This document shows positions 1 through 64,000 of a stretch of DNA of 64,000 nt, in pieces. This DNA comes from Paragonimus westermani. Lineage: Eukaryota; Platyhelminthes; Trematoda; Plagiorchiida; Troglotrematidae. The stretch is taken from contig QNGE01002723.1 in NCBI GenBank assembly GCA_008508345.1, positions 1 to 64,000 of the forward strand. Direction: 5' to 3'. Made by a program: the position numbers and the translations under genes. Below the pieces are notes generated by a model that saw nothing but the letters and a program-made list of their open reading frames with translations, searched no databases and was not told the origin of the DNA. Each line of letters opens with the position of its first letter. Positions within the stretch are counted from its first letter, which is position 1.

Positions 1-3000
1 GTTCATACGGAGTGTAATGAACCATTGGGTGTATTTTGCTCGATTTCACATATCGGATATGATCACGATTACCTTGATGAGAGAATGTGCGCACATTTTT
101 TGCAGACTACATATTTACCTCGTTACGCGTCAGCGATGGACTCTCATTTCAGCCTTTTTGCGATTGTATATGTATGTATTTATGCGATATATGTGAGTGT
201 ATATTTGACGTATGGTGAGTGGTGCATAGCTATTTCTCATGCGCAGTCAGCGTCTGTGCTATATCCAGATGTTGTTTTGAAAAATATCTGTCTGCTATTG
301 TTGATATTGCGCAGTTCTGCTTCTGATTGTTCGGCCTACTTCGCCATTGTCCTCAACGACCGTTCACGTTCATTACATTTCCCTTTTCACGCAGAACCAT
401 TCTGTCAAAGTAATGCAGCCCGGTCACTATACGACGATAATGTGCTCAGTCGCATTCGGCAGGCCTTTCTCAAGACACACCAAACACTACGCTCCCAAAG
501 ACCACTGGAATCAATATGGGTTAACTCTTCAACAGAAGTGAGCTAGTCATGCGGTCAATAGAGAGAGAGAGAAAAAAAAAGAGTGGGCGAACACATGAGC
601 CTTCCCATTCATATTCAAGCCTACTAATGCGTGGCTTTGCCGTTAACTCCATCTCGTACTCCTTTTCATGTACAGCATTTTCTCGTATGCGAAAAATGAC
701 GAAAACGGATCAAAAGAAGTATTGGGGTTACAGGCTTATACTTACCTGTCCCTACTAAATAATTTCCCGTCCTTATCGTATGATGATTCCATTTACCAAC
801 GTCTGCTTCAATTTTCCTTGTGCATAGTTATGTACTCAGTTATTCCTAACCATCCCTTTTTCGTCTACAGTCATGACTTTTCTCTGTGTATTCTATTCTG
901 ATTCACTTTTCTGTTTGCCTTTACTTCTGTTTTATTTAAATTTTCTGGTACTGATTTTTTGAACTTCGTTTGTCGCCGTGGGTGGCTAGAAATGTATACA
1001 CTAAAATTGGACACTGTTGAATCTCGCTCTCTCCCTCTGATGATTAGTTCTGGTTACTTGTAAACTTCATAATACGCCGTTCATTACACTGTGATTAAAC
1101 TCTGACTCCATCAATCAGTCCCCAATTTCCAGTCCTTATTTTTTCCTTCGGTTTGAAAAGGACCATTTCCGTTTGGTATCCGCGTTCAGCTTTTTTTTGT
1201 ATTGCTTCCTGTTGCATGTGTGCAATCTAGGTCTCGGTGCCTATCGTCACCTATTCGCTCCAGATCGCTGTGTGTACAACGTACTTCAACCTACTTTTCT
1301 CTCCATAAGAATGCCCACCACATCTCGTTCCGTTCCCTTGCTCGTCCTCCTTCCGATTCTTTTTGTCGACAACTCAGGCTTTTGACCTACATTGGTCATT
1401 GTCCCTGCGCATATCACTCTTGCTAGGGCAGATCCAGTAGTAATGCGTGTTTTCGAGACATTGATTTATCAAACAGCATGTTGGTGGGTAGTAGTCGCCT
1501 GCCCACATCTTCACATTCTTCTCACAAGTTGATCGTTCACTTTGCTGCCATTGCTGACGAAGTTGACAATACATACGACCTATTTGACGAGGTGCACCTT
1601 ATCAATATGGGCAATTTTTTGTTACGTTACTCTTTTTTCTTGTCCTTGTTGCTATAGACTACCTGCACCGGTTTCTCTATCCCTGTCTGTGTGTTATTTT
1701 CTCGGTTGTATGGTAATATCGAAATTCCATACTTTCCTGTTCCATTCTTATTGTATTGCCTCATCAGTTCAGATTGATATTGGTTGTCTTCTGGTATTTC
1801 GTTCTCGGGTGATCGTTTTATGTATCTGTCAGGTCTTTCATTTGCGCACGATAAATTTGATTGTGTGCGCGCGAGGCGCTATACTCCACGCTTCTCATCC
1901 TACTGCAGGACGATTCTAGATTCCTGTTCGCCGTGCCGTTCAAAAAATATCCATATTTTTTATTTGTAAATTGGTACAGTGTATGCGTTAAATACTCGTT
2001 CTGCGTATAGTTGCATATAATCTGTGCCGATTCCACTTATCGGAATTTACGGTGGGCACGTTCGGTGCTAACAGCCAATTTCTTCACGTTTTGTCGTTTT
2101 AGTTGGCATGACGATTAAAGCAACCGCACCGAACACGAAGCGTTGCAGCGCACACTGGTTTATGCCACTCAGTGCGAGACCAAAAAGCGTCATGATAACT
2201 ACAAACATGACGGCCAGCCGATCAGAAACCAGAGACCAGTTGATTCAATGCGGCCAGACTACCAACGCATATTAAGACGTATGAGTGTAAACGGAGGGTT
2301 GGATAACGGCACATCGACCATCTGCAGTAATGGAGACTTGACCGCAAGAGCTACTCACCATCATGTGGCTTCTTGAGTAGCTATGCTGAAGCTAATCCGG
2401 TTTCCTGAATGTAATTTGTTACCAGCTCACAGTCTATTGTTGTTTAACTATCCTTTCCACTACTGTTTGTTCGTGTTGAGGCATATGTGGACCCCTGTGG
2501 TTCTGTCGCGGTTGAGTTTTAAATTATCTGATCATAACGTCGTATTCGGAGACGCGACTGTACGTTCAGAACTGAGTTGCCTCGATTACTGCATGATGGC
2601 ATTACTATATTCCAGTATTCAACGTTAAGCGTGCTAGTCGCACGTTCCCATCTGTTTCGTCCGTCTGATTACAAATATCTCATCTAGCCGTCTGTTTGGT
2701 GATGGCACATCGGTTCAGCAAAAGCACACCGTACCAAGACACCTATGGCTTTCCGTCTTCCCTGATCCCGGGAATAGGCACCGGTATCGTACACGCACAA
2801 GTGACAAAGCCCCAGCTATCGCCCCCATTTGGATTCAGCTAACCGACTCCCAAGACATTCCACATAACCGTCCCTCTTCAACGAACCTTGTCTACTCAAT
2901 GGCTTTTCAAACGAAACCCAGTTACCCACTCAGAAATTATCGTCGAATTTCGAACACCAATCAGGAAAAGTAACATTTGATAGGATCCCAGGCTCACTTA

Positions 3001-5801
3001 CACCTCACCGTGCTCGAACCTACTAGACCGTCAAATTGATAGGTCTCAACTGGACACAAATCTGTTTAACCAACCATCCGTAGAGTCCCACAAACTACCC
3101 ACACAACTAGGGCTCGCCAAATGAAATCCGTGCACGCCTATCACACAAGGAGCATACCTGGGAATCTTACGTCACGGGCATCACTATACAGTGTACTTAT
3201 ACCCATCAATTGTTACAGCAATGGTGACTATCGTTCCTCTCATGTTACCACCGGTTATGACGTCCCCGAATATTGCCTTATATACTTCGACGACTGCAAT
3301 TTTGCAGAACAATGACTGTTCTACCCGTTGTGGATTAGATGCGTCTGACAACGAATATGACCGTGCGGAGCTCATTAGAGCACCAATAGATCGGCTCCAC
3401 AGGTGCACTCAGACTGATTCATTCCAACCACCGTTAGTGCGGTTTTGGCAAAATTCTGGAATAACGACCAACTTATTCCCAACTTGAAAAGAAATCGCCG
3501 AACAACTCTGCGAATAACACTTTCTCGCCACGCAGAAACCATCAAGAGGACGGCATCACAACATCATGAGGATCAAAAACAGCCGCCACCTACGTCAAGA
3601 CCAGTGGCAAAAACGAAGAGGAACGCAGCAACGACGATAATTCTGCGAATGGTGAACACAGTTTTCCAGGATATATCGTCTACTGGAGTGCGCCGCTTGA
3701 TGGTCAGCCGGTCTGTGATAACCATCCTCTTCGGATTGTGTTTCCCTGTGATCACCCAGACAATCCGTCCCTTGGAAGGATCTGCATCCAGATCCGTACG
3801 CCTCAAACCGACCGACGTAGCTCATTTCCGATCGAAATCCCTGGTGGCGTTTATTAAAGTTACTATTGGCTACTGAACAACTTCCCTTACAGCTCAACAT
3901 CGCTGGGATAATGTTTGTATCCTGGATCACGACCCCGCCTACACAATCTGACTTTCGTCCGATTCCTGTCCGTTCGTCGGTCGCAAAGTGTTTTCACAGG
4001 ATCTTGTTTAATCGCTAGACCCGTTTATTCCCTTCTGCCTGACTGTAGTGTGGTTTCCAACAGTGAGATAGATCATTTTAAATGATAACTACTCTCAATA
4101 GTTTGCTTTGACACCTACACAACACCCTACAATTTATATAACATCTTTTCAAAGCTCTCTCAAAATAACCGATTCGTATATGATAGGTACTCAGTATACT
4201 TGACACAACCATATATAAATTTCAGTAAACGTTAACTTCTGATATGCTGACTCATATATGCACCATGTAATGTGAGGGTCGCAATAAGGAAACGCGTCTC
4301 CTTTACACAAAGGTATTATACCTCATCTCAACGAATCGTGTGAATCCCGAATCTGTGAGGTGCGTTACTTCCGTTGAAGATAATTTGATAATGTTACTTC
4401 AGAGCACAATGTGTAATTCGCGTCTTCTCATCATCTCGTTCACGTTCACCAAGGAAACGAATAATTTTGAAGTGTTTCAATGGGAATCTCTTAACTCTGG
4501 TGAATTGGTCCAGAATTGGAAACGAGAAAGAAATGGAAACAAGTCAAAATCTTCACGGATTTTAAGGCAACAGACGCGCATGGTGCAAAGAATTGTTTCC
4601 AGTTTTGAATCGGACCCACCGGAAGTACATCAAATGTAATCACTACCCGATTTTGCTTCCCAAAGAAACATGACTTGGTCACGTTGGGTCAACCGGGTTC
4701 ATATTAAAAACTTAACATGATTGGCAGTGAAACATCATGCCCGTTTACTTTGCCAGGCTTCAACCACGTAAATTCTTCGTAAAAGGTCATTTATGGAAAT
4801 GAGATCGTCGCCCTGTACGGGAGAGGGGGCAACACCAGGCTTTTTTAAATGCTTTCTTCAGTACTAGATCGACAGCGTTATTCAATACAACTGAATGGGC
4901 CTGCTTCAGTTAACTGTCCCCGAACAATTTTCACGCTCCACTGGAAATCTTGACAACTGTTTATTACTAGCAGAATATACCAGAACCTTATCCCGCCGAG
5001 CAACGCCGGAAGCCAGAATGTTTCCAAGACCTACCAGTGGAAACCTTTGTGTTCAGTTGATCACACTTGAGATACAGGGTGTTCACCATCTTTATGAGTA
5101 TCTTGGGTCCAGTGTGCTCTAGTTGTGTAATGTGCTTTCCCTACCCATCCATGCACTACGATCTTGCGCCTGATTGTTTTTCTAGAAAATCCGATATTCG
5201 CTTTGCCCTCGTGGTTTGAAATGAACCTCTACTGTTTTCGCCAACAGACGGCTGTTGTAGCATTAATAAGAAGTCATGGTGAACGTCAAATAGATAGTTC
5301 GCTTCTAATTCATGAATATCTCTCGACTTTAATTGCGCTCGACTTTCACGTCCTTTCAGATTGTAGAAACGGAAGTTCAATCACACATTAAGTATTATCT
5401 TGGCCAAATGACTTCCTTCGAAAGCCTCCCTGTGTTCGGCGAATCGAGAGCTGACTTTCAGTACTAAATGCTCATGATTTTAAAGATTGACGTGAGGTCA
5501 CAATGAAAACGGTGTACTGCTGTCACTGAATCAGAGAGTATTCAATCATTCTAACTGTTTACGTTGTGAGCGGCATTTGTATAGTGAGAATACCCTACTC
5601 TTCGTACGATGAAGGCCCTTTTCATCTGTCACTTAGTATGGTCGGCGGCGATTCAACCTAACTGAACATCTTTATGTCTGTTACTGATGTTCGAGGTAAT
5701 TTTCTCTCAAGTGATAAGACTTTTGACGAAAACTTTGGCATTCTAAGTCACAAGTGGCGTTGAACGAGAGGAAAGAGAGTGTCACGCAGGCTAACAACTG
5801 G
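1..5801. other. Intergenic stretch, no gene recognised
   Basis: I see no coding sequence I can support here. Open frames are short, overlap on both strands and show no domain I recognise. There is a purine run near 560-590 (GAGAGAG followed by A-rich). The last 40 bases form the left flank of Gypsy element 1 and do not match the LINE found on the element's right side. Old repeats too diverged to recognise are likely. Confidence 0.5.
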
Positions 5802-6107
5802 TGTAGTGAGGATAGATGGTCGCACCATACTACTCACACCACTATTCAGTAGCCGCATGGATCGAAATGATCGCGGAATAAATACGGGAGAGATATGGGA
5901 AGGATCGTTGGAAGGCAGAATGACATTTAATGGCTGTCGCTACATTACGGAACTGAGAGATGGTATCCAAAGCGACTGGAGCATCCTCAGAAAAGTGCGG
6001 TGTGCAAATGAGTGTTTTTGGTCCTAGTCCCGTTGAGAGGCTTAAGTAGTGTATTGGTTTCTCCAATAAAACATCCTTTGTGTCGTCCGCCTTCTAGATT
6101 CACAACA
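5802..6107 (+). repeat. 5' LTR of Gypsy copy 1
   Basis: Begins TGTAGTGAGG and ends TTCACAACA, the same ends as the repeat at 10076-10378. An AATAAA polyadenylation-type hexamer lies near 6066. The bases after the LTR (ATTGTTGCCGTGACC) should hold the primer binding site, but they do not begin with the usual TGG, so I cannot name a primer tRNA. A third, truncated copy of the LTR lies at 33893. Confidence 0.9.
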
Positions 6108-6133
6108 ATTGTTGCCGTGACCAGGATACAAGG

Positions 6134-9100
6134 ATGAAGGTCCCGTGGCCACAGCCGTTTGAGGATGGGGATGTTCGGAGTTTCCTGGAGGACTTCGAGG
6201 ACGTGGCGGAAGCGGTCGGAGTGAAAGCGGACCGGGCGAAGCTGGCAGCCCTGCGGATGCTGCTCAAGGGCAAGGAGAAGGCGGTGCTGGATGCGGCGCG
6301 AAGTGGTCTCGCGAAGCTGGAGTGGGCCGCCGCGAAGGAGGTGCTGATCGCCGGGTTCAACAGCCCCGCCGACTGCCAGGAGGCGATGAGGCGGTTCAAG
6401 GGCGCCCGGCTTGGACCAGGAGGCGATGCTCTGGTCTACGCCATGTCCCTGCGGGCAGCGTTGTCAAGAGCCCTGCCGCATTTGGACCAGGACTCAGAAC
6501 AACGACTGCTGATGGCACAGTTCTTGGACGGAATGCCACCAACAGTCCGGGATCAACTCAGGGTCGCTGTCATCACACAGCCCATGACGCTGGAACAGTT
6601 GGCCGATGCAGCTCGACAATTGCTAGCAGAAAATGCTGCGACAGTCAACGAGGTGGAGGCAAACGGACCGAGTGAACTGAATGACCTTCGAAGCGCGGTG
6701 GAAAAGTTGACTGAGGAAGTGGCGGCTTTGAAAGTGAAAAAGGAGGAGAGCCGTCGCGACGTTTGTTACGGATGTGGAAGACGTGGACACTGGCGAAGGT
6801 TTTGCCCACTCGGCAAGAAAAGGTCGTACGCTAATAAACGATTTGTCGATTGTTTTTTGTTTGGGAATGGGGATCCGGTGATAGGGGCGGTTGATAAGAC
6901 AGCGGTTCAGGCTAGGTTAGAAGTCGATGGTAAATTGGAGTACTGTTTGATTGACACTGGGGCCGCGATTTCGTTGATTGGGCCGAGGCCGGGAAAGACT
7001 GTGCGGCCGTGTGCGATGGTTGTCCGAACGGTCGGTGGGTTTGCCCTCAAAGTTGATGGCCTGGCAGAATATGGTGTTCGAATCGATGGTCAGGTAGTCA
7101 ACCAACCGTTCGTCATTGCCCCCGACGCACGTCAGACTATCTTGGGGGCGGATTTTCTTGACCGCGTTGAAGCCGTGATTGATTTGAAGCATGATAAACT
7201 GGTAACGAAGTATGGGGTGGTTCCACTGGTGGGAAAGCGCAAAACCCAGCTTGGACAAATTGAAGTGAACGTACCCAGAGCAATGCCAACTTGTGACAAT
7301 CAGTTGCTGAACAAAGTGATACGCAAGTTTCAGGGATTGTTCACTACGGATCAGGACCCGTATGGCTATTGTGACTGGGTTGAACATGAAATCCCCATCG
7401 AATCAAAGCGATTTCGGCCATTCGGACCCCGAAGAATTCCAGTGCATTTGCAGCCGGAAGTTGAACGACAAGTGAAGGACATGCTGAAGGAAGAAATCAT
7501 CGAGGAGGCCGATAGCCCGTTCAACTCTCCTGTCTTGTTGGTAAAGAAGCCTAACGGTAAATTTCGATTCTGTGTCGATTTCAGGCGGCTGAACGAGATA
7601 ACGATCAATAAAGTGGTAGCAGTCCCGTCGGTGGCGGAGATTTTTGACAAGCTGCAGAACGCCCGGGTGTTTACAGTGTTCGACTTACGGTCCGGATATT
7701 GGCAGGTCCCAATCAAACAATCGGACCGAGATAAGACAGCATTCACAGTGGGTGAAAAGCAATACCGCTTCAAGCGGATGCCGTTCGGACTCTCAGGCGC
7801 CCCGTTCACGTTCAGACGACTGATGCTGAAGGTGTTGGACGGAGTGAGCAACACTGTTGTCTATGGAGACGATATCGTCATTTACAGCACAAATGAGACA
7901 GAACATGCAGTACACGTTTCAGCAGTGCTACAGAAGATTGAGACAGCCGGCCTCCGGATCAATAGTTCAAAGTCTCAACTGGCGAAGCAAACGGTAACAC
8001 TGCTCGGTCACAAGGTCGGTCAGGGGGAGGTCCAGCCACTGCCCGAGAAACTGCTGACAATCGAGGCTATTCCGGTGCCAACATCGAAGAGGACGCTGAG
8101 ACAGTTTCTCGGTCGCGTCGGGTTCTACAGCCGCTTCATCAAAAACTTCCATGACCTCGCGAGTCCGTTATACGAAATTCTGAGGAAGGATTGCCAATTT
8201 CATTGGTCACAGAAAGCCAACCAAGCGTTCGTCGAGATCCAACGCTTGATGAAAGAAGGACAGCTGACTCTGAAATTGCCAGTGACTGGACAGAGCTTCA
8301 TTGTCTCAACGGATGCGAGTGATGTAGGAATTGGAGCGGTACTGAAGCAGGAGGACGGTGTGGTGGAATACGCCAGTCGGGTACTGAGTCCTGCTGAACG
8401 AAACTATTCAACGACAGAGAAAGAATGTTTGGCAATCGTATGGGCCTTGGAAAAATGGAGGCCGTACTTGCTCGGCCGACAGTTCCATGTGGAGACTGAC
8501 CACAAACCGCTGGAGTGGATTAAATCGGCGAAGGACCCTCGAGGAAGGCTGGCTCGTTGGGCATTACGACTACAGGAGTACGACTTCACAATTCGCCACT
8601 TGTCCGGGAAAGAGAACTGTGTACCTGATTTGCTTTCCCGAACGCAACACTTCGATGAGGTCCACAAGGACGTGGTCGGAGTTAACAGTATTGAACTCGA
8701 GAGTGACCCCGGGAAGTTACAAGCAGTACAGAGAATGGATACGACGATCCGGACGGTGATTGACCGACTCTTGTCGGGAGGACAACCGCCAGAGGACGAG
8801 CTGAATCCGGAATTGAAAGCTTTCAGAACGCACTGGTCCGATTTGCGGCTGAATAGTGCCGGAATTTTGATGCGCCAGTTGCGAGAGGGAATAAACGTCC
8901 CGGTCATACCGGCGGAATTGAGGGCGACAATTGTGAAAGAATGTCATCAGCTGGCTCATACGGGTTGTCATCGAACTTATGAAATGCTGAAACAAAGAGC
9001 ATACTGGCCGGGAATGAAGAATGACGTTAACAATTATGTGCGTGCGTGCCAGCAATGTCAGTTAGTGAAGAGCACTAACCACCCCAGTCAGTATCCCACA

Positions 9101-10141
9101 CAACCGATTCCGGTCAGTAAAATTGGGGAACTGTGGTCGGTGGATGTGATGGGCCCCTTTCCAGCAACGACCTCCGGAAATCAATACATCATAATCATGA
9201 CCGAACACTTCACAAGGTGGATCGAAGCAGCCGCCATACCCGATCAGCGCGCAAGCACGGTGTGCAGGGCTGTGATGGAGCACATCATAGCGGATCACGG
9301 AATACCGCGAAGCATATTGACTGATCAAGGCCCCTGCTTCGAAAGTGAGGAGTTTCGGAACTGTTTGGAGCGTTTGGGAATCAAGAAAATACGCACAACT
9401 CCATATCATCCTCAATCAAACGGATTGACGGAGAGGAACAATCGCACAATCAAGGAATGGTTGGCTGCGAAAGGGGGAAACTGGGAAGAAACGTTACCGT
9501 TGATTCTGTTGGCTCACCGCTGTTCGCCGCAAGGGACAACGAAAAAGTCGCCATTCGAGCTAATGTATGGGTGCGTGCCACGCTTGCCAGTCGATCAGGA
9601 GATTGGTTTATGGGGAGACCGACGGATGAACACGCGTGAATTAGTGGAATCTCGGAGATCGGCCAACCGAAACTTGAAAAACACACAAGAAGCGTCTAAG
9701 GGGCAGTCAACTGCGAGGTTATCGGGTCAAAGGACTGTGTATGAACCTGGATCTAAGGTTAAATACCGAGACCATGTATCAGTTACCTCCTGTATCGAAA
9801 GCCATTATATACCCGCATCTAGGAAGTCCTTGGCAAAGTGGAGGGGACCGTATGTGGTATTTGAACGTCGTGGCCCAGTGTATCTGATAAAGAATGAGAA
9901 AAGTCAATATCGAGTGCACGGAAGCCAGCTTTGTAAATGGTACGACAATCCGAACAGAAGAGGATGCACACCACCTGTGTCAACAGCACTGAGGCTGGCA
10001 CGTAGATCATCAAGAGAACGAAGAGAACCTGAACGCCTTTTGTTACGACTGGAACAATCTTTGCGGGGGGAGGAGTGTAGTGAGGAGATACGGTCGCACC
10101 ATACTACTCACACTATTCAGTGGCCGCGTGGATCGAAATGA
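6134..10141 (+). CDS. Gag-Pol polyprotein of Gypsy copy 1
   Basis: A 1335-residue fused polyprotein that would package, process, reverse-transcribe and integrate the element. Visible parts: Gag to about residue 205, with the tract LTPEE-like acidic and basic helices before it; a CX2CX4HX4C zinc knuckle at 211-224; an aspartic protease with DTGA at 274-277; reverse transcriptase with the catalytic box YGDD at 577-580; RNase H beginning around STDAS, Asp727; integrase zinc region H942, H946, C972, C975; and catalytic D1004, D1064, E1100 with the standard 35-residue spacing between the last two. No stop or frameshift interrupts it. The start is the first Met after the 5' LTR (26 bases downstream). 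The stop codon lies inside the 3' LTR, so the last ~20 residues are LTR-encoded. YGDD is less usual than YLDD or YIDD. Gag and Pol share one frame, so no ribosomal frameshift is needed. No chromodomain was recognised at the C terminus. Confidence 0.92.
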   Translation: MKVPWPQPFEDGDVRSFLEDFEDVAEAVGVKADRAKLAALRMLLKGKEKAVLDAARSGLAKLEWAAAKEVLIAGFNSPADCQEAMRRFKGARLGPGGDALVYAMSLRAALSRALPHLDQDSEQRLLMAQFLDGMPPTVRDQLRVAVITQPMTLEQLADAARQLLAENAATVNEVEANGPSELNDLRSAVEKLTEEVAALKVKKEESRRDVCYGCGRRGHWRRFCPLGKKRSYANKRFVDCFLFGNGDPVIGAVDKTAVQARLEVDGKLEYCLIDTGAAISLIGPRPGKTVRPCAMVVRTVGGFALKVDGLAEYGVRIDGQVVNQPFVIAPDARQTILGADFLDRVEAVIDLKHDKLVTKYGVVPLVGKRKTQLGQIEVNVPRAMPTCDNQLLNKVIRKFQGLFTTDQDPYGYCDWVEHEIPIESKRFRPFGPRRIPVHLQPEVERQVKDMLKEEIIEEADSPFNSPVLLVKKPNGKFRFCVDFRRLNEITINKVVAVPSVAEIFDKLQNARVFTVFDLRSGYWQVPIKQSDRDKTAFTVGEKQYRFKRMPFGLSGAPFTFRRLMLKVLDGVSNTVVYGDDIVIYSTNETEHAVHVSAVLQKIETAGLRINSSKSQLAKQTVTLLGHKVGQGEVQPLPEKLLTIEAIPVPTSKRTLRQFLGRVGFYSRFIKNFHDLASPLYEILRKDCQFHWSQKANQAFVEIQRLMKEGQLTLKLPVTGQSFIVSTDASDVGIGAVLKQEDGVVEYASRVLSPAERNYSTTEKECLAIVWALEKWRPYLLGRQFHVETDHKPLEWIKSAKDPRGRLARWALRLQEYDFTIRHLSGKENCVPDLLSRTQHFDEVHKDVVGVNSIELESDPGKLQAVQRMDTTIRTVIDRLLSGGQPPEDELNPELKAFRTHWSDLRLNSAGILMRQLREGINVPVIPAELRATIVKECHQLAHTGCHRTYEMLKQRAYWPGMKNDVNNYVRACQQCQLVKSTNHPSQYPTQPIPVSKIGELWSVDVMGPFPATTSGNQYIIIMTEHFTRWIEAAAIPDQRASTVCRAVMEHIIADHGIPRSILTDQGPCFESEEFRNCLERLGIKKIRTTPYHPQSNGLTERNNRTIKEWLAAKGGNWEETLPLILLAHRCSPQGTTKKSPFELMYGCVPRLPVDQEIGLWGDRRMNTRELVESRRSANRNLKNTQEASKGQSTARLSGQRTVYEPGSKVKYRDHVSVTSCIESHYIPASRKSLAKWRGPYVVFERRGPVYLIKNEKSQYRVHGSQLCKWYDNPNRRGCTPPVSTALRLARRSSRERREPERLLLRLEQSLRGEECSEEIRSHHTTHTIQWPRGSK
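10065..10075 (+). promoter_or_regulatory. Polypurine tract of Gypsy copy 1
   Basis: GGGGGGAGGAG immediately precedes the 3' LTR, the expected place for the RNase H-resistant plus-strand primer. It also encodes glycines near the end of Pol. Confidence 0.75.
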
Positions 10142-10378
10142 TCGCGGGATAAATACGGGAGAGATATGGGAAGGATCGTTGAAAGGCAAAATGACATTTA
10201 ATGGTTTTCGCCACATGACGAAACTGAGACATAGTGCCCAAAGCGACTGGAGCATCCTCAGGAGAGTGTGGTGTGCAAATGAGTGCTTCTGTTCGTAGTC
10301 CCGTTGAGACGCATAAGTCATGTTTTGGTCTCCGAAAATGAACAACTTCTGTGCTATCCGCCTTCTAGGTTCACAACA
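10076..10378 (+). repeat. 3' LTR of Gypsy copy 1
   Basis: Same ends as the 5' LTR (TGTAGTGAGGA...TTCACAACA), 303 bp. It differs from the 5' LTR by substitutions throughout and a 3-base deletion near 10113. The Pol stop codon is at 10139-10141 within it. It is followed directly by GTAG and LINE sequence. Confidence 0.9.
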
Positions 10379-11730
10379 GTAGTTTACCGAAGTGTTTACG
10401 TCACATTTTCATGATTTCCTCTGGCTGGGTGCACGAAAAGCTGGTTTCCACGTCCACCAATGTTTTGGTAGTCTGTATAGGCGGACCGAAAACCTCCTTA
10501 GGCGACTCGTACAACTCCTCGTTTTGTCGACGATTTGCATAGCTCTACATCCGCCTACCGCGTTTCCTCAGCCAGTTTTCCTTACTTCCATGGAAGCGTT
10601 CGGCCGGTTGACAGCAGATATTTCAGATCGTGGCCTTCTTCACTTCATTATCTGGGTCCGCTGTAAAAGTGGCAAGCGCAGCGTTCTTTTCTCATACCAA
10701 GTTGGAGATAACCACGTTGATGTCGTCGTACTATTCCGGACGTTTCTTACGTTTCAATGCGATCGTTCTATTGGTTGCTGCCGTGATCGGTTCTTTGAGT
10801 AGTTGCCAGATACCCTCGGGGGTAGTGGATGCGGAAGCGTCGTGCAGATAAGCAGCAGCTAGCCGTTGGAAGACATTCTTCGTTTCGCAGTTGTCCAATC
10901 GTTCAAAATCCAACTTTTGTCGTTATCCGGAAGATCTACAATAAATAGATTTGCATACATGGATAAACAATTCAGTCCTGGTCAGCTTATGAATTGTGCT
11001 ACATTCAGCGGCGCGCATCACCCGCGTGATAGGCACTTACGTTTCTCGCACTACCGCACAATCACGTAGTCAAGCAGATGATGGGGACCGCTTCGTGGAT
11101 GAGTCCACGTCGTGATGTTGAACGCATCCAGCTAAAATCAGGTGTTCGTGATAGACAACCAGTGAGTAGCACACAAATGAAACAGATAATTACCCTTCTC
11201 CTTGACTGAACCAATGCCGTAGGATTCGAGGACTCCCGGCCAAGCTACCGAGTCGCGCCCAACTCGAGCGTTCAAGTCGCCCAAAACAAACAGACCGTCA
11301 GTCACCGGCGCCGACCGGAGTCTGGCGGACAGCCGACCATATAACTGGTCCTTTGTATCATCAGTGTGACACCTAGTTGGACCATAAACAATAACAAATG
11401 TAGAACACTTAACTCAACCGAGTCGCAGGCGCATGGACATGATTCGAGGGTTGATGCCATGCGGTTCGCCTATCGTCAAAGCACTGATGCGATCAGCAAT
11501 TCCGAAACATACAAAATGCTCCCGAGCACCGTCTGCCGAGTAACCTATCCAGCAGAAGGTGTACCCAGCACCTTTGCCCCACAAATTACCTTGGCCTGTA
11601 AGCCTTGTCTCACTCAAGGCTACTATGTTGATTCCATAGTGATGTAGTTCCATCACGATCAGCGTGGATAACCGTCCCGACCGTCCTCTGGAGGTGCATC
11701 GATCCAGCAGCGTGCGCATGTCCAATGGAA
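10379..11730 (-). pseudogene. RTE-like LINE fragment A: AP endonuclease and linker
   Basis: Read on the minus strand from about 11725, this begins with the N terminus of an apurinic-type endonuclease of RTE-like LINEs: a segment like RTLLD, then VALSETRL and GAGYTFCW (11414-11725). A shifted frame follows with FVLGDLNARVG and TTWTHPRSG near 11090-11300, then the linker (10731-10913, ending in basic KRKK). Such endonucleases nick target DNA before target-primed reverse transcription. The reading frame is broken by several stops and frame changes, so it is a dead copy. The reverse transcriptase half is missing because the fragment stops at the 3' LTR of Gypsy copy 1. Matching RT halves occur at 32849-33888 and 35855-36390. 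Clade assignment to RTE rests on recalled family motifs. Confidence 0.75.
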
Positions 11731-14700
11731 ATCGTCTTGCTTCCCCGGGCCTATCTCAGGTTGGTCTTCGGGATACTGAGACCTGAGTGAGCATAATCTG
11801 TTCGAGGATCCAGGTTACAGGGGCAATATGAGAGTAAGTGTCTGACAATAGCATATTTCCGACTATCCACCCTGCAGCAGATAGGACGATCCGGTTTAGT
11901 CTGCGCGACGGCCGATTCACTATGGTATTCGGTTTCCGTTGTGGTATCATGGTTTACATAAGCTACAGATACCGTCAGGATGCCCAGACCTAGACAGGAA
12001 GACGATTAGGGTCCTCAACCAAAGACTTTGCCTCAAAAACCTGTACCGCAACGCATCAGGTAACGCACACAACCCCACAGGCGCAACAGCATTAACCACC
12101 TCGAACAGGCTAGACAGTCATATTTCAAGAGATTCAGCACACACACACACACACATGCACTGAACAGCAGTATTGCACAGACAAACGTATCACGCACAGA
12201 ATCAAACCAGGCGAAGACAAACACCAAGCTGAACCAAGACAAGACACACGGACACAATTCACAACGAACGCATCTGCGTTCTGTCTGGCTGATCTCCTCT
12301 GGCCAATCTGATAAGGTTGAACCTGCAAGGATCGGAGTCGCAGTTACCACAACCCACAGGATCCAAACAGCACACAAGCCTGACCACCACGTCGAGGAGT
12401 GACACGGTCATTGATCATAAATGCCCCCAAACCGAAAACCATCAGGTTCCGTTACATGTGGTTAACCCGTGAAAGACCTGAAAAGAAATAGAGATGATGT
12501 AACACATTTTACCCCGACTCACCCATACGAGTTGAACGGTACACGTATTTTCAATTCCAATGCTTGTACAACCTCATCCAGCAAACTTCCACTGTTTCAA
12601 CTAATGATTCTTCACAGTCAGAATCATTTCTAGTGCGCTGTCCAAATTTTCACAAATCCAGACAATTCATCTAGTTATGCTATTCACTTATATTTGGTGT
12701 ACTGCTGTGTACGTGCTGTATTCATTGACATTATCTCCCTCAGTGTATGAGTAATTTATGCACCAATACACTCGATGGTGCTCCCGAATGTTTACGGATA
12801 GTAACAGTGTCATGTGGCCCATGTAGTTTGTGCCACAGTAATCAATACAGAAGACACTATGAACAGACAACGTATTCTACAACCGGACCGAATGAAATTG
12901 GTGTGAAAACAGACTGAACACATAAGATGGACACAAAATGGATTTTGATCATTGCTACGCAGTATGTTACGAAGTTCTTTTGTCTGTAGTGTACCATTTC
13001 CCTGATTTTCTGATAGTCACCGTACTCTTGTGAATACACTGTTCTCGGTATTTGTAGTCAAAAAGTGTGTTAAGTATGAATTGATTTTTTCTTTCCGAAG
13101 TATCGCTAGAAGGGATTTTCAAGTCCTAATCGACCAGACACCGGCTAAAAATCAAGTTTTGTCTAAATGGCGAATAAAACTTAAAAATTCGTATGTGTTA
13201 CGGTACACGTTAGATGACAGTTTTTTACCGTCCTATCCAAGCGATGCGGTCAGGAGGCATCTAGAAATGACTTGAGCTGTGTGGTAATGTTGAACCATTG
13301 CTGATTCATCTGCTATGCACCTAATATTATGAGCATACCGTCTAGAATAAACTATGAGTCGACTTGCATTGATGTGAGATCACACTCAAGATTCGCCACA
13401 CGGTCACCAGCTAACAACAAACATACTGACAACCACGTTGCTATCCAGTCATTTTTCTCGGTACAGTCCACTACAAAACAGAAACGGAACATTCGACATG
13501 CAAAGGTACAACAGACGCTTTATTTTCCCCATCAGTATTCTCATGCTCATTTAATCACTTCCTAGATGACTATTCAGAAACCCAGTTCTCTCCCTGGGCA
13601 GAATTTCCGTAAACTCGGAAGATACATCAAGTGGAACCTTACGTTTTACTTACATGTGAGTTCAACAAATTCGAACGATTCTCTCAAGATGTAAACTGCT
13701 TTTGATCAGCCATTCTCTAGTTGCTCTTTGCGGGGACTCACGCATACTCAGGATCTACCGAGAAGGTAGTTCCCTTTTGTGAACTTCAGGTAGAACACAA
13801 AAGTCTAGGTATGGTTAAGTTCACTACTCTGATCCTCTCAAACGTGTTTCAATTGATCATCCCTGTTTGCTAAATGCAACACAGCGCTGTCGGTAAAGCC
13901 GTCATGGGGAACATCACAAGTTTATTGCGTCCGAGCTACCAAGACAGTTATATACCATCAAAACAGGCCAGTGGGCGCCTGTTAGCAATTGCGAAAGCCA
14001 CTGCCATTTGTCAGCTCCGTTCCTCACTTTGCATCCAAGAGCGCTTCATCAAAGCATTGGACCACCCATGATCATTTGTTTATATCCTCACCGAACATTT
14101 TACGCAGTCATGATCACCGTCATGGCAGTTGTATCAAATTTTTGAACTAAAATGATGCAAAAGTCTGACCCAACCCCATTTCTGCAAATATTCACCCCTC
14201 TGCATTCAACCTCCCCTGTTTCTGGACGTTAATTGGAACCTGACCTAGACGATTTTGTTTTGTCACGTCAATTTGATGGTTGTGCGAATAGCCAATTGTC
14301 GGTCATTGTAGTTTACTTGAGTGGTGCGTGCACCCCCTTTTTTGGAGCTCGACTCATCCCCACTGTTTTGAACCTGTTGACTGCTCGGAAGAGCTCTTTT
14401 GGGTATGAATGCCTTATTATGTGACTATAGTTCATATTTATCCCGTTCAGCAGCAAATTGTAACCCACTTCCCGGAAACGATCTGTCGATCGAAACTGTT
14501 GAGGTTGTCTAAATATTCACTTTGATAATTTGTTTAATAGTAACGTGGCATTACGATCCAATCTTGTTTTGAATATTTGGGATCATTGGTTTATCGCTAC
14601 GCGTTGCTCTTCGTGAAAGCTCGTACAGCGGTGGGTCTTATTTTGCTTGATCGAGGTGCAATCGACGTATTACTTCTTACCCGCTTTTTCTGTCGTTGCT

Positions 14701-17700
14701 TTCGTACCCTCGTTGAACCGAATACCGTATTCTCTGGTGCATGCTAAACGCCGCGACCGCGGCCGGTCTTCTCATAAGTTCTTTCACACTCGCGCTTGTA
14801 AGCGGATGTTAAGTCTTTTGACTGCAGTCGACTCTGCCACAAGTGACCTCTACGAAGGTCATTGGGTGTGAGTTTGCACACATACGGGTACACGCCTTTT
14901 ACCGCTCGGCGAAAGTAACATGATCGCGCGAGTGAATTTATGAACCTAAGAATGGATGCCACGTGAAATAAGATACGACTGATCTGAAAAGCAAAGTGCA
15001 TCCCGGGAAATGCTTGCGTGGTGATCCAACCGGTGACTGCCTGGTGCATTACATTATTTGATAATTACATACATACATTTTTAGACCCAGAACTAAACCG
15101 AAAAGTGAATATACATGTAGGATTTATACACACTACCTTAATTTGCAAATCGTAGATAGCGAACATGGAAAACATGTTGTTGGACAAGTATACTGAGGTT
15201 CATGTTACGCAAACTGTGATACTGAACTAGCCGTCATTGAACAATTCGGACGGAATAGTAATCAGCGTGTGCCGCGGTATGGCACGTGGACAGGCATTCA
15301 GTGTCACATGCATCCAGCGTGCAGTCGCTGTTGTTTAAATAGAGCGTACATTCATAATTTTTGGAACTACGGTACAAATCGTGAACACAGCCAATTTTTT
15401 TTTAGATCTCCAGAAGACCATAATTGCTTTTACATTGACAGTACGACTATTGGAAATAAAAGGGCGTGTATTTGTAAGATTTTGGCCAGAAATCATTATT
15501 GAAACTTGGCGCAACCGATTCCCGTTGTTCAGGAATACTGAAGGTCATAGATTAAAATCTGTTCCGCTACTATGTCGGCAGCGTTGCAGCGGTTGACATG
15601 TGTTTTGCAATAACTTTCGGTTATAAATTCTGTACACCGCAACTTATGTTTGTTTTGTCATGCCAACAAAAATTCACAGCCTAACCATTGAAACCACTGG
15701 ACGTTACACCAGCTGTCAACGTTCTATGACTGATTATATCAGTGTTTTAAGCTTGTTTGTCAACACGTTACTCGTTAATGGTTTCTCAACAGCCGAATGA
15801 ACCCATATTGGTGGGTATTCCACTCTGGTTACAACATGGCGCTAAGACCTGCATTCATACCCCCCTGTCTTACATTTATGGGGCCTTTTGCGTTTGTTAA
15901 AGTTTGAGCTCATTTGTCCAGATCGATTCGATTGTTTGAAGAGGAGAGTAAAAGATAACCTTCACTAAGAATAAAATATTAGTTCATAGCTGGTTAAGAT
16001 AATGTTGGTCAGTAATAACAACGACCGAAATGTCCCTGTTTCATTGTCCAAAAGTCATGCAGCAGAACAGTGTTTTTCACATCCAGACTAGCATTGCATT
16101 ATGATTGAAACAATGAATTTTGTTCTTACTGAATCGATCGCTCTTACCAACTAAATTAGTGATTATAGCTATATGGGTAACACTCATAAAGCTCTCTACC
16201 CTGAAAATCCATTAACTGTTGTTGTTTCTTCATTCTAAGTTCTACTCGATGGACAGTTTCCCTATAGACGACAGAGATAACTCCATCTAATAGGCAACCG
16301 CTACCTGGAAAAACTGTTCGAAATGAAAGACTTCATTCTTCAATTTTTTCCCAATGCTTGCAAAGTCGCACACACACCAGATGTGTTTTGTATGCTCGTA
16401 ATACAAAGCTGCCGGACTTTAGGCGGTGATGGTTTCAGATATGCGTTTGGTACCTGAATCAAACATTCCGTTGGCATTCTTACGTTGATGTCTAGAAACA
16501 GCGGTTGATCTTCACTTTTATGTTCGTCTATTTGGACAATTGTGAGTAAGCGAATATCAGCAGTTCAGTGTTCATAGAGCGTTAAGTTGATGTGATATCT
16601 CATCGAAGTTTGGGGTTTCAGACGTTTTCAAGCTGAACACCGTCCACACTCGAGCACAGCCTTCCCATTCAGAAATGCCTTTCCATTGGCCCACTTCGAA
16701 AAGAAACATTAGAATTAAGATTCGCTCATATTTGTATGCATTAATGGTGTATAGTCTCGTTCGCGCTTGTGAGACCAGCGGGTTAATCACAACGCCGGTA
16801 CCCTAACACTTCCGGTCCGGAAGAGGAAATGAGCCACCGATGAGCCCTGATAGGTCTGAATGATGTTAAATTTTAAACTATTTGAAATCGTTTTTGTATC
16901 TTAGGTCCATCGGTCAGTTCGAGGGTGCTAAACAGGTATGTCCATGTGTACTTGTCGCTCTGTTGGTCGTACATTGGATTGTTCTGGTCGTTTGCATGGT
17001 AGGTGTGTTAGCACCGAAGTTTTGAATCCTGCTAAGATAACTTTTGTTGACTTGTGAGGGTTGATTAAGAAGCGATCAGGGAACTGTCATTGCTGGTGCA
17101 AACTTCTAATCACACTGTCTTTTGAATTTCATTCCGATCGACAGTCCCTTTAGTAAGACATGCAGTGCCCGTGTTTAGTAACTACAATCCATAACCTTTT
17201 TAACAGTTAACTTGAAAGCATAGGTTCCATCTATCAAAATAGGTTTCCTAATTTGTCGTTATTCAAGAGTAACTGTCACAGTCTTATCTCGTTACTCACG
17301 GTTAACTTTTAGGTTTCTTTTAACTTACATGAGAAACAGTTAGTTTTGACATCTTCTGAATTTTGCAACATTATAGTATAACAAAAAAACGATATGACTG
17401 TCCACTTATTACACTTCATACGTTTAACCTTATGTATGAAGCCAAGTAACCAACTAGCAACACAAACATATCATGACCAATTATTTCACCGCTAAAAATT
17501 AGTGCAAAAATGGTTTACAAGATTAGGATAATGCTACTCTCGATATTGCCCCTCAAAGCCGATTATCCCCAATTCTTCTACATGTTTGATCAAACGTGTT
17601 AAGTTAATGCAAAAACTTGTACCATTAGCTACCGTTTGTTAATACTTCAGTATCATGTGAATTGACAGAAATCCAGGCAAAGAATCCTCTTGGAAGACAC

Positions 17701-18776
17701 CACCAGACCTCACGGTACAGAATTGATATTTCAAGAAGTGTTGCAGTTAGACAGAGAATCCACACCTAATCCATCACGTTCATAGGGACTTTACCAGCTG
17801 ACTGACAATTTCCCGCTTTCTTCGGGGGGTTGATTAACAGATCGTTTTTCATGAATAAGACGACCTTGAGACTGACACTGAGAACTTTCAGTCTCCACTG
17901 ATACAACATTTTACGAAAGCGGCCTATGTAAACTTTGCAGTAACTTGACGAAAGACCGTTTAGCCTAAAGGTGTTTGGATGTACAAAAGTAATTGTTTCA
18001 TGCAGACCCGGTTACTTTTAAGTTGATTTACCAAAGCTGTATTTTACACACAAGTAAGTAAGATTCCGAGAGATTCATGTGTACAAAAAGTAGCTAGTGC
18101 AAAGCCATTTAGAGTCTAGTCAAAAATCTCCCGGAACTCACTTGTTCCTGTTTTAAATTGGATGTGCTCATCTTATTTGAATGGCAACACTGAGCCATAG
18201 AAACCATTCAGAATTTATCAGGATCTTTGACATATCGAGCTCCTTAAAAACTGGCCTGGTTCAAAATACTACAAGGCTGGAACCTGTTGATTATAATTGA
18301 TGGTCAGGTGAGATGATTTCATCAAGACGAAATTATCTTGGAACTGCTCATAAATATAATTTAAACTGCTCATAGAACCGAGGGTTGACGGCAAACGGCA
18401 AATGGCGACTGTATGGCTCTCGTTTACGATATGGGATGTTGATTGTTAATATAGTTGAACAGCATCTAGATTGTCCGGTTGATTCAAACAGACCATTCGA
18501 AATGACCTGTCTGAAAAATCGTACTGTTGGCTGTCTTATTCATTAGTAGTCAGATATTTACTCTCTCCTCTCAAGATGATTGAACAACCCGAGTGGTAAC
18601 CACAAGAGATTACCATCGGACGCGTGTGTGTGATTACTTGACCATGCCCATTACGCTCGTGTGAAACGCACAAGGATTGACGCTGAGAAAGACTTGCTCC
18701 GAACGTCGTGTTGCGCTCAAACTTATCGTTAGACACTTCTAAAATATTTAAATGAGTACCAACTGTGAAAAGTCAG
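11731..18776. other. 7-kb stretch without recognised genes
   Basis: Only short open frames with no family resemblance are present. An 18-base CA run lies at 12138-12155. Around 14593-14610 a short segment resembles one near 42536-42550 (both contain TATCGCTACGCGTTGCTC), so at least one dispersed repeat passes through. I cannot support any gene here. Confidence 0.5.
12138..12155 (+). repeat. CA microsatellite
   Basis: Nine uninterrupted CA dinucleotides. Confidence 0.9.
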
Positions 18777-18856
18777 GGCTTCGGCTGGATTCGAACCAGC
18801 GACAGACACGGCATGCCTCAACGCGGCAAGCGCTCTACCAGCTGAGCTACGAAGCC
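18777..18856 (-). tRNA. tRNA-like sequence with abnormal anticodon region (probable pseudogene or SINE head)
   Basis: On the minus strand, 80 nt fold as most of a tRNA. The acceptor stem is a perfect 7 bp (GGCTTCG with CGAAGCC), the D arm is GCTC/GAGC, and the T arm is GCTGG/CCAGC with loop TTCGAAT, giving consensus A-box and B-box promoter elements. The middle is wrong for a normal tRNA. About 31 nt lie between the D and T stems; the best anticodon stem (CTTGC with GCATG) has one mismatch and a 9-nt loop, leaving an 11-nt variable region. I therefore do not assign an amino acid. It could be a pseudogene, a pol III-competent SINE head, or a tRNA with a small insertion. No CCA is encoded. Confidence 0.6.
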
Positions 18857-20150
18857 ACACCGGGAGCTCGGAAATTTCACATTTGGACTCTCTAAAATAG
18901 ACTAACAAGGGGAACCATGGAGTTCATTGGTTGCTTTCAAATTGAGTCATCCATTGCATTCATGTGAATTCGAGGGCTATGAGCAAATGTGAATGGCACT
19001 CAGAGTATGATGAAATAGTTATTCCCAAGGTACCGCTCGGTTAGTTTTCTTTCAGACGTCACATTCAATAACGCATTCCAAGTGATGCTCGGAAGATCAA
19101 AATCACAGTGTATACCGGTTGCCGCTCGTGATGCGTAGGTCGGGTGTTCTGATCTCTGACAAATGACAGCACGTGAATTCAACCGGCTCAGCACTGAGAA
19201 TGAGTGTGAGTGAACGTCACAGAACGATGAAATTACTTCACATTTTTGTTCATGTGTTCCATTATGAGCGTGTGACATGCGAATTGTGTTAGGTGAGGCA
19301 ATGTGATGTGAGTGTGGATTGAATGACTGGATGAATAAACGTGAGTACTTGTTATTTTCTGTCATGGGAACCTGCAACCTTATCTTGAAAACTGGGCATC
19401 GCCGTACAGTATCATCTAGCTCACGGTTTACGGCTCACGCTTCGTGTTGCTTTCTGTGTAAAATAACGCATCATGATGGTCGAGTTAGCAAATGTATGGA
19501 GTCCCCAGAAGGAGGTTTGCTGAACGAGACTGGGTTCAACAAACGGTGACATTACGAGGGTAATTTTTATTAACTGTACTGTTGGTTCATGGAATTTCAC
19601 TTGTGACAAGAGAATGAAGGTAGCTGGTTCATAGAATAAAACTGATCGGTTGAGGTCTTGTTCAGTTACTACCACGTTGAGCATCTAATCCGAGGCGAAA
19701 GCAATTCCACTTTCTGTGTCGGGTTGAGTGTGAGTGCACCACCTAGCCTGTGCCACAAGATACACACGTTTGGACTATTCGTATTAAACTGAATAATTAC
19801 TAACAACATCTCAATTATGAAGGGTCATAACATTAAACTGATTGTTTCTCATCTTAATCAATGTGTACGTGTTTTACATCAGTATTTTTTCCGCTCCACT
19901 TCAACGCGGATACGGAAGCACATATGCGCGACTGTGTGACTGTTCCGAGAATCTTTGAAAAGTCAAATATCACCCAATTTTTTCAACTGTGAATACACTA
20001 TGTTTACGAATTGTGTTAAAAATGTTTATCGATTGAAGTTAACAGGACAGCTACTGTGTCTCCTTTCAAGACGAACGGACAACCTGATAATTGCTCACAA
20101 GCGAGAGTGGTTGAGCATTCGGATGTAATAATTCGGTCGTGCCTAATGTG
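18857..20150. other. No gene recognised
   Basis: Short open frames only, without recognised domains. The short hammerhead SINE begins right after this stretch. Confidence 0.5.
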
Positions 20151-20510
20151 AAGTCAGTGGCGCAGTCGTCAACACGGTTGCCTCATGATTGGAATGGCTG
20201 GAGTTCAAATCTCGGCCGTGGCAATGATATGCACTACTGACGAGCTCTAATGAGAGCGAAACTCGAGTTTAGTGCTTCTTTTCGAAAGAGGCTGGTTGGA
20301 AAGTCTATCTGAATGCGAAGGCTGCGATCAAATGTGAGTGATGGTCAACCTGAAAACAAACCAAATCCCTTACTACCCATCAGTAATCAGAAAATGTCTC
20401 TGGTGGAAATCTGTATGCAAAACTGAGTTACTGTTGTGACTTCTGGAATGTCATGCGTGATTGTATTTCATTTTGCGGACGACTTCCTTTTTGTTGAACA
20501 GGACTATATC
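20151..20510 (+). repeat. tRNA-headed SINE-like repeat with hammerhead, copy 1
   Basis: A repeat of about 360 bp. The head looks tRNA-derived: an A-box-like TGGCGCAGTCG at 20158-20168 and a B-box-like AGTTCAAATCT at 20202-20212, the internal promoter of RNA polymerase III. A complete hammerhead ribozyme follows at 20231-20275. The ~235-bp body that follows is nearly identical to 46037-46271, and both copies end at GGACTATATC, which defines the 3' end. There is no coding capacity. The arrangement of tRNA promoter plus hammerhead is known from schistosome S-alpha elements. Sequence kinship beyond that architecture is not claimed. Confidence 0.85.
20231..20275 (+). ncRNA. Type I hammerhead ribozyme, copy 1
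   Basis: All hammerhead parts are present in order. Stem I is GCACTA/TAGTGC (6 bp, 20231-20236 and 20270-20275). The core CTGACGA is at 20237-20243. Stem II is GCTCT/AGAGC with loop AATG (20244-20257). GAA is at 20258-20260. Stem III is ACTC/GAGT (20261-20268) with no loop, followed by the cleavage-site base T at 20269. Predicted self-cleavage falls between 20269 and 20270, after a GUU triplet (allowed by the NUH rule, usually slower than GUC). The four-base-pair loopless stem III resembles the minimal stem III of schistosome hammerheads and may favour cleavage as a dimer. The identical structure at 45992-46036 supports selection or recent spread. Confidence 0.88.
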
Positions 20511-20559
20511 AGTGATCACCGGTCACTCGAGTGTTGAGTAGATAATCAATGTGATTTCA

Positions 20560-20670
20560 ATTACAACACTCCTGAGGAAGGCCACCCGAGGTGGTTGAAA
20601 CGTAGAGTATTACAACTTGCTCGTAACGTTGTGTTATTCTCAATCTGTTTATCAAGAGTTGACCATCTTT
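20560..20670 (+). repeat. Dispersed repeat with hammerhead-like core, copy 1
   Basis: CTGAGGA at 20572-20578 is followed by a hairpin (GGCCACC with GGTGGTT, counting two G-T pairs) and GAAACG at 20597-20602, the order of a hammerhead core. There is an extra A before the hairpin, and stem I is imperfect (AACAC upstream could pair with GTGTT near 20645). The same sequence occurs inverted at 42120-42232 with a changed hairpin loop. Similar CTGA-stem-GAAACG motifs are described in Penelope-like retroelements, and such elements are present in this window, so a Penelope-like terminal fragment is a reasonable but unproven origin. Confidence 0.5.
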
Positions 20671-20744
20671 ACGATCTGCGGTTTTGACCAGACACGATGA
20701 TTCTGTCACCCGTTGAGCTTCGACAACCTGGAATTCACACAAAA

Positions 20745-21789
20745 TCCGAAGTTAAGATTGAATGGATGTATGTATGTATTATTGATCAATGTTTTGACTC
20801 ATCCCATTGGACGGTTGAACATAGACCACAACAGATCTGTTCACACTGGTTACAACGATGACGGTTGAAGTTCGAAATGAAGTTATCGAATTTTGTTACT
20901 CACACTCTAGCCGACAAAATACTTATCAGGAGGAGAGAATCGAACAAACATTCGAACGGACTTTCTCAGTGTATGTAAAGTATCCATTGTCTACCAAATT
21001 ATCAGTCTGGAGAGCTTCGATTATAATCGATTAGTAACTTCATAATTTATCGGTTCCAGTCCAGCTGTAGCTGCTAAACAGGAGTTAAACATCCTGAAAA
21101 TAAGGATCACAAAAGAGAAGGAAAATAACACTAACTGACTACAACACTCACTGATGCTAACACAGCTCACACTGTTAGGGAACTGTTTTGAGCCTCATAT
21201 TTGCTCCTACGCTCAATATGTACTTGAGGTCAGTGGTGACTTTGATACTACACGTTGGACAGTCCTCACGATTGGTAACCAGCATTGTCTGATTATTGTG
21301 TCCACAAATGTGTTACTTAGAATGCAGTTTTCAGAGCGAAAGAATGTGCATGGACTTATCACACTGTGTCGCATGTACTTCTCAAGGTAGCATATATTCG
21401 TAACACAATTATACACCCAAAGTTGGCACGATTCAGACTTCGTATGTGTTGTCTTTAGGGGGTTACTCTGGCGTGCTTACACAGTGGGCATTTCTGTTAA
21501 CTCATTGATGGGTAAAACAAGGAATCTGGCCTTGTTCGGTACATAGAAATTGCAGGTGAGCAGACATGCTCGAGAATCTACCTGTTCATCTCATTGAGTC
21601 CATGCCCACGTTACTTACCCCACTGGTGTTTCGGATTTGCCACCTCATCGCGGTGCGTTTCGCTTCAAACTCTTCATGGCGTGAACATGTGTAAAAGAAC
21701 CGGTTTTCGATCTGTAAGTTTCCGTGACTGATGGCTTTGCCAGGCCACGAGCAGGATGTGTGGGGGTGGGGTGGGTGCGTGGGCATTTT
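20745..21789. other. No gene recognised
   Basis: No supported gene. Open frames are short and unrelated to known families as far as I can see. Confidence 0.45.
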
Positions 21790-21995
21790 AACGAGCATCG
21801 CTGGGCTGGACACAAAGGCCTCACTCACGTCTCCCAGCCTTACTGCTTCAGGTTTATACTGGGTGAATGGCGTGTGAATGGAATCACAAATGGTGCAGCG
21901 CGAACCACTTATGAAGATGGTTAAGCGCAGGTGTCGTTTGATATTGGTCACTGTGATAGTCGAATCCGAAACGGACGCCGCCAACCAAGGGTAGC
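21790..21995 (+). repeat. LINE-tail repeat, copy at 21.8 kb
   Basis: Diverged match to the reverse complement of the repeat at 61690-61900. Shared blocks include GGCTGGACA-AAAGGCC, TTTATACTGG, GGTGCAGCGC, TAAGCGCAGG and GACGCCGCCAACC-type sequence. It lies in the orientation opposite to the 61-63 kb copies. It is interpreted as the 3' untranslated end of a non-LTR element, because the 61-63 kb copies carry a LINE-type zinc finger just upstream of it. Confidence 0.65.
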
Positions 21996-24714
21996 TACAT
22001 CAGTTCCAGATTATTCCGGTGTGGTACATGATTTGGTATTTTCTGCACTCTCGGTGAAGACGATGGAATTTGTAGTGTCCTTCAACTGATGGGCACTCGT
22101 AACCAATCAGACAAACTTCGCGTAATCCTGACTCGATAAGTGCCTTCATTTTTCTCGATTGTTTTGCTATCTGACATTCTGTGCAGAAAACGATCATTCA
22201 TGTTATCATTCTGGTCTAGTTGTAACCTGTTGGCTTACCCCTTCAATTCATTCCTTCCCACTGTTCGCTCCACGTTCATTACTGCACATATTCAGATTGT
22301 CTTTCGGATGAGATCCCATTGTTTTGAAACTGTGTTAACTCAGTTTGCAGTGAAAAAGCCACACTCATCATTGATCACCGAGTATACATTACTCACTGAG
22401 TCACCAGACGAACTAGCCTATGTGTACGCAATTCCATTGAAGTCATTTCGAATGTTGCTCTGTGCATGCCAACAAGATTTGTAAGGTTTTCCAGTGGAAT
22501 GGTTATGTCACAATTTGGACTGACGCTGAAATCACACAAATTTCAGTCATTTCACTGTTGGAGATGTTTGTAGCGGAAAAATCAGTTTCTGTGTTCACTG
22601 GATTGCATTCAGTCTTTACTTTTTCGAAGGGTTATTTCGTGCAAGTTGGGAACAGCATTTTGCAAATTAGGTTCAGGATACCTACAATTGGGCAGGCAAA
22701 ATTTGACAATAATCAATAGCCGTGTTTGTTCGAATCACAGTAGTCTTACTGACTCGATGGGCAGTTGTTCTGAGTACGCGAGTTTTCCGGATGATTCGGA
22801 GGGATTTATTTCAGCACGCTCCCTAGTAGTTATATTGTAATGAATTGAGAGATCAGTGATTCACGAGAACACTGGTGTAATACTTCAACGAGTCTAAGAT
22901 ACAAGACAATGAACAAATCTGATTTATTTTTCGTGTTTTTAAGTTGTTCATAGCTGAGGTTACCTGCATGATTTCCTTTCATATTAAGATGACATTTTGG
23001 GAACTTCTATCCTATCGTTCATCATTGGTCGCCACATATCTTAATCTGTTAAATGCGGTTTATAAATCTCTAGAAAATATTATGTTCTTTTCGATTCACT
23101 GGACTATCCTTTCAAGAAATTAAACGGGATGTTGTGTTTTGAGTCTCACTGAATGAACAGTCTGCAAGCTCGTAGTCCGTGATTGCTGAGGCACATCGTA
23201 AATCCCACTTAGATCGTTTTCGGAAGGCTACAATTCTCCAATCTCTTTTCAAAGGTAACTAACTAGTCAGTAATATATGCCATAAATCACGGTCTATTTG
23301 TAAGCACCTATACTGTTCTAATATACTGTGCTTGCTATTCACTTCATGAAAGGTCTTTTTTCTCGATCATTTTCGTAACTTACCGGATCTTCTTATCTGG
23401 ATTAACTAGCCCAACTGTATGATGTCGCGGTGACGCACATTTTAGCAAGAATGAATTACCAAACATCTCTGAAGTGATTTTTGCAAAGAACGACATGATA
23501 AATTCAACCTGTTCACGGACACCAGGCATCATCGGTCTCAAATTACTTATTGTAGACACTTTACCTGCACAACCCCCTCAATGTTCGATTACTAACCATC
23601 ACGGAGACAACATTAAATAAACATCTTCATTTATCGGTGCGTGCAGAAGGCGATGAAACATCCCACGTTAATTCCTCGTGACTGACCGTTTTCCTTTCAC
23701 CCAACTTTTGACCATAGTGTGTGAAGTTCATGGAAGTCAACTTACATCAACCGAACAAACACCCACCCTCTCCCCCCAAGCTGTCTATCAGTAAGGTCAA
23801 TGTCATTTTGTTGTCACACATAACTGACTGTGTTCTGTGCACGGTCGATTAGAACGACAGAATATTAACATGTTGTAATGCACAAATCACCACTTTGTTA
23901 AGTGGTTGGAGCCTTCAATGATTCGGAAATATGAGCGCGATTACGAGAAAGTCTCTGAAATGAAACAGGTCCTCCACAAACTATGCTGACCTTGGGCGAC
24001 CCTTTCAGATATGTCCTCGAATGAAGCAATAATTGATCACTTTAATCAATTTTAATATCATGTTAGTGACGTGGACAAGTTTTACTTAGTTTGCTAATAA
24101 ATTTTACAGGTTTGTGTTGCAAGTCAATGTGGAGAACGTTCTACAGCGAAGAACTAAGTGTACTTGTTAGGATTCAGTAAAAACAGACACAGTATTTCAA
24201 GTTTCTCTTTTTCGGATATATGCCCTTCACGGCTTATGCAAACGTAGGCTGAAAATACTTTACTATGTAGCTCATTCAAAGTATATTAACGAACAGCCCA
24301 TACGGCTTGTGAACTCAGAAATCGATAGTCCATTTGAACAAATCCGAGACCACACGCCGAAACCCATTTAAAGTCAGAGGTAGACTGTTATTGCTCATTT
24401 GACTGCTGAGGTACAGCTGAAAAGAAGAGACGGTTAATTGACTGTTGTTGGTTAGTGACAGGGATACCAAAATTATTCGGAACACTGTTATAGCGATAAA
24501 CGCCGATTAGACTGTCAAGACGAATGTAGTATTTTCAGGTATTTTAAAGCTTAAAGAGTATGTGAGTCTTTTCATGCTCATTTTATTCAAGCAGACACTT
24601 TTCAAAAAGCTGATTGTAAACGCATCTGTAATTTTTCTGAACATGTCCTTCACCTTAAGGTCAAAAAATACTTTTGCTGAACAACTGTGCATGTGAGAGT
24701 TCAGTTCCCCTCCA
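21996..24714. other. No gene recognised
   Basis: AT-rich sequence with short open frames on both strands. The longest (22140-22484, plus) has no recognised domain, so I do not call it. Confidence 0.5.
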
Positions 24715-24985
24715 GTGGTGTTCCCTCACATACACTCGTCAAGCATGTGTTCCGTAATTCCTAGTTGTAACGTATGTGACTATTTTGAACGACAGTCACA
24801 ACGTTGTACTTTTGAGACACGGACTCAAGGAGGACACGGTGGAACCGCAACGGGAAGCCCTCTTGGACCACCACTGACTGATGCCCACATCTCAAATTGT
24901 GAGCAAACAACATTGGTTTCACTCTCAGTCTCAAAGCCTTAAAAATGGTGAAAACGTGCGACCAGAACTTCACTTTAGCTATGCA
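24715..24985 (+). pseudogene. Penelope-like reverse transcriptase fragment
   Basis: A short stretch reads GTATGSPLGPPLTDAH, close to the RT segment GVAMGSPLGPLLADF of the Penelope-like element at 38658-40515. It continues to a SLSVSKP segment matching SLSKP just before that element's YVDD box. The catalytic box itself is not in frame here. It is an isolated, decayed scrap of one RT motif with no neighbouring Penelope-like sequence in line, although more scraps appear at 29914-30463. Confidence 0.65.
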
Positions 24986-25446
24986 ACAAGTATCCCCTAT
25001 TACTTCTCACGTCGTTTAATTATTTACCCTTCAGAAAACTGTTAGGTTGATTTTCCACTTTGTTGCGCCGTTAGTCATTTTCATTGTGCGAATAACACTG
25101 CGTCAAAGTATTCTTGGAATTCTTTGGAATCATTTTACGTTCCCGGGTCCTTGCAATTTTCACCCATTGGCAAAACAATTGAGAATAACGTGGACCGAAC
25201 TTATCAAAATCGAAAGAGAATGGTCATCAGGGCTGAGGATGAGCAGACTCAGTAGCTGTTCAGTAAACCTGGTTATTTATAAGTGAACCACTGGAGAACA
25301 AGAGTCGATCTATATTGTCTCATCTATTCCGGTGTGTGGCTACAGCTAGTCTAGGTTGGAAGTCACAGGTCACGAGCCAAACAGCACTTCCACACACGAA
25401 TCGTTTCTCAGATATACCGAAGCAATAAACACTCAGTGTTTACTTT
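24986..25446. other. No gene recognised
   Basis: Short spacer between a Penelope-like scrap and a Gypsy relic. It may contain the lost 5' end of the relic. Confidence 0.4.
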
Positions 25447-28310
25447 ATGAATGAGTTCATTATCAATGCTCTCACTTGTTCCAAAACCTTTATCGAACGA
25501 TATGTAAAAGAAGTGGTGTTTGGCAACGGACTGAGGAAGGAACTTGCTGTGAAAAGAGGACAAACCGAGCACACTGAAAACTCCGGTCGACCCGGTACAT
25601 CAGTTCATGTTATATCGTCAGGCTGCATCAAGGAAGCCAACAAATGTGAGTCAAATACAGGGTTGAAAATGTGGAATGATGTAGCAACAAGCGTTAACGG
25701 GGTTGCGACATTGCCGGTCGTGAATCTGAAGAATGGGCAGATTTATACGCTTGATTTTTTTGTTGATTCAGACTCAACACCCATTTTGGCTGTTGATATC
25801 ATTCGGTTGATGGGTTGCATGGCCGCTGACCACGATGAATTTCCGCATAAATCAGGCGATTCCGATGTTCTTGATCAGTATTCATGTTTTTGATTCGGTT
25901 CTCGGTCACATCCAGGTGCCGTTAACTGATCTTTGGTTAGAGATGCCGTTCCTGTTGTGTTACCAGTCCGAGGGATTCTGTTCGCCATATGTGATTAGTG
26001 TAAAGCGGAATTAGATCGACTAGTTCAAATTAACGTGATTGTTCCGGTAGACGAACCGACTGACTAGGTCAGACAGATTGCTGTAACTTTAAAGAAGTCA
26101 GGTGACATCCGGTTGTATATGGATCCCAAGCCACTGAACAGGGTGCTCCGAGGAGAGTATTACTGTCTGCCAACCATCTATGACATTCTACCGGAACTGA
26201 GTCAAACCCGTTTTTTATACGGGCGTAGACTTATCTCCGGCTTTTCGGAAATTAGGACTAAACGAGCAATCCGGTTACTTTACTGCATTTGAAACCCCCC
26301 TTGAACATTTTCGTTGGTTGCGGTTGCCTTTGGGATTGAAGGTGTCATATAGGACGTTAATTTTTGGAAAAATTGTACAGGATCACGATGGAAACTAGGA
26401 GGAATTCCTGAAGCGCTGTATTAATCAAGGAATTCGCCTGTCACGTGATCTTCTGGATTTGCAAGAAAAAGAGGCCATTTTTCACGGACATTTACTAACA
26501 TCAGACGGACTCAAAATAAGCCCCGAGAAGATAAGGGCTACCATCACGTTGTCACCTTCTGAAGATGTGAAAGCAGTATCGGGGGTGAATGGTGTGGTTT
26601 TTTAGCTGAGTCGTTTCTTTCCAAATCTATCCGACATGATGCAAGTCATCCACAGGATGACTCATAAGGGAGCACATAGAAATAGGAGAGAGAACTACAG
26701 ACAACACTCGATAAAATCAAACGAGTCATTAATTAAGCCCCTATAGTGAACTGCTACTCAGTGTGGTAACAGTGAAACTGGTCTGTGGGCGGTATCATCA
26801 CTAAACGGAAGCATGAGTCGATCACCTGCTGAGCGAAACTAAGCACAAATTGGCTCTGACATTCGCATTGGGAACGGTTCAATACTAATACTTTTGGTCA
26901 GAAAACAATTGTTCACATCAACCACAACCCACTAGTTTCAATGGTGAAGAAACAGTTATTGGCTGCACCGCGAGGGTTACAAAGAATGTTAATCAGAATG
27001 GAAAAATATGACATCGATTTGATCTATCAGCCGGGAACTCATATGCACATATCTGATACTTTGCCCAGAGCTTGTGGAAAAGGTTCTCTTGCGGAGAGCT
27101 TCATTCTGACACTATTGCGGCTATGGATTACAATATGACGGAAGCCGCATTAATCACCGACCTAAAAATAAAGCAAAGGCACAACACGTTACGTTACAAA
27201 GTCTGGCTGAAACAATTATAAACGGGTGGCTACACGACAAGAGAAAGCTACCCGAGTAATTGGCAGTATTCCTCAATGGCCGTTATCAAGTTATCCAGAA
27301 AGGCAGCTTTATATTCAAAGGAGAAAGATTCGCAATTCCGAGGACGATTCAGCGAAAGGTGTTGGAGCATGTTTACCTGGCAAATACGCGAGTGAACAGC
27401 TGTATCCGGAGGGCAAAGGAACCATTCTGTTGGTATCAGATGTAGAGTTCTATAGAGTACAACATATACAGCTGTAATGCTTGCCGGAGTATTGGCTCAA
27501 AGCAAACCAAGGAAATGTTGGCTCGTCAAATCTCTCAAAGACCCTGGCAAGTATTATTTACGGACATCTTTGCATTCAAAACTAAGCGATAATTGCTCAC
27601 AACAGACCATTTCAGCACCTTCTCTAAGTTGAAATGGCTGAGTTCCACTACTTCCATTGCGGTCGTTAATAAAATTCGAGCCCAATTTGCGCTCTATGGT
27701 ATACGTAAGATCTTCTTTTCCGACAACGAACCACAGTTCATTGGCACGGATTTCAGAATTTTTGCCGAAAAGTGAGAATTCCAGCACTGTCCAAGTAGTC
27801 TGTACTACAGTCGGTCAAATTGCAAGGCCGAAACGGCGGACACAATGGAAAAGCGATTGTTGCAACTGCCCCAGTTATCTGAAAAACATACGTTTAGTGT
27901 TACTGGAAAGAAGCCGAATACTCTTAATGAAACTATATCCCACAGCTCAACGCAAAGCATTTTTGGAAGAATAGCACGCACGCATCTGCTGATAATAGAA
28001 CTGCAAAACCCCAATCGATGAACGAAACGAGCGATTTGAGACGAAGAATGCTAACCCAAAAGCGATACCATGATGAAAGAGCCCGCGACCTACCGGTTCT
28101 ACAGGTGAGCGGCAAGGAATGGGTACAGTGCACTCTAGAAGACCCACGGCTATGTATAGAAGGAGTGGCGGTGAGGTACTGCGGTTATCGGTCATACGAA
28201 ATAGATTCCGGAGGGTTAATGAAGAGGAGGAATCGGGTGCACTTGAGAAAACGAGTAACACCACATGAAGAGCTCCTTCTCAAAAAGAGAAAAGTATTAT
28301 CATGAACCGG
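25447..28310 (+). pseudogene. Decayed Gypsy relic, same family as element 3
   Basis: Pieces of a Gag-Pol polyprotein appear in order and in several frames: the protease region tail (PILAVDIIRLMG, 25447-25893); the RT segment SGDIRLYMDPKPLN near 26100-26140 and GLKVSYRTLIF-like text near 26330; the end of RNase H (APRGLQRMLIRMEKYD at 26965-27010, then YQPGTHMHISDTL); the integrase zinc region (27260-27445); the integrase core (FSDNEPQFIG, 27593-27775); and a C-terminal piece (28018-28305). Each matches the corresponding part of the element at 49568-53700, for example SGELRVCIDPKPLN there. Numerous stops, frameshifts and small deletions separate them. No LTRs could be recognised. This is an old, inactive insertion. 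Confidence 0.8.
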
Positions 28311-29913
28311 AAGTGAATTGTGCTATGAAAAAAGAAGCATGTAAGGAGATTGGATTGGACAAACACATCGAAACGCAGTCAACCAGCGATTAGCAGAAGG
28401 CTACGGCCAATCAGTTTTGACAACGGGAACAGAGTGCCATGTCAGTGTGGTGACCGATCAGGATAGCACGTTCGCCTTACCGTCGGATTTTGTTATAACG
28501 AGGGTCGGAGTGAAACAAGTTGTGTAAATACATCACGCGTTACAGCAAACACGCTACATGCGGAGCCGAGCCGGCCAATAGAAAAGCCTAGGCGTCAGCA
28601 CCAATCGTAATTCTTCATTTTACCGATTCATCTTGTTTATAAAACAACCAATGGAAAATCAATAAATCCAGATTTGCTCTGTGCCATAAGGTTTGCTTTT
28701 GATTTCGCTCCCGGAATATAGGGGCCTCTCAACGGCAACGGACTGTGGAAGGAAACTGCTATGCAAAGAACCACTGGAAACCTCGTCCTATCCAAGCGAC
28801 GATCCTGAGGGTCTACTGTGTTGTTGGATCGACTACACGGGTTGAGTGATACGCGCAACCGTTCTCACTTATTGAAGAATGTGTTTACTTTCAGGTTTTA
28901 CATATTTTGTGTACTGTTGAGGATACAAATTTTTACGTTATACTGCCAAAACTGTTTAAATTAGAACCTACATATTTCCTGAGATGGTTAATGGACAGCA
29001 CTTGGCAATCAACCGTTCAGTTCGACGCTGGTCCTAGCAAAGATGTCATCTGTAGACTATCATAGGTTCATTGTGCACCGGCCACCTCATGGATCCCAAC
29101 TGACCTTTTAGTGTATCCCAGCAAATAACATACGCCCATGCTCATAATTTCACAAAATCCTGGCTAGTCTGAACTCACCGACCACAATTTTGTGCTTTAC
29201 GAAACTACCCGCAGTAAGGTTGCAACTATCATGGTTACACTAAACACGTTTTTCAGAACAATAACCGTTTCATCCTCTCTCATGTTCTTATCAAACGTGT
29301 TGTAGTCTAAAAGATAGTGATCGTAGCGCATCGTATATATGGACGTCCACTACAGCACATCGAACTATCCCTTCTGAACTATGTTAGTTAGGGAATACTT
29401 AATAGCACTGTAAGTCCCCTCAAGAAATCATCCTCTGTTAAGAAGCATCCTTGTCCAAGTAACACTTCTACGAATTCCGAAATTGTCTTTCACTAAGTAG
29501 CTGTTTGAGAAAGGAGAACAAGAAACACATTCTGGGTACTGAAATGTGACTGATCCTGCCATAATCATCCATTTTTCCTGGGTTCAACTCATATTACTTA
29601 GAATCTTGTCTAGGCATGGGCAACCTGAAAGTGCGTTAGCCTATCTGTGATCATGCCGCTTCAAGGCAGCCAAAGCTTGACAGTGTCACGTGGATAAGTC
29701 CGTCTGTTTGTCTTTGATTTGAACTGCATGTAGATATGAAAACTGTTTACTTCGAACTGTGGGCCTTAGTAACCAAGTATAGCATGTTTAAGTATTTGTC
29801 ACAAGAAGCCCCAATCGAGTTCCAATCGAGAATACACTTCCTTCTGAAACGTTTATATAATACGCTAAGGTACTATAATCAGTCACGGTCAAACCAGTGT
29901 TAAATCTGACTTT
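28311..29913. other. No gene recognised
   Basis: The first ~200 bases may belong to the 3' end of the preceding Gypsy relic. Beyond that I see neither coding sequence nor repeats I can match within the window. Confidence 0.4.
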
Positions 29914-30463
29914 ATGCCTATTTTGACTTATATGATAGAGTGTAGCTGTCCCGTTAATGATGTCGCAATCTTAACGACAAGGTTCTATGTGATTAAAGTC
30001 CGTCATTGGTCGCATCTATTCCGCAGCGGAATTGCGTTTGTTACTTTCCAACCGAAAGATGACTTTCCACGACTCCGATCATTATTCCTGGGAAAACTGC
30101 CTTTCATATCAACTGCCAATTCACGAGAAGCTGCGGTGATCCATAAAACGACAGAACGGGCCGAAACTCCCCAAAGAGGAGGGCGGAGCACTTCCCAAGT
30201 GGCTAGTGCAAACACTGACTCAACGAGGATCAGCATACCAATACTCGAACAGAGATCCGGCTTCTTCGATCGCAAAGTGCTTAATCTCAACAGGACACAT
30301 TGCTAACCCCGTCACTTCGTTAGTGGTCCTGCTGCGCAATCACAACCCTAAATTTGCAATCTCCGAAACGCTGTTAATCAAGCGTCACATGCCAGTCCCC
30401 TGTTGGCAGTTTCGTTACCGTATCAGTGAAAACATTTACTTAACAGCGGTTGCACCAATTTGA
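29914..30463 (+). pseudogene. Penelope-like C-terminal fragment
   Basis: The segment DPASSIAKCLISTGH (about 30253-30297) matches HPASSVAKHIIQTGH near the end of the Penelope-like element at 40325-40371. The following LLRNHNPKFAISETLLIKRH matches, in spacing and residues, the RSNRKRILQFAEALAIKRH segment after it. Upstream, a segment reading LGKLPFIS resembles the LELPFLG linker. It therefore covers the linker and GIY-YIG end of a distinct Penelope-like subfamily, shifted between frames and lacking the RT. Confidence 0.6.
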
Positions 30464-30588
30464 CGTGTGTTCATTTCATTATTTTGTTGTTTTGCACCAA
30501 ACCGCTATACCCAAATGATTTGTGTAGTTGACCGATGAGAACGAACGAAACTTTTGTACTTCATAATGTGCAGCTTCTTGGCGTTTTG

Positions 30589-30633
30589 AAAAGAAACTTA
30601 TTCACTAAAAGAAACTTATTCACTAAAAGAAAC
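30589..30633 (+). repeat. 18-bp tandem repeat, about 2.5 copies
   Basis: Unit AAAAGAAACTTATTCACT, two perfect copies plus a partial third. Confidence 0.9.
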
Positions 30634-30824
30634 CTTCTGTCAACTTCAGAAGTCGTTCCCTTTCGGTACTGCATACGATAATGTTGTTTATTGTACTGTT
30701 CTAATGTTGATCCCCCTGAAGTATCTCCAGACCAGACTCATAAGGTAACCAGTGCATAAAAACATTGTCGGTTGCTCACAGATTAGCCACAAACACTCGG
30801 TCAAGTGGCCTGATGAGTGAGCAA

Positions 30825-30866
30825 GACTTTGCGTTAAGGACAATTGACTTTGCGTTAAGGACAATT
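30825..30866 (+). repeat. 21-bp tandem duplication
   Basis: Two perfect copies of a 21-bp unit beginning GACTTTGCGTTAAGG. Confidence 0.9.
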
Positions 30867-32848
30867 GACTACTCCTAGCGTGATTGCCAACACAGCAAAC
30901 GTGCAAGGTAACGTTTGTGTACAACAAACTTCAACTGTACCTCAATCTACGAACAGTCACAAAGTACCACTCGAGTGGTGACAAATGCTAATTTATAGAT
31001 GTCTAAACTGACCAGAATATCACAAGAATCGAATGGACAAGAAGAAACAAACAGATTTCGTTTTGGATATAAACAAATTATCACATATAATCAGTAAGAT
31101 GTATAGAACGTTGGTGGTGCAACGACTTGCAAAGCGCTCAATCTGAACCGGGTATGCAAGCAAGTGTATGTCACGATGTCATGCCAATTTTGCTGGACTA
31201 AAGTACGGGCAAAATCACTGGTTAAAGTATTCTGTAAGAAAATGTTCATGAAAATACACCCATTGCAGTCTATGTGTACCAGTTCCTGTGTTTCAGATTT
31301 TTTGCCTCAATTTCAAAGAATAACCTCAGCAATAAATCACTATAATACTGCAGGGACTGCTGAATCACATCGGACGTTTGAAGGTTACAACCACAACGAA
31401 ACTGTAGAGTAACATCGCCAAATGAGGCTCGGGAGTACATGTAATTACATTCTAAGAATTCTTTTGTGCTCCAGTAAACAATTTTAAATACAAAGCGCAA
31501 GGCACTACCGTAAGGCCACTTCATCGTGTAGTCCACCAGAGAATGTATGTGTGAGGTATCAGTTCTGTCTCGCTCCCGCATCACAACGTACCAGTTGGGT
31601 ACGTCCTACACAGCTGTATCAAGATGGACAAAAACATCCCATTTTCCAAAGCCAGTAACTGACAATTCCACTACATAACTGTAGGTCATAACACGTGTGT
31701 TCCAGGCAGTCTTGGTCGGGTTTGGATCAAGACTACAAGTCAGCTACTAAGAAATATGAATTCCGAAGAGAAGGGCCTATTTCCTTGTGTAGCAATGCAA
31801 TGTTGTGTTTGGAGCTCACCTTCCCTTGAGCACTTTGCGTGAGGAATGGCAATAACTACTCACTTAATAAGTCTTCAAAATAGACAGTATTTTAACCATC
31901 ATCCGGAGTGGCGAATCGTTTAACCTGACTATTAAACTCTGCATCAGACCATGATAGATAAACGGTCGTGGGTTGTTTATCGAAACACACTTCAGTCGCT
32001 TACAGGATATAACAGTATCACCTACGCTCATCAGGGTTATCCAAGCAAAATTACTTCTTGTTATCAAAGTTCACATTCTCACTTTGATGCCTGTAAGACG
32101 CGTGTCTCTATCCTATCATAACGGCGTGATGAAAATTTACCTTTCCGTTCTTCTATAATTCAGATGCTAACATTCTTCCAGGGTCTTTGATATCGCACTG
32201 AGCCCAAATTCGGACAATTTCGGCTGAATTATTTGTCTATTTTCACTACAATCCATCCTTCTTTGTTGTTGCCTACTTGTTAGAGTGACTCTCTCGGGAA
32301 AGAAATGAGGGTACATTTCTAGCTTTGAAGTGATTTCGTAATCATTAGTATAGTGGAACGCATCTGTATGAAAATCAGAACAGTGCCTGTGTATCTTCAG
32401 TTAACGTTGCCGCACGTTATATGGCCCAGTCAGAAATAGCAGACTTTCAATGAACTCTGAGATATGAGTATGTCAGGTTGAACGTCTGCGTCTTCTGCGT
32501 GTTTCCTACGCTTAACTTGTATAGCTTTAATCCTGTCGGTCCAGCTGACCAGTCGTCAAGGTCGTCCAGTTCCTGTTGATTTCTCCAGTGATGCTGATGA
32601 GAGTGCGTACTATCTGCTTTAATCTTGGCCTATACACTTGATTTCGATCGTTTACCTTAGCGTTCAACAAAATATCTTTCAATACACCTTGGTTAAACAT
32701 TATTTCCAAGGATTTGATCATTCGAAAATCTTACTTGGGGAAAAGATCCCATTCCGTATAAATCAGTTTGAACAGCAAGTACAGAATTCGCAGGTGTCGT
32801 CGGTATCATACCATGAACAATAGCTGGACCTGAACCAGAACAGTTAAT

Positions 32849-33888
32849 TTAGACAGTAATCGTAATTGAGGCAAAGAAATTAGCATGACCCGGTACGCTG
32901 TGTTTAGACGAAATTTGTGTCCATCGCCCGGCATCCGGTTTGGAGAAGAAGCGTGGTAAACGCTCGGGATTGGTGGTGAGCATGTGGGCTGGCGTAGGTT
33001 CGTACACGCTGTGTACGAACAGCGCGCCGTCATCCGCGAACAGAAGCATGCGGATCGTTGAAGTGTGTATCCGTGTTGGGGCATCGAAACGTCGAATATT
33101 CAGTAGGCACCCATCCGTCCGGTACTCAATCCAAACGAACTCCTCCTGAAAAGTAACGGTTACCATAACACTCGATTATAAACTAAATAGGGTCGAGACT
33201 AGCACACAACCCTGATTCACGTCAGTGACAATGTCAGAATTATCAGAGGTCCATCCACATGAATGTACCTTCGCCCACATGCCTACATGCAACATTCTAA
33301 TCCAATTGACAAACTCATCTGGATATCCAAACTTGCCAAGCACAACCCACAACGCTTTGCTGAAGTCCACGAACAGGGCATGAAGAGGCTGGTTGCGTTC
33401 TCGACATTTCTCCTGAAGCTATCGAGCATCAAACACAGGGTCGGTCCTACTGCGACTCGACCGGAATCCGTACTGCTCCTCAGGAACACCCGTCTCCAAG
33501 ACTTCCGTATTCAGCCGCTGCAGAAGGATTCTGGCAAACAACCTGCTTGTGCAGCTCAGAAGACTGACAACGCAATAGCTGTCGGCGCACTGTTTACTAC
33601 CCCTACCTTTGAACAGGGGGACGATGAGAACATCCTTGAATTCTGGCGTCATCACCTCTTGTTCCCAGATGGAGTGAACCAGTGGGAGCAGTACACATTC
33701 CAGCGCCGGTGCATCATTCTTCAGCATTTCATCTGACAATCCATCCTCACATTCAGCTTTTCGGTTGCGCAGTTATCTGATCGCTGTTTGTACCTCTGGC
33801 AAATTCGTGGTGAGATCAAGTGAAGGTTTGGTATGCTGTTGCGGCATGCTGTTCACGGTCACCAAATCAATGGTAGCAGGGCGGTTTG
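32849..33888 (-). pseudogene. RTE-like LINE fragment B: reverse transcriptase
   Basis: Read on the minus strand from about 33739: VPLFKGRGSKQCADSY, then VPEEQYGFR, MDFSKAL (Asp in the first catalytic motif), a QGCVL..TLFSL segment, and MLLFADDGALF, whose FADD is the second catalytic motif. This is the order of a non-LTR reverse transcriptase. At least two frame changes and stops break it. The thumb region fades out near 32850. The 5' side ends at the GTAG that precedes the Gypsy copy 2 LTR, exactly where fragment A is cut. It is about 90% identical to fragment C (35855-36390). Confidence 0.83.
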
Positions 33889-33892
33889 GTAG
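33889..33892 (+). other. GTAG target-site flank of Gypsy copy 2
   Basis: GTAG immediately left of the truncated 5' LTR. The same four bases follow the 3' LTR of copy 1 (10379-10382), both continuing into the same LINE. The unoccupied LINE copy has AAAG at 36386-36389. Confidence 0.65.
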
Positions 33893-35147
33893 TGTAGTGA
33901 TGATAGACGGTCGCACTACACTACTTACACCACTATTTAGTAGCAGCTTGGATCGAAATGATCGTGGCGGAAGCGGTCGGAGTGAGGGCAGACCGGGCGG
34001 AGCTGGCGGTTCTGCGGATACTGCTCAAGGACAGGGCAAAGACGGTGCTGGATGCGACGCAAAGAGGCACTGCGAAGCTGGAGTGGGCCGCCGCGAAGGA
34101 GGCGCTGATCGCCAGGTTCAACAGCCCCGCCGACTGCCAGGAGGCAATGAGGCGGTACAAGGGCGCCCGGTTTGGACCAGGAAGCGACACTCTGGTCTAC
34201 GCCATGTCCCTGCGGGCAGCGTTGTCAAGAGCCCTGTCACATTTGGACCAGGACTCAGAACAACGCCTGACGACGACACAGTTCTTGGACGGAATGCAAC
34301 CAACAGTCCGGGATCAGCTCATAGTTGCTCTCATCACACAGCCCATGACGCTGGAACAGTTGGCCGATGTAGCTCGACAATTGGCGACAGAAAATGCCAC
34401 CACAGTCAACGAGTTGGAGGCAAGCGTTCCCAGTGAACTGAATAGCCTTCGAAGCGCGATGGAAAAGTTGACTCAGGAAATGGCGGCTTTGAAAATGAAA
34501 AAGGAGGAGAGCCGTCGCGACATTTATTACGGATGTGGAAGACGGGGACACTGGCAAAAAATTTGCCCACCCGGCAAGAAACGTTCGTACTTTAATAAGC
34601 GTTTCGTTGATTGTTATTTGTTTGGGAATTGAGATCCGGTAATAGGGACGGTTGATAAGACAGCAGTTCAGGCTAGGTTAGAATGCAATGGTAGCTTGGA
34701 GTACTGTTTGGTTGACACTGGGGCCGCGATTTCGTTGACTGGGCTGAGGTCAAGAAAGATTGTGCGGCCGTGTGCGGTGGTAGTCCGAACGGTCGGTGGG
34801 TTTACTCTGGAAGTTGACGGTCTGGCATAATATGGTGTTCGAATCGATGGTCAGGTAGTCAACCAACCGTTCGTCATTGCCCCCGACGCACGTCAGACTA
34901 TCTTGGGGGCGGATTTTCTTGACCACGTTGAGGTCGTGATTGAGTTGAAGCATGATAAACCGATAACAAAATATGGGATGGTTCCACTGGTGAGAAAGCG
35001 CAAAAGCCAGTTTGGACAAATTGAAGTGAACGTACCCAGAGCAATGCCAACTTATGACAATCAGTTGCTGAACGAAGTGATACGCAAGTTTCAGGGATTG
35101 TTCACTACGGATCAGGACCCGTATGGCTATTGTGACTGGGTTGAACA
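33893..35147 (+). mobile_element. Gypsy copy 2 (truncated relative of copy 1)
   Basis: Begins with about 70 bases of the same LTR (TGTAGTGATGATAGA...), which then jumps directly into Gag at GTGGCGGAAGCGG. About 330 bases covering the rest of the LTR and the Gag start are deleted, with a CG microhomology at the joint. Gag continues open (33958-34632) to the zinc knuckle CX2CX4HX4C around 34528-34569, then meets a stop where copy 1 reads GGG. A second stop lies at about 34828 in the protease region, downstream of DTGA. Sequence resembling copy 1 residues 335-415 continues to 35147, where the assembly gap begins. Inactive. The remainder of Pol and the 3' LTR are not seen. Confidence 0.88.
33958..34632 (+). 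pseudogene. Truncated Gag of Gypsy copy 2
   Basis: Open for 224 codons. It corresponds to copy 1 Gag from about residue 25 through the zinc knuckle, including a CGRRGHW finger. The N terminus is replaced by a few LTR-encoded residues because of the deletion, and translation stops before the protease. It might be made as an N-terminally shortened Gag if transcribed, but there is no sign of that. Confidence 0.75.
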
Positions 35148-35854
35148 NNNNNNNNNNNNNNNNNNNNNNNNNNNNNNNNNNNNNNNNNNNNNNNNNNNNN
35201 NNNNNNNNNNNNNNNNNNNNNNNNNNNNNNNNNNNNNNNNNNNNNNNNNNNNNNNNNNNNNNNNNNNNNNNNNNNNNNNNNNNNNNNNNNNNNNNNNNNN
35301 NNNNNNNNNNNNNNNNNNNNNNNNNNNNNNNNNNNNNNNNNNNNNNNNNNNNNNNNNNNNNNNNNNNNNNNNNNNNNNNNNNNNNNNNNNNNNNNNNNNN
35401 NNNNNNNNNNNNNNNNNNNNNNNNNNNNNNNNNNNNNNNNNNNNNNNNNNNNNNNNNNNNNNNNNNNNNNNNNNNNNNNNNNNNNNNNNNNNNNNNNNNN
35501 NNNNNNNNNNNNNNNNNNNNNNNNNNNNNNNNNNNNNNNNNNNNNNNNNNNNNNNNNNNNNNNNNNNNNNNNNNNNNNNNNNNNNNNNNNNNNNNNNNNN
35601 NNNNNNNNNNNNNNNNNNNNNNNNNNNNNNNNNNNNNNNNNNNNNNNNNNNNNNNNNNNNNNNNNNNNNNNNNNNNNNNNNNNNNNNNNNNNNNNNNNNN
35701 NNNNNNNNNNNNNNNNNNNNNNNNNNNNNNNNNNNNNNNNNNNNNNNNNNNNNNNNNNNNNNNNNNNNNNNNNNNNNNNNNNNNNNNNNNNNNNNNNNNN
35801 NNNNNNNNNNNNNNNNNNNNNNNNNNNNNNNNNNNNNNNNNNNNNNNNNNNNNN
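35148..35854. other. Assembly gap (707 Ns)
   Basis: Undetermined bases. The left edge lies in Gypsy copy 2 Pol, the right edge in LINE fragment C. Open frames running through it are meaningless. Confidence 0.99.
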
Positions 35855-36470
35855 TGCTGAAGTCCACGAACAGGGCATGAAGAGGCTGGTTGCGTTCTCG
35901 ACATTTCTCCTGAAGCTATCGAGCATCAAACACAGGGTCGGTCCTACTGCGACTCGCCCGGAATCCGTACTGCTCCTCAGGAACACCCGTCTCCAAGACT
36001 TCCGTATTCAGCCGTTTCAGAAGGATTCTGCCATGCAGCTTGTCTGTGCAGCTCAGAAGACCGATGACGTGATAATTGTCGGCGCATTGCTTACTACCTC
36101 TACCTTTGAACAGAGGTACGATAAGGACATCCTTGAAATCTGACGGCATCACCTCTTGTTCCCGGATAGAGTGAACCAGTGGGAGCAGTACACATTCCAG
36201 CGTCGGTGCATCATTCTTCAGCATTTCATCTGACAATCCATCCTCACATTCAGCTTTTCGGTTGCGCAGTTATCTGATCGCTGTTTGTACCTCTGGCAAA
36301 TTCGTGGTGAGATCAAGCGAAGGTTTGGTATGCTGTTGCGGCATGCTGTTCACAGTCACCAAATCAATAGTAGCAGGGAGATTTAAAAGTTTACCAAAGT
36401 GTTTACACTCCACTATTATGATGTCCTCTGGATGCACGAACAGACGGTGTCCACATCAACCAGTGCTTCA
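35855..36470 (-). pseudogene. RTE-like LINE fragment C: RT start and linker
   Basis: Near-duplicate of 33359-33888 (same RT segments PLFKGRGSKQCADNY and VPEEQYGFR on the minus strand, 35916-36236). Unlike fragment B it runs uninterrupted past the Gypsy insertion point (AAAG at 36386-36389) into linker sequence that matches the start of fragment A (TTTACC-AAGTGTTTAC at 36390 and 10383). It therefore gives the empty-site version of the locus. Cut by the gap at its 3' side. Confidence 0.82.
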
Positions 36471-37469
36471 CACACATAGCGTTTGAAAGGCAATTTTTCG
36501 GATTGGGAACCAACATACGTCAGTGAGTTCCAAGTAACTGAAAAATGAGAATATGATATTTCCCCCAGCGGACTGTGCCATGAGAGTATTGATTTCACCA
36601 AGTGGCATACAATACATGAAAGATACAGATTTACAAATCACTAATCACAATTTCTCCATAGAATCTGAGGCAAATTATGCTGTGTTTTTAGGTTTGTCGT
36701 GCCACTTATGGACTTCGATTTCATGTTCATATTCATTTTACGAAAATAATAAAGGTCGCTTGGCTCCTCTCCACCTTTTGGCCTCGTCGATGAGCTGTGT
36801 CGTTCCGCTTTCTTTCAACGTCTTAGTTGGCTGTTTTACCCGTAATCAGGGTAACTTGTTGCCTTACTGAGATCGGTGTGGACAGTTCCTTTAGAAGTGT
36901 CGTCCAGATTGAGGTGCTTATTCTGTGGAAAGCAGAATTGCCTGGAAAAATATTGTCTACAAAATGGACCAGACTATCATGCCGGAAACAGAACACAGTG
37001 ACAGACCGCGACCAGTGCGTCATCTTATGAAAATAACTGTCGATACTGGGACCATTTTTGTCACTTCTAGATGATCCATGCGCAGCATATAGTTAGTACT
37101 GAACACTGTTAACCAAAAACCGTTTATGCATACCGTGAAATAAATCTTCCATCCGCATACTCAATGGTTTCTTTCAAGTTATGTCAGGTTAACGTGTGCC
37201 TGTGAATAATGACCTAATGCGTCATGCGCTAAAGTGCTCGATCTATAGTAGCTCACTACACATGAACAAAAACCGTACCTAAATGAGACAGTAATCTACG
37301 AAATATGAAAATCTGTCAATTACTGCCACACATGTGCTGTCCTATCGGTAGGTCAGCATTACCGTCACGCATTAGTATATAGATTTTACATTCACAACAA
37401 ATGCTCAAAATGTTCTCCACGGATTCGCGTACACTAAAACATTCTCCCCAGACACGATGACAGCACATG
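36471..37469. other. No gene recognised
   Basis: The left part may still be decayed LINE linker. Nothing else is supportable. Confidence 0.4.
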
Positions 37470-38250
37470 CTACAAAGTGGCCTCAGGGATTGCACTGTAT
37501 TCCAAGATTATGGTGATTTTTAGTTCCTCCAGTTTTTGTGGGCGTTCTCTGTAGAATCTACTTTTGACGTGGTTTCGTAACAAAAATTCAGTGGAGTAAA
37601 ATCTGGCAAATACGACGTCCACCCCATAGCCCACTGCGACCGATCCATCATCGCTCGAATGTTTCATCCAGATATTCTCGTACACGTTAACAGTGTATAA
37701 TGTGGTGCTGCGCCATCCTGTTGAATCCGAATGTAGTAGAACACTCACAGTTGCTTCAGCGTCACTTCAACATTCTGCTACAGTATCTGTAGATAGGAAT
37801 GCGTTTCTTTGCGAATCATAACGTTAATAGAGGTTCTACTTGTAACATTTTTATTAAAAACAAAAGACCCGGACAAATCGTGTTTCAACAAGCCCCGCTT
37901 AGAACCATCAGCCTCAGGCTATGCTGACGTCGGATTGTGACAAACCGATAGGGGCTGTTGATGTGCCTCTACACGAACCCATTCAGACAGCATATTGGTT
38001 CGTCAGTAAATACTGTAGACTATGTATCCCTTTTCGATAAATACCACGTGCAAAATGACTCACGCTTGTCTGCGTTTGACAATCGAATCTCTTAAAATCG
38101 AGTCTCCGGATATGGTCGGTACTCATATCTTGAGTATCTTGTGTACAAACGTGCAAGACGTGTGTACATTCCTGAGTGAGCTGACAGACACTCTACGGAC
38201 AGTTTCTTACGCGTCGTAGAACATCACTGGCAGAACAATCATCTGTTGAT
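37470..38250 (-). pseudogene. Mariner-like DNA transposase relic
   Basis: Minus-strand fragments match the catalytic half of mariner-type transposases: FTDEP (38000-38012, first catalytic Asp), RLMVLSG near 37900, then a segment readable as EYLDETFE with WIGRSG after a stop (37630-37680), and VKSRFYRERPQKLEELK (37500-37560), the conserved region after the last catalytic Asp. The PPRSPDL block is degraded. Stops and frameshifts throughout make it inactive. No terminal inverted repeats could be identified. Placement in the mariner family rests on the order and wording of these motifs. Confidence 0.7.
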
Positions 38251-38657
38251 ATGCGTAGCCGACCACATCTTTGCAAGTCATGAATAGTGCCCGTTGCAAC
38301 AAACTTTCTCATCAGCATTCAAATTGATTTAACGGGTGACCGATCGCGTGCCACGTGACTTGCGTTAAAAAGCCTTGTGGCCCCGTCTACGTTTATACCA
38401 CAGGTACCGTAGATAAAAACCGGCTCAACACCCTGTTCAATTGTCATATTACCGGCACGTCGCTCTCGCAGTTACGCTCCGGAACCTGGATCTGATTCCA
38501 ATATGATAATTCGTTCAGACCAATTTATGCGTGGTTATTGTCTTGCCCCCCTCTGGCGTCGCCACACAAGCACTGAAACGTGTGTGAGGAATCAGCTTTT
38601 TGTAACCGCTTGTTCCCTTTATGAACTTGAATAAAATAATGAGAAGACGCAATTCAT
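38251..38657. other. No gene recognised
   Basis: Could include the missing N terminus of either neighbouring element, but no motif is visible. Confidence 0.4.
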
Positions 38658-40515
38658 ATGATGTTCTCCGATCAACTTCAGCAACATTCGCCAACGTCTG
38701 AGGAGAATCAAAATTGGTTGAAAGCAAAACTGGTGGATGTCACCTACCAACATCGGAATTACAAACAAAAGCGTCACAACTTACTAACACCGGCACACTT
38801 CCAAAGCCTGAGAGAAATAAGACAAAATGAGAACTTGATGGTTAAGTCCGGACGAAGGCTCAGGGGTTGTGTTGATGGATAAAGCGGAGTACGTGGACAA
38901 AATGTTCGAAATTCTTAATGACACTCAGAAGTTTCTCCCGGATGATAATCCTGATAACGTCCAAGAAGTGGAAAAGGAAATCTGCCGCAGGCTGGAAGGG
39001 TTGAGGATAAACGACGTCATGTCTGTTGATCAATGCAGGCTGATGAAGCCAGTCGGCATACGCACACCGCATATGTACGGACTGCCTAAAACACACAAAC
39101 CCAATGTCCCACTTCAGACTATTATGTCCATGTGTAACGCACCGCAGCATAAATTAGCCCGTTGCCTAGCTGATTTGCGGGAACCAGTCAGAAAACAGTT
39201 CAGTAAGTACAGTCTGAAGAACAGCTTTGAACTTGTTAACTGTATAGATGGTTTAAATGTCCGAGATAAACTGATGTGTTCATTTGACGTGACATCCCTG
39301 TTTACTAACATTCCGCTTCATGAAACAGTTGATAGCATTTGCGAATTCATTGTAAGTAGCAGTGCTCCTTTTCCTATCCCGATTGTCGAACTGAAATCTT
39401 TATTACTCCTATGCACACATAATGTAAGGTTCAACTTTCAAACGCATAGTTTCCGACAAGTGGATGGGGTTGCAATGGGCAGTCCGTTGGGTCCACTTCT
39501 AGCGGATTTCTTCATGGCCAAAGTAGAATCCACACTATGCGAAAGCCTGTCAAAACCAGTGCTGTACAGACGCTACGTAGATGATATTCTGGCCATCTTT
39601 GACAGCTCCAGTGAATCGAATGCGTTATTTTCGAAGTTGAACCAGGCTCACCCGAACCTAAAACTGACAAGAGAGAACGAAGCGAATGACTGCCTTCCGT
39701 ACCTGGACATTCTAGTCACTCGAAGACAAGATGGCACAGTAGGGAGATCCGTCTACAGGAAACCTACCTGGACTGGACAGTACATGCATTTCGAAAGCTT
39801 CTGTCCGGTGCAGCATAAGAGAAGTCTAGTCAGGACGCTTTTCCATAGAGCACGGAGGATTTGCACGGAAGACAACCTACAACTAGAGTTAGGCTTACTG
39901 ACAGACACTCTGCAGGTCAACGGGTACCCTCTGGGGTTTATTAAAAAGTACAGCAAAGCCGTCATCCCAACCGTAGAAGTGACGACGGTACCGAAGAGGA
40001 CGGTGTATTTAGAACTCCCGTTTCTAGGGGACAGCTGGTCAACAATGACGAGGAAGCGTCTAACAGCGGCTGTATCCAGGACTTATAACGCTGCAAAACT
40101 GTGCGTAATACAACGAACTAGAACTCTACCAGTCGCCCCGGTTACGAACAAACAGTGTACGTCTGTCACATCTCACTGTCTATACAAATACTCATGTAGC
40201 TGCAGTATGAGCTACATAGGGAGGACAAACCGACAACTAGCTGTTCGTATCAAGGAGCATGTACCCAAATGGTTGGAGACGCAATTAGAAACGCCAGGAG
40301 CCTGTATAGATGCCAATGGACGGCACCCCGCATCTTCCGTCGCAAAGCACATAATACAAACAGGACACAGTCAAAGTTTCTGACGCGTTCTCGGTGATCT
40401 TTCGGAGCAACCGGAAACGCATACTCCAGTTTGCTGAGGCTTTGGCCATTAAACGTCACAGTCCCCCCCTATGTGTTCAAAAACAATTTGTGTTGACACT
40501 GCGGCTACCCTGGTA
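38658..40515 (+). pseudogene. Penelope-like retroelement: RT plus GIY-YIG endonuclease
   Basis: The main frame (38869-40383, 504 codons) holds a Penelope-type reverse transcriptase: PKTHKP, SFDVTSLFTNIP (first catalytic Asp), VAMGSPLGP, and the YVDD box at 236-239. A C-terminal endonuclease of the GIY-YIG type follows, with cysteines around CSCSMSYIGRTNRQL (YIG at 449-451) and SSVAKHIIQTGH. Penelope-like elements use this nuclease to prime on chromosome DNA. Two lesions are visible. Near 38850 the upstream frame (38658-38882) breaks just before the conserved VVLMDK segment. Near 40375 a frameshift removes the final ~45 residues, which remain readable in another frame to a stop at about 40512. 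The first Met of the main frame is internal, not a true start. Flanking terminal repeats were not found. Confidence 0.85.
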
Positions 40516-42119
40516 GTCAACAGTCCCACAATTGCGATTTTCATTTTTGATGTGTCTGTTTAATCCCTTAAGCCATGACTTCCGCTCTGTGGAATTCTGA
40601 CTCGTTTAAAATTAGTTACATGTCCATGTGTGATCAGAATGTACGAAATGTTACTCCGGAGGACATCACATGAACTGCGTGTTCTCACTGTTTTATTCAA
40701 AATCAGCTTTCATTGTTTACGGGCCTTGGTGGCCGAGTTACTGGACTGGAAGTGCGCGTGCGCCCCCACCCTAGCCACAGCCAGCGAATTTGGCTGTGGA
40801 TTCGGTGGTGCTTTGTGCCCGTTCGTTCACCCGACTCAGGTGTTGCCCTCCGGCAAGCCTTGTGGATTGGACACCGGATTTACGCACCGATTCAGAAGAC
40901 CACGTGAAGTACACGCAGTTGGGCATGACTGGGTGTAACGTTGGATTCAGTTCGAGCCACAATAGAACGGGGGCTGCATATGTGACCTTGACCAAGGGTA
41001 GCTGTTGTCTGAGTACATTTGACCGGCCAGCAGACCGACCAAATTCTCCCGATGCCTCTGTGGGACATCACAAATTTGTCTCTTCTGCGATCCACCTCTT
41101 CAGCAGAAACAACTGCAGCCAGTGTTGGCTCAGTTGTCACCAGTACTTTGTCACAGTGAATGCCCTCAATTAATGATTGTCCTCCTGTATCATCATTCCT
41201 AGTGGTCACCTTCAGTTGTAAAATCAGATGACTCATCGACTCTGAGGAGTATTTAGAAGTAGGTTGTTTTTTTAGCAATCACAATGTGTACACTATAAAG
41301 TTACTATGCTTTTGGAAATATGCCCATCAGCCCGGCCGCTGTATTTGATGGTATCCTTTAGACTGATGATGTTGCAGCGTTGTTGGCGATAATGGAAGAT
41401 CACCTCAATTCTAAATAACAAGATGGTTCGAACTTTTAACTGAAAAGTAGAATCTTAATTAATATCACATTCAAGTGAATAAGAAGTAGGGAATCCAAAG
41501 GATTAAGGTTGTTTCCCGATCGATTTTTGCAAACCTGTCCAAAATCCACCAGTTCACTTTGGAGATTTTAATTTGCTGTTGAATGTTAAATTACAGCACA
41601 TGTTAATTGATTTGACGGTCAACAGCATTTACCCGAAAAATGCGACTACTTCAAATTCTGGTCATTCACAGATGGTTCGTTATATGACGCCAGTTTTGCA
41701 GAAGAGAAACTGTGTCAATTCATGATGTCTGGTAACACTCTAGAGAAGTTTACTGTAGGACTTTCACGGATGCCAAAATCCCCTTCAGTTCACACTGCCC
41801 CTCCTCTTATGTGGCCCAATATGATTAACCGCTTGTCTTTGTTATTCCTACGGTCTACATCCAAAATTTCATCATCTGTAAGGTAACCGCATCAAATTTA
41901 GTACGAATAAAGTCCGAAAGTTAAGGCATCGTGTATGACATGCTTTTAATATGTAAACTGAGAAAAATATAACTTTACGAGAAATTTGTAATACTCATCC
42001 TGTTCACCGTCCGGCCTACTGATTTTCACTCACCTCCGTTATCATCTGCCGTTCGCTTACAATCTCCACCCACCTCTGTGAACACGGCTTTCCCAATGGC
42101 CATTGTGACAGTGCTGTCA
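40516..42119. other. No gene recognised
   Basis: A tRNA A-box-like string (GGTGGCCGAGTTACTGG) at about 40729-40745 hints at a decayed tRNA-derived repeat, but I find no B box at the right distance. A long minus frame (40892-41278) has no recognised domain. Confidence 0.4.
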
Positions 42120-42232
42120 ACCTATCGATCTGGTTGATAAACAGATTGAGAATAACACAACGTTACGAGCAAGTTGCAAGTTGTAATACTCTACGTTTCA
42201 ACCATCTAGGGTGGCCTTCCTCAGGAGTCTTA
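42120..42232 (-). repeat. Dispersed repeat with hammerhead-like core, copy 2
   Basis: Inverted copy of 20560-20670. On the minus strand the core CTGAGGA (42218-42224) is followed by GGCCACC, a changed loop, ATGGTT and GAAACG. A 10-base insertion relative to copy 1 repeats CAACTTG. The hairpin keeps five pairs (GGCCA with TGGTT, two of them G-T) despite loop changes. Confidence 0.5.
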
Positions 42233-45200
42233 GGCCAGACACTAAGTCACACGTAAGACTGATTCGATCGTCTTTGGTTGGCTCGATTGGTCCTATTGAC
42301 TGTCTACACTTGTGTCTATCGTTACATATTTCCATTCCCGAAGACCTATTGAGGCTAACTGTTGTGCATTATCCTGAGCACGCAAACCAATTAAGGTCCG
42401 TTTCTTGTAACTGAACAGACTGTACTAATAATGCTGAGCGTGCAGTGACTTGATTTGTTTCTGAGATTCACTATCACCGTTCACATGCTTGTCGGTCAAC
42501 GTTTACCAGAAATTTCGCGAGGTCAGTATTTGTATCGCTACGCGTTGCTCAACGTCTTCGTGGAAGAACGTATAGTATTGTCAAAATAACGCTACCGGCC
42601 TTCTGGAAAGATATGAGCACTGTTTGTTTCTTATGTCTGTAAACTTTAGAAATTCAACATTTCGAAGTTATCGTGCGAAATATATTATATTCAGTAGCAA
42701 TTTGTTGCTATTTAAAGTGCGTATCATTTGGAACTGATGTAGCACTGTCTCTGTGTGTATGAAAACGACGCGGACAAGTTCTTTCCGACAACCATCGGAC
42801 ATATGGATGCATCAGTAAATAAGCAAAATCTCCGCTGTTCTTCACAAATTGATAGAAAAAGGAGACCATGAAGCAGTAATGATTCGATGAAGTAGACAGT
42901 GTGTTTTACACTTACAAGCGATTCATATAAATGTCTCTCCCTCCATTTTCCACGATCAGCTGTTGAGTGTACGCAGTACAGTGAGTGTGAAAACTGGGAA
43001 AACTTGGGAAAAAGCCGTGCCTCACTGTATATCGATCTCTCATTAATTAATCTTTATTGATATGTCCACTCTTCGCTTCAGGGTGCCTTTCTCTCTTTTG
43101 AATGATTGTCTACAATAAGTTCAGATTTACTGGGAATCAAAGTGTTTAACCCTTGGAAATATTAGACAATCTCATTATTACGTGTTATAGTTGTTTGTTG
43201 GAAATGGATTTTTCCTATCGAGAGATATCATACGAACAACTAACTGTCAACATACAGGTTTGCCTCACCGACAAAAATATGAATCCCCTCATTCTATCAC
43301 TGTCGTTATCCGCGGTCCTTCATCAAATCATTTTGAATGACTTCGAGAACCACTGGTCCCGTTGATAAGAGTTTTATTGGAAACCGATAATTGCCTGTCA
43401 GCTCAACTAAACTGTTTTTCATTGGGTTCATTCGACAATTGAACGGATCTCAAAGTACAGGATTGAGAACAGGTGCCACGTTACTTAAGCTGAGAACTAA
43501 TCGCATATGACTGCAGCTTTCACATTCCCATGGGTCTTTCGGCCAGCCCACTTTGTAACTAAGCGATACACTAGCGTTTCGGTATTAGTATGCTCGCTGA
43601 GCTTAATTATGCAGTGATAATGTCACCTGGCTCGGTGATGAAACGTTTGTAACCCAAATACCACGCTTGGCGAACATACCAATATCAAAACCATCAACCC
43701 GAGCTACGAACAACGCCACCACTGTTCCCAACCATTAAATACTATAGTTTCGCTCATGTTAGATTTCAGTAGTAGTACATATCCTTCCCACTAATGGAAA
43801 TTGAATTCCTATCACAATTTTGTGAGCAATCCTGTTGATCGCTTTGCCACTGGTCTTACAATAGACGCGACCGAATTATCGCATGCAAACATTGAGCTAC
43901 ATTTGGTTATGTGGAGTGCTCAGACTGTCCAATTACCTCGACTCCAGTCGATAACCACACATTAAGTACTGGTCATGTAGCACCCCAATCAGCGTAACTA
44001 GGTCCAGCTAATAAGCTGAAACTAGTCACTTCCTACTAGACTATCAGAACGACAAATGCCAGCTCCTGGCTGACTGGTTGTGTAAACGGCATTCAAATGA
44101 ACCATCACATTAATAAGATGTTGTTTGGCTTAGTTTAACATTATTGATCTAATTTTAAGTCAAGGTTAGAGACGGTCATATTGCGATGGATGACTAAATT
44201 GCAGGCGCGATTATTCAAACACTCGATGGAATATCACAACTCGACCATGAGGTATGTCCAAAGCCCACAATGATTAGATTGCAGACAACAAGGGAGACCG
44301 GGCGAGCCATCGCGCAACGAAATCGAATGAACCGATGAGGAATAAGAGACAAAATATTCACTACAGAAGGCGTCAGCACACGCACAAACCAGACAGAAGT
44401 ACGAACGACATGCGAGTGAAAACCGACGCTGCGTTGTGGACTGAAATTCCGGCTCACAAACGCAAGCGTGTATGTGGCGTGGGAACGAGCGAGTTGGACA
44501 ATAGCATCATACTTTCATTGGGCGACTTTTTGCTACTATGTACTGAAGCTAATAACTGTCTTCGTATTTAGTGTGATTTGTGCGATAAACTCCACGTAGA
44601 GCCTGTAATGGTTCACAGATATACGCAGTTTATCAAAACAGCTGTACACATTTTAATCCCAACAAAAAAAAAGAATATTAAAAGTTTATTCACATCAAAC
44701 TGATGATTTAAGTGGATAACTACTAGTGCGTGAAATGTACACTTTTTGGTTTAGTGGACAAAAGAGTAACTTTAACAATTATCAGACAGTGGCTTAAACA
44801 ATTAGATGAGTCGGTACACGGTAAACAGGGGACGGCTCAAAGAAAGTTTATACTGTCAATTCAGAACACGTCATGCGCAGCAAGTCTGAGAAATATCTCA
44901 TTAACCTTCGGTGAAATCAATAAACAGGGATATATATATATCAAAATTAGCTCCTAACGAATAGAAAGTACGAATTAATTTGTGGTTGTTCTGAGTAGGG
45001 CTTTGTTCGTTCACTGAAAAGATGCCGGCTTATGGTTGTGACCCATAGTTTCATCGTTCATCGCCTGCATACAGCAGCATTCACATGATCAACAAAGTTA
45101 GCGCAATGGTCTTTGGTGACGTTACAAATGCCAAAAGTGACCCTCTGATCCAGTACCCGCATTCTTCACACCTGTTAACTTAGCATATCCTGAAGATCTC

Positions 45201-45925
45201 CGTCTATCATAGTTGCCTGGTGCACTTCTAAATGCCTTCCAACTCTTGCTTTCATCACGCTTCAAACGTTTCTAATGGTAACACTTGTCCCCACTAAATC
45301 ACTCTTCAGCAAACGTGCATTTCAGATTAATGTGACACCTTACGTTATCGTATATAGACACAATTTCTGAAATATGCGTACTGATTTTCACCTGATCCAA
45401 CAGGGTCTACAGACATTTCTTACGGTTGCTGCTGTTGTACGCTCCTCTCCTGGTCGTTTGGCTGAATATCGAGCTTAATACCTCAGGGTAATGGATGACC
45501 AAGTTAATGATGCAGATATTCCAACAATCAGAGAAATATCTCGAACGGGTGGACTACGGAAAACAGGAGCCATCACTCAGCAAAATTGGGTCAACGGGCG
45601 AGAAATGGTAGGGAAAAATCGATAACAGGTAGTGTGAGCCAAACGCACAGAACTAAGCACAGGTGCATGTGACGTTTAACTAAAAATTTCGCTGCGCTGT
45701 GGATTGGAATTCCGGTTCGTAAACGTCAGTGTGTGGTATGAAAATGCGTAACTTGCCTTAATAAACAACGTTCCGCTACGGTAGCTTCACTTTAGTGAAA
45801 AATAAAGCCTCGGCTATTTACTATAGAGATGATTGACCTCGTTCATGTTAAAAGAAAATTTCTTCGACCTCGTACAGAACAACTTAAAATTCGTCTCATC
45901 AATCAACAAACAATCTTTGAACTTT
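42233..45925. other. No gene recognised; a diverged repeat pair
   Basis: Positions 44425-44490 and 45690-45755 are diverged direct copies of a short sequence (GCTGCGTTGTGGACTGAAATTCCGGCTCACAAACGC-like versus GCTGCGCTGTGGATTGGAATTCCGG). No genes are supported. Confidence 0.45.
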
Positions 45926-45955
45926 CAATTTGACCATCAATCACATTTGATCGCN

Positions 45956-46271
45956 TGGTCGGAGTTCAAATCTCGGCCGTAGCAATGATATGCACTACTG
46001 ACGAGCTCTAATGAGAGCGAAACTCGAGTTTAGTGCTTCTTTTCGAAAGAGGCTGGTTGGAAAGTCTATCTGAATGCGAACGCAGCAATCAAATGTGAGT
46101 GATGGTCAACCTGAAAACAAACCAAATCCCTTACTACCCATCAGTAATCAGAAAATGTCTCTGGTGGAAATCTATATGCAAAACTGAGTTACTGTTGTGA
46201 CTTCTAAAATGTCATGCGTGATTGTATTTCATTTTGCGGACGACTTCCTTTTTGTTAAACAGGACTATATC
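45956..46271 (+). repeat. tRNA-headed SINE-like repeat with hammerhead, copy 2
   Basis: Nearly identical to 20196-20510, from just before the B box to the shared end GGACTATATC. The A-box half of the head is missing. In its place stands a single N (45955), preceded by about 30 bases resembling the reverse complement of the repeat's own body (GACCATCAATCACATTTGATCGC). Either a fold-back rearrangement or an assembly joint removed the head. Confidence 0.85.
45992..46036 (+). ncRNA. Type I hammerhead ribozyme, copy 2
   Basis: Base-for-base identical to the motif at 20231-20275: stems I (6 bp), II (5 bp, loop AATG) and III (4 bp, loopless), cores CTGACGA and GAA. Predicted cleavage falls between 46030 and 46031. 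Transcription from its own promoter is doubtful because the A box is absent here. Confidence 0.86.
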
Positions 46272-49200
46272 TATTTTTATTCTCCATCTACCATTGAGTG
46301 TAACTAACACTTACCATGCGAAAACCCATGACAGTATCTGATGATCGATTTTGATGATGTGGCTCATTTGACGTTCGATCAGTATGAAGGGATTCTCATT
46401 AATATTTAAGTGATTCGCACTTCATGTATCCAAAATGGTGTTCTACTACGTCCGCAAACATGTTAGTTTACTACTCGGAGTGACCAAAAGACCGTATGTT
46501 TATGTAAGAATCAAATGGCAATGTTATTGTTGATGGAATATGTGGGGATACTGGCAACCAGTTTGCTTGATCCTCTCAGCTGACATCAGATAAATCGCGC
46601 GTGAATATTTCATGTCACCTAGTCCAGACTGTTAGATTCAGAATACAATAGTGACACACAATGTAACCAAACACAAACACGTCCCACACAAGGGAGTTCC
46701 TTGGATCCGATCTTTCAAGGTTAGAATTTCGAAAACTGTCAAGTATCAGTCGTCCAGTCCGAAGCTGTGTCACCAATAGTTTTCTAATCCTTTCAAAGAG
46801 TCACAGAATTCTACCATAGTTTCACAACAACTCGACCACAGTCGGCCGCCTCGTAGACAGAATGTTAGCACAGCACGTGGGCGGTGTGATTTTCTGTCAC
46901 TTACGCCTGAAGAAAAAAACGAATCTATTAATAGAAAAACTCGGTTGTAAGCTCCGGCTCCAAACTGATCAACTCGGTTTTTGTACACAACACTAGAGTA
47001 CAATATTTCCAGCCTTACGCGTATCCTCCTTGCGATGTAAACCAAACAAAGACAAATCAATAAGATCTCATCGCTTGGTAACTTGGTCGCTGTTCCCTAG
47101 CATGGATGGTCAGACCATTCTCTTAGAGTACCTTCACGTTGCTCCACCCCAACTATGTAGACGCCCGTCAATGAGTGATTAGATTCAACCCCGTAATGTG
47201 TATCCACCAGGTGAAACACAGTAGTGCTTGTTGGGGAAAATACTCTCCTTATCCCGGCTGTATTCAGAGCTGGCAAAATGATCGCGTCGACCTTAGGTTG
47301 GATGCATGTGAACATTCACTCTAGCGTGATGAGCATGTTGTTCACAGAAAGGGATTGCATAGTTCAGTTGGTTTGTTTCTTCTACTCACGGTAGATACGT
47401 AGAATAAGCCTTGGCATTTTTATGGTTCTCATCCTGTTTGCGGTAACTTTACTATCCGGGGCCAATGATTGACATGCCTACGTCGTTTTGTTTGTCCCGA
47501 CGATCAAAAAAGCGGTTTTACCTGCTGACTTGTTCGCCAGTCTGCATTGATGAGTTCATTTACCGTGACAAGTGGATATCCTGTGGAACGCACAGACACA
47601 AGTAAGCAAATACGACACGGACATCTGAATGTGAGTTCAGTAGTGATGATGATGATGTCCACTTGACTGAGACATCGTTGAGTCCGACTATGTAACGTCA
47701 CCAGTATGAATATCTAGGGGGTCACAAGATCACAGAGCCCCACAGGTGAGGCAATACAGAAAAAAATAGCCCTACTAGTCATTGTCTATGAGGCAGTCAC
47801 ATTCACACTCAAGAGACTCACGATATCAACCCACTTGATGAAACCAGGGCACGGCTGTTAATCGGTCAGACGTTGTGTCACGTGTGTGCGTAATGGGAGT
47901 AGAACAGATAAAAAACAACTGAACGACTAGCGCACCAAACGTGTCACGTGGGAGCAAGCGATTACAGATTTTGAACTAGGGGAAGTAATGCGCAGATTTT
48001 ACGGGAAAGGAACACCTTTAACTTATAGACCTAATGAACAAGGGAGTCAAAATGGATTGCTACAGGTATGCACCTTATCACATCGTAAATCAATGTTTCG
48101 AACCAGCATACAAGAATAATCCATTCGGACCACTTAACGTAGCAATTGGCCACAGGTTTCCCTGTTCCAACTGAACCCTTCCTGACCAACCCCTGAAACT
48201 TTCCTACTTGTTTTAGACAGTAGTAGCCGATTTTGTTCCGTTTTCGTAAAAGTTATTCCGTTTGTCACTGTTGTTCAACCTGTACTGATTGTTTTGGCGA
48301 CTCCTGTGCATTTTCAGTCGATGACCATAGTTTGTTACCTTCCTCGTATCTGTTTTAGGCGGCAGCGGACTCCCATGGAACGAAGAACACGTGACTGTTT
48401 TATAGCTTGGGATTATCTACGGAAGCGTGTGTACTGAACAAAACTATTTGACAACTTTGTATGTAGCATGCAGTCGTGCATAAAAAAAGATTCTGTTGCT
48501 GGATGGCAAGGATAGCAATTTGTTAGATTTTTGAGCAGTCCAACTGGTCAGGTTGTGTGCATCAAAGTACGAGTTATACTCTGAACAGGTTGAGGATTCT
48601 TCCTCTCTTAGACAGCTTTTAGTTAAAATTTGTTCAGTGACCAAAAACTGATAAAAACCTGCTGGCAAATATGATAACTGGGTAAAAGACAGCGGTCACT
48701 TGCCAAATTCAGTTACAACCGGCTGTTTTTGGTGGATGAGAGATGAAGACGATCCAGGAAGACTCAGATATGACTGTGAACAAATCATAGGAATAGACAA
48801 TACAGAATTCATTGACATTGCTTCTCAAACAGTCCCACACAGTACGCTCCAGAGGTCACGCCCGATCTCTATGCGTATGAAACATACTGACAAAAGCATG
48901 CACCGACAGTGTTCCGTAGACCAGTAACTTTTAGCCAACGCGACTATAATGTACAACAGAAGAGCCGTTAGTGTGCTAAGTTGTGATTCGATTGAGTACA
49001 GTTAACATCCAGACTATTCATGCTGGTGTCAGCGCATACGCAACAAGAAATCAAATACAACACAGCCTAGTAGGTTTGAATGTATTGAAACAAACAGCTA
49101 CAAGACCAAGTGGGCTGCGAATTAACAAGCCATAACAGGCATGTGTTTATAGGTCATTGTGAGAACCAGTAGGATGACGGTTTTCAACTGACTACTCGAT

Positions 49201-49562
49201 AACTGTCATGCGTATAGTAGTTCCTCTCGCTCAAGAACAGAGTGCAGTCAGCTGTTAACTCGTGGCGGATGGCCATTAACCTATTACAGTCGGTTCTCAT
49301 TCAACAAGAAATGTTGCACACACACAAATGCTTGGGTAAGGGGGACAAGCCATACGAAAGATCACAAAAGAGATAGAAGAGAATGATTGGGATACATATG
49401 GAGAGATAACTCAAAGGGTAGCAGCTGAACTGAAAGGAATGGCATCATGTGTAGTATAGCGTGGTAACTTGGGAAGTGGAGGTTGGGGAACAACAAAGTT
49501 CGGACATAAAATTACCCACACTGACCCTAACTCCCTTTAACTAGTAACGTACAGGTCATGTG
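46272..49562. other. No gene recognised
   Basis: Short open frames only. The stretch ends at the CATAT duplication flanking Gypsy element 3. Confidence 0.5.
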
Positions 49563-49567
49563 CATAT
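49563..49567 (+). other. Target-site duplication, left (CATAT)
   Basis: CATAT directly precedes the 5' LTR of Gypsy element 3 and is repeated at 53701-53705 directly after the 3' LTR. Five base pairs is usual for Gypsy integrases. Confidence 0.85.
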
Positions 49568-49735
49568 TGTGGACGGTGCAAACCAATAAGAACGAGCGAC
49601 AGAACGCAAGCCAATCAAGGTCAAGGAAGTTATATTTGTCTCATATATATTGATTCGCATTAAGACATTATTGAGATTCAATCTGTCGTGTAGTGAATAC
49701 ACCGTTCTTGATATCACCACTTGACTTCTTCTACA
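49568..49735 (+). repeat. 5' LTR of Gypsy element 3
   Basis: Begins TGTGGACGGTGC and ends CTTCTACA. Pairs with 53533-53700. Confidence 0.92.
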
Positions 49736-52170
49736 TGGTGACAGAGGTGAAAGACCAGGATCTGCCAAAGATGACGTCCGTTGGAGGTCTGAGCATAGTA
49801 CCACCAGCCCCACTGAAGCTGAACGAAGACGATGATCTTGCCAGCCGATGGAAGACATGGAAGCAGAAGTATGAGGACTTCCGTACGCTATCTCGTTTGG
49901 CGACTACTGAGAAAGAATATCAACTCGCCATGTTTCGGCACGCAGTCGGAGACGAGGCAGTGAGACTGATGAATACATTTTCATTCGAGCCGGAAGAAGA
50001 CGCCGGTGATTGGGAGGTGATGATGAGGAAGCTAGAACAGTTTTGCTTGGGCCAAATGAACGATACGTTTGAACGCTACAAATTTAACAGCCGCACACAG
50101 GGACCAAGCGAATCAATGAATCACTTCATTCAAGCGCTGATGTCTATGTCCGAGTCATGCGGTTTCTGCAAATGTATGCAGGACAAGTTGATCAAAGATA
50201 GGTTGATCATTGGGATGAACGATGCCAACATCACCAAACGTTTGCTGAAAGACCCGAAATTGAGTTTGAAGCAATGCATAGATATTTGCCGCAGTGAGGA
50301 GGCAGCCGACAAAAAGGCAGAAGCCCTCAGAACTCACTCGACAGAAGAAATCCACCGGATCAACGCAGAATACAACCGGAATCTGAAAGGATGCTCCTTC
50401 TGCGGAAGACGTCATGGTGCGCTAAAGGAACAATGCCCGGCATGGAAGAGAAGGTGTGCAAAATGTGGAAAAGCCAACCACTTCGCGAACTGCTGCAAGA
50501 GCACTTCGATAAATTCCAACCGAGCACCATACTCCCCGACCATCAGTGCTGTGAAGATGGAAGAACAACATCCAGGAGTACGATCGGCGGAAATCGAACT
50601 CGATGGAAAAAGGATCAACTTCCAGTTGGATTCGGGAGCAGGTGTCAGTCTCGTTCCACGATCTTGCATTCCCACGGTGCCGCTGAGCGCCACGAACTTA
50701 ACGCTTCGCATGTGGAACCGGACTGCTGTGAAACCTGCAGGAAAGTTTACAGCAACCCTCCGCAACCCAGCCAACGGAAAGCAGATCCAACAAGTGATTT
50801 TCGTGGTCGAGGAAGATTTCCTGCCACTTCTGGGAGTCGAGGCTATTGAAGCGCTCGATCTGGTAACGTTCCATTGTATCAATGCTATAACTACTGAATT
50901 ATCACATATTTGCGAAAAGTATCAGGGCGTTTTTGATGGCTCCTTGGGAAGTTTCCCGGGCATTTGCAAGCTATCAATAGACCCAACCGTACGACCAATC
51001 GTGTTACCTATGCGTCGCCTACCGTTTGCGATAAAGGATAGTTTCGAAAAAGAGATTTCGCGTTTGGAGAATCTGGGAGTGATCAGGCGTGTGGAAGTAC
51101 CTACTGACTGGGTAAGCCAAGTTACCGTTGTTACTAAAAAGTCTGGTGAATTGCGCGTCTGCATCGACCCAAAGCCACTGAATGCAGCTTTGAGGAGAGA
51201 ACACTATAGACTTCCATTATTAGAGGATATTCTTCCGTGTTTAGCTGGCGCAGGTTACTTTACGAAGGTTGATTTATCAGCCGCTTTTTGGCACGTAAAA
51301 CTTGATGAAGAATCCAGCTTTCTCACCACCTTTGGAACTCCGTTTGGTCGATACCGCTGGCTTCGACTTCCATTTGGTTTAAAAGTTTCGAGCGAAATTT
51401 TCCAAAAGCGCCTCATTCAATCCGTAGAGAACCTCACTGGTGTTGTGTGCATAGCGGATGACGTTTTGATACACGGTCGGACTAAGGCAGATCACGACCA
51501 AAACTTAGAAAGATTCCTTGCTAGGTGCCAACAACTAGATATCAAGCTCAAAAAAGAAAAGATTGAATACTGCGCGACTGAAGTAATTTTTCATGGGCAT
51601 TTATTAACAAAGGACGGACTCAAGCCAGATCCAGCTAAGGTAGAGGCGATTAGAGATATGCCGCCACCAACCGACGTGAAAGATGTATCGCGTTTCAACG
51701 GCATGATCAACTATCTGAGCAGATTCTTGCCTCGTTTAGCTCAAATAATGCAGCCTATTAGGCAACTTACACACAAAAACACTGTATGGACGTGGGGCGA
51801 CCCACAGGAACAGGCGTGGCTGAAGGTGAAGCAACTGATCATGAAAGCACCAGTTTTACGCTATTATGACCCACGACTGCCGTTAGTCGTCCAGTGCGAT
51901 AGCAGCCAGAGTGGTATCGGAGCCGTGTTGCTACAAAATGGACAACCTCTGGATTTTCGCGGCCGAAAAATGATCGATGCCGAGACCCGGTTTGCACAAA
52001 TCGTGAAAGAACTACTAGCAGTTGTGTTCGTCATGGAAAATTTTAATGACTACACTTTTGGAAGGAAAACGACAGTTCAAACCGACCACAAACCGTTGAC
52101 CACCATTGTTAATAAGCCGTTAGACAAGGCTCCGCGCCGTTTACAGTCTATGCTGGTACATCTACAGTAG
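49693..52170 (+). pseudogene. Gag-protease-RT-RNase H of Gypsy element 3
   Basis: Open for 825 codons. Gag is followed by two zinc knuckles starting at Cys234 (CSFCGRRHG, then CAKCGKANHF), a protease with DSGA at 313-316, reverse transcriptase (VCIDPKPLN, KVDLSAAFWHV, LPFGLKVS), a catalytic box that reads IADD with the Asp pair at 589-590, and RNase H (QCDSSQSGIGAVL, then TDHKPL). The first ~14 codons lie in the LTR, so the first Met at 49693 is unlikely to be the real start; the Met at 49771 fits better. The stop at 52168 is premature: the same frame goes on with recognisable RNase H and linker text (YTPGKDM, ADTLSRAP). Replacement of the Tyr by Ala in the RT box also occurs in some retroelement families, so it need not be a lesion. 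Confidence 0.88.
49736..49753 (+). promoter_or_regulatory. Primer binding site candidate
   Basis: TGGTGACAGAGGTGAAAG starts at the first base after the LTR, and TGG is complementary to the CCA end of a tRNA. I cannot name the tRNA. The bases are also translatable in the Gag frame, so the true Gag start probably lies downstream at the Met at 49771. Confidence 0.7.
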
Positions 52171-52303
52171 TATGATTGTGATATAATTTACACCCCAGGA
52201 AAGGATATGGTACTAGCCGATACGTTATCGAGAGCACCCGTACCTACATGCGAAGACAGAATTCGATCGGGTCTATCTCAAACTGGCCGAACCAGACGAG
52301 CGG

Positions 52304-53323
52304 ATGTCACGAATACGTGAAACCTTCGCAGAGGACGAAGAAATGCAAAAACTCATGCAACAAATCCGAGAAGGTCGGCCGGATAATACCCAATCTGTGG
52401 AAGAAATAATCCGCCCGTACTTCAAGGTTCTAGATGAGTTGACTATAGAAGACGGACTGATTTTCCGTGGGAACCGCCTTGTGATCCCCAGACCGGCAAG
52501 GAGAGCAACACTGCAGGAACTACACCGTTCCCATTTGGGCATCAACGGATGCATAAGGCGTGGGAAGAAAACTGTTTACTGGCCTGAGAGTACGAGTCAA
52601 GTTAAAGATTTCGTGTCCAACTGCGATGTCTGTAATCAACACGGTAGTCGTCAACCGAAGGAACCTATGCACCGTCGCACCGTACCACATCGACCATGGC
52701 AACATGTGGCAGCTGATCTGTTTTCACATGCAGATAAGACGTACCTCCTAGTCACCGACTACTTCAGAGATTTCTTCGAAGTCGAAAAGCTTAACACAAC
52801 CGCATCGGAAGAAGTGATCAACAAACTGAAAATTCGGTTCGCACGATACGGGATTCCAGAACGCGTCAGATCAGATGATGGTTCACAGTTCGCATCTCAT
52901 CAGTTTGCAGACTTCACTAATAAATGGCGTTTTGCACACGGGATTTCCAGTCCTTATCACAGTCAGTCTAATGGAAAAGCAGAATCAGCCGTCGAAGAAG
53001 CAAAGAAAATAATGAAGAAATGCCTTGCAGCCAAAGAAGATCCGTACTTGGCCCTGCTAGAGCACAGAAATACACCGTCTGCCAATATAGAACTGAGTCC
53101 CGTACAAAGACTTCTCGGGCGACGAACGAAAACCGGGATACCTTTGGTTGAAAACGCTTTAGATCCACATCAAACCCCATGGACTGTAACACGACAACGT
53201 TTGAAAAAACGCATGGAAAGGGAAGCACTGACATACGACAGAGGGTCGCGGGAATTACCACAACTGGCAGAAGGTGATTCAGTTTGGATACAACCACTTG
53301 GAGCAGGATCAAACACCTGGTAA
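52304..53323 (+). pseudogene. Integrase of Gypsy element 3
   Basis: 339 open codons in a frame shifted from the upstream Pol frame. The integrase zinc region (HLGINGCIRRG, CDVCNQ) is followed by the catalytic triad D138, D191, E227, with 35 residues between the last two. The frame starts upstream of the first Met (readable from about 52257). The stop at 53321 cuts off a readable C-terminal tail (RGAGERSYEVL, NRVHLRK) that ends near 53516, just before the 3' LTR. The core is intact, but protein could only be made as part of a polyprotein that is now broken. Confidence 0.87.
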
Positions 53324-53532
53324 AAAGGAATAGTTGTTAGAGGAGCAGGCGAACGATCGTACGAAGTACTAAGTACTAATCAAGGACTACTGCGAACAAA
53401 CAGGGTGCACTTGCGTAAAAGATCCACGTCGACACTGGATAATAGTTCTAACCTAATCGAGAACAATCGGGAACCTGAATTCGTATTGAAAAACCGGAAG
53501 ATCCCCAAAGTTATTTAAAAAACAACGAAGGA

Positions 53533-53700
53533 TCTGGACGGTGCCAACCAATAAGAACGAGTGACAGGACGCAAGCCAATCAAAGTCAAGGAAGTTATTT
53601 TTGTCTCATATATATTGATTCGCATTAAGACATTATTGAGATTCAATCTATCGTGTAGTGAATACACCGTTCTTGATATTACCACTTGACTTCTTCTACA
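53533..53700 (+). repeat. 3' LTR of Gypsy element 3
   Basis: Matches 49568-49735 with eight differences by my count. Starts TCTGG where the 5' copy has TGTGG. A purine-rich AAAAAACAACGAAGGA just upstream may serve as the plus-strand primer. Followed by CATAT at 53701-53705. Confidence 0.92.
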
Positions 53701-53705
53701 CATAT
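53701..53705 (+). other. Target-site duplication, right (CATAT)
   Basis: Second copy of the duplication at 49563-49567. Confidence 0.85.
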
Positions 53706-55220
53706 GATCCAACCTTTCTCAAAAGGCAGACAAGTGTATGCAACTGAGATTTCCCGCACTATCAATAGGGCAATTTTCACAATACGGTATGCAATTACTT
53801 ACGAGATATTACAGCGCAGAATAGAAATAATCCACTCAGATCTTCTGTCTAGACAGTAGGCATAGAGATGGAATTTTTAGTTTCACAAAGTGCATCTACA
53901 CACCCACATACTCCTCGTCCCCGACCACGGACACACTGGGGTATTAGAAAGCTATCATTACCGTGCGCTGGACAAGTTGTCTTAATCGATCAACGTTCCC
54001 ATGACTACAAAATGGCCACTTACTTCAGTATCACAAGAAAATTTTTGCATTCTTGAAACAGCTGTTAGGAAGTTGTCATGTCGGACGATATCCTGCCGTG
54101 CAAAAATGGGAAAGAATTCCAGCTTGTTATTTAAGACAGTTGACTGGCTTGAATTTACTAAAGAAAGTACCGCTGTTTTGTTTTAATTGGTATCTCACTA
54201 AGAATACCGACTACGAGATGGTACCCACGAACTTAGATACAGATAGACATGTATATTTATGTGCTGACCTTTTGTAGAAAAGTTTATTTACACTGTTGGA
54301 TAAATACCGAACACGTTGCAGTTGACATGGTTCAGACGGTGCGGATCACCGTATCAAAAACGACTAGAACAGCTCAGAGATATGATCAGGTTTGTAGCTT
54401 GTGGACAACGTAATGTGAGCCAGACATGACAAACGCATCGTTCCTACCGTTCCATCATTGTACTTTTAAACACATGTCTTGGCTACCCCGTACCGATCAT
54501 CCAGGTCAGCGACTCTCATCCATTTATTGCCCACGTTCCAATCTTGAGTACAATATTCATCTTCGACTCCACTTCAAACAATCACCCTCAATTGTAAGAA
54601 GTGTTCAACTATCAAATGTATTGTTTGTTACAAATAAGAGGAACACCTACATAATATGTACACGGTGGTCTTTACCACATTAAAAATGCCGTCGTAACTG
54701 TGAGGCTAAAAAACCAGTAAGCATCAGAAAGTATGGTTGCATTGCTGGCAGCCAGCTCTGAAGTTCACCATTCTTCGTGCTGATATGATGGTTGTGAATT
54801 TTGGTAACCGACTGATGAGAATAAACGAAATGCTTGCATCTCGCAATGTATGTCTTCTTGCTGTCTTGATGAACTGGATAAAGGGAACTCAGTGTTTCAA
54901 AACTAAAAAAGACAGATGCCCGTAAAAGTAAGGTTGACTTCTGTTGAAGTTATGTGAAAATACCTAATAATTTAGAAGTTCTCTTTGACGTACCTTAAAT
55001 GTGACATTAATTTCGACAGTAGTTCTTTCAAAGGATTTCCTTCACAATTTGATATCTTCCCTGTTAATGAGTCGCCTAACCCTAACCGTTCTTATCTGTA
55101 TGAGTGATTCTAATAATTGACATACACACGTAGAGCAAGCCAGCTAGTTTCAACATACTGTTTACTTTCAATCAAGTAAATTAAAACACTACCAGCGTCT
55201 CCTCACCAGAGTCCACCAGT
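53706..55220. other. No gene recognised
   Basis: No supported coding sequence. The R2-like fragment starts just beyond. Confidence 0.45.
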
Positions 55221-55798
55221 TCACAGAATAGGCGAGCGCAGTACGTCTGTTTAGAATGTGGCCAGACATATAAGTCGAACGCTGGTTTGTCCACGCATGC
55301 TCGTATACATCAACGCACACATGGTGCAGAACATGAAATAGGTGATCAGCCTCCTCCAATAATTGACTGTCCCAACTATGACTGCAGATTCCCGAACAAA
55401 ATTGGTCTCAGTCAACGGAGAAAGCATACATATCCCGTTGAACACAACCGTGACAAGCTCAGATGCATGAAAGCCTCACGATCAAATTGGTTTCAGCAAG
55501 AGTCCGCTCCTCGTGTCAGACTTTCCAATGGGCTGTCTTCGTCGTCATCCAATCGGAGCGAACTTAATCACGGGCTTCTGCCACATTTCACTGGCCGTAA
55601 TCCGAACAGCACCTGGACGCGCCTATATGTTGTGAATTAACAAAAAAAATACTGCCCCCACCTCCAATCCAACCATCGCCTCACAGACAAACTTAATGTC
55701 AGATATTTGGTCCGAAGCTGCCGAACACTCCGAGCGGTTTTCCTGGTTAGCCCAGACAGCAGCAACAACAACAACAACAACAACAAAAACTCAACTGT
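55221..55798 (+). pseudogene. R2-like LINE N-terminal region: zinc finger and Myb-like
   Basis: A C2H2 finger (YVCLECGQTYKSNAGLSTHA, about 55242-55300, with Cys2 and His2 in CX2CX12HX3H spacing) is followed by a second finger-like unit (CPNYDCRFPNKIGLSQ..HPVEHN type, 55368-55446). Then comes a segment ending SELNHGLLPHFTGRN..TRLYVVN, which resembles the Myb-like helix of R2-clade LINE proteins that reads target DNA. In-frame stop at 55638. A further coding-like stretch (SDIWSEAAEHSERFSWLAQ) lies in another frame to 55798 and runs into a CAA repeat. The RT part appears only after the Gypsy insertion, at 60.7 kb. A host zinc-finger gene is an alternative, but the Myb-like tail argues against it. 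Confidence 0.6.
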
Positions 55799-55879
55799 AG
55801 TCCAATAACGAGGCTTCTCTACACAACGCTGAATTGTTAGCAGTTGACGGCGGCGCCATCATACAGACGTTAGCAGTGG

Positions 55880-56740
55880 CACAAGTAAAGTCACTGTTAA
55901 ACATGCACGCCTCACAAGCTTATCCGTACACCTGACGACTGGTCACCTGACGACATACTACTGTGACTGTGGGATCCTACATGACCAAGAAGCTGACTCG
56001 GAAAGCTAACTACGCGGCTATTCAGAACATGTGTTGGGGAACTGTATGACGAAATTGCAGCGGATTTAAGAGATGTTCTGGAGTCACCTGACACAGACTG
56101 TCCATATAAACAACTTCGGGATACGATAATCAACTGTACTACACCTTCTGACCATTAACGCCTAGAACAGTTATTTAATAACCAGCCTATTGGTGATAAC
56201 AGCACGCCTCAGTTACTACAACGCCTGCAAAACATCCTTGGAAATACGAAACTTGAAGATGCTTTGTTTGCGCAGATCTTCCTCAAGTGTCTGCCTGTTT
56301 CCGTACAATGCATTCTCGCATTCACTTGCGGTACCGTTCTCATAGCTCAACTTGCCAGCATGGCCGATAGAATCCTAGAAGTACAAACTTCTGATGTTAA
56401 TTCCATTCAGCCATCTCCATCAAGCGATCAGATTCATGAACAGCTCGCTAATCTCACCGAACAAGTTAGTCAGCTACGTCTGTCTCGCACGAAAAAACTC
56501 AATCATCTTACTAAGTATCACTTTCGCCAGCGTTCCAGACATTTATCGCCATGTCAAAAGGACAGTTTTTTCGGTATCACCGAGCGTTTGGCCGTTTTGC
56601 ACGCAACTGTACTCCACCATGCGATTTTCGAAGGACTGATCAGCGAATGTTTAAACCCCTGGGAAACGAGTTGGCAGGACAATAGAGACGAGTACGGTCT
56701 TAGGTCAAGACTTAACCCGTCGTCCAGTGATACCCGATAA
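55880..56740 (+). pseudogene. Broken Gag of CsRn1-like Gypsy
   Basis: In one frame from about 56040 reads ELYDEIAADLRDVL, then CPYKQLRDTII, a stop at 56156, and RLEQLFNNQPIG..TPQLLQRLQ through ILEVQTS. These are typical of the Gag family of CsRn1-like elements (the domain called DUF7041 in fluke and tick elements). Near 56580 the unusual Gag box of this group is visible in a shifted frame (YHRAFGRFARNC..PC): the His and last two Cys of a CHCC box, with the first Cys not seen. The end overlaps the Pol frame by 14 bases. At least one stop and one frameshift make it inactive. Confidence 0.7.
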
Positions 56741-59700
56741 GCATTCAGGATTTTCCTTCTTGGTAGACACGGGAGCGGATATCAGTGTTATCCCACACTG
56801 TGGAACACACACTCCAGGCAGCCCATCCAATTTCTCACTCACGGCGGCCAACGGCGCTGCTATTCACACTTACGGACAGCGGTCATTATTGGTAAATCTT
56901 GGCCTACGCCGTGAATATAGATGGGTTTTCGTTATCGCGGACGTGTCTCAACCTATATTGGGAGCTGATTTTCTCACCCACTACAACTTGTGGGTTGATT
57001 TGAAACACAAGCGTTTGTTCGATGCCGACACACAACTGTCAGCCAAAGGCCATTCGATAGTCACCAGCTCTGTACAACCTCTGCTACTTTCTCCGCTGGA
57101 TAATTCTGTTTATGCAAATCTTTTACGTAAATTTCCCGAACTGACAAAGCCGAACTTTCATAGGTCATGCCTGAAACACTCGATCACTCATTCCGTGATT
57201 ACTAATGGTAATCCGGTTTTTGCGCGTCCTCGCCGTCTGCCACCAGATAGATATGCCAAAGCGAAAGAAGAGTTCCAACATATGCTTCAACTCGGAATCA
57301 TCCGACCGTCCAAAAGCATGTGGGCTTCTCCACTACACATGGTTCCGAAGAAAACCACTAATGACTGGAGACCATGCGGTGATTACCGGGCGTTGAACAA
57401 CATAACTCTGCCCGACAGATATCCGATACCACATATCCATGACTTTTCATCCAACCTTCACGGTTGCACCATTTTTTCGCATATAGACATCCTTCGCGCT
57501 TACCACCAGATACCGATACATCCTGATGATGTCCATAAAACTGCAATAACTACTCCATTCGGTATGTTTGAATTTTTACGCATGCCTTTTGGCTTGCGCA
57601 ATGCTGCACAAACATTCCAAAGGTTCATTGATCAAGTTCTTTCTGGTTTGTCTTTCGTTTTTGTTTATCTGGATGATATCTTAGTTGCTAGTACCTCCCA
57701 AGAGGAACACATAGAACACTTACGCTTGTTATTTACCCGACTACGAGATCACGACGTTGTAATCAATGTTCAGAAATGTACGTTCGGTTCTAATTCATTA
57801 CATTTTCTGGGTCATACCATTGATAAACACGGCATTACACCAGCTGCAAACAAACTCGAGTCCTTGAGAGGTTTCCCCCTTCCTACTTCATTCCGGCAAC
57901 TAAAACGTTTCTTAGGGATGGTCAATTTTTACCGCCGTTTCATCCCTGAAGCTGCATCGTTATTAGCACCGTTGACAGATCTACTAGCTGGTAATCCAAA
58001 AACGTACAGAATGTCAGACCAAGCTATAACAGCTTTCGATAAAGTGAAAGCTTCACTCACAGAAAATCTTATGTTGTTTCATTTACAAACCGACGCCCCG
58101 CTATCTCTCAATGTTGACGCCTCGAGCACAGCAGTGGGTGCAGTCTTACAACAAACTGTTCGTACATCCCATCAGCCACTAGGATTTTTCTCATACAAAC
58201 TTTCCTCTGCCGAATCACGTTACAGCACGTTTGGACGCGAATTGCTCGCAATCTACAAGGCAATACGCCACTTCCGACACCTTTTGGAAGGCAGGCAATT
58301 TTCTGTTTATACAGATCATAAACCCTTAACGGGGGCCCTTAAAGCAAAACCAGATAGATATTCACCTCGGGAAGCACGCCACCTAGATTATATTTCCCAG
58401 TTCACCAACGATATTCGGCACATTCCAGGTGATCAGAACGTTGTTGCCGACGCGCTCTCACGTCCAGATGTGGACTCAATCGACACTGCGTCTACTGTGG
58501 ATTTCGCTGAAATGGCGAGGTTACAAAAAGAAGAGCAACAGTTATCCGCGTCGACTATGGTTCCATGCTCGCTCAACATTCAACCGGTCCCACTGTATAC
58601 TCATCCGGGCACTATTGATTGCGACATTTCTACAACCATACCCAGGCCCCTAGTGCCGTCGGCTATGCGACGACACGTTTTCAATGCCTTACACAACGTG
58701 TCACACCCAGGAATTAGGGCTACAGTACGACTCATTGCTCAGCGATTTGTGTGGCCGAATATGAACAAAGAGATTAGAGGTTGGGCAAAAAGTTGCATCG
58801 GTTGTCAGCGTTCTAAAGTAATTCGCCATACACAATCTACCCTTGGAACTTTCGCCGCACCCGATTCACGTTTTGACCATGTACATGTTGATATTGTTGG
58901 TCCACTGCCAGTATCCAATGGTAATTCTTACATTCTTACTTGTGTGGATCGTTTCACCCGTTGGCCTGAAGCTATCCCCATTACAGATACTACTGCCGCC
59001 ACTGTCGCGCGTGCCTTTGTTACACGTTGGGTCTCGAATTTCGGAGTGCCGTCCACAATCACCACCGATCGAGGTTCCCAATTCGAATCTAAATTATTTC
59101 AACATCTTACAGAACTCTTGGGCTGTAAACATATTCGTACTACTGCGTATCATCCAATGGCAAATGGCCTTGTTGAACGCTTCCATAGACACCTAAAAAC
59201 TGCCATTATGGCTCATAAACGCAGTACGGATTGGTCCGAAATAATCCCGCTCATTTTATTGGATCTGCGTACAATGTTCCGGTCTACTCTCCACTGCTCC
59301 CCGGCAGAACTAGTTTATGGGACCACACTGCGTGTTCCAGGACAATTTTTCGTTCCGAACCAGAATAACACTTACGATCAAGTTACTTATGTAACGAAAT
59401 TGAAATCATATATGACAAAACTTCGATACACTGCACCACCATCTGTCAACACAAACCCCTATGTTCCTTCTCAGTTATCCAACTGTACACACGTATTTAT
59501 CCGTTGTGATCGGGTACGGAAAGCCTTACAACCGCCGTACGATGGTCCCTTTCTCGTCATTTCCCGGCACGATAAATATTTCGTTATACAGTTCCCCAAC
59601 AAAACTGGAACCATCTCGATTGACCGTTTAAAACCAGCATACAGTGATTCGACGGAACACACACCACATGATACCGCTGACGACCCACCCAAGACGTTGC

Positions 59701-59909
59701 CCTCCACGAACACCACTTCCATGAAAACCACAACGGTCAATACTACACCGCCAACACGCACGACGCGTTCAGGCAGACAGGTTCATTGGCCGGATCGCTA
59801 CAACGCTTGTTCCGTACAACCAAAACCAGATTTTCGCGGGTTTTCAACAGCAATTTCTCTAGGGGGGAGTATTTGTAGATGTCACTTTGGACAGGACATT
59901 CATAACTGA
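56727..59909 (+). CDS. Pol polyprotein of CsRn1-like Gypsy
   Basis: An uninterrupted 1060-codon Pol. The protease opens with LVDTGAD, catalytic Asp14. Reverse transcriptase carries [26 protein letters not shown] and YLDD at 314-317. RNase H has [15 protein letters not shown], Asp464, and TDHKPL. The integrase has [11 protein letters not shown] with CIGC, then catalytic D722, D781 and E817. The wording of the RT matches the CsRn1 clade of fluke Gypsy elements. The first Met is not a real start, because Pol normally follows Gag by frameshift or read-through; here the 14-base overlap with the Gag frame marks where this would happen. The stop lies 36 bases inside the probable 3' LTR. The enzymatic parts look intact, but Gag is broken and no 5' LTR was found, so autonomous activity is unlikely. 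Confidence 0.9.
59860..59873 (+). promoter_or_regulatory. Polypurine tract of CsRn1-like Gypsy
   Basis: TAGGGGGGAGTATT directly precedes the TGTAGATGTC start of the candidate 3' LTR. Confidence 0.6.
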
Positions 59910-60252
59910 CACATTCCGTTTGTCCGCGCTAATTACCGCATCGACACTTCGTATGTGTTACCTCAACGTGGTCCGATGTCCCGCGACCTTTTCACCCTAC
60001 AATCCGAAACGCAAAGTGACCTCGTGAAACAGACGTGTTCATTCGTGATGCACCTGGCACGGTGGACCATCCCAATCATGTCGACACCACAGGTGCCTGT
60101 ACAATCCTCTCTCACCCACTCCCCCTCCACACACGCACAAATTATCTCACTCTTGGTGGGCCTGTCATTGGTCATGTTCACGATCAAACCAAAAGCCGTC
60201 AGGCCCTTTGACATGTAAAAACAAGTGGAGGTTTGAGACACAACACAACAGC
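59874..60252 (+). repeat. Candidate 3' LTR of CsRn1-like Gypsy
   Basis: Starts TGTAGATGTC after a G-rich tract. The proposed end (ACACAACA at about 60252) rests only on the CA ending and is uncertain, because no matching 5' LTR is found upstream of 55.9 kb. Length would be about 380 bp. Confidence 0.45.
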
Positions 60253-60559
60253 GTCGTGCCTGTACTAGAGGACATGAACTAAATGGTACACAGTGGCACC
60301 GAAAGGATTTTGGCTCCGAGGCTCGTACTGTCTCACACAGCAAAGGAATTACGAGTCAAGGATTATACTGACATCAACCCTGCTCTCTGAAACTCTCCCA
60401 CAAGTCTCCGCATACTCAAGCAGTGATCTGCAACAATCATGTGTACAGAACTAGCAGGATTTTGATAAGTTCAAACACTTGGTTATCTAGCTCATTATTC
60501 GTTTTTATATGAATGTTAATTACGTGTTATACATGCATGCTTTTTATTGGCGTCATTAT

Positions 60560-61196
60560 CTTTTGGTGATAAGTAACTCTGGCGCCAATACACGCACCCC
60601 CAGCGAAGGAAAGATGCTGCTTGGCAGTCTTTCTGGGAAACTAGATAACTGCCTACAAGACGAACTGCGGCATCCTGGGTAATTGCAACGAGTACTGGCC
60701 TGAGGTACTGTCGGCTCATCTGCGGATTGGTGAGCGACCATCAAGCACGATTCTGCCTCTGGATTGGACTTTGGTCGATCTGATCACTGGAAAGGAAGTT
60801 TTCCGCACTCTGAAGAGCATGGAAAATGCCGCTCCCGGTTTGAACAAACAGCTTCCCGAACATTTCAAGCATGGGAAAGCTGATGCTTTAGGCAGATATT
60901 CCAACCTCTTCCTGCTAATTGAAGGTTGTCTAATTCATCTGTGTCGTTGCACACCACGTTTGTACTGAAAGTGAATAACTTTCCCTACCAGCGAACCCAG
61001 GCCTATCACCGTATCCTCAACATCGGTGAGTTGCTTCCAGAACATAGTGCTTGGCCGTTGGAAGGTGCGCTTGCAAATGCTCACTCTTCAGTTCGCATCC
61101 CCACACAGTCACGGTTACCTCGAAGCGACCTCACTACTCCATGCGCTGCTCTCGAATTCATGCACCGCGTTTTCTACTCTGCGTGCAGCTTTTTTT
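60560..61196 (+). pseudogene. R2-like LINE reverse transcriptase fragments
   Basis: Reads LDWTLVDLITGKEVFRTLKS, then APGLNKQLPEHFK and YSNLFLLIEG (60755-60930), the start of a non-LTR RT that introduces target-primed synthesis. In other frames VNNFPYQ and a segment ending SPHSHGYLEATSLLHALL (61075-61150) follow, similar to the RT region of R2-clade elements. Frameshifts separate them. Together with 55221-55798 it would form one element split by the CsRn1-like Gypsy between them. The catalytic YxDD box is not present before the repeat around the N at 61197. Confidence 0.6.
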
Positions 61197-61236
61197 NCAT
61201 GCACCGCGTTTTCTACTCTGCGTGCAGCTTTTTTTT
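61159..61236 (+). other. Duplicated 38-bp segment around a single N
   Basis: CATGCACCGCGTTTTCTACT and the following ~18 bases occur twice, head to tail, either side of N at 61197, both ending in a T run. This looks like two contig ends joined without collapsing their overlap. Confidence 0.75.
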
Positions 61237-61559
61237 GATGTTTTGAAGACATTCAGCCCCAGCCTTCGAAGCTATTCCACCACTAACACACTGCATTGCT
61301 GATTATCATCGGAACGCCCAACAGTTATTTAAGCGGTTTATAACTCAGCTACTACGCGGTACTAAGACAACTGAAGGCAGACCCCCGAATTGAGTTAGCA
61401 CGTCCTCCAACCACCCGGTCGGCCAAATGCACCTCGCACCACGCCTACTCGCCTAAACACACTCAAAGATCCACGTGTATGTGTTCCCCACGCCCCAGGT
61501 GTTAAGTCTCATCCATGTGACCGCACACTGCTGTGTTCACCGGATTCGTAGTAGTTTAT

Positions 61560-61689
61560 CACAATGGCTGGAGTCGAAAGGCGCCTACACGTAACACTTA
61601 CCACAAGTAGCTTGCGCTACACCATTCGTGATTCTACCCATACATCACCTATCCAGTGTAGACCCGAAGGTATGAGACCAAGACCACAC
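61560..61689 (-). repeat. Partial LINE-tail repeat
   Basis: Shares blocks with the next unit (TTGCGCTACACCA, TATCCAGTGTAGACCCGAAGG, ATGAGACCAAGA) but only its distal ~130 bp. Minus orientation by analogy to neighbours. Confidence 0.6.
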
Positions 61690-62450
61690 ACGGTTGGCGG
61701 CATCCGATTCGGATTAGCCTGTCACAGTGACGGAAGCCAAAGGACGCCTGCGCTTATATATCACTGCAACTGGCTTGCGCTGCACCAATTGCAGTTCCAC
61801 CAACACACCACATATCCAGTGTAAACCCGAAGGAATAAGACCGGGAGGTGTGCCAGTGGGGCCTTTCTGTCCAGCCGGCCAATGCTGGTTAGCCACTTGA
61901 TTGGCTAATAAGGAAAGGAAACTCTTATCTCTCGGAAACTAAACAGAGAGGCTGCAATGACGAGATCTACACTGAGAAGAAAGATTTTTGAAGTGTAATA
62001 CAAGAAGCGTTGCAGTATAGGGGTGCAGGTTAGTGCATCCCAGAGAAGATAAGGATGAAAAGCAAAGTTCTCATTGGACTATGAAAAGCCAGGCAGACAA
62101 TTCATCATACATTACATCAACAAAGCCGGAGAAAAGAATGGGTAGAAGACCACAGACACTCAGGTTTCTGAAAAGAAGAGCGGATTAATTGTCAATGACC
62201 ACGATGTTGGCCGATGCAGTCATTAACAGAAGTAGAATAGGTATACCGATTTGACCTACCTGAGCCTAGCGTACTCGCCGCCTCTTCGCCGACGGGGTAC
62301 TATGAGTACGTTGGTGACCTACCAGCCCCAAACGGCCAGCGCATTCGCGGCCGCACACATCACAACGCCATATAGTCACGTCACCGCGACCTATGGCACC
62401 GATGGTTCCTTTGCGTACCGCACGCTTCCGCTCGCGACCACGCAATAGTT
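61690..62450 (-). repeat. LINE-tail repeat unit 1 with C2H2 finger
   Basis: Direct repeat of 62530-63280 at a period of about 838 bp. On the minus strand a C2H2 finger is encoded near its 5' end (RCDVCGRECAGRLGLVGHQR, 62304-62372; open frame 62529-62266), as in the C-terminal finger of RTE-type LINE proteins. The remaining ~600 bp would be 3' untranslated tail. It is thus interpreted as the 5'-truncated end of a non-LTR element. Confidence 0.65.
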
Positions 62451-62498
62451 GCTCGTTGAACGCTCGGACGCCCGCCCGAACCGTATTCCTCCAGGGAC

Positions 62499-62530
62499 CA
62501 CACACAAACACAAACACACACACACACACA
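62499..62530 (+). repeat. CA-rich microsatellite between tail units
   Basis: A 32-base CA/CAAA run separating the two tail units, in keeping with a simple-repeat end of a LINE 3' tail (TG-rich on the minus strand). Confidence 0.85.
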
Positions 62531-63280
62531 GGGCGACATCCGATTCAGATTAGCTTGTCACAGGGACCAAAGCCAAAGGTAGTCTGTGCTTAGCCCTCAC
62601 CACAAGTGGCCTGCGCTGAAACATCTGTGGTTCCACTTACGCACCACATACTCAGTGAAAACCCGGATGAATAAGACCGGGAGATGTGTGAATTAGGCCT
62701 TCGTGTCCAGCCGGCCAATGCTGGTTTGCCAATTGATTGACTTGCACAAAAAGAAACCCCTATCTCTCGGAAACTAAACAGACAGAGGGAGTGCAATGAC
62801 AAGATGTAAACTGAGAAGAAAGATATGTAAAGTATAACACAAGAAGCATTTCAGTATAGGAGTGCATGCTACTACATTCTGGAGAAGGCAAGGATGTAAA
62901 ACAGAATTCAGATTGGACTACGTGAAGAACAGACAAACCGTTCACCATGCAATACAGTAACGAAGCTGAAGAAAAGAATGGGTAGAAGACCGCAAACACC
63001 TAATTTTCTGAATGGAGAAGATTGGTTGCCATGCGACCATGGTCTGCGCCGATGCAATCATTATCAGAAATAGAATGGATATACTGATATGACCTACCGG
63101 GCCCTGACGTACTCGTCGTCTAATCGTCGACGGCGCACTATGAGTACGTTGGTGACACACTAATCCAAGACGGCCAGAGCATTCACGGCCGCACACATCG
63201 TAGCGCCATGTATTCACGTTACCACTACCTATGTCACCGATGGTCCTCTTGCGTACCACACACTTTCGTTATCGACCACG
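62531..63280 (-). repeat. LINE-tail repeat unit 2 with C2H2 finger
   Basis: Second direct copy. The minus-strand frame 63259-62942 carries YDVCGRECSGRLGLVCHQRT followed by a basic RRRVR stretch. Substitutions and small indels relative to unit 1 keep the two Cys and two His of the finger but not the whole frame. Confidence 0.65.
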
Positions 63281-63794
63281 CAACGTACACACAGAAAGGC
63301 CTATGGAACGCGTGAACCAGCTCGACGACGCTGGTGGACGACGACGACGTGAATCACTCACGGGTTCTTCACCGATGAGCAATCTTGTCTGGGCTTTGTC
63401 CCCATGCTTCGTTCTCCTAGGTCGTTTGTGTACGACGACCATAATTGGGCTAATTTCTACGCATTTTTCTATCGTTGACAAGCTTTCTTATCCCGAACAT
63501 GCGATTTCGCTCAATGAACAGGCTTTGCTTTTGCAACCATAAGCTGATCCGTGGTCAATCATTAGCTATTGACACGATCAGTTTAGTAGAATTTCTTAAT
63601 CATTCTTATTGTACAAATTTTATCGGTCTGGAAAGTTTTGGTCAAGGCGAAGTTTCTAACCGACTAATACTCATGAAAGAATGGCACATGACTGTATTAA
63701 CCCCTGCTGAGGTCGTGACGTCATTAAGGGGCTAAACTTGTTTGTTCTTGCCAAAATGAAGTTCACACACAAAAAAAGTACGCACACAAACATA
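63281..63794. other. No gene recognised
   Basis: Short open frames without recognised domains. Confidence 0.4.
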
Positions 63795-63918
63795 CGATTA
63801 TGATTACGGGTATGTAGTGGGAAATTTAGCTGATATAAGTTGAGCGTCACACAACTGGTCGCAGTTGTCGCATATGAACAAATCTTCCAACCGGCCCCTT
63901 TCCAAACGAAGCACTATA
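63795..63918 (-). repeat. 5'-truncated SINE body beginning at the hammerhead cleavage site
   Basis: On the minus strand reads TAGTGCTTCGTTTGGAAAGG, then GGTTGGAAGATTTGTTCATATGCGA. This is a diverged match to 20270-20400, which begins TAGTGCTTCTTTTCGAAAGA. The match starts at the bases directly after the predicted hammerhead cut. The ribozyme core and tRNA head are absent. Confidence 0.6.
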
Positions 63919-64000
63919 CTTGCAGCGCAAGCCAATTGCAGTGATGGCTAAGCAAAGGCGTCCTTTGGCTTCGGTCACTGTGACAGGCTAATCCGAATCG
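63919..64000 (+). repeat. LINE-tail repeat, inverted copy running off the window
   Basis: Reverse-complement match to 61707-61790 (GGCGTCCTTTGGCTTC, GTCACTGTGACAGGCTAATCCGAATCG). Continues beyond position 64000. Confidence 0.8.

What the first reader, a model, noticed from the sequence alone, without database searches (positions are those of the whole stretch)
20151..20510. A complete hammerhead ribozyme inside a tRNA-headed SINE
Seen: three fully paired stems, both core strands, A- and B-box-like sites upstream, and a second copy with an identical ribozyme at 45992-46036. Known: schistosome S-alpha elements combine a pol III promoter with a type I hammerhead. Inferred: this genome has a self-cleaving SINE family whose transcripts are trimmed at 20269/20270. 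The loopless 4-bp stem III and GUU cleavage triplet differ from the common GUC form.
Basis: partly seen in the sequence, partly recalled or inferred. Interest (0 to 1): 0.8.

Follow-up and report, generated by a model that had tools for sequence, protein, structure and literature searches.

The report
Hammerhead ribozyme SINE in a fluke
A short mobile element in what is most likely a non-schistosome fluke has a tRNA-like start followed by an intact-looking self-cutting RNA motif, the arrangement known from blood-fluke elements; whether it cuts has not been tested.

Summary
A complete type I hammerhead motif lies at 20231-20275 (+), with an identical copy at 45992-46036. These are the window's only hammerhead matches at E <= 2 (Rfam HH9, 31.9 and 32.6 bits, E 4.2e-4 and 2.6e-4; curated cut-off 52, not reached). 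200 shuffles gave none with the strict settings. A tRNA-like head with A and B boxes at tRNA spacing lies just upstream and a body of about 235 nt follows, ending at 20510. Three decayed loci (16.7, 43.5-43.9, 63.9 kb) show a dispersed family. Retroelement proteins of the window are closest to those of digenean flukes (Paragonimus, Dicrocoelium; 50-65% identity); the species is not determined. The order of parts is that of schistosome S-alpha. The 'loopless 4-bp stem III' is better read as 2 bp with a UCGA loop, a usual metazoan form, inside a 12-nt palindrome that would also let two RNAs pair, as in newt hammerheads. Cleavage, genome copy number and trimming in vivo are untested; the genome-wide search did not complete. 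New member of a known kind.

The parts
20110..20510 (+). SINE copy 1 (5' end approximate, 20110-20118)
   Evidence: nhmmer and local alignment to the copies at 43.9 kb and 46 kb; 3' end shared with copy 2, flanks beyond differ
20151..20223 (+). tRNA-like head
   Evidence: best score against 21 recalled human tRNAs 42 (Trp); shuffles 25.1 +/- 3.3, 0 of 300 as high; against: Rfam tRNA model gives no match at E <= 10
20158..20168 (+). A box TGGCGCAGTCG
   Evidence: match to recalled consensus
20203..20211 (+). B box GTTCAAATC
   Evidence: match to recalled consensus, 45 nt from the A box start to start
20231..20275 (+). type I hammerhead motif; predicted cut between 20269 and 20270
20259..20270 (+). 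palindrome AAACTCGAGTTT centred on helix III
20276..20510 (+). SINE body; the stretch 20280-20350 is shared with the decayed loci
   Evidence: matches at 16.7, 43.5 and 63.9 kb
45956..46271 (+). copy 2, 5'-truncated at a single N; hammerhead 45992-46036
   Evidence: 10 differences in 316 aligned sites
43732..43897 (-). decayed relative c3a: head plus hammerhead remnant, helix III palindrome ACTATAGT
   Evidence: nhmmer 43741-43897, E 9.2e-13; motif to 43732 and palindrome; its head is not tRNA-like by the shuffle test (241 of 300 as good)
43487..43590 (-). decayed relative c3b: 3' half of a hammerhead plus body, same orientation as c3a
   Evidence: nhmmer E 2.1e-6; hammerhead part anchored on the body: 0 of 1000 shuffles as good; hammerhead part alone, unanchored: 53 of 500 shuffles as good
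16593..16789 (-). decayed relative c4: hammerhead remnant plus body
   Evidence: nhmmer E 2.2e-14
63797..63922 (-). relative c5: body only; match begins at 20264-20266 of copy 1, 4-6 nt before the predicted cut site
   Evidence: nhmmer E 2.2e-11 and local alignment
18903..19034 (+). possible further relic
   Evidence: nhmmer E 0.025; 1 of 500 shuffles as good

Best explanation
The feature is a non-autonomous retroelement (SINE) of a digenean fluke: a tRNA-derived head with a pol III type promoter, then a type I hammerhead, then a body of about 235 nt. Shown from sequence: the parts, their order, and a dispersed family. Inferred: pol III transcribes it; the ribozyme cuts between 20269 and 20270, leaving a head-ribozyme piece and a body with a 5'-OH end; helix III has only two pairs and a palindromic loop in one strand, so cutting by a single RNA is probably weak and two ribozyme copies pairing through helix III probably do it better, as in newts and axolotl. 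Transposition would use a reverse transcriptase supplied by another element; for hammerhead-bearing animal repeats Penelope-like elements have been proposed, and one lies in this window.
For: Covariance-model match in both good copies; none by strict descriptor in 200 shuffles. A/B boxes at tRNA spacing and tRNA similarity of copy 1. Shared 3' end with different flanks. Besides copy 1, five matches with E <= 1e-5: copy 2, c3a, c3b, c4, c5. Helix III: exact palindrome in copies 1 and 2 and, with other letters, in c3a. Adding the two pairs of helix III to stems I and II costs energy in the monomer (-7.4 against -8.7 kcal/mol; its lowest fold is another, -13.3), and the lowest fold of two 45-nt strands has the double-hammerhead layout, -36.1. 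Loop 2 (6 nt) and the internal loop of stem I (4 + 3 nt) have the sizes of the HH9 consensus. Papers: weak helix III and better cutting as dimers in amphibians and Penelope-type motifs (PMC7229834 passages; PMC7761336 section 8).
Against: No transcript or cleavage data. Scores below Rfam's cut-off. For the dimer step: two pairs with a tetraloop is called similar to invertebrate hammerheads, most of which cut well as monomers, so dimers may not be needed; the two-strand fold takes core A's and U's into a 12-bp helix and forms 5 of 6 stem I pairs, so it is the layout but not the active form itself; 95 of 300 shuffles gain as much by dimerising, and with flanks (74 nt) the lowest dimer fold lacks stem I. 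The head-plus-ribozyme fold pairs core CUGAC with 20153-20160. c3b is self-complementary only with G-U pairs and c4 not (my reading). c3a, c3b and c4 have no intact CTGANGA core. A TTTT run at 20278-20281 could end a pol III transcript just after the ribozyme. No target-site duplication beyond a 6-nt word. In a lizard Penelope-like element hammerhead mutants did not affect insertion in vitro (PMC11167929 passages).
Confidence: 0.68

Rival explanations
1. A SINE whose hammerhead is a relic: inherited from a retrozyme or S-alpha-like ancestor and no longer cutting; the two good copies are young and not yet decayed.
For: c3a, c3b and c4 have broken cores; identity of copies 1 and 2 over 45 nt is expected in about a quarter of cases at their divergence (10 of 316); GUU is a slow triplet (recalled).
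Against: All core letters and stems are intact in both good copies while the relatives lost theirs, which suggests that the source copy keeps them; loop sizes fit too.
Confidence: 0.2
2. A metazoan non-LTR retrozyme: a tandem-repeat element spread through small circular RNAs, of which the window shows scattered single units.
For: Type I hammerhead with weak palindromic helix III, non-coding, window G+C 44% (counts); two hammerhead remnants in one orientation at 43.9-43.5 kb; platyhelminths are named among hosts of retrozyme-like repeats (PMC7229834 passage). The review itself regards these retrozymes as a kind of SINE (PMC7761336 passage), so the two readings overlap.
Against: None of the 5 tandem-repeat rows found lies at an element copy; the 123-nt spacer of the 43.6-kb locus is not like the element (197 and 401 of 500 shuffles as good on the two strands); copies 1 and 2 are single units.
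Confidence: 0.2
3. A chance hammerhead-like sequence in an ordinary repeat.
For: Below Rfam's curated cut-off; the second copy is not independent evidence.
Against: E 4.2e-4 over the window against 4227 families; 0 of 200 shuffles; placed between a tRNA-like head and a body as in S-alpha.
Confidence: 0.03

Closest known systems
S-alpha SINE-like elements of Schistosoma mansoni and S. japonicum
   Same: tRNA-derived head, type I hammerhead, dispersed non-coding element, digenean host (PMC2770079 and PMC8490949 passages)
   Different: The S. mansoni head derives from tRNA-Gln (PMC2770079); here the best recalled match is tRNA-Trp (42), then Met (36) and Gln (34). Sequence homology with S-alpha was not tested: none of the tools I used holds its sequence.
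Metazoan non-LTR retrozymes (coral, mussel, axolotl)
   Same: type I hammerhead; helix III of two pairs with a tetraloop, or one pair with a palindromic tetraloop, in axolotl (PMC7229834 passages)
   Different: those are tandem repeats; no array is seen here. A tRNA head is reported only for the schistosome repeats (PMC4918200 passage)
Minimal hammerheads of Penelope-like elements
   Same: very short helix III; may act as dimers (PMC7761336 section 8)
   Different: here helix III has two cis pairs, loop sizes of stems I and II fit a canonical motif, and the carrier encodes no reverse transcriptase
Rfam Hammerhead_HH9 (RF02275)
   Same: best-scoring model; core, stem II, loop sizes
   Different: about 20 bits below its cut-off; helix III three letters shorter than the consensus

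Membership tests
Type I hammerhead ribozyme | core CUGANGA ... GAAA, A15.1-U16.1, H17, three helices, open at helix I | tested here: met
Type I hammerhead ribozyme | reaches curated Rfam score | tested here: not met
   31.9 and 32.6 of 52 bits for HH9; no other hammerhead family listed either
Type I hammerhead ribozyme | self-cleavage | not testable with these tools
   needs bench work
tRNA-derived SINE | internal A and B boxes at tRNA spacing | tested here: met
   copy 1; copy 2 is truncated before the A box
tRNA-derived SINE | tRNA similarity of the head | tested here: inconclusive
   copy 1: 0 of 300 shuffles as good; c3a head: 241 of 300 as good; no Rfam tRNA match, ARAGORN none at 80% or above
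tRNA-derived SINE | dispersed copies | tested here: met
   copy 2 and three decayed loci in 64 kb
tRNA-derived SINE | target-site duplications | tested here: inconclusive
   copy 1 only: longest shared flank word 6 nt
S-alpha family | sequence homology to S-alpha | not tested
   no S-alpha sequence was available in the tools used
S-alpha-like architecture | tRNA-like head followed by a type I hammerhead in a short dispersed element | tested here: met
Metazoan non-LTR retrozyme | tandem repeats of 150-450 bp with type I hammerhead | tested here: not met
   no array at any copy in this window; the rest of the genome was not reached
Metazoan non-LTR retrozyme | circular RNA | not testable with these tools
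   no RNA data
Dimeric hammerhead | helix III too weak in one strand and self-complementary between strands | tested here: inconclusive
   12-nt palindrome and energies for; dimer gain matched by 95 of 300 shuffles, 74-nt dimer fold without stem I, and usual invertebrate motifs of this size cut as monomers against

The most novel reading that the evidence does not exclude
Flukes outside the schistosomes carry a tRNA-headed SINE whose ribozyme cuts mainly when two copies meet through a self-complementary helix III, so that self-cleavage senses element dose or tandem arrangement; the cut at the head-body border then decides between a promoter-bearing RNA that can be copied and a body RNA with a 5'-OH end that can be circularised. 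The body-only copy c5, whose match starts 4-6 nt from the cut site, would be the product of a cut RNA. (Lowered from 0.12 on recheck: helix III of this size is reported to work in monomers in most invertebrate cases.)
Probability: 0.09. Interest if true: 0.7.

Novelty: new member of a known kind. Interest (0 to 1): 0.42.

Why it matters
In the papers I could search, hammerhead-bearing tRNA-headed SINEs are described from schistosomes. A second fluke lineage would let one ask whether the ribozyme is ancestral to digenean SINEs or was gained again, and, with copies of many ages in one genome, whether selection keeps the ribozyme in the copies that move.

Tried and rejected
Whole-genome copy count: the genome search 'own' was sent 11 times with the same request and never answered, so no covariation test over the family was possible. 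Exact 26-nt ribozyme pattern in viral contigs and genome contigs: 0 matches each; these are viral and prokaryote collections, so this says nothing about flukes. A full tandem unit at the 43.6-kb locus: the inner stretch is not clearly like the head (55 of 500 shuffles as good) nor like the whole element (197 and 401 of 500); two hammerhead remnants remain unexplained. Penelope-type minimal hammerhead near the window's Penelope gene: none by descriptor. tRNA by ARAGORN with relaxed scores: none at 95% and 80%, only untypable or unlikely fits at 70% and below. Thermodynamic proof of dimerisation: 95 of 300 shuffles gain as much. Head-like sequence upstream of c4 and c5: not beyond shuffles (98 and 62 of 500). 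Repeats within the element: none found.

Papers not held: Ferbeyre 1998 and Lunse 2017; what I say of them comes from passages of citing papers. Recalled, from no call: that GUU is slower than GUC, the A/B box consensus, the human tRNA sequences, that TTTT can end pol III transcripts.

Full report
What is there. The 45-nt motif at 20231-20275 has every part of a type I hammerhead: stem I (GCACTA/TAGTGC), CTGACGA, stem II (GCTC, loop TAATGA, GAGC), GAAA, helix III and the cleavage position T20269. The exact motif recurs at 45992-46036. Against the 4227 Rfam families these two places match Hammerhead_HH9 with 31.9 and 32.6 bits (E 4.2e-4 and 2.6e-4 for the whole window) and are the only hammerhead matches at E <= 2. 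The curated score is 52, so a default scan lists only a tRNA. With three descriptor settings I found these two motifs and no other; 200 dinucleotide shuffles gave 0, 0 and 3. Chance is a poor explanation.

The carrier. Upstream, TGGCGCAGTCG (20158) and GTTCAAATC (20203) fit the recalled A and B box consensus, 45 nt apart start to start; the same pair, with 20-60 nt between the boxes, occurs elsewhere in the window only in the tRNA gene at 18776-18856. The head of copy 1 aligns to recalled human tRNAs (Trp 42, Met 36, Gln 34; shuffles 25.1 +/- 3.3, 0 of 300 as good). Results against: Rfam's tRNA model does not see it at E <= 10, ARAGORN does not at 95% or 80%, and the head of relative c3a is not tRNA-like by the same test (241 of 300 shuffles as good). 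The body follows the ribozyme and ends at 20510; copy 2 ends at the same letter, with different flanks.

A family. A search of the window with copy 1 alone gives copy 2 (E 2.2e-91), c4 at 16.6-16.8 kb (2.2e-14), c3a at 43.7-43.9 kb (9.2e-13), c5 at 63.8-63.9 kb (2.2e-11), c3b at 43.5-43.6 kb (2.1e-6), an inverted piece at copy 2 (1.4e-4), a doubtful relic at 18.9 kb (0.025) and three weaker rows (E 2.4 to 9.7) that I set aside. Scores of a profile made from six stretches are circular for those six. c3a, c3b and c4 have no intact core; c5 does not reach the core. Copies 1 and 2 differ at 10 of 316 sites, none in the 45 of the ribozyme; at that rate 0 of 45 happens in about 24% of cases (own arithmetic), so the identity is no proof of constraint.

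c3 holds two hammerhead remnants in one orientation: c3a after a head and c3b before a body. Anchored on the body, the c3b remnant is better than 1000 of 1000 letter shuffles; taken alone it is matched by 53 of 500 dinucleotide shuffles. The stretch between them is not clearly similar to the head (55 of 500) or to the element (197 and 401 of 500). It is unexplained.

Helix III. ACTC directly followed by GAGT cannot fold back as four pairs. In one strand it gives two pairs and a UCGA loop. In the energy model that makes the ribozyme fold less stable than stems I and II alone (-7.4 against -8.7 kcal/mol), and the lowest fold is another (-13.3). The letters sit in a 12-nt palindrome, AAACTCGAGTTT, one of 17 palindromes of 12 nt or more listed in the window (two of them the two copies). 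Two 45-nt strands fold best in the layout of a double hammerhead, with stems I (5 of 6 pairs each), stems II and a continuous helix (-36.1); but that helix also takes in two core A's and the cleavage-site U of each strand, so it is not the active form as drawn. 95 of 300 shuffled sequences gain as much by pairing with themselves, and 74-nt strands lose stem I in the lowest dimer fold. In c3a the centre differs by two letters that pair with each other between strands (ACTATAGT), so the palindrome is kept; I put the chance of that, given two changes in eight letters, at about 1 in 20 (own arithmetic). c3b is self-complementary only with G-U pairs and c4 is not (my reading).

[quoted passage not shown] I saw the first two of six parts and passages). 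Most type I hammerheads of invertebrates are said to form a stable helix III and to cut as monomers, while Penelope-type minimal ones may cut as dimers (PMC7761336, section 8; the primary paper is not held). So the form of helix III here is usual; monomer cutting is possible and dimer cutting is my preferred but unproven reading.

How it would work. By geometry the cut falls between 20269 and 20270. In a dispersed single copy this parts the tRNA-like promoter and ribozyme from the body. The fold of 20151-20300 pairs the core CUGAC with 20153-20160 (-49.2 kcal/mol, 9 of 200 shuffles as good), so the head may hold the ribozyme shut; a blocked hammerhead is described for plant retrozyme RNAs (PMC4918200, passage). 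A TTTT run at 20278-20281 could stop pol III just after the ribozyme. In a lizard Penelope-like element, hammerhead mutants did not change insertion in vitro, and that ribozyme cut only with protein added (PMC11167929, passages). Whether the ribozyme helps or harms the element is therefore open. c5 begins 4-6 nt from the cut site, which is what a cut RNA would leave, but it is one case.

The host. Of the 120 best listed relatives of the Penelope-like reverse transcriptase at 38839-40383, the first three are from Paragonimus westermani (51% identity) and Dicrocoelium dendriticum (50% and 51%); schistosome relatives rank lower. Residues 400-1200 of the gypsy polyprotein at 6098-10141 are 65% identical to proteins of the same two species, 59-60% to Trichobilharzia and Schistosoma. 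The window is most likely from a digenean that is not a schistosome; the species is not determined, and the tools say elsewhere that records of the window's own genome may be left out.

Known and new. The order tRNA head, hammerhead, body is that of S-alpha, with more than 38,000 hammerhead candidates in S. mansoni and a tRNA-Gln-derived head (PMC2770079, passages), and active ribozymes (PMC8490949, passages and section 11). I ran nine searches of the open library. None listed, by title and abstract, a hammerhead SINE in a non-schistosome fluke. Limits: one search showed 20 of 3,590 papers and none of the 20 mentions hammerhead ribozymes; two searches showed 20 of 32 and 15 of 16; one search found no paper; subscription papers are not covered; and platyhelminths in general are named as hosts of retrozyme-like repeats. 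I file it as S-alpha-like in architecture; membership in S-alpha by sequence was not tested.

Noticed in passing
window 43487-43897 (-): Two hammerhead remnants in the same orientation, the first after a head and the second before a body, with a stretch of about 123 nt between them that is not clearly related to the element.
   Followed up: partly
window 38839-40383 (+): Penelope-like reverse transcriptase frame of 514 codons (several listed relatives have 800-880 aa, so probably incomplete); no hammerhead near it by descriptor.
   Followed up: partly
window 6098-10141, 49675-53323, 56159-59909: Ty3/gypsy-type retroelements by Pfam domains of three frames; the first has an open frame of 1347 codons.
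   Followed up: partly
window 33907-35925: Frames that resemble the first gypsy element by eye, interrupted by a run of N; the frame 33907-34629 has no Pfam match.
   Followed up: no
window 45922-45956: A single N joins a short inverted piece of the element's body to copy 2; possibly an assembly joint.
   Followed up: no
window 18776-18856 (-): tRNA gene (47.1 bits), called Asn by ARAGORN.
   Followed up: no
window 20280-20287: Second palindrome TTTCGAAA overlapping the TTTT run just after the ribozyme, present in copies 1 and 2.
   Followed up: no
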